Origin: Loktanella sp. PT4BL
GTDB lineage: Bacteria > Pseudomonadota > Alphaproteobacteria > Rhodobacterales > Rhodobacteraceae
Assembly (NCBI RefSeq): GCF_003201935.1
Contig: NZ_QJJL01000002.1
Coordinates: 682,001-746,000 of the forward strand
Reading direction: 5' to 3'
Length of the DNA: 64,000 nt
The number at the start of each line of letters is the position of its first letter. Positions within the stretch are counted from its first letter, which is position 1. This document shows, piece after piece, positions 1 through 64,000 of this stretch. A model generated the notes under the pieces. It had not been told where the DNA came from. It ran no database searches and saw only the letters and a list, made by a program, of their open reading frames with translations. A program made the translations under genes and the position numbers.

Positions 1-1584
1 CGGCATATCACCTATGCCCAAGGGCGCGTGATGGCCAAAGCGATTGGCGCGGGCCTGCTGGCCATGGGCCTCGGACCAGACCGCCCCTTGTTGGTGCTCT
101 CTGAGAACAGCCTTGAACATGCACTTCTTGGCATGGCCTGCGCTTACGTAGGTGTGCCCTATGCGCCGCTCTCTCCCGCCTATGCGCTGGTCTCGACCGA
201 TCACGCCAAACTGCGCAATATCGCCGCGCTGCTTAATCCCGGCGCACTTTTCGCCGACGATGGGGGGCAATTCGCCAAGGCATTAGAAGCGATCAGCGCG
301 CCAGACCGCAAGGTGATCAATCTGCGCAACCTTGTGGATGGGGCCGTCAGCTTCGATAGCCTGCTTGCGACAGACCCCGCGCCCGCCGAGGCCGCCCGCA
401 CCAATCTGACCCACGATACGGTGGTCAAATATCTCTTCACCTCAGGGTCCACCGGATCACCCAAGGCGGTGATCAACACCAACCGCATGATCTGTGCCAT
501 GCAGGCCGTCGTGCGCGATTGCTACCGCTTCCTGACCAAAGAACCGCCCGTCGTTCTGGACTGGGGCCCATGGAACCACACCGCGGCGGGCAACAAGGTG
601 TTCTATCTGGTGATGACAAATGGCGGCAGCTATTACATCGACGATGGCCGACCTGTGCCGGGCAAGTTTGACGAAACCCTGCGCAACCTGCGCGAAATCT
701 CCTGCACGTGGTACTTCAACGTGCCCATGGGCTACGACATGCTGGTCGACCAGCTTGAGGCGGACCCTGCCCTCGCGCAGACCTTCTTTGGCAAGCTTGG
801 CATGATGTTCTATGCCGGAGCGGGCATGGCCCAGCGCACATGGGACCGTTTGCGCGCCGCCGGGCGTGCGACCACCGGCCATGAAGTATTGCTGGCCACA
901 GGGCTTGGTGCGACCGAGACTGCACCCTTCGCGCTGGCCTGCACCGAACCGCAGGAAAAATCCGGCAATGTCGGTGTCATCTCGCGGGGGCTGGCGCTGA
1001 AACTTGTGCCCAATGGCGGCAAGCTCGAGGCGCGCATCAAAGGCCCCACGATCTTTCCGGGCTACTATGGCGACCCCGAACAGACCGCCAAAGCATTTGA
1101 CGAAGAAGGCTACTATTGTATGGGCGACGCCCTGCGCCCTGCTGACCCCGATGATTTCTCGAAAGGGTTTTTCTTTGACGGGCGGATCGCGGAAAACTTC
1201 AAACTCTCCACCGGCACATGGGTGGCCGTCGGTGCCGTGCGCGCCGGATTGGTCGATGCGATGGACGGGCTAATCCGTGACGCCGTGATCACCGGCGAGG
1301 ATGAGGCCCAACTTGGCGCGATGGTGCTTTTGTCACCCGCCGCCGCACAGATGGATGCGATCGCGCTGCGCGCCGCCTTGGCCGAGAAACTGGCCGCGGC
1401 AGCAAAGGCCGCGACAGGGTCCGCCAGCCGCGTGCGGCGGATCATCGTGCTGACGGAACAACCCAGTTTCGACAAAGGCGAAGTGACCGAAAAAGGCTCG
1501 CTCAACCAGCGCGCCCTGCGCAGCAACCGCGCAGAGACACTCGCCCGTCTTTACAGCGATGATCCTGCGGTCATCGCTGTCTAA
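1..1584 (+). CDS. fcs: Feruloyl-CoA synthase (5' end outside window)
   Basis: An AMP-forming acyl-CoA ligase that activates hydroxycinnamates such as ferulate or p-coumarate to CoA thioesters. The reading frame is open to base 1 (RHITYAQGRV before the first internal GTG/ATG), so the true start and probably about 100 residues are missing. The ATP-binding motif LFTSGSTGSPKA lies near base 433, GLGATETAP near 904, and the C-terminal EKGSLNQRA segment holds the expected catalytic Lys. The FCS-like stretches WGPWNHTAAGNK and WYFNVPMGYDML separate it from generic acyl-CoA ligases. It converges with the TRAP dctM gene and overlaps its stop by about 3 bases. The clustered hydratase, dehydrogenase, P450 and pca genes support an aromatic role. 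Exact substrate preference is inferred. Confidence 0.9.
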   Translation, partial: RHITYAQGRVMAKAIGAGLLAMGLGPDRPLLVLSENSLEHALLGMACAYVGVPYAPLSPAYALVSTDHAKLRNIAALLNPGALFADDGGQFAKALEAISAPDRKVINLRNLVDGAVSFDSLLATDPAPAEAARTNLTHDTVVKYLFTSGSTGSPKAVINTNRMICAMQAVVRDCYRFLTKEPPVVLDWGPWNHTAAGNKVFYLVMTNGGSYYIDDGRPVPGKFDETLRNLREISCTWYFNVPMGYDMLVDQLEADPALAQTFFGKLGMMFYAGAGMAQRTWDRLRAAGRATTGHEVLLATGLGATETAPFALACTEPQEKSGNVGVISRGLALKLVPNGGKLEARIKGPTIFPGYYGDPEQTAKAFDEEGYYCMGDALRPADPDDFSKGFFFDGRIAENFKLSTGTWVAVGAVRAGLVDAMDGLIRDAVITGEDEAQLGAMVLLSPAAAQMDAIALRAALAEKLAAAAKAATGSASRVRRIIVLTEQPSFDKGEVTEKGSLNQRALRSNRAETLARLYSDDPAVIAV

Positions 1585-2909
1585 AAGCTGTCGATAAACC
1601 AGACGAGCCAGAGGGTAATCGCCGGAAACGCGGTCAGGATAACCACGCGGATCAGGTCGGTGATTACGAATGGCAACGCGCCTTTATAGGTTTCCTTGAT
1701 CGGCGTGTCCTTGGCCATCCCGTTGATAATGAACAGGTTCAGACCCACTGGCGGCGTGATGAGCCCGACCTCGACCACGATCAGCACCAGAATGCCGAAC
1801 CACAGCCCGAAATCCTGCGGCGACATGCCAAAATCCAGCACGATCATAATCGGATAGATAATCGGCACCGTCAAAAGCACCATCGACAGACTGTCCATCA
1901 CACAGCCGAAAATCAGATACATGAACAGGACCACGGCCAAAACGACCCAAGGCGAAAGCCCCGCATCACCCACCCAGGCCGCAGCGACCTGTGGCAATTG
2001 GCTCAGTGCCAGAAAGCTGTTGTAGAACCCCGCACCCAGAATGATCAGATAGATCATCGCCGAGGCGCTTGCGGTCGCAAGGATCGCCTGGCCCAGTTTC
2101 GCCCACGTCATCTGCCCCGAAAGAATACTGATCAGCCCCGTGCCCGCGGCCCCCACTGCGGCAGCTTCCGTCGGTGTAAAGACACCGATATAGATACCGC
2201 CTACGACGACCACAAAGATCGTCAGGACGGGCCAGACCTTGCCCAGCGCGACCAGACGCTCGGACCACGGCACGCGGTCCTTGACCATCGCGGAATTGGG
2301 AGACACACGCATCCAGACCGAAATCGCGATGATATAACCGAGTGCCGCCAAGATGCCCGGCACCAGAGCGGCCACGAACAGCTTTTCGATATTTTGCTCG
2401 GCCAGAATGGCGTAGATCACGAGGATCACCGACGGCGGGATCAGGATCCCCAACGTTCCCCCTGCTGCCAAAGCGCCCGTCGCCAATGATCCGGGGTATC
2501 CATAGCGCTTCAACTCGGGCAGTGCCACCTGCCCCATCGTGGCGGCGGTTGCCAGAGAGCTGCCGCAAATCGCACCAAAGCCGGCACAGGCACCGATCGC
2601 CGACATCGCCACACCGCCGCGGCGGTGGCCAAGGAAACTTTCGGCTGCACGGAAAAGCGAGGCCGACATGCCCGACAGGGTGGCAAACTGGCCCATCAGC
2701 AAAAACAGCGGAATAATCGAATACGAATAGTTCGAGAACGTGCCATAGGTCACATTCTTGAACGCATTCAGCACCGGCAGCGAGGTGCCGTAAATCAGAT
2801 AGGATCCGCAGACGCCGACAGCCATCATCGACAAGGCAATCGGAACCCGCAAAAACACCAAAAGCAAAAGGGCCGGAAACGACCAAAGGGCCAGCGCAAG
2901 ATCGCTCAT
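1581..2909 (-). CDS. dctM: TRAP transporter large permease (DctM family)
   Basis: The large membrane subunit of a tripartite ATP-independent periplasmic transporter, about 442 aa, with roughly a dozen hydrophobic segments and family stretches such as LLMGQFATLSGMSASLFRA and GILIPPSVILVIYAILAEQ. The start at 2909 gives a 4-base ATGA overlap with dctQ; a longer reading frame begins at 2969 but runs inside dctQ. It forms an operon with dctQ and dctP. Next to fcs, the likely cargo is a hydroxycinnamate or related aromatic acid, which is an inference from context. Confidence 0.92.
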   Translation of the reverse strand: MSDLALALWSFPALLLLVFLRVPIALSMMAVGVCGSYLIYGTSLPVLNAFKNVTYGTFSNYSYSIIPLFLLMGQFATLSGMSASLFRAAESFLGHRRGGVAMSAIGACAGFGAICGSSLATAATMGQVALPELKRYGYPGSLATGALAAGGTLGILIPPSVILVIYAILAEQNIEKLFVAALVPGILAALGYIIAISVWMRVSPNSAMVKDRVPWSERLVALGKVWPVLTIFVVVVGGIYIGVFTPTEAAAVGAAGTGLISILSGQMTWAKLGQAILATASASAMIYLIILGAGFYNSFLALSQLPQVAAAWVGDAGLSPWVVLAVVLFMYLIFGCVMDSLSMVLLTVPIIYPIMIVLDFGMSPQDFGLWFGILVLIVVEVGLITPPVGLNLFIINGMAKDTPIKETYKGALPFVITDLIRVVILTAFPAITLWLVWFIDSF

Positions 2910-3436
2910 GACTGGGGCTCCATTTGGGCGTTTTTCCAGATCAGGCCGCGAGCGGACCGGATCACACAAAATGCGGCAACAAGCACAAAACCAACAGCCC
3001 CCACCAGACAGGCGGCATAGCCGATCCAGACAGGAATTTGGGCAATCAGGGTGGTTTCGCCATAGCGCTGTTTATCCAGCAGGCCCAACCAAAGCCGATG
3101 GGCAACCAGCGTCGCCAGAACCAGCATGCCCACATCAATCAAAACATTCAGAGACCGGTTCATGATATCGGGCAATGTCGATTTGAACAGATCAACAGCC
3201 GCATGGGAGTTCATGTACTGACACCACGGCAAAAAGGCAAAAATCGCGGCGCCAACGGCAATCTCGGTATAGTCATAGATTCCACGGATCGGGCCACAGC
3301 AGACACCGGCTGAAAACAACGCGCGCCCCGCAATTGACACGACCGTCAGGACCACGATCGCCACAAGCAACGCACCGCCCGCAAGCGCCAGAAGGCGTGC
3401 CACAACACCAGCCATTCGTGAAAGCATCACATACAT
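2906..3436 (-). CDS. dctQ: TRAP transporter small permease (DctQ family)
   Basis: A 176-aa protein with four hydrophobic segments, the usual architecture of the small TRAP subunit that links the binding protein to DctM. The start at 3436 is preceded by GGGAGG at good spacing. A hairpin with a T-run on the minus strand separates it from dctP upstream. Its stop overlaps the dctM start, so the two permease subunits are probably translationally coupled. Confidence 0.88.
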   Translation of the reverse strand: MYVMLSRMAGVVARLLALAGGALLVAIVVLTVVSIAGRALFSAGVCCGPIRGIYDYTEIAVGAAIFAFLPWCQYMNSHAAVDLFKSTLPDIMNRSLNVLIDVGMLVLATLVAHRLWLGLLDKQRYGETTLIAQIPVWIGYAACLVGAVGFVLVAAFCVIRSARGLIWKNAQMEPQS

Positions 3437-3455
3437 TGCACCCTCCCAAGCGCAG

Positions 3456-3488
3456 CAAAAATCCGGGCGTCTTCGCAGGCGCCCGGAT
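3456..3488 (-). terminator. Intra-operon terminator/attenuator between dctP and dctQ
   Basis: On the minus strand a perfect 9-bp stem (ATCCGGGCG / CGCCCGGAT, 3461-3488) with a 10-base loop is followed by five T residues. It lies after the dctP stop and before the dctQ ribosome binding site. This is the typical form of a partial terminator or 3' stabiliser that leaves the binding protein more abundant than its permease. Confidence 0.7.
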
Positions 3489-3502
3489 CAATAGCGAAAC
3501 TG

Positions 3503-4552
3503 CTAGCCCGCAAGCATCGCTGTTTTCTCGTCGATCAGCTGTTTCGCGCGGTCAATCAGCGCCTGACCATCAATGCCCTTGGCATCCATTTCGGCAACCC
3601 ATCTGTCGATGACCGGCTGTGCGGCTTCTTTCCAGCGCGCCACCTCGGCTTCATCCAGCGTGATGATGTTGTTGCCCGCATTTACCGCAATGTCGCGCCC
3701 CGGTGCATCGTAATCAAACATCACTTGCGAGAAGGCCTGCGCCATCGCCGCACCGCTTTCGGCATCGAGGATTTCACGCAGATCATCTGGCAGCGCTTCA
3801 TAAGCGGACTTGTTCATCACCATGATGATCGTCGCGGTATAGAGCGCCTCTGGTCCGCCGAATTCGGTGTGGTTGCTGACAAGTTCCGTCAAACGGATCG
3901 ACGGCGTCACTTCCCATGGAATGACCGTGCCGTTGATGACACCTTTGGACAGCGCCTCGGGGATTGCGGGCAGCGGCATACCGACAGGTTCGGCACCCAG
4001 CTCGGACAACAGATCATTGATGATACGGGTCGGACCGCGCAGGGTTTTGCCTGCCATATCCTCAAGCCGTGTAATCGGCTCTTCCGAGTGGATCAGGCCC
4101 GGTCCGTGGACCCAACCGGCCAGCACTTTGAAGTCGCCGTATTCGCTTTCGGCAAAGTCTTCTTCGATCATCTGCTGGAATGCCAACGAGGTGGCGATCG
4201 AATCCTTCATGATGAAAGGCAATTCGAACACCTCGGTCCGCGGGAATCGTCCGGGGGTGTAGCCCACAACAGACATCGCGATATCGACAACACCGTCACG
4301 CGCCTGATCAAGCAGCTCCGGCGGACGCCCGCCTAGGGCCATCGCATCAAAGTGCTGGATGCGCAAACGCCCGCCCGAGGCCGCCTCAAGACGCTCACCC
4401 CAAGGTTTGAACGCAGCGGCAGGCAGCGGTGCGACAGGCGGCAGGAACTGGTGGAACCGCAAGGTCGCATCCTGTGCAAAGGCCAGATTGGGGCCAACAC
4501 CAGCGGCAAGCGCACTGGCAGCAGTGGTTTTCAGAAAGTCTCTTCTTTTCAT
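3503..4552 (-). CDS. dctP: TRAP transporter substrate-binding protein (DctP family)
   Basis: A periplasmic solute-binding protein of 349 aa. It starts with MKRRDFLK, a twin-arginine-like signal, followed by a hydrophobic region ending at AFAQ. The start at 4552 was chosen because GGGAGGAGATACC precedes it; the longer frame to 4600 lacks this. The body has DctP features such as GKTLRGPTRIINDLLSELGA and the conserved Arg in that region, expected to bind the carboxylate of the ligand. First gene of the minus-strand dctPQM operon. The ligand is probably an aromatic acid given the adjacent fcs and pca genes, but this is not shown by the sequence. Confidence 0.9.
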   Translation of the reverse strand: MKRRDFLKTTAASALAAGVGPNLAFAQDATLRFHQFLPPVAPLPAAAFKPWGERLEAASGGRLRIQHFDAMALGGRPPELLDQARDGVVDIAMSVVGYTPGRFPRTEVFELPFIMKDSIATSLAFQQMIEEDFAESEYGDFKVLAGWVHGPGLIHSEEPITRLEDMAGKTLRGPTRIINDLLSELGAEPVGMPLPAIPEALSKGVINGTVIPWEVTPSIRLTELVSNHTEFGGPEALYTATIIMVMNKSAYEALPDDLREILDAESGAAMAQAFSQVMFDYDAPGRDIAVNAGNNIITLDEAEVARWKEAAQPVIDRWVAEMDAKGIDGQALIDRAKQLIDEKTAMLAG

Positions 4553-4624
4553 GGTATCTCCTCCCAAAGATTTTGAGTTAGTGCGTCGTGCGTTTTTCAC
4601 ACTGCGCGTTGATCCAGCCTCTTG

Positions 4625-5419
4625 TCACCTGAATTTTGGCTCCCGCTTCTCAAGAAAGGCGCGCAGCCCTTCTTTTGCGCCATCAGATGACTGAGACATT
4701 GCTGCCGCAAGGCTCTCGGTAAAGAGCCCGTCACTCCGCGACATATCCCCGATGCGCGAAATCGCATTGATCATCAGGTAATTTGAAAACGGCGCGTTAT
4801 CCGCAATCCGGCGCGCCAGCTTCTGTGCAAGGGCCAGACCCTCGCCTTCTTCAACGGCATAATGGGCCAGCCCCAACGCCAGTCCATCCTCGGCCCCGTA
4901 ACTGCGGCCCGTCAACATCATCTCGCGCATTCGGTCAGCACCCAGAATCCGGCCAACCCGGACAGTCGCCCCGCCACCCACAAAGATGCCGCGTCGTCCT
5001 TCGGGCAGTTGAAACCGCACCGATGGCTCAGCAACCCGCACGTGAGTCGATGTCGCAATTTCAAGCCCGCCACCAATGACCGCACCGGTCAGAACCGAGA
5101 TGACAGGCAGCCCGCCGAACTCGATCAACTCGGACACACGGTGCCAGTTGCGTGAATGGAAAACGCCGGGGATCGGTTTGCGGCATTCATGTTCGGCCAG
5201 ATCAAGACCGGAACAGAAATGCCCGCCCTCACCCCGTAAAATAACGGCATTCACGCCCTCTGGCGGGTTGGAGAAGAAAGCGTCGAGCGCATCGACAAGC
5301 GCGTCGTTCATTGCATTGCGCTTGTCAGGACGGTTGAAAACGATGGTCGCAATATCGCCGTCCACGTCAACGCGTGTGACAGAGGTATCCAGCTCCGAAG
5401 ACCGCATCATTCTCTCCAT
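4625..5419 (-). CDS. Enoyl-CoA hydratase/isomerase family protein, likely hydroxycinnamoyl-CoA hydratase
   Basis: A crotonase-fold protein of about 264 aa. Visible family features are FNRPDKRNAMND near the N-terminus, the oxyanion-hole segment HFCSGLDLAEHE, and GAVIGGGLEIA followed by FQLPEGRRGIFVGGG. The start at 5419 (MERMMRSSEL) is preferred because upstream codons in the frame lie in the AT-rich divergent promoter. It sits just downstream of dctPQM's 5' side and diverges from the amidohydrolase across a strong inverted repeat. Hydration of feruloyl- or coumaroyl-CoA is the likely role; whether it also cleaves to the aldehyde (retro-aldol) cannot be read from sequence. Confidence 0.78.
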   Translation of the reverse strand: MERMMRSSELDTSVTRVDVDGDIATIVFNRPDKRNAMNDALVDALDAFFSNPPEGVNAVILRGEGGHFCSGLDLAEHECRKPIPGVFHSRNWHRVSELIEFGGLPVISVLTGAVIGGGLEIATSTHVRVAEPSVRFQLPEGRRGIFVGGGATVRVGRILGADRMREMMLTGRSYGAEDGLALGLAHYAVEEGEGLALAQKLARRIADNAPFSNYLMINAISRIGDMSRSDGLFTESLAAAMSQSSDGAKEGLRAFLEKREPKFR

Positions 5420-5435
5420 AAAAAACTCAATTCTG

Positions 5436-5462
5436 AAAACTGTTGTATAGGTTAACAGTTTT
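5436..5462. promoter_or_regulatory. Putative operator: 9-bp perfect inverted repeat in divergent promoter
   Basis: AAAACTGTT and AACAGTTTT flank a 9-base spacer in the 88-base gap between the divergent hydratase (start 5419) and amidohydrolase (start 5508). Arm-to-arm centre distance is 18 bases, close to two helical turns, as expected for a dimeric repressor site. No candidate dedicated repressor gene is in this window; it would be expected to the left of base 1. Confidence 0.55.
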
Positions 5463-5507
5463 GCTGTATATCTTTTTTTGCACGGACTGGTCATGCGGGA
5501 GGATTAC

Positions 5508-6395
5508 ATGGTCGATTTCGCCTCGGTGAAAGCAATTGATTTTCACACCCACGCAGAAGAACCCTGCTGTGACCATCGCGATGACGGGTACAATGAATTT
5601 CAGGCTGGCATGGCTGCCTATTTCAAAAATCCCGCCGGTGCGCAGGGCATGTTGCCCACCGTACAGGACACCGCCAACTACTACCGCGAACGCAATATCG
5701 CCGCCGTGATCTTTCCGGTCGATGCAGAACGCGAAACCGGATTCCGGCGGTATTCGAACGAAGAAGTCGCGAAAATCTGCGCCGAGAACGACGACATCCT
5801 TATCCCTTTTGCCTCGGTTGATCCGCACAAGGGCAAGGCCGGCGCGCGCGAAGTGCGCCGTCTGGTGCGCGATTTCGGTGTGCGCGGTTTCAAATTCCAC
5901 CCCACCATGCAGGGGTTCTTTCCCAACGACCGCGACACCGCCTATGCCGTGCTTGAAGCATGCGCCGAAGAAGGGGCGATCACGCTTTTCCACACCGGCC
6001 AGACCGGTGTCGGTTCGGGGATGCGCGGCGGCATGGGGATGCGGCTGAAGTATTCCAATCCGATGCACCTTGATGATGTGGCGGTCGATTTCCCCGACAT
6101 GCCCATCGTGCTGGCCCACCCGTCTTTCCCATGGACCGAAGAAGGCCTCGCCGTCGCCCAGCACAAGCCCAATGTCTATTATGACATGTCCGGCTGGTCG
6201 CCCAAATACTTTCCCGAAACCTTCATCCGCTATGCCAATTCGATCCTGAAAAAGAAGATGCTGTTCGGCTCCGACTGGCCCGCGATCACACCGGACCGCT
6301 GGTTGGCAGATTTCGAAAACGCGCCCTTCAAAGACGAGGTCCGCCCCCTGATCCTGAAGGAAAACGCCCTGCGCATTTTGGGTGAAAGCGTTTAA
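5508..6395 (+). CDS. Amidohydrolase-2 family (ACMSD-like TIM barrel) protein
   Basis: A 295-aa metal-dependent hydrolase or decarboxylase of the amidohydrolase-2 group. DFHTHAEEPCC near the N-terminus supplies the first metal ligands, FKFHPTMQGFF, LFHTGQTG and LAHPSFPW follow, and FGSDWPAITPDRW near the C-terminus holds the conserved Asp. The start at 5508 follows GGGAGGATTAC. It heads the plus-strand group amidohydrolase, P450, acyl-CoA dehydrogenase, flavin monooxygenase. Possible roles are a decarboxylation or the hydrolysis of a beta-keto aryl-propionyl-CoA during side-chain shortening; the family alone does not decide. Confidence 0.75.
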   Translation: MVDFASVKAIDFHTHAEEPCCDHRDDGYNEFQAGMAAYFKNPAGAQGMLPTVQDTANYYRERNIAAVIFPVDAERETGFRRYSNEEVAKICAENDDILIPFASVDPHKGKAGAREVRRLVRDFGVRGFKFHPTMQGFFPNDRDTAYAVLEACAEEGAITLFHTGQTGVGSGMRGGMGMRLKYSNPMHLDDVAVDFPDMPIVLAHPSFPWTEEGLAVAQHKPNVYYDMSGWSPKYFPETFIRYANSILKKKMLFGSDWPAITPDRWLADFENAPFKDEVRPLILKENALRILGESV

Positions 6396-6421
6396 GCCCC
6401 CACACCGGAAAGGTTGCGACA

Positions 6422-7600
6422 ATGACCAAACAAGCACCTCTGGACGATACGATCACGCTGGAACAGTTGGACCGCGATCCGTTTCCGATCTACCGCCGCC
6501 TGCGCGCCGAGGCCCCCGTCTTGCGCGTCAAATCCGCTGGCCGCACCCTTCTGACCAAAGCTGCCGATACCAAATACGTCAAAGACAACCCCGAGATCTT
6601 CAGCTCTGACGACCCCAACACCCCCATGAAACGCGCCTTCCGCGCCCATACCCTGATGCGCAAGGACGGCGAAGAACACCGCCGCGAACGCATGGCCATG
6701 GCCCCCGCCTTTGCGGCACGGGTCATCCAGAACGACTGGATGCCCCGCTATGAGGAAATCGCACGTGATTATGTTGGCCGCCTGCCGCGCGGCGAGGTGG
6801 TTGACCTCTTTTCGATCCTGTCGGGTGCCTACGCCGCGCGCGGCCTTGCGATCCTGCTGGGGATGGAAGAGGCCAGCGACGAAGACATGCTCGAATGGTC
6901 GCAAGCGCTGATCGAAGGGGCGGGCAACTTTGGCTGGCGCGACGCGCCTTTTGCGCGCAGCGACCGCGCCAATGACGCGATTGATGCGTTGCTCGACAGC
7001 ATTCAGGACCGCCACCGCGCCGCACCCAACAACTCGGCCTTTTCGGTCATGCTGAACGCCGACGATCCGATCGCGATGTCGCAAATCTACGCCAACATCA
7101 AAATCGCCATCGGCGGCGGGATCAACGAACCGCGCGATGCGCTCAACACCATCCTTTACGGCCTTCTGACCAACCCCGACCAGTTGGAAGAGGTCAAGCG
7201 CAAAGACGATTGGGACAAAGCCTTTGAAGAAGGCGTGCGCTGGGTTGCACCGATCTCGGCCTCATCAAGGCTCGTCACCGAGGACACAGAAATCCGCGGC
7301 TACCATATCCCCAAGGGTGATACGGTCATGACCATTCAGGCCAGCGCCAACCGCGATGAAGAGCTGTTCGACAACGGCGAGGAATTTCAGGTCTATCGCG
7401 ACAAGAACCCCCATCAGTCCTTTGGAAACGGCCCGCATTTCTGCCAGGGCACCCATGTGGCACGCCGCGCGGTTGGCAAGGTGATGCTGCCGATCCTGTT
7501 TGACCGTTTTCCTAACATGGAAATCCCCGACACCGACGCCGTCATCTGGCGCGGCTTTGGCTTCCGCGGGCCCGTGCAAATCCCTGTGTTGCTGAAATAA
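6422..7600 (+). CDS. Cytochrome P450
   Basis: A soluble bacterial P450 of 392 aa. The heme-binding loop FGNGPHFCQGTHVARR contains the Cys thiolate ligand, and EEGVRW corresponds to the ExxR K-helix motif. The I-helix reads IGGGINEPRDALN, which lacks the usual acid-Thr pair and instead has Glu with no Thr in place. In this setting an O-demethylation or hydroxylation of a methoxylated aromatic acid is plausible. No ferredoxin or reductase partner gene is adjacent, so electrons would come from elsewhere. It starts 26 bases after the amidohydrolase stop. Confidence 0.9.
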   Translation: MTKQAPLDDTITLEQLDRDPFPIYRRLRAEAPVLRVKSAGRTLLTKAADTKYVKDNPEIFSSDDPNTPMKRAFRAHTLMRKDGEEHRRERMAMAPAFAARVIQNDWMPRYEEIARDYVGRLPRGEVVDLFSILSGAYAARGLAILLGMEEASDEDMLEWSQALIEGAGNFGWRDAPFARSDRANDAIDALLDSIQDRHRAAPNNSAFSVMLNADDPIAMSQIYANIKIAIGGGINEPRDALNTILYGLLTNPDQLEEVKRKDDWDKAFEEGVRWVAPISASSRLVTEDTEIRGYHIPKGDTVMTIQASANRDEELFDNGEEFQVYRDKNPHQSFGNGPHFCQGTHVARRAVGKVMLPILFDRFPNMEIPDTDAVIWRGFGFRGPVQIPVLLK

Positions 7601-7608
7601 CGTCGCTC

Positions 7609-9135
7609 ATGACAGCCTTCAAAGCTCCCACCGAAGACATCCTCTTTTCGCTCAACCATGTCGCACAGGCCAACAGGCTTGATGACTGGGACGCCGAGCT
7701 TGCAGGTGATATTCTTGGTCATTTCGCAGGCTTTGCCGAAGGCGTCATCGCCCCGCTCAACGCCATCGGCGACCAGCAGCATGCACAGCTGCTCAATGGC
7801 CGCGTGCGGATGCCCGAAGGCTTTGGCGCAGCCTATGCACAGCTTGCGGGCGATGGCTGGCAAGGCCTGACAGCGCCCGAACGGTTTGGCGGCATGGCAG
7901 CCTCGCCACTGATCGCGGCGGCAGTATCCGAGGTGTTTTCCGGCGCCAACCACGCGCTGCAAATGGTCTGCAATCTGGTCCCCGGCGCGATTACGACACT
8001 GCTGAAATACGGCAGCCCCGCCCAGCAGGACCACTGGATTCCCAAACTCGCCTCGGGCGATACACTCTCCACCATGTGTCTGACCGAAGCACAGGCGGGG
8101 TCTGATCTGTCCGCCATCCGCTGCCGCGCGGAAAACACGGGCGATGGCTGGAAAATCACCGGCGAAAAGATCTTCATCTCTGGCGGCGATCAGGACATGT
8201 CCGCAGATATCCTGCATCTGGTGCTGGCGCGCAGCGGGGCTGCGGATTCGGGGATGAAGGGCCTTTCGCTATACCTTTGCCCCGCACAGGCACAGGTCAG
8301 CGTCACTCGGATCGAAGACAAAATGGGGCTGCACGCCTCGCCCACCTGCCAGATGCGCTTTGACGGCGCAGGGGCAGAACTGATCGGCGCGGAAGGCCAA
8401 GGGCTTGCAGCGATGTTCACCCTGATGAACCACGCCCGCATTGATGTGGCGCTGCAAGGGGTCGCCCACGCCAGCCGCGCCGCCGAGATCGCCGCCGCCT
8501 ATGCCGCCGAGCGCACACAAGGCCGTCAGGCAGATGGCGCGCCCGCACAACTGCATCACCATGCCGATGTGCAGCGGATGCTGGACGAACAACGCAGGCT
8601 CGCCATCGGCGCGCGGGCCATGTGCCATATCGCGCTGGTGGCGCTTGCACGCAACGACCGTCCTGCCCTGGGCGATTTCCTGACCCCGCTGTGCAAGGTT
8701 TTCGGCTCCGAGGCAGGTATCCGCGCCGCCGATCTCGGGATCCAGATCTTGGGCGGCTATGGATACCTGACCGAATACGGGCTTGACCAGATCTGGCGTG
8801 ACGCCCGCATCTGCGCGATCTACGAAGGCGCAAACGGTATCCACGAACGCAGCATTGCCACACGCGGCCTGCGCCCGGGGGGCGGCGCAGATGAATTCGC
8901 GGACCTGATTGCCGAACTCGCAAACGGATCAGAGGCGGTACTGACCCGTCTTGACGCTTGGCAAGGCTGGCGCGCAGAGATGACCCGCGCCGCCGATCCC
9001 CTTCCTCAGGCCCACGCTTTCGCGCAGGAGACAGCGCAATTGTTCTGCGCAGCCTCTTGGACGCAGATCGCCCATGTGGCACACCATCACCATGCCCCCC
9101 AAGACCTGCTGCGCCTTGCGCAAACAGCACGCTAG
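7609..9135 (+). CDS. Acyl-CoA dehydrogenase
   Basis: A 508-aa FAD-dependent acyl-CoA dehydrogenase. TMCLTEAQAGSDLSAIR is the FAD/substrate signature, GLHASPTCQM follows, and CAIYEGANGIHE contains the usual catalytic Glu. At 508 aa it is longer than the typical 380-aa enzymes and shorter than the about 590-aa DmdC type, with a C-terminal helical extension. It begins 9 bases after the P450 stop. In a hydroxycinnamate cluster it may oxidise an aryl-propionyl-CoA or aryl-3-hydroxypropionyl-CoA intermediate, an assignment based on context only. Confidence 0.85.
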   Translation: MTAFKAPTEDILFSLNHVAQANRLDDWDAELAGDILGHFAGFAEGVIAPLNAIGDQQHAQLLNGRVRMPEGFGAAYAQLAGDGWQGLTAPERFGGMAASPLIAAAVSEVFSGANHALQMVCNLVPGAITTLLKYGSPAQQDHWIPKLASGDTLSTMCLTEAQAGSDLSAIRCRAENTGDGWKITGEKIFISGGDQDMSADILHLVLARSGAADSGMKGLSLYLCPAQAQVSVTRIEDKMGLHASPTCQMRFDGAGAELIGAEGQGLAAMFTLMNHARIDVALQGVAHASRAAEIAAAYAAERTQGRQADGAPAQLHHHADVQRMLDEQRRLAIGARAMCHIALVALARNDRPALGDFLTPLCKVFGSEAGIRAADLGIQILGGYGYLTEYGLDQIWRDARICAIYEGANGIHERSIATRGLRPGGGADEFADLIAELANGSEAVLTRLDAWQGWRAEMTRAADPLPQAHAFAQETAQLFCAASWTQIAHVAHHHHAPQDLLRLAQTAR

Positions 9136-9147
9136 AAGGATCACCCC

Positions 9148-10437
9148 ATGACCAACCCAGACGTCATTATCGCAGGCGGCGGCATCGGCGGGCTGACCAT
9201 GGCGCTGACGCTGCACCAGATCGGGGTGTCCTGCCGCGTGATCGAGGCCGCACCTGTCATGCAGCCTTTGGGTGTGGGCATCAACATTCAACCCAACGCC
9301 GTGCGGGAGCTTTTTGATTTGGGCATCACGCCCACCGATCTGGATACCGTCGGCGTGCCCGCACGCGAATGGGCCTTGGTGGGGCTGAACGGCAAGGAGG
9401 TCTACGCCGAACCCCGTGGCACCGAGGCCGGATACAAATGGCCGCAATACGCGGCCCATCGCGGTGAATTCCACATGCTGCTTTACCGCAAGGTCGTGGA
9501 GCGTCTGGGGGCCGATGCCGTGATCCTCGGCGCGCGGGTCACAGGCTATCGCACGACGGAAAACGGCGTGGTCGCAGAACTTTACGATGCCGACGGCACG
9601 ACACGCGACCTTAAAGCTAAGCTGCTTATCGGGGCCGACGGCATCCATTCGGCCATCCGTGCCCAGATGCACCCTGACCAACCGCCCATCCATTGGGGCG
9701 GTGCCGTCATGTGGCGCGGCACGATCCGTGCCAAGCCGATGCGCACGAACTCATCCTTTATCGGACTGGGCACGCATGAACACCGCATGGTGATCTACCC
9801 GATCTCGGCCCCTGCCGCAGATGGCACAGCCCTGATCAACTGGATTGCCGAAGTGACGCGTGACAACGCGGGCGGCTGGCAGGAACAGGGCTGGTTCCGC
9901 CCGGTCGACGTTGACAGTTTCGCGCATCACTTCGATCAATTCCGCTATGACTGGCTTGATGTACCCGCCATGCTGGCGCGCACCGACAATGCCTATGAAA
10001 ACCCCATGATCGACCGCGATCCGGTCCCGACATGGGTCGATGGACCCGTCGGCCTGATGGGTGACGCGGCCCACGCGATGTATCCCACAGGGTCCAACGG
10101 AGCGAGCCAGGCCATCGTGGACGCCCGCGTGATCGGTGCACAAATGCTGGTACATGGCGTGACCCCTGCGGCACTTGCAGCCTATGACGCGCAGCTTTGC
10201 GCACCTGTTTCTGCCTTGATCCTGCGCAACCGCGGCGCAGGGCCGTTCGGCCTGCTCAATCTGCTGGATGACCGCTGTGGCGGTGTGTTCGACAATATCG
10301 ACGACGTGATCCCCGCGGCCGAGCGCGCGGCCTTTATGGCCGATTACAAAGCCGCCGCCGGCTTTGCCATCGACCGGCTGAATGCAGCGCCGCCGACGAT
10401 TGCGCCTACGCCGGCACCGCACGTACCAGCGCACTGA
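9148..10437 (+). CDS. FAD-dependent monooxygenase (PhzS/salicylate hydroxylase-like)
   Basis: A 429-aa class A flavoprotein monooxygenase. The N-terminal dinucleotide fold VIIAGGGIGGLTMALTL, the middle LLIGADGIHSAIR (DG motif) and the C-terminal GLMGDAAHAMYPTGSNGA (GD motif) are all present. It would hydroxylate an aromatic ring using NAD(P)H and O2. The start follows AGAAGGATCACCCC. It is the last gene of the plus-strand group and overlaps the convergent pcaQ gene by about 32 bases. The closest named subgroup I can see is flavin-dependent oxidoreductases of the PhzS type; the substrate is unknown. Confidence 0.82.
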   Translation: MTNPDVIIAGGGIGGLTMALTLHQIGVSCRVIEAAPVMQPLGVGINIQPNAVRELFDLGITPTDLDTVGVPAREWALVGLNGKEVYAEPRGTEAGYKWPQYAAHRGEFHMLLYRKVVERLGADAVILGARVTGYRTTENGVVAELYDADGTTRDLKAKLLIGADGIHSAIRAQMHPDQPPIHWGGAVMWRGTIRAKPMRTNSSFIGLGTHEHRMVIYPISAPAADGTALINWIAEVTRDNAGGWQEQGWFRPVDVDSFAHHFDQFRYDWLDVPAMLARTDNAYENPMIDRDPVPTWVDGPVGLMGDAAHAMYPTGSNGASQAIVDARVIGAQMLVHGVTPAALAAYDAQLCAPVSALILRNRGAGPFGLLNLLDDRCGGVFDNIDDVIPAAERAAFMADYKAAAGFAIDRLNAAPPTIAPTPAPHVPAH

Positions 10438-11308
10438 TGAACGCGCGTGCAGCGACCGAACGCACCTCTTCGGCGCGCGACATCACGCCCACGGCCCCTG
10501 TCGTGGCCGATGTATCCAGATCAAGCGCGACCAACCGCCCCTCGGCCAGATCATCGGCCACGACACCATAGCTGATCACCCAGACGGTGTTCGGATCAGC
10601 CAGCGTGGCGGCCCGCCCGAAGGCCGAAGACGCCGATTCAATACGCTCACGGAACAGTGGCACACCCTGTGAAATCAACAGCCGCGCCACAAGCGACCGG
10701 ATGGCGGAGTTCTGGGGCGGATAAAGGACACGGAACGCATCCAGTTCCGCAAATTGGCGCACCGTCACGGCAGGGCTATCGGGATGGGCTACCACCACCA
10801 CGCGTTCGGTATAAAGCTGCAAGAACTCCAACCCCGTCATCGTCTCGGGCCGCCCCAACCGCCCCACGACCAGATCAAGCCCCCCGCTGCGCAACCGCGT
10901 CGTCAGGTCCTGATGCGGACCTTCATGCAGCTCGACCAAAGTGTCGGGACTACGCGCGCAGAAATCCGTCACGGCTTGCGGCAGCAAATGTGACGCCACA
11001 CTGGGCAACGCGCCCACCCGCAGTTTTCCTGCCGACAATCCCGTCGCCCGCACGCTCCGCAACCCGTGCCGCAAGGCCGAGGTGCTTTGCTCGGCAAATT
11101 GCAGGAATGTGTCACCCTCTGCCGTCAGCTTCACGCCCGCACGGCTGCGTTCAAGCAATACAACGCCAATGATCTCTTCAAGTTCTTTGAGGGCCTTTGA
11201 GATAGCAGGCTGCGTCAGATGCAACTGCTCGGCCGCAACCTTCAGACTGCCCGCCCGTGCAATCGCGCTGAACGCATTCAGATGTCGAAACTTGATCCTG
11301 TGATCCAT
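10406..11308 (-). CDS. pcaQ: LysR-type regulator PcaQ
   Basis: A 300-aa LysR regulator. The N-terminal helix-turn-helix FSAIARAGSLKVAAEQLHLT continues into a typical LysR recognition helix, followed by an effector domain. PcaQ usually activates protocatechuate genes in response to beta-carboxy-cis,cis-muconate. It is divergent from pobA with a gap of 93 bases to the pobA start, the standard arrangement for LysR control of the neighbouring operon. I could not identify a convincing binding box by eye in that gap. Confidence 0.88.
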   Translation of the reverse strand: MDHRIKFRHLNAFSAIARAGSLKVAAEQLHLTQPAISKALKELEEIIGVVLLERSRAGVKLTAEGDTFLQFAEQSTSALRHGLRSVRATGLSAGKLRVGALPSVASHLLPQAVTDFCARSPDTLVELHEGPHQDLTTRLRSGGLDLVVGRLGRPETMTGLEFLQLYTERVVVVAHPDSPAVTVRQFAELDAFRVLYPPQNSAIRSLVARLLISQGVPLFRERIESASSAFGRAATLADPNTVWVISYGVVADDLAEGRLVALDLDTSATTGAVGVMSRAEEVRSVAARAFISALVRAVPA

Positions 11309-11401
11309 TTACTTCCCCAAAATAGCAACTAAATGACGCGAATAATCAATTTTCATCACCGTTTCAATATGCCATTCCCTTTTGCAGGAGGCATCTCGAA
11401 C

Positions 11402-12571
11402 ATGAAAACGCAAGTTGCGATCATCGGTGGCGGGCCATCGGGCCTTTTGTTGTCCCAATTGCTGCACAGACGTGGCATCGAAAGCGTCGTCTTGGAACGC
11501 AAGACGCGCGACTATGTGCTGGGACGCATCCGTGCGGGCGTGCTGGAACAAGGCTTGGTCAAGTTGATGGAAGAAGCAGGCTGTGCCGACCGGCTCCATG
11601 CCGAAGGCATCCTGCATGACGGCACGCTGATCTCATATGGCGACGAGATGTTCCGCGTTGACTTTACCGAACACACAGGCACGCCGGTCATCGTCTACGG
11701 CCAGACAGAAGTGACGCGGGACCTCTATGACGCGCGCGAAAAAGCAGGCGGGCAGATCGAGTTTAATGTCGAGGATGTGGTGATCCATGGCGCCGACACC
11801 GACACCCCATTCGTCACCTACAACGTGCATGGCGAAGAGCGACGCCTTGAATGCGATTTCATCGCTGGCTGTGACGGTTTTCACGGGGTCAGCCGCCAGA
11901 CAATTCCGCTGGACGTGCGGCGCGAATATGAAAAGGTCTACCCCTTCGGCTGGCTTGGGATTCTGTCGGAAACCCCGCCGGTGAACCATGAACTGATCTA
12001 CGCCAACTCACCGCGCGGTTTTGCGCTGTGTTCGATGCGCAATGAAAACCTCAGCCGCTATTACATCCAGTGCTCGCTCAGCGACAAACCCGAGGACTGG
12101 ACGGACGCGGCCTTCTGGGAGGAACTCAAGCGCCGTATCCCTGCCGATCAGGCGGCAAATCTGGTGACAGGCCCGTCCATTGAGAAATCCATCGCGCCCC
12201 TGCGGTCCTTCGTGACCGAACCGATGCGCTGGGGGCGCTTGTTCCTTTGCGGTGATGCGGCCCATATCGTGCCGCCCACGGGGGCCAAGGGCCTGAACAC
12301 AGCGGCCTCTGATGTCCATTACCTCTATAACGGCCTGACCGAATTCTACGCCAACGGCAGCACTGACGGCATCGACAGCTTTTCGCAAAAGGCCCTCGCC
12401 CGCGTCTGGAAGGCCGAGCGCTTTAGTTGGTGGTTCTCGTCCCTGATGCACCGCTACCCTGATCAATCCGAATTCGATCTGAAAATGCAGGTCGCCGATC
12501 TCGAATTCCTGCGGTCCAACAAAGCCGCGCAAAAGGCGATGGCGGAAAACTATGTTGGCTTGCCGTATTGA
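11402..12571 (+). CDS. pobA: 4-Hydroxybenzoate 3-monooxygenase
   Basis: A 389-aa NADPH-dependent flavoprotein that converts 4-hydroxybenzoate to protocatechuate. It has VAIIGGGPSGLLLSQLL at the N-terminus, FIAGCDGFHGVSR as the DG motif, and LFLCGDAAHIVPPTGAKGLN near residue 280. The last of these is characteristic of PobA. The start at 11402 is preceded by GCAGGAGG; the longer frame from 11333 lacks such a site. It is first in the operon with pcaC, pcaH, pcaG, the BKACE gene, pcaD and pcaB. Confidence 0.95.
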   Translation: MKTQVAIIGGGPSGLLLSQLLHRRGIESVVLERKTRDYVLGRIRAGVLEQGLVKLMEEAGCADRLHAEGILHDGTLISYGDEMFRVDFTEHTGTPVIVYGQTEVTRDLYDAREKAGGQIEFNVEDVVIHGADTDTPFVTYNVHGEERRLECDFIAGCDGFHGVSRQTIPLDVRREYEKVYPFGWLGILSETPPVNHELIYANSPRGFALCSMRNENLSRYYIQCSLSDKPEDWTDAAFWEELKRRIPADQAANLVTGPSIEKSIAPLRSFVTEPMRWGRLFLCGDAAHIVPPTGAKGLNTAASDVHYLYNGLTEFYANGSTDGIDSFSQKALARVWKAERFSWWFSSLMHRYPDQSEFDLKMQVADLEFLRSNKAAQKAMAENYVGLPY

Positions 12572-12613
12572 TTTACGCGCGCGTCTGACATTCACTCACG
12601 ACGGAGGATCACA

Positions 12614-13713
<1,100 letters not shown>

Positions 13714-13714
13714 T

Positions 13715-14311
13715 ATGACCCAATCACTCAACTACCTCAAAGAAACCGCCTCGCAGACGGCAGGCCCCTACGTGCATATCGGCCTCGCCCCCGGTGATGC
13801 GGGGTTTGACATCTACGCACAGGAACTGGGCCGCGATATCGCCGGACCCAACGCCAAGGGCCAACGGATCACCGTCACAGGCATGGTGACGGACGGTACA
13901 GGTGCCCCCGTCAAGGACGTGCTGATCGAGATCTGGCAGGCCAATGCCGCAGGCATCTATGCCGGTGCGGGCGATGTCGAAGAGGGCTTTCGCGGCTGGG
14001 GCCGTGTGATCCCCGATTTTGACACCGGCAAATTCACCTTTGAAACCGTCAAGCCCGGCCCCGTTGCGGGCACAGAAGGGCGCATGGCGGCACCGCACCT
14101 GAACCTCTGGCTGGTCGCGCGCGGCATCAATGTGGGCCTGAACACGCGGATGTATTTTGACGATGAGACCGCCAACGCCAGCGATCCGGTGCTGAACCTG
14201 ATCGAACAGGCGCACCGCCGCGACACGTTGATCGCCAAGGGCGAGGCAAACACCTATGAATTCAACATCAGCCTGCAAGGCGAGAATGAAACCGTCTTTC
14301 TGGATGTGTAA
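13715..14311 (+). CDS. pcaG: Protocatechuate 3,4-dioxygenase alpha subunit
   Basis: A 198-aa alpha subunit paired with PcaH. It has the shared fold (GMVTDGTGAPVKDVLIEIWQ) and APHLNLWLVARGINVGL where the beta subunit has its iron-binding His pair; the alpha subunit lacks a complete iron site, as expected. QTAGPYVHIGL near the N-terminus is typical. The start at 13715 follows GGAGGGAAATTGAT. Confidence 0.95.
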   Translation: MTQSLNYLKETASQTAGPYVHIGLAPGDAGFDIYAQELGRDIAGPNAKGQRITVTGMVTDGTGAPVKDVLIEIWQANAAGIYAGAGDVEEGFRGWGRVIPDFDTGKFTFETVKPGPVAGTEGRMAAPHLNLWLVARGINVGLNTRMYFDDETANASDPVLNLIEQAHRRDTLIAKGEANTYEFNISLQGENETVFLDV

Positions 14312-14317
14312 CCGACC

Positions 14318-15154
14318 ATGACAAACCCCTGTATTATCTGCGTGGCCATCACCGGCTCTGTCCCGACACAAGCCGACAATCCGGCAGTGCCTGTAACGAT
14401 CGCCGAACAGATCGAAAGCACCCATGCCGCCTTCGAGGCCGGTGCCACCATCGCCCATTGTCATGTCCGTGATGACGCGGGCAAACCCACCTCTGATCCA
14501 GAACGCTTTGCGCGACTGAAAGAGGGCATCGAGGCACATTGCCCCGGCATGATCGTGCAGCTGTCTACGGGCGGGCGCTCAGGCGCGGGGCGCGAACGTG
14601 GCGGCATGCTGCCCTTGGCCCCCGACATGGCGTCGCTTTCGGTAGGCTCCAACAATTTCCCGACACGGGTTTATGAAAACAGCCCCGATCTGGTGGACTG
14701 GCTGGCTTCGGAAATGCTGGCCTATAACGTCAAACCCGAAATCGAGGCCTTTGACCTCAGCCATATTGTCCAGGCCACCCGCATGGCCAGTGACGGGCGG
14801 CTGAAAAGCCCGCTCTACGTGCAATTCGTGATGGGCGTCAAAAACGCGATGCCTGCGGATGAACCGATCTTTGACTTCTACATCGAGACGCTGAAACGGC
14901 TCGCCCCCGACGCGCAGTGGTGCGCTGCTGGCATTGGTCCTGCGCAACTGACGGTCAACGAATGGGCTATATCAAAGGGTGGGCATACCCGTACCGGCCT
15001 TGAAGACAACATCCGCCTTGATCGCAACACGCTGGCCCCGTCGAATTCGGCTTTGGTGCAGCGCGCGGTAGACCTGTGCGAAAAATACGAACGCCCCGTC
15101 GCCACATGGCAAGAGGCGCGCGCGATCCTCGGCCTGCAAAAGAGCGCTGCATGA
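14318..15154 (+). CDS. Beta-keto acid cleavage enzyme (BKACE, DUF849)
   Basis: A 278-aa zinc-dependent TIM-barrel protein of the BKACE family. Family members condense a beta-keto acid with acetyl-CoA and release acetoacetate plus a CoA ester. ATIAHCHVRDDAGKPTSD contains the zinc-binding His pair, and VQLSTGGRSGAG and NNFPTRVYENSP are family segments. It lies between pcaG and pcaD with a 6-base gap on the left. I infer it may act on beta-ketoadipate, which would give succinyl-CoA and acetoacetate and replace PcaIJ and PcaF, neither of which is in the window. Another beta-keto acid remains possible. Confidence 0.85.
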   Translation: MTNPCIICVAITGSVPTQADNPAVPVTIAEQIESTHAAFEAGATIAHCHVRDDAGKPTSDPERFARLKEGIEAHCPGMIVQLSTGGRSGAGRERGGMLPLAPDMASLSVGSNNFPTRVYENSPDLVDWLASEMLAYNVKPEIEAFDLSHIVQATRMASDGRLKSPLYVQFVMGVKNAMPADEPIFDFYIETLKRLAPDAQWCAAGIGPAQLTVNEWAISKGGHTRTGLEDNIRLDRNTLAPSNSALVQRAVDLCEKYERPVATWQEARAILGLQKSAA

Positions 15155-15176
15155 TCAGCCCGCAGGACTGCGTCCA

Positions 15177-15956
15177 ATGATGTTTGCAACACTCAACGAG
15201 GCCACCCTGCACTACCGCTTCCGCGCGGGCCAGGGGCGTGCTGTGGTCTTTCTCGACTCGCTCGGCACGGATTTCCGTATCTGGGACGCGGTGATTGCCC
15301 AATTGCCCGCAAAGACGCCCGTGCTGTGCATCGACAAACGCGGCCACGGTCTCAGCGATGGCAATGATATCACCATGCCAAATCTGGTCGGTGATGTGGC
15401 CGCACTGATGGATCACACAGGTCTGACCTCTGCCCTTATATGCGGCGTCTCCGTCGGTGGCCTGATTGCGCAGGGTTTGGCAACAACACGGCCCGACCTC
15501 GTTTCGGGGCTGGTCCTGTGCTGTACCGGCGCAAAGATCGGCGATGCCGACATGTGGAACACGCGGATTGCCGCGGTCCAGACCGACGGAATCGGCGCGA
15601 TGGCACCTGCCATCCTAGAACGGTGGTTCAGTGCGCAGTTCAGGGCCGAACAGCCCACCGCCCTTGCGATTTACCGCAACATGCTGACCCGCACCCCCGC
15701 CGACGGCTATGCCGCCGTCTGCGCCGCCCTGCGCGACACGGATTCAACTGCGGCCACCCGAACCATCACCGTACCCACCCACTGCATCGCAGGCAGCGCG
15801 GATCTTTCCACGCCACCTGACCTTGTGCGTGCCCTTAGCGCGCTGATCCAAGGTGCAACCTTTGAGGTGATCGCGGACTGCGGCCACCTGCCCTGTATCG
15901 AGGCCCCCAAAACGGTGGCCCAAGCGATCAATGCGGTGCATAAGAGGATCCAATGA
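15177..15956 (+). CDS. pcaD: 3-Oxoadipate enol-lactonase
   Basis: A 259-aa alpha/beta hydrolase that opens the enol-lactone to beta-ketoadipate. The nucleophile elbow is GVSVGG, the acid/His region ends in CGHLPCIEAP, and VLCIDKRGHGLSDG is typical of PcaD. It lies 22 bases after the BKACE gene, and its stop overlaps the pcaB start by 4 bases. Stand-alone PcaD and PcaC genes are both present, so there is no PcaL fusion. Confidence 0.93.
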   Translation: MMFATLNEATLHYRFRAGQGRAVVFLDSLGTDFRIWDAVIAQLPAKTPVLCIDKRGHGLSDGNDITMPNLVGDVAALMDHTGLTSALICGVSVGGLIAQGLATTRPDLVSGLVLCCTGAKIGDADMWNTRIAAVQTDGIGAMAPAILERWFSAQFRAEQPTALAIYRNMLTRTPADGYAAVCAALRDTDSTAATRTITVPTHCIAGSADLSTPPDLVRALSALIQGATFEVIADCGHLPCIEAPKTVAQAINAVHKRIQ

Positions 15957-17002
15957 CAGGGTTCACGCATCATCCATGGCTGAATGGGCTGCTCGGCGAC
16001 AGCGAAACCGCCGCGATCTGGGGTCCGGCGCAGCAGATGCAGCATATGCTGGCATGCGAGGCGGCCTTTACCCGCGCCATGGGGCACACAGGCCGGATCA
16101 GCGCAGAACAGGCCGCAAAAGTCGCCGCGCTGATTTCCGATTTCAAACCCGATCTTGATGCGATCAACAGCGCCACGATGCGCGACGGCGTGCCCGTCCC
16201 TGAACTGGTGGCGCAACTCAAACGCGCAGCGGGTCCGGATGCCGGTGCGGTCCATACAGGCAGCACATCGCAGGATGTGATCGACACAGCGCTGGCACTG
16301 ACGCTCAAGGCCTTTAACGATCTGCTTAGCAACAGGCTCACGTCCTTGGCCGCTGACTTTGACGCGCTCTCGGACCAGTTTCGCGACCGCACCATCATGG
16401 GGCGCACCCGCATGCAGGCGGCCCTGCCCATCGCCTTTTCGGAACGGCTCGCCACGTGGTCGCAACCTATGGCGCGGCACGCGCTGCGGCTCTCCCGCCT
16501 GCGCCCCGAGATCGAGGTGCTCAGCCTTGGCGGGGCCGTCGGAGATCGGGCAGCTCTCGGCGACCATGGCGATGCCATCGCGGCGGCCATGGCGACAGAC
16601 CTTGGCCTGCAAAATCCGCCCAAGGCGCCCCATGCGATGCGCGACCATATCGCCGATTATGCCAACCTCTTGTCCCTGATCACCGGAAGCCTCGGCAAGA
16701 TGGGGCAGGATATTTGTCTGATGGCACAACAGGGTATCGAAGAGATCGGCTTGGAAGGCGGCGGCGCATCTTCTGCCATGCCGCATAAACAGAACCCCGT
16801 GCTAGCCGAACTGCTGGTCACCAACGCGCGGTTCAACGCGACACAGCTTGCCGGGATGCACCACGCGCTGATCCATGAACAGGAACGCTCTGGCGCGGCA
16901 TGGGTGCTGGAGTGGATGATCCTGCCGCAAATGGCCGAAGTCACGGCGCGCAGCCTGTCGGTTGCGCATGATCTGGCAACGCGGATCACGCGGATCGGAT
17001 GA
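15953..17002 (+). CDS. pcaB: 3-Carboxy-cis,cis-muconate cycloisomerase
   Basis: A 349-aa member of the fumarase/argininosuccinate lyase superfamily that lactonises beta-carboxymuconate. The signature GGASSAMPHKQNP, the upstream HTGSTSQDVIDTAL and the substrate-loop TIMGRTRMQAALP are present. Length is at the short end; some family members are about 450 aa with an extra C-terminal domain. It is the last gene of the pob/pca operon. Confidence 0.94.
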   Translation: MTGFTHHPWLNGLLGDSETAAIWGPAQQMQHMLACEAAFTRAMGHTGRISAEQAAKVAALISDFKPDLDAINSATMRDGVPVPELVAQLKRAAGPDAGAVHTGSTSQDVIDTALALTLKAFNDLLSNRLTSLAADFDALSDQFRDRTIMGRTRMQAALPIAFSERLATWSQPMARHALRLSRLRPEIEVLSLGGAVGDRAALGDHGDAIAAAMATDLGLQNPPKAPHAMRDHIADYANLLSLITGSLGKMGQDICLMAQQGIEEIGLEGGGASSAMPHKQNPVLAELLVTNARFNATQLAGMHHALIHEQERSGAAWVLEWMILPQMAEVTARSLSVAHDLATRITRIG

Positions 17003-17117
17003 GGCCACCAAGAGCCTGACCAAGTTTGAAAAGTTGATTTTTCGGACTTTCCCGCGACGGAAAGCCAGCGCCCTTGCGTGTAATCCCCAGCGAATACGAC
17101 ATTTCAAGGATGAGATT

Positions 17118-17728
17118 ATGCGCAAAACCCTTTCTGCCCTGCACCCCTATTGGCTCTGGGCGCTCTTTGCCCTGCCTGCCGTGCTGATGAGCTATGAGGC
17201 CCTCACCTCGGATGATCCCCGGGTCTTTCACATTCTGGTCCATCCCACGGGCGAGTTTTCCGCCCGCTTTCTGATCGTCACCCTGATGGCCACACCGCTG
17301 GCAATGCTCTTGAAGGGTGGCGCGGGCCGCAGTGGCTCAAAAAGAACCGCCGCTATCTGGGTGTTGCTGCCTTCGGTTACGCGCTCTTGCACACCGTGTT
17401 CTACCTGATCGACAAAGGATCGCTTGCGACCGTAACAGGCGAACTCTCGCGGCTCTACATCTGGACAGGCTGGATCGCGTTTATCGTCATTATTCCCCTT
17501 GCCCTGACGTCGATGGATTACTTCGTGCGCAAGATGGGCACATGGTGGAAATGGCTGCAACGCTGGACATATGCCGCCGCCGTGCTGACCCTGATCCACT
17601 GGGCAGCCCTGCACGACTGGGGCGGCATTGCGCCGGCGATGACCCACTTCGGCCCGCTGATCGCACTTGAGGCCTACCGCGTCTGGTATTGGTACCTGCG
17701 CCCCGGCAGGCGCACCGTAGCCGCCTGA
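17118..17728 (+). pseudogene. Ferric reductase-like transmembrane protein, frameshifted
   Basis: The N-terminal part (from ATG 17118, after AAGGA) reads MRKTLSALHPYWLWALFALP and contains HPTGEFSARF, then runs out of frame at about 17325. The C-terminal part continues in a second frame from about 17327 with PQWLKKNRRYLGVAAFGY, then LLHTVFYLIDKG, to the stop at 17728. Together they give one continuous about 203-aa ferric-reductase-like or MsrQ-like heme-binding membrane protein. Inserting one G in the GGG run at 17324-17326 restores the frame. This is either a recent inactivating deletion or a base-calling error in a homopolymer. Confidence 0.8.
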
Positions 17729-17813
17729 AAGAATTGCAGACACCGTGCGCGGCGGTGCTTGCTTCACGGCGCCTGCCCTCCATAATGGATCAAGGGATCG
17801 AAAAGGAGCCAGC

Positions 17814-18683
17814 ATGTCCGAAAACTACGTCGCGCTTTTGGGCACCAAAGGCGGCCCTGCCATCCGGCCTGGGTCCTCCATGCCGACGGCCAACCTCTTT
17901 TGCATCAACGGGCAACGCATGGTCGTGGATTGCGGATTGGGCGTGACCAAAGGGCTGGTCGATCAAGGGATGCAACTCAAGGACATCTCGCTGATCTTCA
18001 TCAGCCATCTGCACTCCGATCATTACCTTGAACTCGGCCCGCTCATCCACACCGCATGGACCGCAGGCTTGAAAACGCAGCTCGATATCTACGGGCCGGT
18101 CGGGATCAAAACCTATTGGGACAGCTTTCTGGCCTCGATGAAAGCCGACATCGACCTGCGGATCGCCGACGAAGGCCGCCCTGACCTACGCGCGCTGGTG
18201 CAGTTACACGACATAGAGGCAGGCCACGTCATAGAACATGGCGGCGTGACAGTCACAGCGATGCGCACAGTCCATCCGCCTTTGATTGATTGCTTTGCCT
18301 TCTCTTTCAAATCCGCCCACACCCATGTGGTCTTTTCAGGCGACACCGCACCCATCGCAGCACTTGAGGATTTCGCGCGCGGCGCAGACCTTCTGATCCA
18401 TGAAGCGATGCTGGAACAGGCGCTTCCGGCACTGACCGAACGTGTCGGCAACGGCTCGGAAAAACTGATGGAACACCTGCTCCGCTCCCACAGCCCCGCC
18501 GATGCAGCCGCGAGAACAGCCGCAAATGCCGGCGTCAAGCGGCTGGCCTTGTCCCATCTGCTGCCCTCGGATGACCCCGCCTACGGCGTTGAAGACTGGC
18601 ACAAGGCTGTGGCCGGTCATTTCGACGGGACGTTGTTTGTCGGATCTGACGGGCTCAGGATCGACCTGCCCGATCATGGCTAG
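17814..18683 (+). CDS. MBL-fold metallo-hydrolase
   Basis: A 289-aa metallo-beta-lactamase-fold hydrolase. SHLHSDHYLELG supplies the HxHxDH metal site, and VVFSGDTAPI and LSHLLPSDDP provide later ligands. The long spacing and overall shape resemble RNase Z-like or arylsulfatase-like members. The start at 17814 follows AAAGGAGCCAGC. No transport signal is seen. The substrate is not evident; it follows the frameshifted membrane gene and may be unrelated to the pca pathway. Confidence 0.8.
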   Translation: MSENYVALLGTKGGPAIRPGSSMPTANLFCINGQRMVVDCGLGVTKGLVDQGMQLKDISLIFISHLHSDHYLELGPLIHTAWTAGLKTQLDIYGPVGIKTYWDSFLASMKADIDLRIADEGRPDLRALVQLHDIEAGHVIEHGGVTVTAMRTVHPPLIDCFAFSFKSAHTHVVFSGDTAPIAALEDFARGADLLIHEAMLEQALPALTERVGNGSEKLMEHLLRSHSPADAAARTAANAGVKRLALSHLLPSDDPAYGVEDWHKAVAGHFDGTLFVGSDGLRIDLPDHG

Positions 18684-18901
18684 ACTGCAGCGGTCCTTGG
18701 CTGCGACTCACCTGTACGGCTGATCACCGAAAAACACCCCTAGACCCAATAAAATATGGCGTTTCAATGCCCAATTGCGGCAGCAATCAGGCCGTTTCTC
18801 GTGCAAAAAATGATGCGGCTGTCCTTTAGGTAAGGGAATGATATTTTTGGGCATTATTTCATTGACGCGGTCAGTGCGGGTTCAATAGGTGGACCTTGTT
18901 G

Positions 18902-19198
18902 ATGTGTAAAAAAATTAGAAAATTGGCGAGTAAAATGTTGAAATCAGTAAACGGTATCATTGGTACGATGATGTTGGGTGCCATCGCACTCATCTCCCCT
19001 TCAGGCGTCAGTGCAGAACAGATCTCACTGACGTTGAAGGAGCAAAACTTCACAGTTGTCGGACAGTATGTGGGCTTCGCCGAAGGTGCCTATATCATCA
19101 TGACAGAAAACGGCGAAATGCGCGTTCCTGCGGCGATGGTCTCATGTGAAGGGGCCGCCTGTGAGGCAGCCACCTCCAACATGATTGCGGACAGCTAG
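18902..19198 (+). CDS. Small secreted protein resembling the N-terminal module of OmpA/PstS-type proteins
   Basis: A 98-aa protein with a basic n-region and hydrophobic signal ending near SGVSAEQ. The mature part (ISLTLKEQNFTVVGQYVGF, then EGAYIIMTENGEMRVPA and a CxxxxC pair) resembles the short beta-rich module I associate with the N-terminus of some Rhodobacterales substrate-binding/OmpA proteins, but here it stands alone. ATG 18902 is preceded by AGGTGGA. The surrounding bases are more AT-rich than neighbours. Its stop overlaps the end of the convergent Gfo/Idh gene by 4 bases. Function unknown. Confidence 0.6.
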   Translation: MCKKIRKLASKMLKSVNGIIGTMMLGAIALISPSGVSAEQISLTLKEQNFTVVGQYVGFAEGAYIIMTENGEMRVPAAMVSCEGAACEAATSNMIADS

Positions 19199-20283
19199 AG
19201 CGTCACCGCCTGTCCCGTCCGCGCGCTCTCCTGCGCGGCCATCCCGATCGCAACTGCCCTTGCCCCGTCGGCAAGGGTGACTTCGACGTCACCTTCACCG
19301 CGCACGACCGCATTGAAACGCTGATGCTGATAGAAGGTCGATCCGTTGTGATCGCCCGCTTCCAGCAAAGTGGGGTCAACCGGAATTTCCGACACATAAG
19401 GGCCCTTGGGCGCACGCGGGCTGATGATCATCTGCGGCACCGGCGGCGCGCCCAGCAGTTGCGGCCAGAACCGCCCCGGCCCCGGCACCAGCGCCTCGAT
19501 CTTGCCTTTCGGCCCCACGGCGCTGATCTCTTCCTGATACTTGGACCCTTCGGCGAACATGCACAATTCCAGCATGGCGCGCGCGCCCTTGGCGAAATCC
19601 AGGATCACATAGCCGTTGTCCCAGATATCCGGCGCCTGACCATCGTAGCGCTCATCAATATGGTTCAGCGACTGCCCCGCACTCGCCATCACACGCACCG
19701 GTTCATCCTGCAAAATCAGCCGCATCAGGTCAAAGAAGTGACAGCACTTTTCCACCAAGGTCCCACCGGTCTTGGCATTAAAGCGGTTCCAGTCACCGAT
19801 CTTGGGCAGGAACGGAAAGCGGTGTTCGCGGATCGTCAGCATCTTGATGCCGCCTGTCGCCTGTTCGGCCTGTGCAATCAGGGCCGCGACTGGAGGCATA
19901 TAGCGGTATTCCATCGCCACCCAGACAGGGTGCGGGTAATCCTTGAACAGCGCCTCCAACACGGGCGCATCGGCGGGGTCAGTGTAAAGCGGCTTTTCAC
20001 ACAGGATCGGCAGCGGGCGGGTCGCCACGATCTGCTGGAGTTGCTGGACATGCAGGTAATTGGGGCTGACGATCACCACCGCATCCAGATTCTCAAAGGC
20101 CAAAAGCTCTTCAATCGACCCCGCAACATGGGCGTTTTCCGCCAAGATCGCGGCTGATTCTGCGAGCTCCGCCACCGGATCATAAACCACCGACACGCGG
20201 CCTTGTGGCAGCAGATTGATATTCAAGATATGTTCGCGGCCCATCATGCCGCAGCCAATCAGGCCGTAGTTTACCGTATCCAC
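19195..20283 (-). CDS. Gfo/Idh/MocA family oxidoreductase
   Basis: A 362-aa NAD(P)-dependent oxidoreductase. The N-terminal YGLIGCGMMGREHI is the nucleotide-binding loop, ILCEKPLYTD is the conserved EKP motif, and the C-terminal alpha/beta domain follows. Members act on sugars, inositols or similar polyols. It lies 5 bases after the GntR/UTRA regulator, so the two are probably cotranscribed. The substrate cannot be told. Confidence 0.85.
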   Translation of the reverse strand: MDTVNYGLIGCGMMGREHILNINLLPQGRVSVVYDPVAELAESAAILAENAHVAGSIEELLAFENLDAVVIVSPNYLHVQQLQQIVATRPLPILCEKPLYTDPADAPVLEALFKDYPHPVWVAMEYRYMPPVAALIAQAEQATGGIKMLTIREHRFPFLPKIGDWNRFNAKTGGTLVEKCCHFFDLMRLILQDEPVRVMASAGQSLNHIDERYDGQAPDIWDNGYVILDFAKGARAMLELCMFAEGSKYQEEISAVGPKGKIEALVPGPGRFWPQLLGAPPVPQMIISPRAPKGPYVSEIPVDPTLLEAGDHNGSTFYQHQRFNAVVRGEGDVEVTLADGARAVAIGMAAQESARTGQAVTL

Positions 20284-20288
20284 GTTGC

Positions 20289-20996
20289 TTAACCTTTGCC
20301 CATACGAGAGATGTAGTTGGCGCGCTTGGCGTCATACCAAGTGCGCGAAAATTCTGCGGGGTCTTTGGCGGCGGTCAGGCTGACCCGCTCGATATAACCC
20401 GCAGGTGCGCCGGGGCGCAGATGAAAGGCGGCTGGCGCCCAATCGGGCACCACATCAACGCCGATCCGGTCTTCGACCGATGCAATCACCACACCCAGTT
20501 CATGGCGGTAGAAGTGATAGAGCGAGTCCGACAGATCCGACACAGCGATCCGGTCACGTGCCGCCCCATCCAGCCAGATCTCTTCCAGCGCGACCAACAC
20601 GCCATCCAGCGACCGCAAACGCCTGATCCGGTGACCCTGCGGATCACCACCCAAGCGCGCAAAGCCCATCGGCTTGGCCAAGCGATCAACAGACAGCACC
20701 TTTGCAGTCGGCAAACCACCCCCCTTGAGCAGCTCCAGCCGGAAAAACGCATAGACCGAATTCACCGCAGGGCGGTGGCGCACATAGTTGCCCGACCCCT
20801 GCACACGGTCCAGCAATCCCTTGGCCTCGACATCTGCAAGCGCCTTGCGCAACGTCCCCACGGCCACGCCCAATTCATCCGCCATCTCGCGCTCGGGTGG
20901 TAATCGCGCACCATCCGCCAGATGCCCCGCGGCAATCTCGCGGATCAGCATTTCACTCAACTGAATGAACTTCGGCAGTGCAGAGGTTGTCGCCAT
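20289..20996 (-). CDS. GntR family regulator with UTRA-type ligand domain
   Basis: A 235-aa regulator of the HutC subgroup. The winged helix includes LPPEREMADELGVAVGTLRKAL and the C-terminal half looks like a UTRA effector domain. The start at 20996 follows GGGGAGGTG; an upstream ATG at 21020 is less well placed. It diverges from the luciferase-like monooxygenase operon with a 104-base gap and is its most likely regulator. Confidence 0.83.
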   Translation of the reverse strand: MATTSALPKFIQLSEMLIREIAAGHLADGARLPPEREMADELGVAVGTLRKALADVEAKGLLDRVQGSGNYVRHRPAVNSVYAFFRLELLKGGGLPTAKVLSVDRLAKPMGFARLGGDPQGHRIRRLRSLDGVLVALEEIWLDGAARDRIAVSDLSDSLYHFYRHELGVVIASVEDRIGVDVVPDWAPAAFHLRPGAPAGYIERVSLTAAKDPAEFSRTWYDAKRANYISRMGKG

Positions 20997-21027
20997 GGCG
21001 GCACCTCCCCGAGCCGACACATGAAAA

Positions 21028-21056
21028 TTGATACACTATTGTTGCACAGATATTTG
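21028..21056 (+). promoter_or_regulatory. Possible promoter of the monooxygenase-TRAP operon
   Basis: TTGATA and TATTTG are 17 bases apart and lie 45 bases before the start at 21101. The -35 matches 5 of 6 and the -10 only 3 of 6 of the consensus, so this is a weak call. Confidence 0.25.
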
Positions 21057-21100
21057 CGTGCTAGGCAAGTGGAAACACGATCTTCTGGGGAGGAGAATCA

Positions 21101-22258
21101 ATGACCATCGTGCCCATCACCAGCCCCGATCTGGATGCTGTGGAAGTGTCATGGTTTTCCGCGCTCTGTTCGGACGATTACCAGTTTCTGGGCGTGCCTG
21201 ACGGCGAACTGCGCTCCTCATGGGAGCACTGCCGCGACATCGCACTCACGGCTGAAAAACAAGGGTTCCGCAACATCCTCGCCCCTTCGTCCTATCAGGT
21301 CGGTCAAGACACGCTGTCCTTTGTCGCAGGCATGGCCCCGCTCACCGAAAAGATCAATTTCCTCGCCGCGATCCGCTGTGGCGAAGTGCAACCGATCATG
21401 CTTGCCCGCACCATCGCGACACTCGATCACATGCTCAAAGGGCGCCTGACGCTCAACGTCATCAGCTCGGACTTCCCAGGCGAAGTCGCAGACAGTGCTT
21501 TCCGCTATAAACGCAGCCACGAGGTTGTTGAAATCCTGCGTAAATGCTGGACGCAGGATGAAGTCAGCTATGACGGCGAGATCTACCAGATCTCCAAACT
21601 CACCACCGATCCCGCCAAACCCTATCAGCAGAACGGCGGGCCGCTCTTGTACTTTGGCGGCTACTCGCCTGCGGCTCTCGAACTTTGCGGCGCGCAATGC
21701 GATGTCTATCTGATGTGGCCCGAAACCACCGACATGCTGGAACAGCGCATGAAAGACGTGCACGCCCGCGCGGCCGAACATGGCCGGACACTCGACTACG
21801 GGCTGCGCGTCCATATGATCGTGCGCGATACCGAAGCCGAAGCGAAGGAATACGCCGACTACATCGCCTCCAAGCTGGATGATGAATACGGCAAACTGAT
21901 CCGCGACCGCGCCCATGACAGCATTTCGCTGGGTGTCGCACATCAGTCGAGGGCCCGCGAACTGGCGGATAAATACGGTTACACCGAACCCGGTCTCTGG
22001 ACCGGCGTAGGCCGCGCCCGTTCGGGCTGCGGTGCGGCATTGGTCGGCTCGACCGATCAGGTCATGTCCAAAATCGAAGCCTATCAAAAGATGGGCATCC
22101 GTGCTTTCATCTTTTCGGGCTACCCGCATATCGACGAGGCCGAACACTTTGGCGCGCGCGTTATGCCGCATCTGAAAACCTGCTCGCTGCCCCACGCTTA
22201 CGGGCGTGTCCCGGCCGAAACACCCGCAACACCCCTAGGAACAGGACCCCGCCGTTAA
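21101..22258 (+). CDS. LLM-class flavin-dependent monooxygenase (alkanesulfonate monooxygenase-like)
   Basis: A 385-aa luciferase-like monooxygenase of the SsuD group, using reduced FMN. Family segments include FLAAIRCGEVQPIMLARTIA, LNVISSDFPGE, LLYFGGYSPAALEL and the C-terminal FIFSGYPHIDEAEHFG. The start follows GGGGAGGAG. Its stop TAA overlaps the next start (TAATG). A flavin reductase two genes downstream would supply FMNH2, so this is probably a two-component oxygenase. Whether the substrate is a sulfonate or another small molecule is not shown. Confidence 0.85.
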   Translation: MTIVPITSPDLDAVEVSWFSALCSDDYQFLGVPDGELRSSWEHCRDIALTAEKQGFRNILAPSSYQVGQDTLSFVAGMAPLTEKINFLAAIRCGEVQPIMLARTIATLDHMLKGRLTLNVISSDFPGEVADSAFRYKRSHEVVEILRKCWTQDEVSYDGEIYQISKLTTDPAKPYQQNGGPLLYFGGYSPAALELCGAQCDVYLMWPETTDMLEQRMKDVHARAAEHGRTLDYGLRVHMIVRDTEAEAKEYADYIASKLDDEYGKLIRDRAHDSISLGVAHQSRARELADKYGYTEPGLWTGVGRARSGCGAALVGSTDQVMSKIEAYQKMGIRAFIFSGYPHIDEAEHFGARVMPHLKTCSLPHAYGRVPAETPATPLGTGPRR

Positions 22259-23148
22259 TGACCCGTATCTCGATCACCAACGACCTTTCCTTTAGCCGTA
22301 TCGTCTATGGCATGTGGCGTCTGGGCGATGACAGCGACACGTCCGTGGCGCACGTTCAGGCCAAGATCGAGGCCTGCCTTGAACAAGGCATCACGACGAT
22401 GGATCAGGCCGATATCTACGGCGGCTATGAGGCCGAAGAGGTGCTGGGCGCAGCACTCAAAGCAGCCCCTGCCCTGAAGGACCAGATCGAGATCGTCACA
22501 AAATGCGATATCGTGGCCCCCGCAGGGCGCTATGCGGATGCACGGGTGAAATACTATGACACCAGCCGCGCGCATATCCTCGCATCCGTAGATCATTCCC
22601 TGCGGCTGATGAACATCGACAAGATCGACACCCTGCTGATCCATCGCCCCGATCCGATGATGGACCACCATGAAACAGGTGCCGCACTGGATGAGGTTGT
22701 GGCCTCTGGCAAGGTCCGCTCGGTCGGCGTGTCCAACTTCAAACTGCACGACTGGACCCTGCTGCAATCTGCGATGAAAACGCGGCTGGTGACCAACCAG
22801 ATCGAACTGTCGCTGACCGCGCATGCAGGGTTTACCAACGGCGATGTGGCCTACCTGCAAGAGCGTAATATCCCCATTATGGCATGGTCCCCCTTGGGCG
22901 GTGGCAGCCTGATGACAGGCACAGGGGCAGCCCAGGACGCGCTGGCCAAAGTGGCGGCCGAGAATGGCGTAGACAATGCCACCGTCGCAGTGGCATGGTT
23001 ACTGGCGCATCCGGCAAACATCATGCCGGTCATGGGCACGAATAATATCAATCGTATCAAATCACTCTCGGACGCTTTGAAAGTGAATATGGACCGTGAA
23101 ACATGGTTCGAACTTTACACAGCCGCACTCGGCACAGAGGTACCATAA
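22258..23148 (+). CDS. Aldo/keto reductase
   Basis: A 296-aa (beta/alpha)8 NADPH-dependent reductase, similar in layout to YdhF. Catalytic Asp and Tyr lie in MDQADIYGGYEAEE, followed by DTLLIHRPDPMM and VRSVGVSNF. It is joined at both ends by TAATG overlaps to the monooxygenase and flavin reductase genes, so the three are translated as a unit. It may reduce an aldehyde or ketone made by the monooxygenase. Confidence 0.87.
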   Translation: MTRISITNDLSFSRIVYGMWRLGDDSDTSVAHVQAKIEACLEQGITTMDQADIYGGYEAEEVLGAALKAAPALKDQIEIVTKCDIVAPAGRYADARVKYYDTSRAHILASVDHSLRLMNIDKIDTLLIHRPDPMMDHHETGAALDEVVASGKVRSVGVSNFKLHDWTLLQSAMKTRLVTNQIELSLTAHAGFTNGDVAYLQERNIPIMAWSPLGGGSLMTGTGAAQDALAKVAAENGVDNATVAVAWLLAHPANIMPVMGTNNINRIKSLSDALKVNMDRETWFELYTAALGTEVP

Positions 23149-23651
23149 TGGACGCAGGCACGATCGCCACATTCGACCCCAGCACCGACAGCGACAGCTT
23201 TCGCGGTGCCTTGGGCACCTTCGTCACCGGTGTGACCATCATCACCACCGATAGCCCTGAAGGACCTGTTGCTATCGTCGCCAACAGCTTTGCCAGCGTG
23301 TCGCTCGATCCGCCACTGGTGCTGTGGTCGCCTGCAAAATCATCCAAGCGCTTTGAACATTTCGCCGGCTCGCGCCGCTTTGCCGTACATGTTATGGCGG
23401 CGGACCAGCGCGATATCTGTGCGGCCATCATCAAATCCAAGACCGCGATCAAAGACGTACCAACGCATCTGTCGCACTGCGGCATGCCGATCATCGAAGG
23501 CGCGCTGGCCACGTTCGAATGCAATCTCGAGGCCACACATGACGCTGGCGACCACGTGATTGTCGTAGGCCTTGTCACCAAGGCCCACCACCGTGGCGGC
23601 GATCCGCTCGTCTTTCACGCGGGAAAATACGGAGAGTTCAGCGCGACCTGA
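23148..23651 (+). CDS. Flavin reductase family protein
   Basis: A 167-aa FMN-binding split-barrel reductase. FRGALGTFVTGVTIITT and ANSFASVSLDPPLVLWSPAKSS are the typical flavin-binding segments. The start at 23148 is fixed by the TAATG overlap; a longer reading frame begins at 23103 inside the previous gene. It probably supplies reduced FMN to the luciferase-like monooxygenase upstream. Confidence 0.88.
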   Translation: MDAGTIATFDPSTDSDSFRGALGTFVTGVTIITTDSPEGPVAIVANSFASVSLDPPLVLWSPAKSSKRFEHFAGSRRFAVHVMAADQRDICAAIIKSKTAIKDVPTHLSHCGMPIIEGALATFECNLEATHDAGDHVIVVGLVTKAHHRGGDPLVFHAGKYGEFSAT

Positions 23652-23663
23652 TCTTATCATTTT

Positions 23664-23712
23664 GCCCTAAATATTCTGGGGCAGCCGCAGCATGCGGCGG
23701 GGGCAAAGCCCC
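23664..23712. repeat. Gene-end palindromic element (related family)
   Basis: After the flavin reductase stop, GCCCTAAATAT is followed by two small hairpins: CCGCAGCATGCGG, then GGGGC-AAA-GCCCC. The first part resembles GCCCGAAAATAT and GCCCGTAAATAT found after two other genes in this window (about 31396 and 43695). It looks like a dispersed gene-end repeat. Confidence 0.45.
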
Positions 23713-23757
23713 AAGAACACAAGGGCGCAAGCCCGCACATAAACAGGGGAGGAGCCG

Positions 23758-24354
23758 ATGTCGGTCCTGTTTGGTCTTTTATGGCCGCTTGAACGGTTCA
23801 ACACCGTGGTCCTTGCCATCGGCAAGGTGATCGCGGTGATCGCACTCGCCATCATGGTCGCGCTGATCCTGGGGCAGGTCTTCTTCCGCTATGTGCTCAG
23901 CGATGCCCCGAACTGGACGGAAGAAGGCGCGCGCTTCGGGATGCTCTGGATGACAGGGCTGATGGCGCCGCTTGCATTCCGCATGGGCGGGTTTGTGTCG
24001 ATCGACATGCTTGAACGCGCCCTGCCCCGCGTTGTCTCCGGCCTGCTCACGCTGCTGATCCTCAGCATCGCCCTTTGGGTGCTTGTCATCGCGTGGGAAC
24101 GCGGGCTGAACAACCATGTCCAGACGCTTTCAGGGCGCGGGTGTTCGTCCTCGCTGCGCTGGCCCTTCGGGATCGAGATCGGTAAATGCGGTGCCAAGTT
24201 CCAGAACAACTATCAATATGCATCGCTCTTTGTGGGGGTGAACCTGCTGATCCTTGTGAATGTGGAACTGATCATCCGCCAGATCATCAAGCTCTTGGGC
24301 CAAGGCGACCGCCTCACACCGCTCAATGCCGATGACTTTCAGGGAGCCGACTGA
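23758..24354 (+). CDS. TRAP transporter small permease (DctQ family)
   Basis: A 198-aa membrane protein with four hydrophobic segments, including ALIMVALILGQVFFRYVLSD, the DctQ-like second segment. It has an unusual polar insertion of about 30 residues containing two Cys (GRGCSSS and IGKCGAK) before the last segment. The start follows GGGGAGGAG. The stop overlaps the dctM start (TGATG). Second TRAP system of the window, downstream of the monooxygenase genes. Confidence 0.85.
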   Translation: MSVLFGLLWPLERFNTVVLAIGKVIAVIALAIMVALILGQVFFRYVLSDAPNWTEEGARFGMLWMTGLMAPLAFRMGGFVSIDMLERALPRVVSGLLTLLILSIALWVLVIAWERGLNNHVQTLSGRGCSSSLRWPFGIEIGKCGAKFQNNYQYASLFVGVNLLILVNVELIIRQIIKLLGQGDRLTPLNADDFQGAD

Positions 24355-25925
24355 TGCTTTTATGGTTCCTTCCCCTTTTCCTTGTCCTGATCATGATCGG
24401 CCTGCCAGTGGTCTTTGCATTGCTGGCCTCGCCTTTCGCGCTGATCATGCTCGAAGGCGACAACCGCAACGTCGTCGCAGGGCTTTACCGCAACCTTTAC
24501 AACGGCATGGACAGCTTTCCACTGATGGCACTGCCTTTCTTCATGCTGGCAGGCGAGATCATGAACCGTGGCGGCATTACCCTGCGGCTGGTGGAATTCG
24601 CGCAGGCCTTCATGGGCCATTTGCGCGGCGGTCTGGCCCATGTGAACATTCTGTCATCCATGCTGTTCGCGGGCCTTTCCGGTTCTGCCGTAGCAGATAC
24701 CTCTGCCATCGGCTCCACCATGATCCCCGCGATGGAGAAAAACGGCTACACCCGCAAATTCGCCGCCGCGATCACCGCCGCCTCATCGGTCATCGGCCCG
24801 ATCATCCCGCCATCGGGCATCATGATCATCTACGCCTATGTGATGGGCGAAAGCGTGGCCTCGCTCTTCCTTGCGGGTATCTTGCCGGGCATCATGGTCG
24901 GCGTCGGGTTGATGGTGATGGTCCGCCTGATGGCCGACCGCTATGACCTGCCCAAGGCAGAGCGGATCGTCACCAAGAACCAGACGATCACGCCGATTGA
25001 ATACTGGGTCAGCTTTGCGCTCGTGCGGATCAATCTGGCAGGCCTCCTGATGGCGCTTTACGCGGGGCTGTCGGGCCTGGTTGGTCTGTCTTCAATCAAT
25101 GACGCCGGCGACAAGGTGCATAGCCTGAACCTCTGGATCGTCTTCGGCCTGCTGCTGATTGCCGCCCATTTCATGCTGATGGGCTACCGCAAGCGCGTGA
25201 CCCACGATTTCCGCATGGTCTGCAAGAAGGCCATCGCGCCTCTGCAAACCCCCATCATCATTCTGGGCGGCATCCTTGTGGGTGTCTTCACCCCGACCGA
25301 GGCCTCTGCCGTGGCGGTGGCCTATGCGCTGATCGTGAGCTTTTTTGTACTGCGCTCCATGAAGTTGCGCGATCTGGGCGAGGTGCTGACGCGTTCGGCG
25401 CTGGCCACCTCGGCGGTGCTCCTGTTGGTCGGGGCGGCGGTTGCTTTCAAGACTGTCGTATCCCTGTCATACGCCCCGCAGATCCTCAGCGACTATATCC
25501 TGTCGCTGTCAGAAAACCCGCTGATGCTCTTGTTCCTGATCAACATCCTGTTGTTTATCGTCGGCATGTTCCTCGATGCAGGCCCCGCGATTATCATTCT
25601 GGGGCCAATCCTCGGGCCGATCTTTGTGGATCTTGGCGTGCACCCCGTCCACTTCGCCATCATCATGAGCGTGAACCTGACCGTGGGGCTGGCAACGCCG
25701 CCCATGGGGCTTGTGTTATTCGTGGCCAGTACCGTGTCGGGTGAACGGGTCGAGACCATTGCCAAAGCGATCCTGCCATTTCTTGCGGTGGAAATCCTGG
25801 TGATCTTCCTGATCACCTATATTCCCGCCATTTCCATGACAGTGCCATACCTTGCAGGCTTCTTGGGCTGCGGCCCCGAAGTCGGGTTTAGCGCCTGCAT
25901 TAGCCCACCACCGGGCATCAACTAA
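24354..25925 (+). CDS. TRAP transporter large permease (DctM family), long form
   Basis: A 523-aa large permease with DctM features: FFMLAGEIMNRGGITLRLVEFA, GLSGSAVADTSAIGSTMIPA and GPIIPPSGIMIIYAYV. It is about 80 residues longer than the other DctM in this window, mostly because of an insertion of two extra hydrophobic segments around residues 215-290. It overlaps dctQ by one base. The substrate is unknown. Confidence 0.9.
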   Translation: MLLWFLPLFLVLIMIGLPVVFALLASPFALIMLEGDNRNVVAGLYRNLYNGMDSFPLMALPFFMLAGEIMNRGGITLRLVEFAQAFMGHLRGGLAHVNILSSMLFAGLSGSAVADTSAIGSTMIPAMEKNGYTRKFAAAITAASSVIGPIIPPSGIMIIYAYVMGESVASLFLAGILPGIMVGVGLMVMVRLMADRYDLPKAERIVTKNQTITPIEYWVSFALVRINLAGLLMALYAGLSGLVGLSSINDAGDKVHSLNLWIVFGLLLIAAHFMLMGYRKRVTHDFRMVCKKAIAPLQTPIIILGGILVGVFTPTEASAVAVAYALIVSFFVLRSMKLRDLGEVLTRSALATSAVLLLVGAAVAFKTVVSLSYAPQILSDYILSLSENPLMLLFLINILLFIVGMFLDAGPAIIILGPILGPIFVDLGVHPVHFAIIMSVNLTVGLATPPMGLVLFVASTVSGERVETIAKAILPFLAVEILVIFLITYIPAISMTVPYLAGFLGCGPEVGFSACISPPPGIN

Positions 25926-25947
25926 CAGCATCAACAGGGAGAGAATA

Positions 25948-27003
25948 ATGCTGAGACAGTTCACAAAAATCGCGGCCACCGCCGCACTGCTGGCGACCCC
26001 GCTGGCGGCCTGGGCACAGGATTTCACAATCCGCGCCACGGCCAACTCGAACGAGAACGACGAGGACTATGATGGTCTGGTCGTGTTCAAAAACTACGTA
26101 GAAGCGGCCTCGAACGGACGCATTGCCGTGGAACTCTTCATCGGCACCCAGCTGTGCGCGACCGGTGCGGAATGCCTCGAAGGTGTCTCTGAAGGCTCCA
26201 TCGACGTCTACATTTCCACATCCGGCGGTGCCGCAGGCATCTTCCCCTATGTGCAAGTGCTTGACCTGCCTTACCTGATGTCATCCGACCGCGTGGCCGA
26301 GGCCGTTCTGTCAGGTGATTTCGTCCGCACCCTGCGCGACAAGGCGCTTGAGGACAGCGGCAACACCGTGCGCCTGATGACCGTCGGCAACACCGGCGGC
26401 TGGCGCAACTTTGCCAACACCGAACGCCGCGTGCAGGGGCCAAGCGATTTGGCCGGCCTGAAACTGCGCACCGTTGTGGCCGATCTGCCTGTGCAACTGG
26501 TCGAAGCCATGGGTGCCTCTGCGACACCGATCCCGTGGCCGGAACTGTTCACATCGCTGCAAACAGGCGTTGTTGAAGGTACAGCCAATGGCATCACCGA
26601 CATCATGGGCATGAAGTTCCCCGATGCAGGCCTGCAATACCTCACCTTGGACGGCCACTCCTACATGGGTGCGCTGTGGTGGATGAACAACGACAACTTC
26701 CTCGCGATGCCAGAAGACCTGCGTCGCGTTTTGGTTGACGGCTTCTCTGCGCTACAGCAGGCAACCTTCGCATCCCCCAAGCGCAAATCCATCGAAGCCT
26801 ACGAGGCCTTCGTTGCAGGTGGCGGCGACATCTATGTGCCAAGCCCGGAAGAGAAGGCGGCCTTCGCAGAAGCCGCAGCCCCCGTATATGCATGGTTCCG
26901 TGAAAACGTGGACGGCGGTAGTGAGATGCTGGACGCGCTGATCGCAGCCACAGCCGAGGTCGAGGCCGAACTGGCCGCCGACTATGCCAGCGACCTGAAC
27001 TAA
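25948..27003 (+). CDS. TRAP transporter substrate-binding protein (DctP family)
   Basis: A 351-aa periplasmic binding protein. The signal peptide runs MLRQFTKIAATAALLATPLA to AWAQ. DLAGLKLRTVVADLPVQLVEAMGA holds the conserved Arg region, followed by PWPELFTSLQTGVVEGTANG. The start at 25948 follows AGGGAGAGAATA. It ends just before a strong terminator. With dctQ and dctM it completes the transporter, likely importing the substrate of the upstream two-component monooxygenase. Confidence 0.9.
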   Translation: MLRQFTKIAATAALLATPLAAWAQDFTIRATANSNENDEDYDGLVVFKNYVEAASNGRIAVELFIGTQLCATGAECLEGVSEGSIDVYISTSGGAAGIFPYVQVLDLPYLMSSDRVAEAVLSGDFVRTLRDKALEDSGNTVRLMTVGNTGGWRNFANTERRVQGPSDLAGLKLRTVVADLPVQLVEAMGASATPIPWPELFTSLQTGVVEGTANGITDIMGMKFPDAGLQYLTLDGHSYMGALWWMNNDNFLAMPEDLRRVLVDGFSALQQATFASPKRKSIEAYEAFVAGGGDIYVPSPEEKAAFAEAAAPVYAWFRENVDGGSEMLDALIAATAEVEAELAADYASDLN

Positions 27004-27021
27004 GGTCCGGCACGGAAAAAA

Positions 27022-27053
27022 CGAAAGGCCGCTCCATCGGGGCGGCCTTTTTT
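27022..27053 (+). terminator. Rho-independent terminator after TRAP operon
   Basis: GGCCGCTCC and GGGGCGGCC pair around a 3-base loop and are followed by six T residues. It lies 19 bases after the dctP stop and just before the convergent PepSY gene. A run of A before the stem could let it also act on the minus strand. Confidence 0.85.
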
Positions 27054-27058
27054 GTCGG

Positions 27059-27643
27059 CTATACTTTCAAGCCAACCGCCCGTCTGAAGCGGCGCGCCCG
27101 TGGCAGCCAGAACAACAGCAGGCCCGTGAGCCCGAACAGCACCATCGATATTGCCGTAATATCAGCCAGCCAGCTCGCGAACCTTCTGTCAAACCACCCC
27201 CGCGTATGGATGCGTTTGAAAATCGTGGACCAATAGATCTTGCTGTGCACTTGTGTGCCATCCGGGGCAAAGGTCTTGCGGGTGAAATCTGTCTTCACCC
27301 AGTAATGTCCTGTATCAGCGGCCACGATCACGCTGCCATCGTCATGTTCAAACTGAAAGGCCGCAAACCCGTGATAGTCGACGCGTTCAGCCTCGGCCAA
27401 CGACGCATCAGGCCAAGAACGTCCTGCAATCAACGCCGCCGCATCGGCATCAACAGGGGCCGCCCCCACCCATGCGCGCAGACTGCTTTCCTCGAAAGCG
27501 GCAGGCTCCAGCACATCCAGGATCATCCGCGCATGGTTGAGGTAAAACCCAGTCGCACCGATCACGATGATCCAAGGCAACAATATCACCCCCAGCCAGC
27601 CATGCAGGCTGCGCAAGGTTTTGAGAACTTGGGCTTTGGTCAT
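27059..27643 (-). CDS. PepSY-type membrane protein
   Basis: A 194-aa protein with an N-terminal membrane segment (LHGWLGVILLPWIIVIGATG), a periplasmic part of about 115 residues, and a C-terminal segment (ISMVLFGLTGLLLFWL) ending in basic residues. The LRSLHGWLG start and terminal segment match PepSY-associated membrane proteins. Its start lies one base after the end of the HprK-like/PqqD gene, so it is cotranscribed with it. The role is unknown; the PepSY family is linked to inhibition of proteases or redox and metal handling at the membrane. Confidence 0.75.
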   Translation of the reverse strand: MTKAQVLKTLRSLHGWLGVILLPWIIVIGATGFYLNHARMILDVLEPAAFEESSLRAWVGAAPVDADAAALIAGRSWPDASLAEAERVDYHGFAAFQFEHDDGSVIVAADTGHYWVKTDFTRKTFAPDGTQVHSKIYWSTIFKRIHTRGWFDRRFASWLADITAISMVLFGLTGLLLFWLPRARRFRRAVGLKV

Positions 27644-27644
27644 T

Positions 27645-28907
27645 TCAGACCTCCATTTGTCTTGTTGAGCAAGGCGCGATCAGCCGTTCTTGCCATAAAA
27701 ATTCCAATGCACCCGCAACATCCGCGCGCAAGCGTTCGGCAGGGACGTCCCCGTATAGCTCTTGCATGACCTCAGCCATCTCGGCACCGGTCAGCCCTTC
27801 ATCCAGCAGTGTCCAGATGATCGCAGAGACCGGGTTCAACCGATGGATCGCGAAACCGTCGCCGTCGGCAAGATACAAAGCAGTGCCGGTCTCAAGGGCC
27901 GTAAAATCCGGCAGTTTTGCAAAGTGGCAATCAAGATCAACCGGCCTGTCTACCATCACATCCGGAAGGTCGAGCGGCGCCAGCGGCAAGGTTGCAGACA
28001 TATCCGCCTCGGCCATCTGCGCTGCAGGCAAATCACGCAAGAGCGGGGTCTCATGCAAAAGCGCCGCTGCGTCCTCAACGCTGTTATAGCGCAACCGCAG
28101 CACAGGCACCGTGCGGGTCAATGCCTCCGCCACCCGCAAAATGGCCCCGGCATGCACCTGACGGCCAAAATTCTGTGTGACCAGCGAGGCCATCGCCGCT
28201 TCTTGGGTCACTGGCGTCAGCGACGCAGGCTCTGTCATCGTCGGATCGCCCTCAAGCACAACAATCGCACCAACCGGTGCGGTCGTGCCTGATTGCGGCA
28301 AATCAATACCCGTCAGATACCCGTATTGCTTATTCCGCACGGCAATCCGGTCCATGATCCAACTGTGCAATGTTGCAGAGAGGTTATCCGGCAAAGGCAG
28401 ACGCAAACGCGGCGCAATGCCATTGGCGATCCCGCTGATTGCACCGGTTTGCGGCGTGACCTGTAAGAGGACAAAATCATCAGAGAAGACCGCATGCCCC
28501 CGCTGTGCCAGCGTCGCGGACAATAGGCTTTTGCCGGCACGGCGGGCATTGGGAAAGATCACGAGGCGGTCGTTGAAAGTGAGCGCAGCAGCATGCAGGC
28601 ACAAGAGATCCGGACGACTGCGCAGGCGTTCCCACGACATTTCGACCACAAGATCACAGATCGCGTTTACCGGATCATATTCGGTGACCGGTTTGGCCGC
28701 CAGCGGCGCTTCGAGCCGCCACTTACCCGTCTCTGCCGGACTGATCGTTGCAAACGCAGCGGAGGCTGGCGGGTCATTTTCGGTCACGGTGAAGGGCCAA
28801 GCCGCCATCACCGGATCCAGCAAAGGACGCACGACAGCAGGATTGGCAACACGCAAGGGTGTATCCAGACCGGCAAACCCAAGAGACTGGACTGGACTGT
28901 CAGCCAT
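27645..28907 (-). CDS. HprK-like kinase domain fused to PqqD-like domain
   Basis: A 420-aa protein. Residues about 100-290 resemble the HPr kinase C-terminal fold: LLCLHAAAL at 101-109, a degenerate P-loop PNARRAGKSL at 119-128 (the first Gly of GxxGxGKS is absent), and RGHAVFSDDFVLL at 136-148 with the paired Asp. Residues about 345-412 look like PqqD, the peptide-chaperone fold: LADGDGFAIHRLNPVSAIIW and then an acidic helical part ending LEFLWQERLIAPC. The first 95 residues are not recognised. It lies between a Tat-exported Ser/Pro-repeat protein gene and a PepSY gene. HprK-related kinases with PqqD proteins occur in peptide-modifying clusters; phosphorylation of a neighbouring peptide is an inference. 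Confidence 0.7.
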   Translation of the reverse strand: MADSPVQSLGFAGLDTPLRVANPAVVRPLLDPVMAAWPFTVTENDPPASAAFATISPAETGKWRLEAPLAAKPVTEYDPVNAICDLVVEMSWERLRSRPDLLCLHAAALTFNDRLVIFPNARRAGKSLLSATLAQRGHAVFSDDFVLLQVTPQTGAISGIANGIAPRLRLPLPDNLSATLHSWIMDRIAVRNKQYGYLTGIDLPQSGTTAPVGAIVVLEGDPTMTEPASLTPVTQEAAMASLVTQNFGRQVHAGAILRVAEALTRTVPVLRLRYNSVEDAAALLHETPLLRDLPAAQMAEADMSATLPLAPLDLPDVMVDRPVDLDCHFAKLPDFTALETGTALYLADGDGFAIHRLNPVSAIIWTLLDEGLTGAEMAEVMQELYGDVPAERLRADVAGALEFLWQERLIAPCSTRQMEV

Positions 28908-28913
28908 GGCAAA

Positions 28914-28935
28914 GCGGCCCCTTTGCAGGGGCCGC
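28914..28935 (-). promoter_or_regulatory. Hairpin covering the ribosome binding site of the HprK-like/PqqD gene
   Basis: GCGGCCCC and GGGGCCGC form a perfect 8-bp stem with a 6-base loop. The 3' arm ends 6 bases before the ATG at 28907 and contains the only G-rich Shine-Dalgarno-like stretch. Folding would hide the start of the kinase gene and leave the upstream peptide gene's message intact at its 3' end. Confidence 0.55.
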
Positions 28936-28999
28936 GATATGGGTCAACCTGCCCACACGGGTCAGACTGACCAAAGCGATGTGTAAGGACACATTCATC

Positions 29000-29347
29000 T
29001 TAGTCGGGCGTGCAAACCTTTCCGTTGGAATTGTATGTGCTGCCATCCCAGCTTGTCCCCGCAGCGCAACCATTCGCATCGGTGGAAGAGTCACTTGGTC
29101 CGGAAGACATGCTTGGTGTGCTCGGGCTGCTTGGTGAGCTCGGGTTGCTTGGGCCACTGGGGTCACTTGGTGCGCTGGGGTTGCTCGGTGCGCTTGCCGG
29201 GCTGTTGGAGGAAGGTGCAGAGGCCCCGTCCGAAGCATGCGCCATCGACATCGTTGTAAATGCAGGAACCGTATAAGCGGCGGCGGCCAAGCCACCGATC
29301 CGTGTCAAAAGCTGGCGGCGTGAAACTGAAGTTGTCTTGTCTGTCAT
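29000..29347 (-). CDS. Tat-exported small protein with Ser-X-Pro repeat tract
   Basis: A 115-aa protein. SRRQLLTRIGG at residues 9-19 is a twin-arginine signal, followed by a hydrophobic stretch ending near AHA. Residues about 42-88 are a tract of S-x-P triplets (SAPSNPSAPSDPSGP and onward), very rich in Ser. The C-terminal part has two Cys (94 and 112) around GTSWDGSTYNSNGK. The start at 29347 follows AGACAGGATACG. Its gene precedes the HprK-like/PqqD gene by 92 bases on the same strand. It could be the exported substrate of that enzyme. No close family is recognised. Confidence 0.7.
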   Translation of the reverse strand: MTDKTTSVSRRQLLTRIGGLAAAAYTVPAFTTMSMAHASDGASAPSSNSPASAPSNPSAPSDPSGPSNPSSPSSPSTPSMSSGPSDSSTDANGCAAGTSWDGSTYNSNGKVCTPD

Positions 29348-29583
29348 CGTATCCTGTCTTTCTTTTCTTTGTCCTCGGTACGGTATTGCGCACCTTGGCG
29401 TGAAGTATTGCCACTCGAACGCGGCAGGTGAGTGCGACCACCTTGGCCCCAAAAAACAGGGCCTCTCAATCGAGCAAAGGTTTAGACCAGCGAAATAAAC
29501 CGAAGGTATATGCAGGTCTTCACGCTCTTTGCGCCACTGAAAACAAACAAAAATCCTGTTTTTGTTGGGAAATATCCACCCAT

Positions 29584-30084
29584 TCAGCGAAACGGATACA
29601 TCCAGCCTTTGTAGTCATCAATCAGCACTTCCGCCCGCGCGCGTTCTTCCGGCGTCAGACGCGGGGTGATCAATTCCAGCGAATCCAGCGCATCAGGGTC
29701 CCCGCCTATTGCCGATAATGCGTACCAAAGATACGCTCTCACCATATCAGGCGCGGGGATGCCCCGGCCCACTTCATAGTACCACCCCAAGCCGGATTGT
29801 GCGCCAGGATGCCCTTTCAAAGACGCCCGCAAGTACCAGTCAAACGCCCGCTCGTCATCGCGTGCAACGCCCAGGCCAAGCGCGTACATGACACCGATCA
29901 ACTCTTCAGCCTCGGCGTTGCCGGACCGCGCATAAACCTCAAAGAGCGCGCGCGCCTCGGCATAGTCGCCCGCCTCCATCAGATCGCGCGCCACTTCCAT
30001 ATCGGCCTGCGCAGGTGCCGCAAAAAACAACAAGGTTGCACAAATGTATGTACAGGTTGTGTACAGGTTGTGTACGCGTTCCAT
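29584..30084 (-). CDS. Secreted Sel1/tetratricopeptide repeat protein
   Basis: A 166-aa protein with signal peptide MERVHNLYTTCTYICATLLF ending at AQA. Sel1-like repeats follow: ARDLMEAGDYAEARALFEVY, AEAEELIGVMYALGLGV, DDERAFDWYLRASLKGHPGA and the next unit to PDALDSL. The start at 30084 is preceded by GAGGA; a longer frame runs into the divergent peroxidase gene. The first codons overlap the first codons of the peroxidase gene on the other strand by about 15 bases. Such repeats mediate protein contacts; the partner is unknown. Confidence 0.7.
   Translation of the reverse strand: MERVHNLYTTCTYICATLLFFAAPAQADMEVARDLMEAGDYAEARALFEVYARSGNAEAEELIGVMYALGLGVARDDERAFDWYLRASLKGHPGAQSGLGWYYEVGRGIPAPDMVRAYLWYALSAIGGDPDALDSLELITPRLTPEERARAEVLIDDYKGWMYPFR
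30050..30071. repeat. 11-bp tandem repeat at overlapping gene starts
   Basis: GTACAGGTTGT occurs twice in direct succession and is followed by GTAC of a partial third copy. It lies within the first codons of the Sel1 gene and immediately before or at the start of the peroxidase gene. Because 11 is not a multiple of three, gain or loss of a unit would shift the Sel1 frame. Confidence 0.8.
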
Positions 30085-31371
30085 ACAGCAGTCCTCGGGC
30101 TCTTTCTGGGCACCAGTCTGGCGACGGCACAGGGGATAAGCCCCGATGATTACATCCAAGTCGACCCGGATCAAGCCCGCATCGGCCAGCTTCTCTTTTA
30201 CGATAAGATACTGTCAGGAAACAAGAATATCTCCTGCGGGACCTGTCACCATCACGATCACGCAGGCGGTGACGGCCTCTCGCTCGGGATTGGCGAAGGC
30301 GGCATCGGCGTCGGCCCCGAGCGCACCGCCGGATCAGGGCCAGACGCGATCCGCAAACGCATTCCCCGCAACGCGCCAAGCCTTTGGAATCTCGGGCATA
30401 ATGACATTGAGACGCTGTTCCATGACGGCCGCCTGACGCGCTCGGATATCTACGGCAACGGCTACGATTCCCCCGCCGAGGAATGGCTGCCTGCGGGCCT
30501 TGATAACCTCGTGGCTGCACAGGCACTTTTCCCCATGGTGTCGCAATTCGAGATGGCCGGAAACCCCCGCGAAAACGAAATCGCAGGCGCCACTCATGAC
30601 CGCATTGATGTGGCCTGGCCGATCCTTGCAAAACGCGTCCGCACGATCCCCGCTTATGGCGACATGTTTGTCCAGGCCTTTGACCACATTGAAGAACCCG
30701 CTGATGTGACCATTGTGGAAATCGGCAACGCTTTGGGCGCTTTCATCATCAGCGAATGGCAATCCTACGATAGTCCCTATGACAAATGGCTCGCGGGCAC
30801 GCCACTGCCCGAGGACGCCGAACGGGGCCGTCAACTTTTCTTCACGGGTCGCTGCGCATCCTGTCACGCAGGGCCGCTTTTTACCGATCAGAGTTTCCAT
30901 GCGATCGGCCTGCCCGCTTTCGGCCCCGGGCGCACGCGGCCCTGGGACCAGATTTCACGCGATGTGGGCCGTATGGCCGAAACGAACCTGCCACAGGATG
31001 CCTATAAGTTCAGAACACCCTCATTGCGCAATGTGGCCTTGACCGCGCCCTACGGCCACAACGGTGCCTATGCCACATTGGACGGTATCATCCGCCACCA
31101 CGCCGACCCCATGGGCACGGGTGCGGCATGGACACCGGCACAAGCTAACCTGCCCGAAGTCCCCTGGCTCGCCGCGGCTGACTTTGCGATCCGTCAGGAC
31201 CGTTTGGAAATGGCCCGACAATCCGCCGCGATCGACATGCGCCCCGTTGCTTTGACCGAAGCAGAAATCACAGACCTCATCGCCTTTCTGAACGCGCTGA
31301 CCGGCGAAACCGCCCACACCCGCCCGATGGGCCGCCCTGACAGCGTCCCCAGCGGCATCCCCGTCGATTGA
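30070..31371 (+). CDS. Diheme cytochrome c peroxidase / MauG family protein (copy 1)
   Basis: A periplasmic diheme protein of about 433 aa. The start is uncertain; GTG 30070 gives VYAFHTAVLGLFLGTSLATA, a plausible signal peptide ending at AQG, but only a weak ribosome site. Two heme motifs are present: CGTCHHHDHAGGDG and CASCHAGPLF. RIPRNAPSLWNLGHND and FRTPSLRNVALTAPYGHNGA are family segments. It could reduce peroxide or, as in MauG and MbnH, oxidise residues of a partner protein. The gene lies next to the HprK-like/PqqD group. A paralog lies at 43706-45016, and both end in a PSG(I/L)P(V/I)D motif. Confidence 0.85.
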   Translation: MYAFHTAVLGLFLGTSLATAQGISPDDYIQVDPDQARIGQLLFYDKILSGNKNISCGTCHHHDHAGGDGLSLGIGEGGIGVGPERTAGSGPDAIRKRIPRNAPSLWNLGHNDIETLFHDGRLTRSDIYGNGYDSPAEEWLPAGLDNLVAAQALFPMVSQFEMAGNPRENEIAGATHDRIDVAWPILAKRVRTIPAYGDMFVQAFDHIEEPADVTIVEIGNALGAFIISEWQSYDSPYDKWLAGTPLPEDAERGRQLFFTGRCASCHAGPLFTDQSFHAIGLPAFGPGRTRPWDQISRDVGRMAETNLPQDAYKFRTPSLRNVALTAPYGHNGAYATLDGIIRHHADPMGTGAAWTPAQANLPEVPWLAAADFAIRQDRLEMARQSAAIDMRPVALTEAEITDLIAFLNALTGETAHTRPMGRPDSVPSGIPVD

Positions 31372-31380
31372 ATTCACTAC

Positions 31381-31420
31381 ACCCTGTTATTATTGGCCCG
31401 AAAATATCCCCGCCGGAGGC
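31381..31420 (+). repeat. Gene-end element after peroxidase copy 1
   Basis: Begins ACCCTGTTATTATTGGCCCG and continues AAAATATCCCCGCCGGAGGC. It starts 9 bases after the peroxidase stop. An inverted copy with few differences lies at 43669-43706, directly after the stop of the paralogous peroxidase gene, in the same orientation relative to the gene. Confidence 0.75.
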
Positions 31421-31441
31421 TCCGACACCGCCGTAGAGTGC

Positions 31442-32629
31442 CTAGCCCCGCCGGATCATCACCCCGAGGTCGGCCACGTTGGTGCCCGTCGCATCTGTTA
31501 TCAGAAGATCACCCGCAGCTTTCAGCGCGGCATAGCTGTCGTTATTTGCCAACAGCCTGTCCAGATTACCAATCCTGCCAAGAGTATCTTGATCGACAAT
31601 TCCCCCCGCTGCATCGGTCGGCCCGTCACGGCCATCACTGCCCGCTTGCAGGCAGGTCCAGTCTGTCCAGCCGCGCAGCGCGGCCTCCTGCGCGATCCGC
31701 AACGCCAGTTCCTGATTGCGTCCCCCGCGTCCCGTACCGCGCAGAACGACGGTGGTTTCACCTCCCCAGACCGTCGTACCGACAACCGCCTGATCACAAA
31801 TCATCCGCGCAGCATCGGCCACATCACCGGTGACCGGTGTTGCAATCATATGGGCTGCGGGGGCTGCATCTTTCATCGCGGCCACGCTTTTCCCGTTCGA
31901 CCCCACCAATATATTGCGGGCCTCCGGCAAGGGTGCGGGCGGTGCTGCCTGCAGCAAATGATCACGCACGACCTTGGGCAGGTCCTCCCACAACCCATGC
32001 GCCTGCAACAAAGCAATCGCCTGTCCGGCTGTCCCGATCGGTCCAACCGTCGGACCGCTCGCAATGGCCGAAAGATCATCGCCGATCACATCTGACAGGA
32101 TCAGCGCCGTTACTTTCGAAGGGGCCGCATGACGCAGAAACCCGCCACCTTTCAGGTCAGACAACTGCTGGCGGATCAGGTTCATCGCCACGATATCAAG
32201 ACCCGATCCCAGCAGAAGGTCATTCACCCGTGCTTTATCCGCAAGGGTCAACGCCCCCGCCGGCGCAGGCAACAGAGCTGACCCGCCCCCCGATATCAGC
32301 GCCAGCACCGGACCCTCCACCGCATCCAAGGCTGCAATTACGGCCTTCGCTGCCGCTGCGCCGTTTTCATCGGGCACGGGATGCCCAGCCGCCATCACCA
32401 CTGCTCCATCCAGATCACTGACGTTCTCGTAGTTCGTCACAACGAGGCATTTCACACCTGCAAACCGCACCAAGGCCGCCTTGGCCATCGACCGCGCTGC
32501 CTTGCCGACCGCGACGATCAAGGCAGGAACAGGCACGTCGTCCACAGCTTCCGAAACCGCCAGATACGGATCGGCCGCCTTCACGCCCGCCTGAAAAATC
32601 CGCAACACCTCCGCGCGGTCATCCTTCAT
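31442..32629 (-). CDS. Glycerate 2-kinase (MOFRL family)
   Basis: A 395-aa GckA/TtuD-type kinase that phosphorylates D-glycerate to 2-phosphoglycerate. VAVGKAARSMAKAAL, GHPVPDENG, LISGGGSALLPAP and the C-terminal GGETTVVLRGTGRGGRNQEL and GSDGRDGPTDAAGG are characteristic. A GTG directly precedes the chosen ATG at 32629. It overlaps the upstream membrane-protein gene by 11 bases. It may feed glycerate from sugar or hydroxypyruvate metabolism into glycolysis. Confidence 0.92.
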   Translation of the reverse strand: MKDDRAEVLRIFQAGVKAADPYLAVSEAVDDVPVPALIVAVGKAARSMAKAALVRFAGVKCLVVTNYENVSDLDGAVVMAAGHPVPDENGAAAAKAVIAALDAVEGPVLALISGGGSALLPAPAGALTLADKARVNDLLLGSGLDIVAMNLIRQQLSDLKGGGFLRHAAPSKVTALILSDVIGDDLSAIASGPTVGPIGTAGQAIALLQAHGLWEDLPKVVRDHLLQAAPPAPLPEARNILVGSNGKSVAAMKDAAPAAHMIATPVTGDVADAARMICDQAVVGTTVWGGETTVVLRGTGRGGRNQELALRIAQEAALRGWTDWTCLQAGSDGRDGPTDAAGGIVDQDTLGRIGNLDRLLANNDSYAALKAAGDLLITDATGTNVADLGVMIRRG

Positions 32630-33830
32630 CACGATCCCCTTTCCTCATGGCTATCAGAGCCGCCATACGCTGCACGATCTGCAATTCCAACTCTGCCGAA
32701 GGCGACGCGCCAAGCGAAGGCATCGCCAATGCGACCAGCACCCTTGGGCGCGAAGCCGCCAACATCACATGGGTCGCAGAATAGCGCGCGAACAGATAGG
32801 CGATATGATCATCGGCCACTGGTCCCAGTTGCGGCGGGTCGCTTCTGCGCAAGACGGGGGCGGCTGCGAAAATCCGGTCCAGCACATCATCCTGCAAACC
32901 CTGCAGGCTCTCTTCGCTGACGACAACCGCGCCTTCCACAAGCGGATGGTCTTGCAGATCGCGCAGGAACGTCATCGGATCATCGGTGCGCGCCACAGCC
33001 AGCTGGCGCAACAAACCAACGCTTTGTTCTTCCAGACGCAGCGCGCGGGCATCATTCAGGATCGCCACGACAAACAGGGTTGTCATGATGGCGGCAATGG
33101 AAAGCAAATATCCATCGCGCCCCAATTGCGCAAAAGCGGCAATCATCGCCCCCACGCCGCAAGCCGCCCCGACCATAACGGCGAGGTTCACAAGCGTTGC
33201 GCGATGCCCGAGATGCGGTCGCCCCAAGCCGATGGCCAGCCAGCACAGGATCAGCACCCCGAGCGCAGAGAACTGGATCGGCAAACCGATGGAGAGCAGC
33301 AGAAAATCACCCGCCGCAAGCGGAATGAACAGGATCAGCGACAGCCCCAAGCGCACGACCATTGCGTTTTCGGTGACAGATAACGAGGCCTTGTCGCGAC
33401 TTATGATCAGCCACCCCGACAAAACGAAGCCCAGTAACTGAAATCCCAAAAGCGCAAACAGCCGCGCGGGATCAATGCTGCCTGAATACCACAGCGAAGA
33501 TACCGCAAAGACCACAGCCCCGCCCCCGATCACCGCCTTGACCAATGGCGGCGCGTGGCGGCGCAACAAGCCCTCGGTCAGGATCAAGACCGCCAAAGGA
33601 ATGATTGCAGCTCCAAGCAGGGTGAGAATACGAAACGCCTCAATCCCTGTGAGGATCATCAGCGCGCGCCCAGCAAAAAGCACCATCGTGACCCGCACGC
33701 CAAACAGAAACCGCCGGTTGATCGGATCATCGCGATCACGGCGCGTCAGCACGGTTTGCAACACAAAGAGCCCCGTCAACGCCGCCGCAGACAGGAAAAG
33801 CTGCGTCATGATCGTGGCGGCGGCAATCAT
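32619..33830 (-). CDS. Unknown integral membrane protein with cytosolic C-terminal domain
   Basis: A 403-aa protein not recognised. The first about 225 residues contain eight or so hydrophobic segments with short charged loops. A helical linker (LNDARALRLEEQSVGLLRQL) leads to a soluble domain of about 140 residues ending in a Glu/Arg-rich helix, a layout reminiscent of sensor proteins with a GAF-like domain but without a kinase. The start at 33830 is chosen because of the ATGA overlap with the upstream gene. Its end overlaps the glycerate kinase gene. Confidence 0.7.
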   Translation of the reverse strand: MIAAATIMTQLFLSAAALTGLFVLQTVLTRRDRDDPINRRFLFGVRVTMVLFAGRALMILTGIEAFRILTLLGAAIIPLAVLILTEGLLRRHAPPLVKAVIGGGAVVFAVSSLWYSGSIDPARLFALLGFQLLGFVLSGWLIISRDKASLSVTENAMVVRLGLSLILFIPLAAGDFLLLSIGLPIQFSALGVLILCWLAIGLGRPHLGHRATLVNLAVMVGAACGVGAMIAAFAQLGRDGYLLSIAAIMTTLFVVAILNDARALRLEEQSVGLLRQLAVARTDDPMTFLRDLQDHPLVEGAVVVSEESLQGLQDDVLDRIFAAAPVLRRSDPPQLGPVADDHIAYLFARYSATHVMLAASRPRVLVALAMPSLGASPSAELELQIVQRMAALIAMRKGDRDEG

Positions 33831-34780
33831 TTGTTGCGCCGCGTATATGGGCGCAGGTGCCCCCATTCCTGCGTGCTATCGGCCCAATGGATCGCTGGCA
33901 AAACAATACGTCTGAGCGCCACGATCCCCCCTGTCAGCAGCAATCCGATCACCGCGGATTTCGGCACTTCGCGTGTCAGGTATGTGCGCATAGCGGCCAC
34001 ATCCATCTGACCCAATTGCAGCACATCATCGCCACGGGCATAGTCCAGTGCCTCTTGGCAAAAGGCGTTATAGCGCGCATCGCGGTGCTTGGGCGCGCTC
34101 TCCCATGTCTTTTTCAGATCATCGGACCCGCCCGTGTAGGCATCGGTAATGACAAAGCGCTCTTCATCAAAACCCGCGTCTGCGCCCACTCCGAAAACAT
34201 GCCGCCGGGTGGCCATGATCTCGCGCGCAAGGAGCAGGTGTGTCAGCGTGCGCCGCCCCTTGTTCGGGCTGGGCCAGACATCGGAAAACATCTCGCTGAC
34301 CATGCCCACGACAGCGGGGACTTGCGTGACGTTGGAGACCCAGACAGGGCGGAACTGGCGGCGGAAAAAGATCAGAAAACAGGTCAGACCATAAAGCACC
34401 CATGACAGGTTCTTGGATCGCTCGTCGGGGTCCACCATAACCAGACCGAGATGCAAGACTTCAGTCGGGTGCGGGGCCGTGTCCAACTTCATTACCGCCA
34501 GAGCGTTAAATGCAACAGGGGTGCCATCGCGGCGCGAGACCAGCGTGATAATCACCGCTTCCATCCGCGACTTATCCCCTGAAAACACGCCATAAGTCAG
34601 GCTGCCCGCATCGAGCGTGCGCGCCGCCACTTGGCGCAGATCAGCGCTCAGCGCGGAAAGGGCGGCCTCATCCATCCACACCCCGGGACACTCGACAATA
34701 CGGACCTCAAAGTCGGCACCGGCGCGCAATGACACATCCATGTATCTACGCCCGAGAGTTCTGAAAATTGTGCCGATCAC
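33827..34780 (-). CDS. Unknown protein, possible GNAT-fold acyltransferase
   Basis: A 317-aa protein starting with GTG 34780 after AGAGGTG. The middle region LGLVMVDPDERSKNLSWVLYG resembles the acetyl-CoA loop of GNAT enzymes, and PVWVSNVTQVPAVVGMVSEM resembles the strand and helix that follow. The C-terminal part has one hydrophobic segment (SAVIGLLLTGGIVALRRIVL). The gene follows xylA after a gap with a 10-bp hairpin and is translationally coupled to the membrane-protein gene. Function unknown; the GNAT reading is tentative. Confidence 0.65.
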   Translation of the reverse strand: MIGTIFRTLGRRYMDVSLRAGADFEVRIVECPGVWMDEAALSALSADLRQVAARTLDAGSLTYGVFSGDKSRMEAVIITLVSRRDGTPVAFNALAVMKLDTAPHPTEVLHLGLVMVDPDERSKNLSWVLYGLTCFLIFFRRQFRPVWVSNVTQVPAVVGMVSEMFSDVWPSPNKGRRTLTHLLLAREIMATRRHVFGVGADAGFDEERFVITDAYTGGSDDLKKTWESAPKHRDARYNAFCQEALDYARGDDVLQLGQMDVAAMRTYLTREVPKSAVIGLLLTGGIVALRRIVLPAIHWADSTQEWGHLRPYTRRNK

Positions 34781-34792
34781 GCTGTCACACCT

Positions 34793-34827
34793 CTGCCGCC
34801 CGCAGCCACGTTAGGCACGGGCGGCAG
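34793..34827 (-). promoter_or_regulatory. Hairpin between xylA and the next gene
   Basis: CTGCCGCCCG and CGGGCGGCAG pair perfectly over 10 bp around a 15-base loop. No T-run follows on the minus strand, so it is more likely an mRNA 3'-end stabiliser or a rho-type boundary than an intrinsic terminator. Confidence 0.5.
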
Positions 34828-34846
34828 GCGGCACAAGAGCGCGGGA

Positions 34847-36148
34847 TCACAGGTAGCGGTTCACCAGATTTTCCAACCGCTCCTGACGGCCGGAACGGGG
34901 TTCTGGGTTGATGCCCTCGGCCTGCACCTTGGCCGTGATGCTGTCCAGATCACTGGCCAGCAGCGCCTTCCCTTCGGCGGTATCCCAACCTGCATAACGG
35001 GCGTTGCGTGCAGCCTCAAGTTTGCCGTCCTCCAGCATCGCCGCAGCCGCTTTCAGGCCCGCCGCACAGGCATCCATCCCGCCCACATGCGCGAGGATCA
35101 GATCCTCTGCATCCAGCGACTGCCGGCGCAGTTTGGCGTCAAAGTTCGTCCCGCCTGTGGTGAAACCACCGGCGCGCAGCACTTCGTAATAGGCCAAGGC
35201 CATCTCGGGCACATTGTTGGGGAACTGGTCGGTGTCCCAACCGGACTGATAGTCGTTGCGGTTCATATCGATCGAGCCGAAAATCCCCAATTCGCGCGCC
35301 AGGGCCAGCTCATGTTCAAAAGAATGGCCCGCAAGGATCGCGTGGCCCTGTTCGATGTTCATCTTGACCTCGCCCTCAAGACCAAAGTCTTTCAGGAAGC
35401 CATAGACCGTCGCCACATCATAATCATACTGATGTTTTGTGGGTTCCTGCGGCTTTGGTTCGATCAGGATCGCGCCTTTGAAACCCATCTTATGTTTATA
35501 ATCTACAACCATCTGCAACATGGCCCCCGCCTGCTGGCGTTCGCGGCCCATGTCGGTGTTCAGCAGCGTCTCATAGCCTTCACGCCCGCCCCAGAGGACA
35601 TAGTTCTCGCCGCCGAGCTTCATCGTCGCATCCATGCAGGTCTTGATGGTGGCCGCCGAATAGGCAAACACATCAGGGTCAGGGTTCGTGGCTGCCCCTG
35701 CCATGAAGCGGCGGTGCGAAAAGAGGTTCGCGGTGCCCCACAGCAGCTTGACGCCGGTCGCCTCCATCTTCTCGGCGAAGTAATCGACAATGGCCTCAAG
35801 GTTCTTTGTGCTCTCGGCAAAGCTCGCCCCTTCGGGCCGCACATCGGCGTCGTGGAAGCAGAAATACGGCACGCCAAGGATCTGGAACATCTCGAAGGCC
35901 ACATCGGCCTTCATCCGCGCGGCATCCATGCTGTCGCCGAACCATGGACGGTCGAAGGTCTGTCCACCGAAAGGGTCGCCACCGGGCCATGCAAAGGAAT
36001 GCCAATAGGCGGCCGCAAAACGCAGATGGTCCTTCATCGCCTTGCCCATCACCACCTCGTCGGGGTTGTAGTGGCGGAATGCGAAATCATTGTCTGTCGA
36101 CGGGCCTTCATAGGTGATGGCGGGGATGCCCTTGAAAAAATCGGTCAT
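34847..36148 (-). CDS. xylA: Xylose isomerase
   Basis: A 433-aa metal-dependent isomerase of D-xylose to D-xylulose, of the longer class II type. [11 protein letters not shown] includes the catalytic His/Asp pair, and [34 protein letters not shown] and the metal-binding [18 protein letters not shown] are all present. It follows xylB with a 4-base overlap and is the last of the xylF-H-G-B-A genes. Confidence 0.97.
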
Positions 36149-37584
36149 GTCAGTCCTTTCAACGCGCCATAGCTAGCGCGGTATCTTGTGTGCGCCTCGT
36201 GAAAGGCGCCGGTGAGTGAGGGTTCAGGATCAATCGTGCGGGCAATTTGCGGGGCGATTGCAATCTCGACCCCTGCACCAGTTGCAGCCATCATGCCAAG
36301 GCGGGCCGCGCCGAATGCACCGCCAAAATCACCTGCGACAGGCAGTTGCACCGGCATCTCCAGAGAGGTCGCGATCGCTTGTACCCAATAGTCCGATTTC
36401 GACCCGCCCCCGACCGCGATCAGGCGGTTGATCTGCGTGCCTGTCGCCGACAGCGCGTCAAAGCAGTCGCGGATTGCGTGTGTGACGCCTTCAAGCACAG
36501 CCCGCGTCATCGCCACCTGATCGGTGCCGTGGTCCAGATGCAGGAACGATCCCCGGATGTTGGCATCATTATGTGGTGTGCGCTCGCCGCCCAAATAGGG
36601 CAAAAACAATGTGCGCCCGGGAGGCTGCAACTCCCCGAGAACACCCGTCAGGGTGGCCGAGGGTTTATCCGTGATCCTCGCAAACCAGTTCAGCGCATCG
36701 GCGGCGGCAAGGATCACACCCATCTGGTGCCATGTATCCGGAAGGGCGTGACAGAAGGTGTGCACAGCTGTCGCCGCATCCGGCTGATAGGCATCCGAAG
36801 CCGCAAACAACACGCCAGAAGTGCCCAGCGACACAAAAGCATCGCCCGCTTTGACCACACCGACGCCCACGGCACTCGCGGCATTGTCACCGCCGCCACC
36901 TGCCACAACGACACCTTTGGGCAGGCCCCAGCGCTCGGCCAGCTTATCGCGCAACTGCCCCGATACCTCAGAGCCTTCGACCAGGCGTGGCATCTGCGCA
37001 CGCGACATGCCGGTCGCGGCCAAGAGATCATCCGACCAGTCGCGTTTACCGACATCAAGCCAGCTTGTGCCTGCGGCATCCGACATCTCGGCCACGGCCT
37101 CACCCGTCAGCCAAAGGCGCAGATAGTCCTTGGGCAAGAGCACACGGGCCGTTTTTGTAAAAATTTCCGGCTCGTGTCTGGCCACCCAGACAAGTTTCGG
37201 TGCGGTGAAGCCTGCAAAGACGATATTGCCCGTCAGTTCACGGAACCTTGGATCGGCGTCCAGCGCTGCCGCTTCCACAGCCGCGCGCGTATCGTTCCAC
37301 AGGATACACGGGCGCAGCACCGCATGATCGCGGTCCAGCAAGGTCGCACCATGCATTTGCCCCGACAAACCGATGCCGCGCACCTGCGCCAATGAGACCT
37401 GCCCAGCGAGGGCCTGCATGACGGCATCTGCGGTATCCAGCCACGCCGCAGGATCCTGCTCTGACCAACCCATCTGAGGACGTGCCGCAGTCAGTGGCGC
37501 TGTCGCTTCCGCGATAATCGCCTGACTATCGTTGATCAAAACAGCCTTGAGACCCGATGTTCCCAGATCAAGGCCAATGAACAT
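36145..37584 (-). CDS. xylB: Xylulokinase
   Basis: A 479-aa FGGY kinase phosphorylating D-xylulose. It opens with [16 protein letters not shown], has [16 protein letters not shown] near residue 75, [20 protein letters not shown] and the C-terminal ATP-site segment [17 protein letters not shown]. It overlaps xylA by 4 bases and its start overlaps the end of xylG by one base. Confidence 0.96.
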
Positions 37585-38333
37585 TAGGCGGCCCGTTTGG
37601 GATTTTTGCCCATGATGATCATTGACAGGATATCATCCTCGGTCACGTCCTCGACGCGCTCGGTCCCGATCAACTGGCCGTTCTTCATCACCGACACACG
37701 GTCGCAGAGTTCCATCATTTCACGCGTGTCGTGGCTGATCAGGAAGATGCCCAGACCTTGCGCTTTCAGCTCTTTGATCAGGTCCGCAACCATCGCCGTT
37801 TCATGCACACCAAGTGCCGCAGTCGGTTCGTCCATGATCAGGATACGCGCGTTGAAATAGACCGCACGGGCAATTGCCACGGACTGGCGCTGGCCACCGG
37901 ACAACGAGCGGACGGGTTCCGAGAAACGCTGAAAGTTCGGGTTCAGACGCGCCATGATCTTGCGCGATTCCGCTTCCATCGCGGTATCATCCAGCAAACC
38001 GAACTTGGTTGTGATCTCACGACCCAGGAACAGGTTCGAGGCCGCATCCAGGTTATCCGACAAGGCAAGTGTCTGATAGATCGTCTCGATATTGTGCATA
38101 CGCGCATCAATCGGGCTGTTGATTTCAACCTTCTTGCCGTCGACAAAAATCTCGCCGGCGTCTTTCTTGTACGCACCCGAGAGAATCTTGATCAGCGTCG
38201 ATTTACCCGCCCCGTTGTGGCCCAAAAGGCCCACAACTTCGCCCGGCATCACGTCAATAGACACATTGTCGACTGCTTTGATCCCGCCAAAATGGATCGA
38301 AATATTGCGCATTTCCAAAAGTGGGGTGCTCAT
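37584..38333 (-). CDS. xylG: Xylose ABC transporter ATP-binding protein (half-size)
   Basis: A 249-aa ATPase with Walker A GLLGHNGAGKST, signature RSLSGGQRQS and Walker B ILIMDEPTA. It has a single nucleotide-binding domain, unlike the two-domain about 510-aa XylG of enteric bacteria, so it likely works as a homodimer. Start and stop overlap neighbouring genes by single bases, giving strict coupling with xylH and xylB. Confidence 0.92.
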   Translation of the reverse strand: MSTPLLEMRNISIHFGGIKAVDNVSIDVMPGEVVGLLGHNGAGKSTLIKILSGAYKKDAGEIFVDGKKVEINSPIDARMHNIETIYQTLALSDNLDAASNLFLGREITTKFGLLDDTAMEAESRKIMARLNPNFQRFSEPVRSLSGGQRQSVAIARAVYFNARILIMDEPTAALGVHETAMVADLIKELKAQGLGIFLISHDTREMMELCDRVSVMKNGQLIGTERVEDVTEDDILSMIIMGKNPKRAA

Positions 38334-39598
38334 TATGCGTCTCCTGTTTTACGGCGGTAGATGATGTCGATCCAGACAGCGATGATGAGAACGCCACCCA
38401 CGATCATGTTCTGCAGTGGTGAATCAACGCCCACCATGCCCATGCCTGACACGAGTGCCTGCATGATCAATGCGCCAAGGATTGCGCCATAGATCGTGCC
38501 GACGCCCCCTGCCAGTGCGGTACCACCGATGACGGCCGCCGCGATCACGCGCAATTCGTCCAGCTCACCCAAGGATGATCCGGCAGATCCCAGACGGGCC
38601 GAGGCGATGACGGCAGCGATGGCTGTCAGCGCGCCCATCAGGGCAAAGACCTTGACCGTCAGCAAACGCGTATTGATGCCTGACAGCTCTGCCGCGTCTG
38701 GGTTGCCACCCATCGCAAAGATATAACGGCCAAAGCGCGTTTTCTTGGCGATGATCGTCATACCGATGGCGACAGCCAGAACGATCAGGACCGAGATGGG
38801 GAAACCGTAGGCTTCGGTATAGCCTTCGGGCATCTCGAGCCCTTCGCTTTCAAACCGGCGCTGCAAGATGCGTGTTGGCACCATATAGGCGTTCATGATC
38901 GCGGTGACTCCGCAAATCGCACCCACAAGGATCGCGCCCAGCGCATACTCGGCCCACATCGGTTTGACCGCAAAGCCATGGCTGATGTGTTTGCGCCGTG
39001 TGTTGATCAGAAAAAGGATTGTCAGAATGGATCCAACGATCGCCAGCGCCCAGCTTGCCGTGACACCAATCGTACCGGTCGCACCGCCAAGCATGATGAA
39101 ATTGGGATCAAGCGGTGAAATGGTTGTGCCCTTGGACACCCACCAAGCACCACCGCGCCAGATCAACAGGCCGCCCAAGGTGACAATAAAGGACGGGATC
39201 AGAAGGTAACCGATCAACCAGCCTTGGAACGCGCCAATAGCAGCGCCAAGCAAAAGGCCCGCAAGGACAGTAATAATCCAGATGGAGGGACTGCCGAAAC
39301 CGACGATATCAGGCAGGATTTGCACCTGAATGACACCCATGATCATGCCCACGATCCCCAGCAGGGACCCGATGGACAGGTCAATGTTGCGGGTCACGAT
39401 GACAAACACCATCCCCGTGGCCATCACCGCGACCGATGCGGTCTGCAATGTCAGCGTAAACAGGTTGCGCGGGGTCAAGAACGTCCCCCCCGTTGCAACG
39501 TGGAACACCAGCGCAATGATGACGAATGCGCCGATCATGCCCAAGAGCCGCGTGTCGATTTGCAATGTTTTGATTAGCTTACCAAGTCCGCCAGACAT
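38333..39598 (-). CDS. xylH: Xylose ABC transporter permease
   Basis: A 421-aa permease of the ribose/xylose type with about 10 membrane segments. NIDLSIGSLLGIVGMIMG and the cytosolic-loop motif IFAMGGNPDAAELSGINT are the standard signatures of this family. It lies downstream of xylF after an attenuator-like hairpin and is coupled to xylG. Confidence 0.94.
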   Translation of the reverse strand: MSGGLGKLIKTLQIDTRLLGMIGAFVIIALVFHVATGGTFLTPRNLFTLTLQTASVAVMATGMVFVIVTRNIDLSIGSLLGIVGMIMGVIQVQILPDIVGFGSPSIWIITVLAGLLLGAAIGAFQGWLIGYLLIPSFIVTLGGLLIWRGGAWWVSKGTTISPLDPNFIMLGGATGTIGVTASWALAIVGSILTILFLINTRRKHISHGFAVKPMWAEYALGAILVGAICGVTAIMNAYMVPTRILQRRFESEGLEMPEGYTEAYGFPISVLIVLAVAIGMTIIAKKTRFGRYIFAMGGNPDAAELSGINTRLLTVKVFALMGALTAIAAVIASARLGSAGSSLGELDELRVIAAAVIGGTALAGGVGTIYGAILGALIMQALVSGMGMVGVDSPLQNMIVGGVLIIAVWIDIIYRRKTGDA

Positions 39599-39639
39599 TG
39601 GTTCCCTCCCCTTTCAACCCGTGGCAGGGTTGGCTTGTA

Positions 39640-39671
39640 AGAAAGCCCCACCCGACACTGCGGATGGGGCC
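39640..39671 (-). terminator. Attenuator between xylF and xylH
   Basis: On the minus strand GGCCCCA and TGGGGC pair (inner CCG/CGG pairing also possible) followed by TTTCTT. It sits 19 bases after the xylF stop and before the xylH ribosome site. A partial terminator here would keep binding protein above permease, as for the dctP/dctQ hairpin. Confidence 0.55.
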
Positions 39672-39689
39672 TTTGTTTGTAGGTTCAGA

Positions 39690-40718
39690 TTATTCGCAGA
39701 CTGCGAGGCCTGTCACACCCTGGCAGAGCACGTCTTTTTCAATCCAGCCAGCTTCCAGAACAACGTCCAGGTTGTCTTGCGTGATTGGCAAAGGTGCCAG
39801 CAACATGGAGTTCACTTCAACACCTCCGGGTGATGTGAATGTGGCAGACCCTTCGATGTCAGCCATAGCTGTGCCATTGGCCAATGCAACAGCGATTTCG
39901 CCTGCATTGCGGCCCAGCGCACGGCTGTCTTTCCAGACCGATACGGTCTGTGTACCCAGTGCTACACGGTTCAGAGCTGCGTGGTCGCCGTCCTGACCGG
40001 AGACAGGAATACCGTCCATACCCTGAGAGGCCAGAGCCGCAACAACACCGCCGGCCATGCCGTCGTTGGAAGACACAACAGCGTCAACTTCGTTGTTGGT
40101 CTGTGTCAGGATCTGCTCCATGTTGCGCTGTGCGTTCGCAGGCTGCCAGCCATCGGTGTATGTCTCACCAACGATGGTGATCGCACCGCTGTCGATGGCA
40201 GCTTGCAGCACCTCTTGCTGACCGCCACGCAGGAAGTCGGAGTTCGGATCGGTTGGCGAGCCCTTGATCATGACGTAGTTACCCTCGGGCGCCAGATCGA
40301 ACACGGCACGCGCCTGCATCCGGCCAACTTCGACGTTGTCAAATGTCAGGTAGAATGCGCGCGGGTCTTCGATCAGACGGTCATAACCGATGACAGGAAT
40401 GCCGGCAGCTTCGGCAGCATCAAGTGCCGGGCCGATGGACGCGCCGTCCTGTGCAAGGATAATCAGGGCATCAACACCCTGTGTGATCAGGCTTTCAACG
40501 TCGGCCAGCTGCTTTGTAGCGGACGACTGCGCATCGGCAGACAGGTAGCTAGCGCCAGCGGCTTCCAGCGCACCAAGCATCGCTGCTTCGTCAGTTTTCC
40601 AGCGCTCTTCCTGAAAGTCCGACCAGCTTACGCCGACAGTGATGCCGTGGGCGTCAGCAAAGGCAGACGTGCTGAAACCGGCAGCCACAATTGCTGCCGC
40701 GATAACGGATTTATGCAT
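39690..40718 (-). CDS. xylF: D-xylose-binding protein
   Basis: A 342-aa periplasmic sugar-binding protein. The signal peptide ends near SAFADA. GVSWSDFQEERWKTDEAAML, IPVIGYDRLIEDPRAFYLTF and VVSSNDGMAGGVVAALASQG match XylF. First gene of the xylose operon, divergent from the ROK regulator gene with a 208-base AT-rich gap. Confidence 0.95.
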   Translation of the reverse strand: MHKSVIAAAIVAAGFSTSAFADAHGITVGVSWSDFQEERWKTDEAAMLGALEAAGASYLSADAQSSATKQLADVESLITQGVDALIILAQDGASIGPALDAAEAAGIPVIGYDRLIEDPRAFYLTFDNVEVGRMQARAVFDLAPEGNYVMIKGSPTDPNSDFLRGGQQEVLQAAIDSGAITIVGETYTDGWQPANAQRNMEQILTQTNNEVDAVVSSNDGMAGGVVAALASQGMDGIPVSGQDGDHAALNRVALGTQTVSVWKDSRALGRNAGEIAVALANGTAMADIEGSATFTSPGGVEVNSMLLAPLPITQDNLDVVLEAGWIEKDVLCQGVTGLAVCE

Positions 40719-40786
40719 GTTTTCCTCCCATAGTGTGCCCCATGCATTGGGGCGTGGGCCATTTGACCCTACGGTCGTTAGAATGA

Positions 40787-40916
40787 CTTATTAAATTCAG
40801 TTGTCAAAATAAAAATTGACGCGAATTGTGAAAAAAACGCTTTGAACACGCAAAATTTTTAGGCACTGTACAAAAGCGAGCGAATTTTAGGATGCGCGGC
40901 AGGCCTATTAATTCAG
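40787..40916. promoter_or_regulatory. Divergent xylF/regulator promoter region with two similar elements
   Basis: The AT-rich gap contains CTTATTAAATTCAG at 40787-40800 near xylF and CCTATTAATTCAG at 40904-40916 near the regulator start. They are near-identical direct repeats that could be operator sites for the ROK repressor. A TTGACA on the minus strand (40807-40802) could be a -35 for xylF, but no good -10 is seen at the right distance. Confidence 0.35.
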
Positions 40917-40926
40917 AGATTAAACT

Positions 40927-42192
40927 ATGTACGACAATATGGCTGACCAAAACGACGAATCGGGAGGTCCGAACGGCTGTGGTCCATTGTTGGCGTCAGA
41001 TTCGCCCGACGCCAAGCCGTTGCGACAACAAGTCTTCGAACACGTCCGCGCGACGGGGCGTGCCGCACGCACCGATGTCACCCGCGCACTCAACATTAGT
41101 GCCGGATCAGCCACAACGCTGACTGCCGACCTGATCTGCGCGGGGCTTTTGCGCGAAGTCGAAGGCCTGCCCCGTGAAAGCGGCCGCGGGCGCCCGCCCG
41201 TTGCGCTCGAGGTCGTGCCAGAGGCACGCTACGTCATCGGGATAAAACTTTCGGATGAAACGCACTCTGCCGTGCTCTCTGATTTTGCAGGTCGCCCCGT
41301 TGCAGATGCTACCCTGCCCTCATCGCCCGGGCGCAAATCGCTCGATACGGTTCTGGAAGAAATTGATATCCTGATTGACCGCGTCCTTAAGGATGCGGAC
41401 ATGAGCCTGCTAGAGATTTCGGCAGTTGGTATGGGTATTCCTGGCATTGTGGACCACGACACGGGCACCGTAACTTGGTCACCCTTCCTGATTGAAACAG
41501 AGGTTGATATCCGCACTGCCTTTATGGCGCGGTTTGGCATGCCGGTTTACGTGGACAACGATACGAATGTGCTCAGCCTTGCAGAGCTATGGTTCGGGGC
41601 CGGTCGCACAATTGCGGATTTCGTTGTCGTCACAATCGAGAATGGCGTCGGTATGGGCCTTGTGCTGGACAACCGGCTTTTCCGTGGCGCGCGCGGCATG
41701 GGGCTGGAACTGGGTCACACAAAGGTGCAGCTTGATGGTGCGCTATGCCGCTGCGGCCAGCGCGGCTGTCTTGAGGCCTATCTCGCGGACTACGCATTGG
41801 CGCGTGAGGCTGCGACGGCACTCGATCGCAACCCCCGCACCCCGCAAAGCCCCTATGTGATGCTGGATGCGCTTTTTGCACAGGCCAAATCCGGCAATGA
41901 GGCCGCGCGCACGATCTTTCGCCGTGCGGGACGGTATCTGTCGCTGGGGCTCTCGAACGTGATCCAGCTCTTCGACCCCGGCCTGATCATTCTGTCGGGC
42001 GAGCGGATGCAATACGACTACCTCTATTCCAAAGAGGTGTTGGCCGAGATGCAGAAACTGACCCTGAGCGACGGGCGCACGCCTTGCGAGGTCGAAGTCC
42101 ACGCCTGGGGTGGCATGATCTGGGCGCGCGGTGCCACGGCGCTCGCGCTTGAGGCCGTCACGGCCGCTGCATTGGGAGAGGCCCGCGGATGA
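40927..42192 (+). CDS. xylR: ROK family transcriptional regulator (XylR-type)
   Basis: A 421-aa repressor. The winged helix spans residues about 35-80 (RQQVFEHVRATGRAARTDVT then ALNISAGSATTLTADL). The ROK sugar-binding domain follows, with VYVDNDTNVLSLAE and the zinc motif CRCGQRGCLEAY. It should repress the divergent xylFHGBA operon in the absence of xylose. Its stop overlaps the following FG-GAP gene by 4 bases. Confidence 0.88.
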   Translation: MYDNMADQNDESGGPNGCGPLLASDSPDAKPLRQQVFEHVRATGRAARTDVTRALNISAGSATTLTADLICAGLLREVEGLPRESGRGRPPVALEVVPEARYVIGIKLSDETHSAVLSDFAGRPVADATLPSSPGRKSLDTVLEEIDILIDRVLKDADMSLLEISAVGMGIPGIVDHDTGTVTWSPFLIETEVDIRTAFMARFGMPVYVDNDTNVLSLAELWFGAGRTIADFVVVTIENGVGMGLVLDNRLFRGARGMGLELGHTKVQLDGALCRCGQRGCLEAYLADYALAREAATALDRNPRTPQSPYVMLDALFAQAKSGNEAARTIFRRAGRYLSLGLSNVIQLFDPGLIILSGERMQYDYLYSKEVLAEMQKLTLSDGRTPCEVEVHAWGGMIWARGATALALEAVTAAALGEARG

Positions 42193-43655
42193 TCCGGCTC
42201 TTGGCGCTGCTTGTCGCAGCCGCACCGGTTGCGGCAGACCCCTTGTTCGAGGATCGCTCGGCGGGGTTGCCGGAACATATCTATGGCGGAGAGTGGGAGC
42301 ATTTCGTCGGCGGTGGCGTTGCGGTCTTCGACTGCAACGGCGATGCACTGCCTGATCTCTTTGCCGCAGGCGGCGAAAACCCCGCGCAGCTGATGATCAA
42401 CCGCGGGGAATTTACGTTCGCCAAAGGTGCGGCACCTGAACTGACAGGCGTCACCGGAGCCTATCCGCTGGATGTGAACGCAGATGGGGCCATGGACCTC
42501 TTCGTGCTGCGCGTTGGCCAAAACCAGTTGTTGATGGGAGGGGGTAATTGCCGCTTTACCGCCAGCAATGAGCTTCCTCAAGATGATGCGTGGTCGACCG
42601 CTTTCACCGCCTGGTGGGAGGATGACGGCAAACCTGTCATGGCCATCGGCAATTATGTAGACCGTGCCGATCCTGAGGGACCTTTCGGGGCTTGCGATGA
42701 CAATATGATCCTGCGTCCCGGCGCATCAGGCTATCAAAGCACCCTGCTGACCCCGGGTTTCTGCCCTCTGTCGATATTGGCGGCCAACGACGCACGCGGA
42801 CGCCCGACCCTGCGGCTCTCGAATGACCGGCACTACTATGTCCGTGAAGGCTATGAGCAGATGTGGGACATTGCCGAACGGCGTTTTCTGGGCTCCGATG
42901 ACGGATGGAAGAACGTCTCGCTCTGGGGGATGGGCATCGCGAGCCGGGACCTGACAGGTGACGGGCGCGATGAGGTCATGCTGACCTCCATGGGCGATCA
43001 ATTGATGCAATTGGCCCAAGAGGACGGCACCTATGCCGCAGCCCCTTTCACGATCGGCACCTATGCCCAGCGCCCCCATACCGGCGATGACGGGCGCCCC
43101 TCTACGGGCTGGCATGCCGAGTTTGCGGATGTGGACAATGACGGGCGCGCGGATCTGTTCATCGCCAAAGGCAACGTCGACCAGATGCCGGGGCTGGCGA
43201 TCCAGGACCCCAATAACCTGTTGATGCAAAATGCCGATGGCACCTTTCGCGAGACTGCAGCGATTGCAGGTGTTGCCACCAAAGAGCGCGCGCGCGGCGC
43301 GGCCTTGGCCGATTTTGACGGTGACGGTCGTCTGGATCTTGTGGTTGTGAACCGGCGTGCGCCGATGGAGCTTTACCGCAATGTCACAACGGACACCGGA
43401 AACTGGCTGGAGATTGCGCTCAGCCAGCCCGGCGGCAATATGAATGCTGTGGGTGCGACTGTCGTGGTGGAAGCAGAAGGAAACCGCCAAAGCCAGCAAC
43501 TGACCGTCGGTGGCGGGCATGGCGGTGGCAAAGCATTGCCGTTGCACTTCGGCTTGGGTGCGGCAGAGACTGTCAACGTGACCGTAGTTTGGCCGGGTGG
43601 GCAGCAAACCAGCCATCAGGCCCAAGCAAATCAGCGGCTGCGGCTGGTGCGCTGA
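42189..43655 (+). CDS. Exported CRTAC1-type protein (FG-GAP and ASPIC/UnbV domains)
   Basis: A 488-aa secreted protein with signal MIRLLALLVAAAPVAADP. FG-GAP/VCBS calcium-type repeats read VAVFDCNGDALPDLFAAGG, LDVNADGAMDLFVL, FADVDNDGRADLFIAKGN and ADFDGDGRLDLVVVNRR. A C-terminal ASPIC/UnbV domain ends in VTVVWPGGQQTSHQAQANQ. It likely folds as a beta-propeller outside the cytoplasm. It is coupled to the ROK regulator by ATGA and faces a diheme peroxidase gene 51 bases away. Role unknown. Confidence 0.85.
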   Translation: MIRLLALLVAAAPVAADPLFEDRSAGLPEHIYGGEWEHFVGGGVAVFDCNGDALPDLFAAGGENPAQLMINRGEFTFAKGAAPELTGVTGAYPLDVNADGAMDLFVLRVGQNQLLMGGGNCRFTASNELPQDDAWSTAFTAWWEDDGKPVMAIGNYVDRADPEGPFGACDDNMILRPGASGYQSTLLTPGFCPLSILAANDARGRPTLRLSNDRHYYVREGYEQMWDIAERRFLGSDDGWKNVSLWGMGIASRDLTGDGRDEVMLTSMGDQLMQLAQEDGTYAAAPFTIGTYAQRPHTGDDGRPSTGWHAEFADVDNDGRADLFIAKGNVDQMPGLAIQDPNNLLMQNADGTFRETAAIAGVATKERARGAALADFDGDGRLDLVVVNRRAPMELYRNVTTDTGNWLEIALSQPGGNMNAVGATVVVEAEGNRQSQQLTVGGGHGGGKALPLHFGLGAAETVNVTVVWPGGQQTSHQAQANQRLRLVR

Positions 43656-43668
43656 CGCGCGGAAAGAT

Positions 43669-43706
43669 GCCTCCGGCGGGGATATTTACGGGCCGATAAT
43701 AAGGGT
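43669..43706 (-). repeat. Gene-end element after peroxidase copy 2
   Basis: On the minus strand it begins at the A of the peroxidase TGA stop (ACCCTTATTATCGGCCCG) and continues TAAATATCCCCGCCGGAGGC. It is nearly the same as 31381-31420 and sits at the same place relative to the paralogous gene. Confidence 0.75.
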
Positions 43707-45016
43707 CAGGGCTGGTCTATCGGCAGCCCGCTTGGCACGGCGTCAGGAATGCCCAGTTTTCCATCAATCGCGGCGGGGTCAGTCAGCGCGTCCAGAAACG
43801 CCACCAAGGACGTGATCTGCGCGTCTGTTATCCGGCGGGGGGCATAGGTGACGGCCTGCGCGATCGCAGGGCTATCCGCCAGGCCGCGCGTGTCATCGAC
43901 GGGAAGCGCGGGCAGGACCGCGTTGGTGACATCATAGGTTTCCAGCGCCGCAACCGGATCGAGATGTGCCTCAATAAAGCTGCGCAAATCGCGGTGCGCG
44001 CCCGCGTGACCGTAAGGGCCGGTCAAGGCCACGTTGCGCAACGACGGCGTACGGAAGGCGTAAAGATCGGCAGGATCACCTGTCACGCGGAAACGCCCTT
44101 CGTCGCGGGCGTGGCTTTCAAAGCGCGCGGCTTTGCCGGGGCCGATCTGGGGGGCGCCCATCGCGTGAAATTCATGATCTGTCAGGAACGGGCCGCTGTG
44201 GCAGCTTGCACATCCTGCGTCACCGTAAAACAGGCTCATGCCGGTGGCGGCGGGTTCGGGTAACGTGGCTTCGCCGCGCAGGACCGCATCGAAAGGGGCG
44301 TTGTCAGAGCGCCACTCGAATTCCATGAAGGCCGCAATAGCGTTCGAGATATCGGCGAAGGTGATTTGATCGGGCGCGTCGATATGGTCATAGGTCGCGA
44401 CAAAACTGTCAGCATAGGCGGGGATGTCGCGCACGCGCTGCGAAATCAGGTCCCAAGCACCACCCTGCCCTGTGATCACGCCACGCCGCACCGCTTGGGA
44501 GATTTCATTTTCGCTATAGTGACCTGCCATTTCATCGGGGCTGAGGACCGGAAACATGGTTTGCGCCGAAAGAAGCGAGGCAAAACCGGTGACCATATCC
44601 GCATCAAGCGGTGTCCGCAGTCCACCGGGGCGGTCGGGGTCTACCTCGATCCGGCCATCATGGAAGAGCACCGTGAACTCATATGCGCCGAGGTTGAAGA
44701 GAGCCGGTGCATTTCGCGGTATCCGCTGTTCGGGCATATTGTCAGGATCTGCCACACGTTTTGGCCCAAGACCGATGCCACCATCGCCAAGGCCGAGCGA
44801 CAAGCCGTCACCGGTGCCAAACGCGGGATGATGACAGGTGCCGCATGAGACATTGCGGTTGCCGGACAAGATGGGATCGTAGAACAAAAGCTGGCCCAAA
44901 CGGGCCTCGACCTCACGCACGGGGGCGAAATCCGCCTCGGTCAAAGGTGCGGGCAGCCCGTCGGCAAAAGCGGCGTCCGCGCCGATGATGGCAACCAATC
45001 CCAAGACAATGCGCAT
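43706..45016 (-). CDS. Diheme cytochrome c peroxidase / MauG family protein (copy 2)
   Basis: A 436-aa periplasmic protein with signal MRIVLGLVAIIGADAAFADG. Heme motifs are CGTCHHPAFGTGDG and CASCHSGPFLTDHEFHAMG. It is clearly homologous to the copy at 30070-31371 along its whole length, including RIPRNAPALFNLG, FRTPSLRNVALTGPYGHAGA and the end GIPDAVPSGLPID. The start follows GGAGGTACT. It is convergent with the FG-GAP/ASPIC gene. Peroxide reduction or oxidative modification of a partner are both possible. Confidence 0.88.
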   Translation of the reverse strand: MRIVLGLVAIIGADAAFADGLPAPLTEADFAPVREVEARLGQLLFYDPILSGNRNVSCGTCHHPAFGTGDGLSLGLGDGGIGLGPKRVADPDNMPEQRIPRNAPALFNLGAYEFTVLFHDGRIEVDPDRPGGLRTPLDADMVTGFASLLSAQTMFPVLSPDEMAGHYSENEISQAVRRGVITGQGGAWDLISQRVRDIPAYADSFVATYDHIDAPDQITFADISNAIAAFMEFEWRSDNAPFDAVLRGEATLPEPAATGMSLFYGDAGCASCHSGPFLTDHEFHAMGAPQIGPGKAARFESHARDEGRFRVTGDPADLYAFRTPSLRNVALTGPYGHAGAHRDLRSFIEAHLDPVAALETYDVTNAVLPALPVDDTRGLADSPAIAQAVTYAPRRITDAQITSLVAFLDALTDPAAIDGKLGIPDAVPSGLPIDQP

Positions 45017-45081
45017 AGTACCTCCACCCCCTATCTTGGCAAAGTGTTACCATGGTTTCCTTCGCGCACAAGTGCGACGGA

Positions 45082-46362
45082 TTATTCCATATGTTTGCGG
45101 ATGCGATTGATCATCAGCCAGACGAACAGCAGAACAACAGGCGTTGCAAGAGCGGCCATCAGCACCTTACCGATGCCCAGAGGCTCACTGATCGGCGCGA
45201 TGACATAGAGCACCAGATTGACGGCGTAGTAGCTGATTGCAACAACCGACAGCCCCTCAACCGTGCGCTGGAGACGCAGCTGGAGGTCGGCGCGTTTGTC
45301 CATGCTGGTCAGCAGTTCCTGGTTTTGTGCCGAGCGTTCCACATCCACCCGTGTGCGCAAGAGATCACCGGCACGCAAGGCACGGTCCGACATCGCGTTC
45401 AGCCGCTCTTTGGTGGAATTCACGGTCCGCATCGCAGGGTCAAACCGGCGCATCATGAATTCGCTAAAGGTCTGACGCCCCTCAAAACGGGTTTCGCGCA
45501 GGACTTCGATCCGCTGGTTTACGATCTTCTCGTAGGCCACCGTGGCGCCAAAACGAAACGAGGTTTGCGCGATCGTATTCTCAATCTCGGCCGACACTTC
45601 GAGCAAGGACTGCAGAACCTTGGCCGGATCACCCTCTGATCCACGCATATCTTCCAGAAGACCTGTGAGCTTTTCATCGAAGGCCGCCATCCGCGGGCCC
45701 AGTTCACGCGCGCGGCTCAGACCCAGCATGGACATGGATTTATAGGTCTCGATCTCGCACAGACGCTGGACAACCCGGCCCACACGACGGTTGCCGACAT
45801 GGGGCCGCGCAAAGACGGCAAAACGTGTGTGTCCGGCATGATCAATGCGGAAATCACCCGCGACAACCAGATCATTCTCGATCACCCGACTGATGGCGAG
45901 GCTTTCGGGAACAAACCAGTCGCGCGCTTTCTCGATGATCCCCTCATCCCCATCGGCCACCTCGATACGGATCAGCGCGGATGTGACGCGCACGCCGGGT
46001 GCCGCCTCAAGCCAGTCTTGGGGAAAGATTGAAAAGGTTGCGGCGTCGAAAGGCTGATCCGCGACACCCTCGCCGAAGATCGTGTAGGTGACAAACTCGG
46101 TATGGCTTTCCCATTTCAGATGATGGCGCCCGATTTTCCCGAAGTAGTGGGTCGCGTCGGGCTGGGGATGCTGCGCGCCAAATCTGTCGAGCAGATCAAT
46201 CAGATGGGTACGGTCCGCCCCGCGATCACGGCCCGCGGCGTTGCTGGCCGGTTTGATCGCAAGAAAGGCCGCACGGCTGGGGGCTCCGACAGCGGGAAAC
46301 GGCCGGGCGTGCAACTCATTCGCCATCGCATAGCGCAAGGGGTGGTCGGCGATCGGGGGCAT
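45082..46362 (-). CDS. DUF3422 family membrane protein
   Basis: A 426-aa protein matching DUF3422: HPLRYAMANELHARPFPAV at the start, HYFGKIGRHHLKWESHTEFV, an Arg-rich helical middle, and two membrane segments near the C-terminus (VVAISYYAVNLVLYVIAPIS and VLMAALATPVVLLFVWLMI). The family is common in proteobacteria and has no established function that I know. It stands alone with AT-rich sequence upstream. Confidence 0.85.
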   Translation of the reverse strand: MPPIADHPLRYAMANELHARPFPAVGAPSRAAFLAIKPASNAAGRDRGADRTHLIDLLDRFGAQHPQPDATHYFGKIGRHHLKWESHTEFVTYTIFGEGVADQPFDAATFSIFPQDWLEAAPGVRVTSALIRIEVADGDEGIIEKARDWFVPESLAISRVIENDLVVAGDFRIDHAGHTRFAVFARPHVGNRRVGRVVQRLCEIETYKSMSMLGLSRARELGPRMAAFDEKLTGLLEDMRGSEGDPAKVLQSLLEVSAEIENTIAQTSFRFGATVAYEKIVNQRIEVLRETRFEGRQTFSEFMMRRFDPAMRTVNSTKERLNAMSDRALRAGDLLRTRVDVERSAQNQELLTSMDKRADLQLRLQRTVEGLSVVAISYYAVNLVLYVIAPISEPLGIGKVLMAALATPVVLLFVWLMINRIRKHME

Positions 46363-46580
46363 TGGCGCGCCTTTTTACTACTCAATGATCTTCAATCTAG
46401 TCGCGTTTGCGCGCAAGTAAATCAAAAAGTTATTCATTTATAATATGTTACCAGAGTACATCTGTATACCGCAGGTTGGTTTGGCGTTTGCGCAGCGCAC
46501 GTGACGGCACCGAACTGACCAAGTGAACCGAAACCCAGAAGACCATGGACGGCATGGCACCGCCTGCGTTAGTCAGGCAT

Positions 46581-47132
46581 ATGACGCGTGTGATCCTTCT
46601 GAACAAACCTTTTGGCGTGCTGTCGCAGTTCACAGACGCGAAAAGCCCGACACCGCGGCCGACGCTTTCTTCTTTTGTGGACGTGCCCGGGGTCTATCCT
46701 GCGGGGCGGCTGGACCGCGATAGCGAGGGGCTCTTGGTGCTGACCGACGACGGGAAGTTGCAGGCCCGCATCGCTGACCCCAAAAACAAGATGAGCAAGA
46801 CCTATCTGGTACAGGTCGAGGGCGCGCCAACGGACAAAGACATCGCGCCGCTGCGCGAAGGCGTCACGCTCAAAGACGGCCCCACCCGCCCCGCAAAGGC
46901 CCGCCTGATTGATCCGCCCGCTTTGTGGGAACGTGATCCGCCCGTTCGGTTTCGCAAATCTGTGCCGGATACATGGATCGAGGTGACCATCAGCGAAGGG
47001 CGGAACCGTCAGGTGCGCCGGATGACGGCGCATATCGGCTTTCCGACACTGCGGCTGGTGCGATGGCGTGTCGGGAACTGGACACTGGACGGGATTGAAA
47101 GCGGGGCATGGCTAGAAGCCAACCCGACATAA
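46581..47132 (+). CDS. RluE-type 23S rRNA pseudouridine synthase
   Basis: A 183-aa pseudouridine synthase of the RsuA/RluE family. [13 protein letters not shown], the catalytic-Asp motif [20 protein letters not shown] and [19 protein letters not shown] are present. The start at 46581 ([10 protein letters not shown]) is chosen as the family's natural N-terminus; an upstream ATG at 46545 adds 12 unlike residues. It lacks an S4 domain, as RluE does. Confidence 0.9.
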
Positions 47133-47219
47133 GTGCCGGTTCGCTGCACAGGATTGATCGGGCATGACAAGCTGTGCCAGAACACTGGCAAGCCCCCACA
47201 GCGCAAGAAGGAGCACACG

Positions 47220-47636
47220 ATGATTGCCTATGTGACCGTTGGTGCTGACGACATCGCGCGCGCAGAACAGTTTTACTCCGCCTTTTTGCCTGACCTTGGT
47301 TATGCGCTGGAAGAATTTCACGGTGACTTAAGTTACATCTTGCCCAAACAACCGGGGCAGTCCGTTGCGCTACCGGACTTCTATGTCAAAGCGCCCTTCG
47401 ACGGGCAACCTGCCACTGCCGGGAACGGGACAATGATCGCATTCGAGGCGCGCAATCAGGCGCAGGTGCGCGCGCTTCACGCTGCAGCTGTAGCCGCCGG
47501 TGGAACGGATGAGGGTAAACCGGGTTTTCGCGCGTCCTATGGTCCGCATTTTTACGTTGGCTACCTGCGCGACCCACATGGCAACAAGATCGCATTATTT
47601 TCGAACGACCAAAGTGAGCCGGGACGCGACGCGTAA
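47220..47636 (+). CDS. VOC (glyoxalase) family protein
   Basis: A 138-aa vicinal-oxygen-chelate protein with two beta-alpha-beta-beta-beta units: VTVGADDIARAEQFYSAFL and the C-terminal FYVGYLRDPHGNKIALF. The start follows AAGGAGCACACG. Members include glyoxalases and dioxygenases; metal ligands are only partly kept, so activity is unknown. It lies just before the tRNA gene on the other strand. Confidence 0.82.
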   Translation: MIAYVTVGADDIARAEQFYSAFLPDLGYALEEFHGDLSYILPKQPGQSVALPDFYVKAPFDGQPATAGNGTMIAFEARNQAQVRALHAAAVAAGGTDEGKPGFRASYGPHFYVGYLRDPHGNKIALFSNDQSEPGRDA

Positions 47637-47685
47637 TGTATATGGGGCTTACGGCGCCTGTCCGATCAACAATCACGACAAAGAC

Positions 47686-47772
47686 TGGTGCGGTCGGGGG
47701 GACTCGAACCCCCACGAGTGTTACCTCACAGCGACCTCAACGCTGCGCGTCTACCAATTCCGCCACGACCGC
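47686..47772 (-). tRNA. tRNA-Leu (anticodon GAG)
   Basis: On the minus strand the acceptor stem GCGGTCG pairs with CGACCGC, the D-arm reads GGCGGAATTGGTAGACGC, the anticodon arm CAGCG-TTGAGGT-CGCTG gives GAG, a long variable arm (TGAGGTAACACTCG) follows as in class II tRNAs, and the T-arm GGGGG-TTCGAGT-CCCCC leads to encoded CCA. Boundaries include CCA. Confidence 0.96.
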
Positions 47773-47879
47773 AAGACCACTAGCTTGGTAAGTGCGGCAC
47801 TCATAGACGAGGCGTTTTGCGATGCCAAGAGGGAAAACACCCCCTTTTCAACGCAACATGCCGGCGTTACCTCACATGC

Positions 47880-48530
47880 ATGGTGGAATGGATCACAACA
47901 GACGGGCTGACCGATTACCAAGAGGCGCTGTCCTTCATGGAAACCCGTGTTGCGGGCATCATTGAAGGCACCGCGGATGAGTGTATCTGGCTGCTTGAAC
48001 ACCCCCCGCTTTACACCTCGGGCACCTCGGCAAAACCTGATGATCTGGTCGATCCGGACCGTTTTCCTGTTTATGAGGCGCGGCGCGGTGGCGAATACAC
48101 ATACCACGGCCCGGGGCAGCGGGTGGTTTATGTCATGCTCGATGTCGGCAAACGCGGGCATGACGTGCGCCGGTTCGTCAAAGATCTTGAAGCATGGGTG
48201 ATTGCCACGCTTGAGACCTTCAATATCAAAGGTGAAATTCGCGAGGGGCGTGTCGGTGTCTGGGTGGAACGGCCCGAAAAGCCGCGCAACGCTGACGGCT
48301 CATGTGCAGAAGACAAAATCGCAGCCCTTGGCATCCGCTTGCGCAAATGGGTGTCGTTTCACGGCATATCAATCAATGTAGAACCCGATCTGAGCCACTT
48401 TGAGGGTATCGTTCCCTGCGGGATTCGTGATCACGGCGTGACATCGCTCGTCGACCTAGGGTTGCCGGTTACAATGGATGATGTGGACGTGGCGCTAAGG
48501 CAGACTTTTCACCGTCATTTTGGCCCATAG
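47880..48530 (+). CDS. lipB: Octanoyl-[acyl-carrier-protein]:protein octanoyltransferase
   Basis: A 216-aa LipB that moves octanoyl from acyl-carrier protein to lipoyl domains. The motif [17 protein letters not shown], the segment [20 protein letters not shown] with the catalytic Lys region, and IVPCGI with the catalytic Cys are all visible. ATG 47880 matches the family N-terminus ([14 protein letters not shown]); the longer frame is unlikely. Confidence 0.94.
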
Positions 48531-48817
48531 CCTATCCCTTCAGCCGCCAGACCACAGCAGCTCATCGGAATGCGCGAGACAAGCATGCGTCAGCGCGTAT
48601 ACATTTTTTTGCCGATTGCGCAGTCGCAATCTGGCTTTCTTTGGGCAAACACCTAGATTACGGCGCAAGGCGGGCGCTATTGTGGCGAGAATGCCAAATT
48701 TACTATATTTTACTGACCTTTAGGATAGGTATGCTTTTTTGTATGCAGCATTTAAGACCATGCGTAGATCGACGCTCTCAGAAGAATCACGGGCGTTGCG
48801 TACTCGGAGTTTGTTAA
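48531..48817. other. AT-rich noncoding stretch after lipB
   Basis: About 290 bases of lower GC content than neighbours. Short open frames exist (for example 48520-48723 on the plus strand) but have no ribosome site or recognisable protein features. No tRNA, repeat or convincing terminator was found. Confidence 0.5.
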
Positions 48818-48937
48818 ATGTTTGAATTGTTTCTCATCGTACTTTTGGCCGTCGTCGTGTTGATCGGTCCATCTTCACAACGACCGTGCGCAATGAACAA
48901 ATGTGATGATTCTCCAGCATGCGAAAAGCATGTCTAA
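48818..48937 (+). CDS. Possible 39-aa small membrane peptide with Cys-rich tail
   Basis: ATG 48818 follows GGAG at 9 bases. It encodes a hydrophobic N-terminal half (MFELFLIVLLAVVVLIG) and a polar tail with three Cys (PCAMNKCDDSPACEKHV). It is in an AT-rich stretch with no other gene. It could be a small single-pass membrane or secreted protein; it could also be chance. Confidence 0.35.
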   Translation: MFELFLIVLLAVVVLIGPSSQRPCAMNKCDDSPACEKHV

Positions 48938-49034
48938 CTGTGCGTTGTTCAAAGCCGGCAGAAGTCAATAAAACAACCCTAAACTGTTTCAGCCAGCGTT
49001 TACGTCCATAATTTAGTATGCTAGCGACCGTACC

Positions 49035-49370
49035 ATGCCTCCCGAAAGCATTGGTGTGACGATGTCGCGTTCAGTCTACGAAAAAGTAACTTTCATGCTC
49101 TCCCAGGCAATCACAATGTTTGTCGGGGCGGTATTCCTGACCATTGGATTGAGCGGCATTTTCGGGGTCTTCCTGCGGCCGATTTCCGAGATTTCTTTCC
49201 TGATCGAACCGATGGGTCTGGGCGCATATTATGACCAACTCTATTGGAGCGTCCTGACCGCGACAGGTGTGTGGCTGATCATGTTTTTCTGGGTTAAACA
49301 AGCCGCGTTGTTTTCGATCGGGCTCATTCTTTTCAAATGGGCTATGATAAAATACGGCGCACCGTTTTAG
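49035..49370 (+). CDS. Small membrane protein of unknown function
   Basis: A protein of up to 111 aa (an ATG at 49062 would give 102 aa) with three hydrophobic segments: MFVGAVFLTIGLSGIFGVFL, a middle WSVLTATGVWLIMFFWV and a C-terminal ALFSIGLILFKWAMI. No clear ribosome site. It is convergent with the YbdK-type gene. Not recognised. Confidence 0.5.
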   Translation: MPPESIGVTMSRSVYEKVTFMLSQAITMFVGAVFLTIGLSGIFGVFLRPISEISFLIEPMGLGAYYDQLYWSVLTATGVWLIMFFWVKQAALFSIGLILFKWAMIKYGAPF

Positions 49371-49404
49371 CAGCTTTCGTTGCATGGCCCCGAGACAGTC
49401 TATG

Positions 49405-50538
49405 CTATAAATCTACCGAAAAAGCCGCCACCAATGACGCAGCGACGGCGCTGAGTGCTTCCTTGTCTGTCGCACCTGCCTGTTTGGCTTGGGAAAAGAC
49501 TTCGCGTTGATGGTCTGCGCTGGTGCCATTGGCCACGATCTCGCGGGCGGCTTTCACCTCGGCCTCACATTCAAGCGCGACAGCATCCTCTGCGATCAAC
49601 GCGAGAATTTCGTCTACCGCTTGCGAAAACGGGATCAACGCCTTGCGGCCAAAGTCGATCAATCCCTCCGAGGTGCCATAACGCTGGGCGCGCCAACGGT
49701 TCTCTTCCACCATGAAATTCTGGACCAAAGGCCAACCCTCTCCCGTTTGCGACCTCCGCCATAGCATCCGCGTGAGGCACTGCGTCAGCGCCGCCAATGT
49801 CAGCGTAACCTCCATGCGCGGGGCGACGTCACAAATGCGGGATTCAATTGTGGGGAATTTCGACGATGGGCGCAGGTCCCACCAGATTTTTGAAGCGTCC
49901 TCGATCAGCCCAAGGTCAATCAACGTATCAACCGTTGACGAAAACTCAGCCCAGTCCGCCATCGCGGGTGGCAGGCCGGTCCGGGGCAGATTGTCAAAGA
50001 CCGTGAGACGATAGGAATTCATGCCTGTATCCTCACCCTGCCAATAGGGCGACGAGGTGGAAAGCGCGTGAAGATGCGGCAGAAAGTACTTGAGCTGATT
50101 GACCAAATCGATGCGCGTATCCTGATCGGGAATGCCCACATGGACATGCATCCCGCAGATCAGCATCCGCCGTGCAACGCCGGCAAGGTCACGGCGCAGT
50201 TGATGATAACGCTCCTTGTCGGTGTGGTGCTGCTCTTTCCAGTCCGCAAACGGATGGCATGAGGCAGCGATGGGCGCCAGCCCATAGTCGGCTGCATGGC
50301 GCGCTACGGTGCGGCGCAGATGCGCCAGATCGCGGCGCGCCTCGCCAATTGTCTGGCAAACCCCCGTCCCAATTTCGATCTGGCACTGCAGGAATTCCGG
50401 GCTGACCTGCCCTTCGAGGTCTTTCTTGCAGGCTGCAATCAGACTGTCGGGCGCTTGCGCCAATGCAAACGTCGTCTGGTCGACCAGAAGGTATTCCTCT
50501 TCGATGCCCATCGTGAATGGCGGGGTTTTGTCTACCAT
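49405..50538 (-). CDS. Carboxylate-amine ligase (YbdK/GCS2 family)
   Basis: A 377-aa ATP-dependent ligase of the glutamate-cysteine ligase type 2 family. [12 protein letters not shown] opens it, then [18 protein letters not shown] and the substrate-site segments [15 protein letters not shown] and [19 protein letters not shown]. Such enzymes have weak glutamate-cysteine ligase activity; the physiological substrate is uncertain. Confidence 0.9.
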
Positions 50539-50751
50539 GCGTCACCTCCAGTTTCTGCTTCAGCCTAGCGGGAATTACTTCGTCTGTCAGCGCAACAGAT
50601 CAGTTCCAGCCTTTGCCTGCGCCAAATTAACCCAGCCAATTCCGCGTATCCTTTGTTGCCCCTTTAGCATCAACCCATTAGAACCGATGCAAATGTGCGT
50701 CGGGCAACGACTCGGCGACATCAAAAAGTAGCCAATACGAGGAGAGCCAAA

Positions 50752-52425
50752 ATGGCAGACGCAGCCATCCACGGCGATGCACACGAAGACGAGCGCGGTT
50801 TCTTCACCCGCTGGTTTATGTCCACAAACCACAAAGATATCGGCATCTTGTACCTGTTTACCGCAGGTTTCTTGGGCTTTGTCTCGGTGGCGTTCACCGT
50901 CTACATGCGCATGGAGCTTATGGAGCCCGGCGTGCAGTACATGTGCCTTGAAGGTGCACGCTTTACCGCGGCAGCCGCAGGTGAATGTACGCCAAACGGC
51001 CACCTCTGGAACGTTCTGATCACCTATCACGGTGTCCTGATGATGTTCTTCGTGGTTATTCCGGCCCTTTTCGGTGGTTTCGGTAACTACTTTATGCCGT
51101 TGCAGATCGGTGCACCGGACATGGCGTTCCCCCGCCTGAACAACCTGTCCTACTGGATGTTCGTCGCTGGTGCATCTCTTGGCATCGCGTCGATGCTGGC
51201 ACCAGGTGGTAACGGTCAGGCCGGTTCCGGCGTTGGTTGGGTTATGTATGCCCCGCTTTCGACCTCCGAGACAGGCATGTCGATGGACCTTGCGATCTTC
51301 GCGGTTCACCTGTCAGGTGCGTCTTCGATCCTTGGCGCGATCAACATGATCACAACCTTCCTGAACATGCGCGCACCCGGCATGACGCTGCACAAAGTGC
51401 CGCTCTTCGCATGGTCGATCTTCGTGACAGCATGGCTGATCCTTCTCGCCCTGCCCGTTCTGGCTGGCGCGATCACAATGTTGCTGACGGACCGGAACTT
51501 CGGCACGACGTTCTTCCAGCCTGAAGGTGGTGGTGACCCTGTTCTCTACCAGCACATTCTGTGGTTCTTCGGTCACCCCGAGGTTTACATCATCATCATC
51601 CCCGGCTTTGGTATCATCAGCCACATCATCGCAACCTTCAGCCGCAAGCCGATCTTCGGCTACCTGCCGATGGTTTATGCGATGGTCGCAATCGGTGTTC
51701 TGGGCTTCGTCGTCTGGGCGCACCACATGTACACCGTGGGTATGTCGCTGACACAGCAGTCCTACTTTATGCTGGCCACGATGGTGATCGCGGTACCGAC
51801 AGGTGTGAAGATATTCAGCTGGATCGCCACGATGTGGGGTGGGTCGGTTGAGTTCAAAACACCAATGCTCTGGGCGATGGGCTTCCTGTTCCTGTTCACC
51901 TTGGGCGGTGTGACCGGCATCGTGCTGTCTCAGGCCGGTGTGGACCGTGTATATCACGACACCTACTATGTTGTGGCGCACTTCCACTATGTGATGTCGC
52001 TCGGTGCGGTCTTCTCGATCTTCGCGGGTATCTATTTCTACCTGCCGAAAATGTCGGGCCGCATGTACCCTGAGTGGGCAGGCAAGCTGCACTTCTGGGC
52101 GATGTTCGTCGGTGCCAACCTGACCTTCTTCCCACAGCACTTCCTGGGCCGTCAGGGCATGCCACGCCGCTACATCGACTACCCCGAAGCCTTCGCTTAC
52201 TGGAACTATGTCTCCAGCTGGGGTGCATTCTTGTCCTTCGCGTCCTTCCTGTTCTTCATCGGTGTGATGGTCTGGACCCTGACAAAGGGCAAGCGCGTCA
52301 CCGAGAACAACCCTTGGAACGAATATGCGGACACACTGGAGTGGACACTGCCAAGCCCGCCACCAGAGCACACGTTCGAGACGCTGCCAAAGCAGTCTGA
52401 CTGGGACAAAAAGCACGCGCACTAA
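50752..52425 (+). CDS. ctaD: Cytochrome c oxidase subunit I (aa3 type)
   Basis: A 557-aa heme-copper oxidase core subunit with 12 membrane segments. [13 protein letters not shown] is the start of the core, [14 protein letters not shown] holds a heme a His, [14 protein letters not shown] holds the Cu-B His and cross-linked Tyr, and [12 protein letters not shown] holds the heme a/a3 His pair. The start at 50752 follows GAGGAGAGCC. Subunits II and III are not next to it, so the operon is split. A strong terminator follows. Confidence 0.97.
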
Positions 52426-52450
52426 ACGTCGCTTTGATAAGAAAAAGAAA

Positions 52451-52477
52451 GCCCCGCCATCTGGCGGGGCTTTTTTT
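52451..52477 (+). terminator. Rho-independent terminator after ctaD
   Basis: GCCCCGCC and GGCGGGGC form a perfect 8-bp stem with a 4-base loop (ATCT) followed by seven T residues, 25 bases after the ctaD stop. Confidence 0.93.
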
Positions 52478-52564
52478 ATGCTGCGATACATCCTGAAAGC
52501 AGCCACCATGTCCTGCGGCATTCTATCGGTTTGACGGCGGCGCGGCGCGCATTACAACTGCGTC

Positions 52565-53083
52565 ATGCCCTACGAATGGACCCCGACCCCGCCCCATAAT
52601 GATCGCCGTTGGCAACTGAGCCTGTGGCCCTACCGCTCGCTGCTGCGCAAAGACTTTGTCTTGTTCATCGGCGGCACCGCCGCGCTCGTGTCGCTCCCCC
52701 TGCTCACACTTCTGGGGCAAGCGGTGCTTTGGGGTCTTCTGCCTTTCTTCGGGATGATGCTCGCAGGGGTCTGGTACGCGCTACACGTCAGCTACCGGCG
52801 TGGCGAGGTGTTGGAAGAACTGACCGTGGATGACGCCCGCGCCTACCTGACGCGGCACAATCCCAAAGGCGATGTGCAGCAATGGGAGGCCAACCGCTAT
52901 TGGGTGACAGCCCACTTGCACCCCAAAGGCGGGCCGGTTGAAAACTATATCACCCTGCGCGGCGGGGACCGCGAGGTCGAGATCGGTGCGTTCCTCGATG
53001 CCGAAGAACGCCTTGTCCTTTTTGATGAGCTACAAATCGCGCTCCGCGCAGGGCGCGAGCCGGTTACCCCAACCGGTCTTTGA
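52565..53083 (+). CDS. DUF2244 family protein
   Basis: A 172-aa protein with two membrane segments near the N-terminus (VLFIGGTAALVSLPLLTLLG and LWGLLPFFGMMLAGVWYAL) and a soluble C-terminal part. RRWQLSLWPYRSLLRKDFV and the ending FLDAEERLVLFDELQIAL are typical of DUF2244, a family often found near cytochrome oxidase genes. Function not established. It overlaps the end of the convergent YqeY gene by 20 bases. Confidence 0.85.
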   Translation: MPYEWTPTPPHNDRRWQLSLWPYRSLLRKDFVLFIGGTAALVSLPLLTLLGQAVLWGLLPFFGMMLAGVWYALHVSYRRGEVLEELTVDDARAYLTRHNPKGDVQQWEANRYWVTAHLHPKGGPVENYITLRGGDREVEIGAFLDAEERLVLFDELQIALRAGREPVTPTGL

Positions 53084-53525
53084 CCATCGGCCCGGCTTTG
53101 CCGAAATCCATACGTCCTGTGTACTTGGCCTTGAGTGCGGCCATGACTTTACCCATGTCGCGGATGCTTTCGGCACCAACTTCGGCAATTGCTGCGTCAA
53201 CGGCCGCTTCGGCTTCGTCTTTGCTCAATTGCTTGGGCAGGAATTCCTCGATGATCTTGATCTCTGACAGCTCTTTCTCTGCCAGCTCAAGCCGCCCACC
53301 TTCTTCATAGGCACGCGCGCTTTCCTGACGTTGCTTTACCATCCGGCCCAAGATTGCCAGAATGCCTTCGTTCGACACCCCGCCTTCATCATCTCCTGTG
53401 CCGCGCGCTGCGATGTCTTTGTCCTTGATTGCGGCATTAATCAGCCGCAGCGTTGATAGGCGATCTGCTTCTTTCGCGCGCATCGCATCTTTAAGGGCCG
53501 CTGAGACCCTGTCACGCATGTCCAT
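53064..53525 (-). CDS. GatB/YqeY domain-containing protein
   Basis: A 153-aa protein of the YqeY family: MDMRDRVSAALKDAMRAKE, LSTLRLINAAIKDKDIA, the middle KQRQESARAYEEGGR, EFLPKQLSKDEAE and C-terminal MGKVMAALKAKYTGRMD. The open frame continues upstream to 53882, but that portion overlaps carA on the other strand and lacks family similarity, so 53525 is chosen. Related to the tail domain of GatB amidotransferase; the role may be in tRNA-dependent amidation. Confidence 0.88.
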   Translation of the reverse strand: MDMRDRVSAALKDAMRAKEADRLSTLRLINAAIKDKDIAARGTGDDEGGVSNEGILAILGRMVKQRQESARAYEEGGRLELAEKELSEIKIIEEFLPKQLSKDEAEAAVDAAIAEVGAESIRDMGKVMAALKAKYTGRMDFGKAGPMVKDRLG

Positions 53526-53699
53526 AAATGTGTCCCGTACATCTGACGTCAAACGAACCGCTAACATAGTGTGAACCCGCCAGCGTGACAAGCGCCCAGT
53601 GCGCAACGTCACCCTTGTTTGCAAGGGCGCAATCCGGCCTTGACCCGCGCCGCCGGCCTGCGTACACCCGCACCAATTTGACATCTGGGGAGATCGATT

Positions 53700-54836
53700 A
53701 TGGCGCAGAAACCAACAGCCTGTTTGGCACTCGCGGACGGTACGATCTTCTATGGGATGGGCTTTGGCGCCACCGGCGAAACGGTGGCCGAGCTTTGCTT
53801 TAACACCGCCATGACCGGCTATCAGGAAATCATGACAGACCCGTCCTATGCGGGACAGGTCGTGACCTTTACCTTCCCGCATATCGGCAACACGGGCGTC
53901 AACCCTGAGGACGATGAAACCGCTGATCCTGTTGCAGAGGGCATGGTCGTCAAATGGGATCCGACGCAGGCATCAAACTGGCGTGCGACCGAAGAGCTGA
54001 CCGCATGGTTGACCAAACGTAACAGGATCGGGATGGGCGGCGTCGATACACGGCGTCTGACGCGGGCGATCCGCCAGCAAGGCGCGCCGCATGTGGCACT
54101 GGCCCATAACCCGGACGGACAGTTCGATATTGCTGCTCTGGTGAAGAAAGCCCGCGCATTCCCGGGGTTGGAAGGGCTGGACCTCGCCAAGGAAGTGACC
54201 TGTGCCCAGTCCTATCAGTGGAATGAGATGCGATGGGCCTGGCCCGAAGGCTACAAGCCGCAGACAGCACCCAAGCATAAGGTTGTCGCGATTGATTTTG
54301 GTGCCAAGCGCAACATCCTGCGCTGTCTGGCCAGCGCCGGCTGCGATGTCACCGTGTTGCCAGCGACGGCCACCGCCGAAGACGTATTGGCGTTGAACCC
54401 TGACGGGGTGTTCCTGTCGAACGGTCCCGGTGATCCTGCCGCGACAGGTGTCTACGCCGTCCCGATGATCAAGGGTGTGCTTGATGCCAACCTGCCGGTC
54501 TTTGGCATCTGCCTCGGGCACCAGATGCTGGCGCTTGCGGTCGGTGCCAAGACGATCAAGATGAACCACGGCCACCACGGTGCCAACCATCCGGTCAAAG
54601 ACATGGAGACCGGCAAGGTCGAGATTACCTCGATGAACCATGGCTTTACCGTTGATAGCCAAACGCTGCCTGAAGGTGTCGAAGAAACCCATGTGTCGCT
54701 GTTTGATGGCAGCAACTGCGGTATTCGCATCGCAAACCGGCCGGTTTTCAGCGTGCAATACCACCCAGAGGCCAGCCCCGGTCCGCAGGACAGCTATTAT
54801 CTGTTCGAAAGATTTGCCGAGGCGATGAGCGCTTAA
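53700..54836 (+). CDS. carA: Carbamoyl-phosphate synthase small subunit
   Basis: A 378-aa glutaminase subunit that feeds ammonia to CarB for arginine and pyrimidine synthesis. The N-terminal domain includes FNTAMTGYQEIMTDPSYAGQ and GMGGVDTRRLTRAIR. The class I amidotransferase domain has GICLGHQMLAL with the nucleophile Cys and SVQYHPEASPGP with His and Glu. carB is not adjacent. Confidence 0.97.
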   Translation: MAQKPTACLALADGTIFYGMGFGATGETVAELCFNTAMTGYQEIMTDPSYAGQVVTFTFPHIGNTGVNPEDDETADPVAEGMVVKWDPTQASNWRATEELTAWLTKRNRIGMGGVDTRRLTRAIRQQGAPHVALAHNPDGQFDIAALVKKARAFPGLEGLDLAKEVTCAQSYQWNEMRWAWPEGYKPQTAPKHKVVAIDFGAKRNILRCLASAGCDVTVLPATATAEDVLALNPDGVFLSNGPGDPAATGVYAVPMIKGVLDANLPVFGICLGHQMLALAVGAKTIKMNHGHHGANHPVKDMETGKVEITSMNHGFTVDSQTLPEGVEETHVSLFDGSNCGIRIANRPVFSVQYHPEASPGPQDSYYLFERFAEAMSA

Positions 54837-54943
54837 CCTCTGATTAACTTATTTTGTTCAAATTGCTCACACGAAGCCGTCATGTGAGTCGACGGTGTTA
54901 AGTTTGCTTCGTGCACTTTACCGGTGTGGGCTGCAGTTCGGGG

Positions 54944-55597
54944 TTATTCTGCAGCTTCCACAGCCTCTGCGTCCAGTTTCAGACGCGTGACAAAGGCCTG
55001 TGAGATGTGGTCGCGCAGCGCCTGATAGGCCGCATCGCCGTCGCCATCCTCAATTGCTTTGACAATGGCCGCATGCTCGCGCAGCGTCTCCGCCCCCCGC
55101 CCCTCGGCCGCAATTGACGTCGTCGCCAAGAGCGCCATGGACCGATGTACCAGATCCAGTTGCTGCACCAGAAAACGGTTGTGCGAGGCCAGATGGATTT
55201 GCTTGTGAAAGCGGCGGTTCGCACGGCTCATGGCCTTTGGATCACCAACCAGTTTCTGATCGGCTTCGAGCATATCGCGCAGCACCTTCACCTCTTCCGG
55301 GGCCGCGTGGCGGGCCGCAAGACGGGCGGCAAGCCCTTCCAGTTCACCGCGCACGACATAAAGCTCGGACAGTTGCGAATGATCCAGAGATGCCACAATC
55401 AGCGACCGTCCGTCCCGCGTCAGCAGCGATTGCGTCTCGAGCCGTTGCAGGGCCTCGCGGATCGGGGTGCGCGATACGCCAAACCGTTCGGCCAATTCGC
55501 TTTCCACAAGGCGGTCACCCGGCTTGTAGATATGGCTGTCGATCGCTTCGAGGATCAGGGCGTAGGCGTCTTTCTGGGACACGCGGGTATCTTGCAT
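54944..55597 (-). CDS. GntR family regulator (FCD domain)
   Basis: A 217-aa FadR/FCD-type regulator. The winged helix contains LVESELAERFGVSRTPIREA and the helical FCD effector domain follows, with RANRRFHKQIHLASHN and EHAAIVKAIEDGDGDAA holding metal-binding His. It lies alone between carA and a HAD gene, with no obvious local target. Confidence 0.9.
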   Translation of the reverse strand: MQDTRVSQKDAYALILEAIDSHIYKPGDRLVESELAERFGVSRTPIREALQRLETQSLLTRDGRSLIVASLDHSQLSELYVVRGELEGLAARLAARHAAPEEVKVLRDMLEADQKLVGDPKAMSRANRRFHKQIHLASHNRFLVQQLDLVHRSMALLATTSIAAEGRGAETLREHAAIVKAIEDGDGDAAYQALRDHISQAFVTRLKLDAEAVEAAE

Positions 55598-55698
55598 CGG
55601 GTCGGACCTTTCGTAACTGTTTCACCATATGCCTCTGCCCGCCCTGCAATCAAGCCAAAGCGATTGAAGCGCGCTTCCGCCCATCATAGTGTGCGCGT

Positions 55699-56346
55699 AT
55701 GGTAGCCAATCACTTTAGCCATGTAGACACATGGGTCTTCGATCTCGATAATACGCTGTATCCACCTTCGGCTGATCTTTTCGGTCAGATGGACGCGCGT
55801 TTTGCGGCATATGTCGCGCGATTGACGGGGCACGATCAGCAGCGTGCGCTGGACCTTTGCAAGCAATACTGGAACGACTACGGCTCGACCCTGCTTGGCT
55901 TGATCGACAATCACGATGTCGATCCCCATCATTTTCTTGCGGATGTGCATAACATCGACATTTCACATCTGGAAGAAGACGGGCTGCTGGCTTCTGCGAT
56001 TGCCGCACTGCCGGGGCGGAAAATTGTCTTTACCAACGGCTCGGAAAACCATGCAAAACGTGTTCTGGCCGCCCGTGGCCTGACACGCCAGTTTGACGCC
56101 GTCTACGGCGTTGAGCATGCTGATTTCAAAGCGAAACCGGGGCAAGACGCCTTTTCCCGCGTGTTTGCAAAAGACGGGCTAGCCCCGACAAAATCCGCCA
56201 TGTTCGAGGACGAAGCCCGCAATCTGGCGGTGCCCCATGCCTTGGGAATGCGAACGGTGCACGTACACGACACGCCCCTTCCTGCCCCACATATCCACCA
56301 TCATACCGATCATCTGACGGATTTCTTGTCGCAGCTTACGCGCTAG
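55699..56346 (+). CDS. Pyrimidine 5'-nucleotidase (HAD superfamily)
   Basis: A 215-aa HAD phosphatase. Motif I is WVFDLDNTLYPP, motif II IVFTNGSENHAKRVL, and the C-terminal acidic motif reads MFEDEARNL. This matches the SDT1-like pyrimidine nucleotidase group. A His-rich tail (HIHHHTDH) is a local oddity. The next gene starts 38 bases later. Confidence 0.88.
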   Translation: MVANHFSHVDTWVFDLDNTLYPPSADLFGQMDARFAAYVARLTGHDQQRALDLCKQYWNDYGSTLLGLIDNHDVDPHHFLADVHNIDISHLEEDGLLASAIAALPGRKIVFTNGSENHAKRVLAARGLTRQFDAVYGVEHADFKAKPGQDAFSRVFAKDGLAPTKSAMFEDEARNLAVPHALGMRTVHVHDTPLPAPHIHHHTDHLTDFLSQLTR

Positions 56347-56384
56347 CCCTTTCAGGGCGCGGCCAAGCGGCCTATGTCTTTCCC

Positions 56385-57575
56385 ATGGAACGCAAAACAA
56401 CAGATATCGTGATCAGTGGTGGCGGAGTTGCAGGCCTGACCGCCGCAGCCGCCTTTGGCACCGCGGGCTTTGACGTAACGATCGTTGACCCCACGCCCCC
56501 CATAACCACAAGCGATGCCGAAGGGTCCGATCTGCGGACCACCGCATTTTTGCAGCCCGCCCAGCAGTTTCTGGAAGCCGCAGGGCTGTGGACGCGGCTG
56601 GCGCCCTTTGCTGCGCCGCTTCAGGTCATGCGGATCGTTGATATCGGGACCGACAAACATGTCTCCCGCGATTTTAATGCCGCCGAGATTTCGGACCAGC
56701 CCTTCGGCTGGAACCTGCCCAACTGGCTTTTGCGGCGCGAAATGGTTGCGCGGCTGACTGAGCTGCCAAATGTCGAGTTCCGCGCAGGTGTCGGCTTTGC
56801 CCGCATGGTGGCGCGCAGTCATGAGGCGCTGGTGACGCTCTCGGACAATACCCAGCTTTCGGCGAAACTTGTCATCGGGGCTGACGGGCGCGGATCAGCC
56901 GTGCGCGAGAGCGCCGGAATTGGCGTGAAAACAATGCGATACGGGCAAAAGGCACTGACCTTTGCCGTCACCCATGATGCACCGCACGACAATGTCTCAA
57001 CCGAAATCCATCGCTCTGGCGGGCCATACACGCTGGTGCCTTTGCCGGACCACGAGGGCAAGCCCTGCTCTGCCGTGGTCTGGATGGAAGGCGGCGCTGA
57101 AGCCAACCGTTTGCATGCCCTGCCGGAAACGGCGTTCGAGGCTGCGGCAAACGACCGCTCCGCTTATCTTTACGGGCCCCTGAAACTCGCCAGCAAGCGG
57201 ACCCTTTGGCCCATCATAAGCCAGATTGCGGATCACCTGACAGCGCCGCGCACGGCGCTTGTGGCGGAGGCTGCGCATGTGATGCCGCCGATTGGCGCGC
57301 AGGGTCTGAACATGTCCTTGCGTGATCTGTCCTGTCTGCTTGATCTCGCCGCAGCGGCACCCGACCAACTGGGCGCACCTGCGATGCTGGATACCTATGC
57401 GCGCAAACGCCATCCCGACATCAAATTGCGGGTTACAGGGATTGACGCGCTCAATCGCGCGTCAATTGCCGGAAGCCCGATGATGCAGTCCCTTCGCGCC
57501 AAAGGGATTGAGGCACTTTATGGTGTTACGCCCGTCCGGCAGACACTGATGCAGTTGGGCCTTGGCGCGCGTTAA
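56385..57575 (+). CDS. UbiH/UbiF/VisC/COQ6-family FAD hydroxylase
   Basis: A 396-aa flavoprotein. IVISGGGVAGLTAAAAFGTA is the FAD fold, KLVIGADGRGSAVRESAGI the DG motif, and VAEAAHVMPPIGAQGLNMSL the GD-type motif (Glu in place of Gly-Asp). Probably a ring hydroxylase in ubiquinone synthesis; which position it hydroxylates is not clear. It overlaps the convergent aminotransferase by 4 bases. Confidence 0.85.
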   Translation: MERKTTDIVISGGGVAGLTAAAAFGTAGFDVTIVDPTPPITTSDAEGSDLRTTAFLQPAQQFLEAAGLWTRLAPFAAPLQVMRIVDIGTDKHVSRDFNAAEISDQPFGWNLPNWLLRREMVARLTELPNVEFRAGVGFARMVARSHEALVTLSDNTQLSAKLVIGADGRGSAVRESAGIGVKTMRYGQKALTFAVTHDAPHDNVSTEIHRSGGPYTLVPLPDHEGKPCSAVVWMEGGAEANRLHALPETAFEAAANDRSAYLYGPLKLASKRTLWPIISQIADHLTAPRTALVAEAAHVMPPIGAQGLNMSLRDLSCLLDLAAAAPDQLGAPAMLDTYARKRHPDIKLRVTGIDALNRASIAGSPMMQSLRAKGIEALYGVTPVRQTLMQLGLGAR

Positions 57576-58705
57576 AGCACCTTGTCCAGCACAGGCACCA
57601 GACGCGCCAGCGTGGCGTCCACATCATAGAGCTTGTCCAGCCCGAAAAGGCCGAGGCGGAATGTGCGGAAATCGTCCGGCTCGTCACATTGCAGCGGTAC
57701 ACCAGCGGCAATTTGCATGCCTTCGGCGGCAAATTTCGACCCATTCTGGATGGCCGGATCGTCGGTATAGCTGACCACGACACCCGGCGCACCGAACCCT
57801 TCGGCGGCAACCGATCTGATCCCCTTATCGGCCAGCACCTTGCGCACAGCATCGCCCAAGGCCCATTGCGCCTCTTTGAGTTTATCAAAACCGAATTCTC
57901 GGGTTTCGAGCATTGTATCACGGAAAGCCCGCAAGCCATCGGTCGGCATTGTTGCGTGATAGGCGTGACCGCCATTCAGGTAGGCCTGCATGATGCTGTG
58001 CCATTTCTTCAGGTCGACGGTGAATGAATTGGAAGTAGTTTCCGCCATCCGTGCCTCGGCACGTGCCGACAACATCACAAGTCCCGCAGAAGGCGTGGAC
58101 GACCACCCCTTTTGCGGCGCCGAGATCAGCACATCAACGCCGGTTGCTTTCATATCCACCCAAGCACAGCCCGATGCGATACAATCGAGCACCATGAGCG
58201 CACCCACGTCATGGGCCGCATCGGCAAGGGCTTTGATATAATCATCCGGCAGGATGATCCCGGCAGAGGTTTCCACATGGGGGGCGAAAACAACATCAGG
58301 GCGCGCATCCCTGATGGCGGCTGTGACATCTTCAATCGGTGCCGGTGCAAATGGCGCGCGCGTATCATTGCCCGCCTGCCGCGCCTTCATCACTGTTGTC
58401 TTGGCCGTAAACTTGCCTGCTTCAAAGATCTGGCTCCAGCGATAGGAAAACCATCCGTTGCGGACCACAAAGGCATGGGCATCGGCACCGAACTGGCGCG
58501 CAACGGCCTCCATTGCGTAGGTGCCACCGCCCGGCACGATGGCCACGCTATCGGCATTATAGACCTCGCAGAGCATGTCCGAGATATCGGTCATCACACC
58601 TTGAAAAACCTTCGACATGTGGTTGAGTGACCGGTCGGTAAAAACCACCGAGAACTCCATCAAACCGTCCGGGTCGACCCCTGAAATTGCGTTGTCCATT
58701 GCCAT
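57572..58705 (-). CDS. Class V aminotransferase (alanine-glyoxylate/serine-glyoxylate type)
   Basis: A 377-aa PLP enzyme. VPGGGTYAMEAVARQFG precedes the cofactor site, LMVLDCIASGCAWVDM contains the conserved Asp, and LISAPQKGWSSTPSAG contains the Schiff-base Lys. The C-terminal part closes with FRTFRLGLFGLDKL. Likely transfers an amino group to or from glyoxylate or a similar keto acid. Diverges from no local partner; an Lrp gene follows upstream on the same strand. Confidence 0.87.
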   Translation of the reverse strand: MAMDNAISGVDPDGLMEFSVVFTDRSLNHMSKVFQGVMTDISDMLCEVYNADSVAIVPGGGTYAMEAVARQFGADAHAFVVRNGWFSYRWSQIFEAGKFTAKTTVMKARQAGNDTRAPFAPAPIEDVTAAIRDARPDVVFAPHVETSAGIILPDDYIKALADAAHDVGALMVLDCIASGCAWVDMKATGVDVLISAPQKGWSSTPSAGLVMLSARAEARMAETTSNSFTVDLKKWHSIMQAYLNGGHAYHATMPTDGLRAFRDTMLETREFGFDKLKEAQWALGDAVRKVLADKGIRSVAAEGFGAPGVVVSYTDDPAIQNGSKFAAEGMQIAAGVPLQCDEPDDFRTFRLGLFGLDKLYDVDATLARLVPVLDKVL

Positions 58706-58765
58706 CTCCTAGCTGCTTATCCGTATGGCTATGTGCAGAACCGGCACAAAGCAAGCGGCGCCTGC

Positions 58766-59218
58766 CTAAATTGGCCCCGGCCAGCGTTCTTCTGACAAGA
58801 GCACATTTGCTTCGACGTTACCGACACCCGGCATCGTCATGATGCGGCGCCGCAAGACACGTTCGAAATCAGCCAGATCGCGGGCCACGACGCGCAGACG
58901 GTAGTCATAGAGACCCAGCACGTGATCAACTGTCTGCACTTCGGGAATGGCCCCCACCGCGCGCTCAAAATCCTCAAGGCTCACACGCCCCTTGGTGGCC
59001 AGTTTGACGCCCAGAAATACCGTCACGCCGAACCCCAGTTTTTCGGCATCCAGCACAAGCCTGCGCCCCGCGATCACCCCCGCTTCCTGCAGGCGACGGA
59101 TCCGCCGCCACGTCGCAGGCTGGCTGAGCCCGAGCTTCTGACCCAACTGAGTTGTCGATTGATCCGCGTTTGCCGAAAGCGCGCGCAGGATGGCGAAGTC
59201 GAGCTCGTCTAGCGTCAT
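58766..59218 (-). CDS. Lrp/AsnC family regulator
   Basis: A 150-aa regulator with helix-turn-helix QSTTQLGQKLGLSQPATWRR and a C-terminal RAM domain (VQTVDHVLGLYDYRLRVVAR). Its start overlaps the stop of a second Lrp-type gene by 4 bases, so the two are cotranscribed and could form mixed oligomers. Confidence 0.92.
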   Translation of the reverse strand: MTLDELDFAILRALSANADQSTTQLGQKLGLSQPATWRRIRRLQEAGVIAGRRLVLDAEKLGFGVTVFLGVKLATKGRVSLEDFERAVGAIPEVQTVDHVLGLYDYRLRVVARDLADFERVLRRRIMTMPGVGNVEANVLLSEERWPGPI

Positions 59219-59670
59219 AGCGGCAGGCTTTCGTCAGACTTCACCGATGCGACGGTCATCAGTGCCTCGATGTCCGCGATATGCGGCAAGGTCAGGACCT
59301 CTTCGCGGTAAATACGCTGATAATCAGACAGATCCTTTGCTATCAACGAAAGGCGTACATCAACACGCCCCAGAAAGGTCTGGATTTCGATCACTTCCGG
59401 CACCGCCCGTGCGGCCGAAATAAACTCGTCAAAGGCGCGCGCTACCGTCTTGTCCAGTGTAATACGCAAACTGACCGAGACAGCATAACCTAATGCTGGC
59501 CAATGAATGATGGCATGGCTCCCCTGAATAATCCGGTCTTCACGCAAACGGTCCACGCGTCGCATCGCGCGTGCGGGTGTCAGCCCCGTTGCCTCGGCCA
59601 GTTCCGGCATCGCGGTCGCGGGTTCTGCCTGCAAAAGGCGCAAAATGCGGCGATCAGTATCATCAAGCAT
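59215..59670 (-). CDS. Lrp/AsnC family regulator
   Basis: A 151-aa regulator. LDDTDRRILRLLQAEPATAM and the helix-turn-helix LAEATGLTPARAMRRVDRL are at the N-terminus, and the RAM domain follows (VIEIQTFLGRVDVRLSLIAK). The start at 59670 is the natural family N-terminus; the open frame reaches 59706. It diverges from ilvC with a 130-base gap and is a reasonable candidate to control it. Confidence 0.9.
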   Translation of the reverse strand: MLDDTDRRILRLLQAEPATAMPELAEATGLTPARAMRRVDRLREDRIIQGSHAIIHWPALGYAVSVSLRITLDKTVARAFDEFISAARAVPEVIEIQTFLGRVDVRLSLIAKDLSDYQRIYREEVLTLPHIADIEALMTVASVKSDESLPL

Positions 59671-59788
59671 AGAAATCACGTTATTTGAATAGAATACGCA
59701 TAACAATCATCATCTTGCCAAAAATACTCAAGGAACAACACTATTTTCAGGCGGGAGATACGTTATACCCACCCCAGAAACCACATAA

Positions 59789-60823
<1,035 letters not shown>

Positions 60824-60830
60824 TCGACAT

Positions 60831-60856
60831 GTAAGGTGGATCATGATCCACCTTAC
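60831..60856. repeat. Perfect 26-bp palindrome after ilvC
   Basis: GTAAGGTGGATCA is followed directly by its reverse complement TGATCCACCTTAC with no spacer. It begins 7 bases after the ilvC stop and precedes the intrinsic terminator. Confidence 0.85.
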
Positions 60857-60861
60857 GCACC

Positions 60862-60890
60862 GAAAGGCCCGGGCACTGTCCGGGCCTTTT
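60862..60890 (+). terminator. Rho-independent terminator after ilvC
   Basis: GGCCCGG and CCGGGCC pair around a 7-base loop, preceded by AAA and followed by TTTT. It lies 42 bases after the ilvC stop and just before the EamA gene. Confidence 0.85.
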
Positions 60891-60909
60891 GTCTTGAAAA
60901 GGCCCCACC

Positions 60910-61809
60910 ATGACCGCGCAACCCACACCAGCCAACTGGCTTTCCATCGCCCTTCTCGGATTGATCTGGGGCGCGACCTTCATGGTCGTTGCCATCGCGC
61001 TGGAAGGTTACGGCCCGCTGACCGTGGCCTGTGCCCGTACAACAGTCGGGGCGATTGCACTGCTGTTATTGATGCGAGTGTTGAACCGTCCTTTGCCGGT
61101 CTTTACTCCTGTGATGACCCGCTATCTGGTGGTCATTGGCCTGATGAACACCGCACTGCCCTTTGCCCTGCTCAGCTGGGGGCAGCAGTATGTGCCTTCC
61201 GCCTTTGCCGGTATCTCCATGGCCGCGCTGCCGCTCTTTGTGCTGCCGCTGGCGCATCTTTTCACCGACGAAAAGATGAGCCTGCGCAATACACTTGGCG
61301 TGATCATGGGCTTTATCGGGGCGACCGTCCTGATTGGCCCTGGCGTTCTGCGTATCGGCACAGGGTGGGAACCGCTGGGGCAAATCGCATGCGTCGCAGC
61401 CTCGGTATCCTATGCGGTGTCCAGTATCATGACCCGTCGCTGCCCGCCGATTGATCCGATCACAATGGCCGCACTCTTGCTGACGGTGGGTTCGGTCGCC
61501 TTGATCCCTGCGATGCTGCTCATCGAAGGGGTCCCCGCGATCGGGGACATGCGTCCGACCATTGCGATTATTTTCCTCGGCTTCATCCCGACAGCATTGG
61601 CGGCCCTGATCCGCGTAGCAACGATCCGATCAGCGGGCGCGATTTTCATGACACTGGTGAACTATCAGGTGCCACTCTGGTCGATGTTCTTTGGCGCAAT
61701 CGTGCTCAGCGAGGTGCTGCCGCTGCGGTTCTTCGTGGCACTGGGGCTGATCCTCTTTGGCCTTGCCATCAGCCAGTGGAGCAATCTGCGCAAGCTGCTG
61801 TTGCGCTAG
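60910..61809 (+). CDS. EamA family transporter (DMT superfamily)
   Basis: A 299-aa membrane protein with ten hydrophobic segments in two EamA repeats: [20 protein letters not shown] at the start and a second half from [17 protein letters not shown]. Probably a metabolite exporter; the substrate is unknown. Convergent with glmM, overlapping by 4 bases. Confidence 0.9.
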
Positions 61810-63149
61810 ACCGCAGCCTCGACCTCGGCCACGATCCCTTCCACGACCTGCGCCAAGAGCGCATCATCCTCGCATTCCGCCATCACACGGATGAGTGGTT
61901 CGGTGCCCGACTTGCGGATCAACAACCGTCCTTTGCCTTGCAGCTTGGCCTCCGCATCGGCAATGGATTTCTGGACCATCTCTGCGCCCAGCGGGTCCTG
62001 GCCCGCCGCAAAGCGCACGTTCTTGAGCATCTGGGGCACAGTTTCAAAGCTCTTGGTCAGCGCGCTGGCAGGCAGTCCGGTTTCGATCATGGCGGCCAGA
62101 AATTGCAGGCCCGCCAGAAGACCATCACCGGTCGTTGCGTAATCGGTCATCACAATATGGCCGGATTGTTCGCCGCCAAGGTTCCAGCCATGCGCGCGCA
62201 TCGCCTCAACCACATAGCGGTCACCGACAGCTGTGCGCTCAAGGCGCAAACCGCGCCCGTCCAGATACCGCTCAAGCCCGAGATTGGACATCACGGTTGC
62301 AACCAGAGTACCACCGTTCAGCCGCTCTTGATCCGCCCAGCGGCCCGCCATCAGCGCCATCAGCTGATCACCATCGGCGACCTCGCCGTTCTCATCCAGG
62401 ATCATCACGCGGTCCGCATCGCCATCAAGGCAAATACCCACATGCGCGCCCTCGGCCACCACTTTTGCCGCAGCAGCAGCCGTGTTTGTCGAGCCGCAGC
62501 CTTCGTTGATGTTAAAACCATCAGGTGACACACCCATAGGGATCACCGTTGCGCCAAGTTCCCACAATACCTCGGGGGCGACGCGGTAGGCGGCACCATT
62601 CGCGCAGTCAATCACCACCTTCAGACCATCAAGCCGCATACCTGACGGAAATGTCGACTTGATCCGCTCGGCATAGCGGAAACGGCCATCGTCGATACGC
62701 TTGGCGCGCCCGATATTCTGCGCCTGCGCCGGTTCGATGGTCCCGCTGATAATCGCTTCAATCTCGGCTTCTGCCTCATCCGAGAGCTTGAAACCGTCAG
62801 GGCCAAAGAATTTGATCCCGTTGTCATGGTGCGGGTTGTGGCTGGCGGAAATCATGATGCCCAGATCGGCGCGCATAGACGTTGTCAAAAGGCCAACAGC
62901 CGGCGTCGGCACAGGCCCCAAGAGCAGTACGTTCATGCCCGTGCTGGTCAGACCGGCGGTCAACGCGTTTTCAAACATATAACCGGACAAACGCGTGTCT
63001 TTGCCAATCACCACGCGGTGCCCGTTGGACCCGTCATTGCGAAAATAGCGCCCTGCAGCGGCACCGATCTTGAGCGCCATTTCTGCGGTCATGGGAAAGG
63101 TATTTGCCTTGCCGCGCACACCGTCGGTGCCAAAGAGTTTCCGTGTCAT
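61806..63149 (-). CDS. glmM: Phosphoglucosamine mutase
   Basis: A 447-aa enzyme converting glucosamine-6-phosphate to glucosamine-1-phosphate for cell wall synthesis. [20 protein letters not shown] opens it, [18 protein letters not shown] holds the active-site Ser, [10 protein letters not shown] the magnesium loop and [16 protein letters not shown] the phosphate-binding end. The start at 63149 gives an ATGA overlap with folP. Confidence 0.97.
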
Positions 63150-64000
63150 GTCATTGCCGCCCCGCCAATTGCCCATTCCAAGTCTAGTGCTTGCTTTGTT
63201 GCGAAGATATCGTGAACGCGCAAGATTTGCACGCCCCGCCTTGCGGCAAAAAGAGCGACTGCCACAGATCCGCTCACGCGGTCCGATGCGTCCTTGCCGC
63301 CGCCGATTGTTCCGATAAACCGCTTGCGCGACGCGCCCAGCAGCACCGGACAGCCAAGCGCGTGGAAAAGTGCGATACCGCGCAAGAGGGTCAGGTTGTG
63401 TTCAAGCGTTTTGCCAAACCCGATCCCGGGGTCCACGACGATCTGGTCACGCGCAATCCCTGCGGCCACAGCGGCCTCAACCCGCGCGCTGAGGAAGTCA
63501 TAAACATCGAGCAGCACATCATCATAGGTGGGATCGTTCTGCATCGTCTCGGGCGACCCTTTGGCATGCATGACACAAACCGGAACTCTGGCTTCGGCGG
63601 CGACCTCGGCCAGTTTCGGATCAAAGGTAAAGGCCGCCACATCATTGATCAGGGTCGCGCCCGCCTCAACTGCCGCCAATCCCACGTCGGATTTGCGCGT
63701 ATCAATCGAGATCGGCACATTGCTCTGCGCGCGAATGGCTGCAATCACAGGGGCTGTCCGCCCGATTTCCTCGGCAATCTGCACCTCGGCCGCACCGGGA
63801 CGTGTGCTTTCTCCGCCCACATCGATGATCTCGGCGCCCTCTTCTTGCATGGCCAGCGCATGTGCCAGCGCAAGGTCGGGCGCATCAAACTGTCCGCCAT
63901 CGGAGAAGCTATCGGGCGTGACATTCAAAATACCCATGATACGCGGGCCAGTCATCGCCATACCCGCGACAGGCGTGCGCGCGCGTGTCAGGTTTTCCAG
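63146..64000 (-). CDS. folP: Dihydropteroate synthase (5' end outside window)
   Basis: A folate-synthesis TIM-barrel enzyme. [36 protein letters not shown] and [15 protein letters not shown] are all standard. An ATG at 63961 could serve as a start, but the frame stays open to base 64000 ([13 protein letters not shown] before MAM). FolP proteins of this group often carry such an N-terminal extension, so the real start is probably beyond the window. It is coupled to glmM. Confidence 0.94.

Follow-up and report, generated by a model that had tools for sequence, protein, structure and literature searches.

Three genes lie close together on the minus strand of the window, i.e., the whole stretch of 64,000 nucleotides from Loktanella sp. 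PT4BL that was analysed. A preliminary description had read them as a tightly spaced cassette of a Ser-dense protein with a Tat-like RR signal and a Ser/Pro repeat, an HprK-like/PqqD fusion and a PepSY membrane protein. The arrangement is confirmed, with gaps of 92 nt between the genes for the 115- and 420-residue proteins and of 1 nt between those for the 420- and 194-residue proteins, and the first protein, whose export is predicted, is as described. The features are as follows.

29000..29347, minus strand: 115-residue candidate substrate with a Tat-type signal carrying YxxPxF, a Ser triplet repeat and a C-terminal Cys pair
29315..29320, minus strand: R10-R11, the twin-arginine pair in the Tat-type signal, from sequence
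29258..29275, minus strand: motif Y25-T-V-P28-A-F30, predicted to bind an RRE, of the lasso/LPP type [Y/W]xxPx[L/V/I/F/A]
29084..29221, minus strand: 16 consecutive Ser triplets, S43 to S88, from sequence, periodicity and codon mix
29012..29068, minus strand: C-terminal stretch running from Cys94 to Cys112, from sequence
27645..28907, minus strand: 420-residue fusion of an HprK/PEPCK-fold domain and an RRE (PqqD-like) domain, from PF05402 and predicted folds
28527..28550, minus strand: degenerate P-loop N120-ARRA-G125-K126-S127, with GKS in 113 of 113 sequences
27672..27932, minus strand: RRE domain, residues 326-412, lasso-type and PqqD-like
27059..27643, minus strand: PepSY_TM membrane protein of 194 residues (PF03929, 44 bits, cut-off 28.8)

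A Sel1-repeat gene lies upstream of the cassette on the same strand, an ORF that reads as a diheme peroxidase diverges from it, and genes that read as a TRAP-type transporter converge on the cassette from downstream. Seen across positions 20000-38000 of the window, the cassette lies within an otherwise conserved run of sugar-catabolism-like and TRAP-transporter genes common to sister genomes.

The preliminary description counted the PepSY membrane protein as a component and suggested that the peroxidase and Sel1 genes could belong as well; neither suggestion survived comparison with other loci. The PepSY_TM gene is probably co-transcribed with the 420-residue gene in the window. It occurs in 2 of 16 loci with a fused kinase read at up to 10 kb on either side, and when the 21 other fused loci, six of them with flanks of only 1.5 kb, were searched by tblastn (E up to 1e-5), a homologue turned up in G052 only. 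Among 28 DctP loci of the genus, nine have the Sel1 and peroxidase genes beside the TRAP gene without the kinase, four have the kinase and 15 have neither within 1.5 kb; one of the nine kinase-free loci is from G037, which carries its kinase on another contig. An NTP transferase was also rejected as a partner, since a search of the window's genome with PF14907 gave no match; the family matches in 6 of 15 genomes with fused kinases, at the kinase locus in none. By reading alone, we recognized no archaeal-type signal peptidase or MsbA-like transporter among the ORFs and no lasso macrolactam synthetase (C) or B2 leader peptidase among the neighbouring ORFs.

Kinase-like and recognition domains of the 420-residue protein

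The AlphaFold2 model of the 420-residue protein (pLDDT 94.7, pTM 0.92) confidently predicts an HprK/PEPCK-type nucleotide-binding fold and an RRE fold in one chain. The HprK-like domain proposed in the preliminary description is thus borne out by predicted fold, with just 11.1 bits on the Pfam HprK model PF07475, below the gathering score of 33.3 bits. TIGR04352 (HprK-related kinase A) is the best NCBIfam match of the kinase domain (47.8 bits, cut-off 200) and also of six out of seven homologues with split kinase and RRE that were tested as partial sequences, all seven scoring between 19.9 and 53.1 bits. On score, the protein belongs neither to HprK/P nor to TIGR04352. We take the latter to be the 'HPr-rel-A' system, paired with PqqD; its family name states no substrate. 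A search of the PDB with the single protein sequence returned weak matches alone (best E 0.016). A profile performed better; its matches to reverse-transcriptase and other chains, at E 0.37-0.95, we took as chance.

The degenerate P-loop pointed out earlier is real. It reads NARRAGKS, with Asn in place of the first Gly, so that no intact GxxxxGKS is present, and the position is non-Gly in 112 of 113 sequences (the query plus 112 matches longer than 370 residues among 120 listed, one of them, P0001, 99% identical to the query). Invariant throughout this set are H105, G125, K126, S127, D143, D144, R167, R169, Y195 and Q245-N246-F247, and the R123 position is Arg in 107. The proven Ser kinase BsfK has the residues H148-G163-G166-G168-K169-S170-D186-D187 (PMC10368454), and the H-S-D spacing of the 420-residue protein is identical to it. 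In BsfK the H, G163, K, S and both D positions are important, and the G166A and G168A variants retain nearly full activity (PMC10368454). The 420-residue protein has no equivalent of G163 and carries Arg at the G166 position; by this comparison, therefore, one important glycine is gone and the rest of the motif is retained.

The PqqD-like domain in the same chain, also part of the earlier claim, is supported by PF05402 (38 bits, cut-off 23.4) and by the predicted structure, in which the C-terminal PqqD/RRE fold is present as a three-strand, three-helix winged fold. In LppB, D70 bonds the leader Tyr and N33 bonds the Pro kink (PMC13381572). These residues align with D396 and N358 of the 420-residue protein; the D396 position is Asp in 110 of the 113 sequences, and the N358 position is Asn in 95 and Asp in 15.

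Leaders and serine repeats of the candidate substrates

The signal of the 115-residue protein reads SRRQLLTRIGGLAAAAYTVPAFTTMSMAHAS. By reading (SRRQLL...AHAS), it has a twin-Arg n-region, a hydrophobic stretch and an AxA site as in Tat substrates, and cleavage presumably follows A36-H-A38. The YxxPxF motif inside this signal had not been mentioned in the preliminary description. Discrete lasso RREs read [Y/W]xxPx[L/V/I/F/A], and LppB reads YxxP, which is essential there for efficient complex formation (PMC13381572). In BsfA, phosphorylation persisted when Y, P and L of YxxPxL were all replaced by Ala; the motif is therefore not always needed for the kinase.

An ORF screen that selected on RR and Ser/Pro/Ala-rich composition, with no requirement for YxxP, picked out a protein at 12 intact fused kinases; all 12 of these proteins carry YxxP. 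Among ordinary Tat signals, YxxP occurred within 36 residues of RR in 0 of 29 controls, which include some near-identical orthologues (PF10518, 123 places in eight genomes; 30 fetched, 29 readable in frame). Tyr and Pro are also invariant in an alignment of 25 leaders (A3), although this is partly built in, as most of these leaders were chosen by a pattern requiring YxxP. The RR/Ser-rich protein found at the broken kinase of G019 has no YxxP. In that genome (L050, ORF 4798-5679; L021, 751-1155), a kinase relative read with a TAG stop (E 2.7e-14 over residues 22-243, one stop inside) lies beside an SxP-repeat protein that lacks both YxxP and a typical Tat pattern in its signal region, and the pair looks like a decaying copy.

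Serine makes up 25 of the last 77 residues of the 115-residue protein. Ser-Ser pairs at a distance of three number 16, compared with a mean of 7.6 after shuffling (p = 0.0005, the lowest value that 2000 shuffles allow). The Ser array is more than a mere DNA repeat because it uses both Ser codon families (10 TCN and 15 AGY codons with eight switches), and an origin as a DNA slippage artefact is disfavoured by the mixture of TCN and AGY in all 13 arrays read. Ser triplet phase was significant (p < 0.05) in 19 of 20 author-picked Ser-rich regions, a sample drawn apart from the short peptides of the deeper branch described below; the exception is G081. Among the repeat types are S-x-P, S-x-A, S-R-P and S-E-P, with Y-S-R-P in a second bacterial class. 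We consider the triplet region of the 115-residue protein likely to be the part that is modified. A Pfam search of this protein found no family at E up to 1. Inspection by eye of an alignment of 13 substrates shows a Cys pair or a Trp/aromatic segment at the C-terminus of most. The substrates at L143 and L144 (G664 and G416) have Y-S-R-P repeats and a common C-terminal WERDGVIELRISRLLP segment, and that at L143 has a His-rich segment.

The same type of N-terminus is found on larger proteins. A Tat-YxxP-Ser N-terminus precedes a subtilase beside the kinase in G044, G055 and G040 and, with the kinase unlinked, in G081; PF00082 matched in the G044, G055 and G081 proteins. The Tat-YxxP-Ser protein of G030 carries a soluble PepSY domain (25.6 bits, cut-off 24) and that of G037 a PepSY match below the cut-off (18.2 bits), so the PepSY theme recurs. 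Directly after these PepSY-like-ended proteins, beside the fused kinase, lie ORFs that by eye are a response regulator and a histidine kinase (L038 6728-9309 in G037; L040 6897-9973 in G030). Another subtilase of G030 (L040 18855-19871; PF00082, 90.3 bits), about 8 kb from the fused kinase, has no Tat-YxxP-Ser N-terminus in the ORF read.

Linkage and co-occurrence across genomes

The preliminary description would have been contradicted by kinase homologues with no conserved Ser-rich neighbour or by a C-terminal domain with no PqqD fold. Neither was the case: the fold is present, and the neighbour is conserved beside kinase homologues. Of 22 fused loci, pooled from the relatives, class and phylum sets, 21 have a same-strand Tat-YxxP gene directly upstream; the 21 span two bacterial classes. 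The one exception is G029, where a leader protein is absent both from the surroundings of the kinase and from the rest of the genome. Of the 28 kinase-matched genomes among the relatives, those not counted as fused are G019, the split pairs of G104 and G115, and nine with weak, partial matches (E 2e-7 to 7e-4). At split loci of the class set scoring above 200 bits, such a gene lies directly upstream in 7 of 7; among the 13 next-best split loci (L094-L106), one is nearby in G104, G275 and G368 and not in the other 10. Ten of the 349 genomes in the phylum set matched the kinase at E 1e-15, with a Tat-YxxP gene at 6 of 6 fused loci and none at the locus in 4 of 4 split or partial ones.

Leader and kinase also co-occur at the level of whole genomes, in counts that treat related genomes as independent and use kinase cut-offs (E 1e-15 for relatives, 1e-25 for the class) chosen after the hits were seen. 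Among 146 relatives, the leader profile A3 strongly matched 17 genomes (24 places, E <1e-8), and all 17 have the kinase; conversely, G029 alone lacks the leader among the 18 relatives with a strong kinase match (E <1e-15). YxxP is missing from all six weaker leader matches, which lie in five further genomes and at an additional place in G067. In the class set of 289 genomes, the leader was found in 23, the kinase (E <1e-25) in 23 and both in 22, G202 having the leader only and G274 the kinase only, and none of 52 other genomes with weaker HprK or PqqD matches has the leader. Eleven of the 23 leader genomes had supplied rows of A3; the kinase is present in 11 of the 12 that had not. Linkage is lacking in 8 of the 22 genomes that have both: kinase and leader lie on different contigs in G170, G155 and G210 and 25 to 120 kb apart in G298, G174, G115, G305 and G285.

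In a tree of 40 kinase domains, the fused ones fall on one side of a single branch (support 86/84; present in 90% of bootstrap trees). Three fused genomes (G664, G416 and G448) belong to a different class of the same phylum. Their kinases are 42-47% identical to fused homologues from Oceanisphaera and Halomonas, which are 30-36% identical to the kinases of two alphaproteobacterial loci; by these identities, the class is probably Gammaproteobacteria.

In the deeper branch of split systems, mature peptides are short and without Ser arrays, and most start with a PSPC-, PSNC-, PSGC- or TPC-like segment. The Ser repeat may therefore not be the universal target. Short Tat-YxxP peptides, some of them paired, with PS-x-C or TPC-like starts were likewise seen at L163, L170, L171, L172, L174, L175 and L128, mostly in split HprK/RRE genomes and tens of kilobases or more from the kinase; L174 is from G202, where no kinase was found. 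They possibly represent a second substrate class. Beside a split kinase locus of G304 lies an ORF that by eye resembles NTP_transf_5 (L087 2654-3652).

Proposed function and alternative explanations

The closest relatives of the window system are the LPP and the phosphorylated-lasso HprK/RRE systems. LPP of Bacillota (linear polyphosphorylated peptides; LppK, LppB and LppA; PMC13381572) likewise combines an HprK-like kinase, an RRE and a precursor with a YxxP leader, all three of which are found in the window by predicted fold and sequence; Ser3 of the LPP peptide carries phosphates. In LPP, however, the RRE is separate, whereas here it is fused to the kinase, and the LPP cluster includes an archaeal-type signal peptidase, an NTP transferase and an MsbA-like transporter (PMC13381572). 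Its leader motif is also longer, YxxPxVLxHQxIxFETxxS, whereas the window leader is a Tat-type signal, and by reading the leaders here continue as Tat h and c regions in place of the full motif. Lacking both an NTP transferase and the full leader motif, the system is not a member of LPP. The phosphorylated lasso systems (BsfK/BsfB1, paeninodin type; PMC10368454) have an HprK-like kinase, accelerated by the RRE, and share with the window the H..GKS..DD spacing and a YxxP-type leader (YxxPxL in lasso). In the bsf cluster, in contrast, kinase and RRE are separate, and the window P-loop has no equivalent of G163 (PMC10368454). The window substrate, a Ser-repeat protein, is unlike both LPP and lasso precursors. 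DUF2063 RREs and DUF2282 precursors (PMC12710340) similarly link an RRE to precursors with an export signal, but use Sec signals and have no defined RRE motif; the main text contains neither 'kinase' nor 'HprK'. Searches of the open-licence PMC literature found no paper joining an HprK-related kinase with PqqD; HPr kinase, PqqD and twin-arginine; an RRE with a Tat signal; an RRE with twin-arginine and kinase; or serine-rich, twin-arginine and HPr kinase. For RiPP, twin-arginine and leader peptide they returned only papers that, judged by listing, are unrelated.

Sequence and predicted structure point to a likely role of the 420-residue protein as a serine kinase guided by a peptide. Its fusion of a kinase-like with a recognition domain, next to a Ser-repeat protein with a YxxP signal, makes phosphorylation before export likely, and we favour, with a probability of about 0.62, that the RRE-guided kinase phosphorylates the Ser triplet repeat of the neighbouring protein before it leaves by the Tat route. 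Once the C-terminal RRE has gripped YxxPxF within the Tat-type signal, serines of the repeat would be phosphorylated by the HprK-fold domain in advance of export. Ordinary signal peptidase would remove the leader after AHA, and the protein left outside the cytoplasm would be rich in phosphoserine. The signal would thereby double as Tat export signal and RiPP-type leader, and bacteria would have a new route to decorate secreted proteins. That the fusion modifies its Ser-rich Tat neighbour before export had been proposed in the preliminary description; the folds, the linkage in 21 of 22 loci, the co-occurrence and YxxP now speak for it, while phosphorylation itself is what we infer. Our guess is that the product is an anionic, possibly metal-binding stalk. 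With this reading, a group of orphan HprK-related kinases and RRE proteins gains a candidate substrate and recognition code. The reading also suggests a second role for a Tat signal, that of RiPP leader, and leads one to expect secreted proteins rich in phosphoserine, proteases included.

More tentatively, and with the odds somewhat against it, the system could be a general tagging route of Alpha- and Gammaproteobacteria, in which a YxxP-reading RRE-kinase coats Ser-triplet stalks of exported proteins with phosphate and signal peptidase releases them. Small repeat proteins, subtilases and PepSY proteins would then all be targets, each with its Tat signal as RiPP leader. If true, RiPP logic would extend from small peptides to secreted enzymes.

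It is conceivable, though we think it unlikely, that the fusion acts instead as a signal-peptide chaperone, its RRE binding the YxxP Tat signal and its HprK-like domain using nucleotide only to time release to the Tat machinery. Tat proofreading chaperones bind within the signal peptide, which is where the motif lies; the first P-loop Gly is lost, and folded domains such as subtilases are among the substrates. The chaperone would, however, leave the conserved Ser triplets unexplained, and the invariance of H, K, S, D, D and both Arg in 113 of 113 sequences argues against it, as does the fact that related HprK/RRE pairs are proven Ser kinases.

We consider it quite improbable that phosphorylation hits a single Ser or Thr near the mature N-terminus and that the repeat is a mere flexible linker. 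BsfK and LppK do modify a single core Ser3, and the deeper branch, whose short peptides mostly have PSPC/PSNC/PSGC/TPC-like openings and no Ser array, would fit, but in the arrays Ser is kept at every third residue, in mixed codons, despite differing linkers and C-termini. Very unlikely is a phosphoserine that serves as an intermediate to which an NTP_transf_5-type enzyme adds a sugar or nucleotide: such an addition was proposed for LPP and paeninodin-like clusters, in which HprK is paired with an NTP transferase, whereas the distribution of PF14907 given above speaks against it here. Finally, a conventional role as HPr kinase in the phosphotransferase system can practically be dismissed in spite of the HprK-like fold, given the attached RRE, the low score on the Pfam HprK model and a canonical HprK elsewhere in the genome (G000:C1:615173-615469; PF07475, 61.8 bits).
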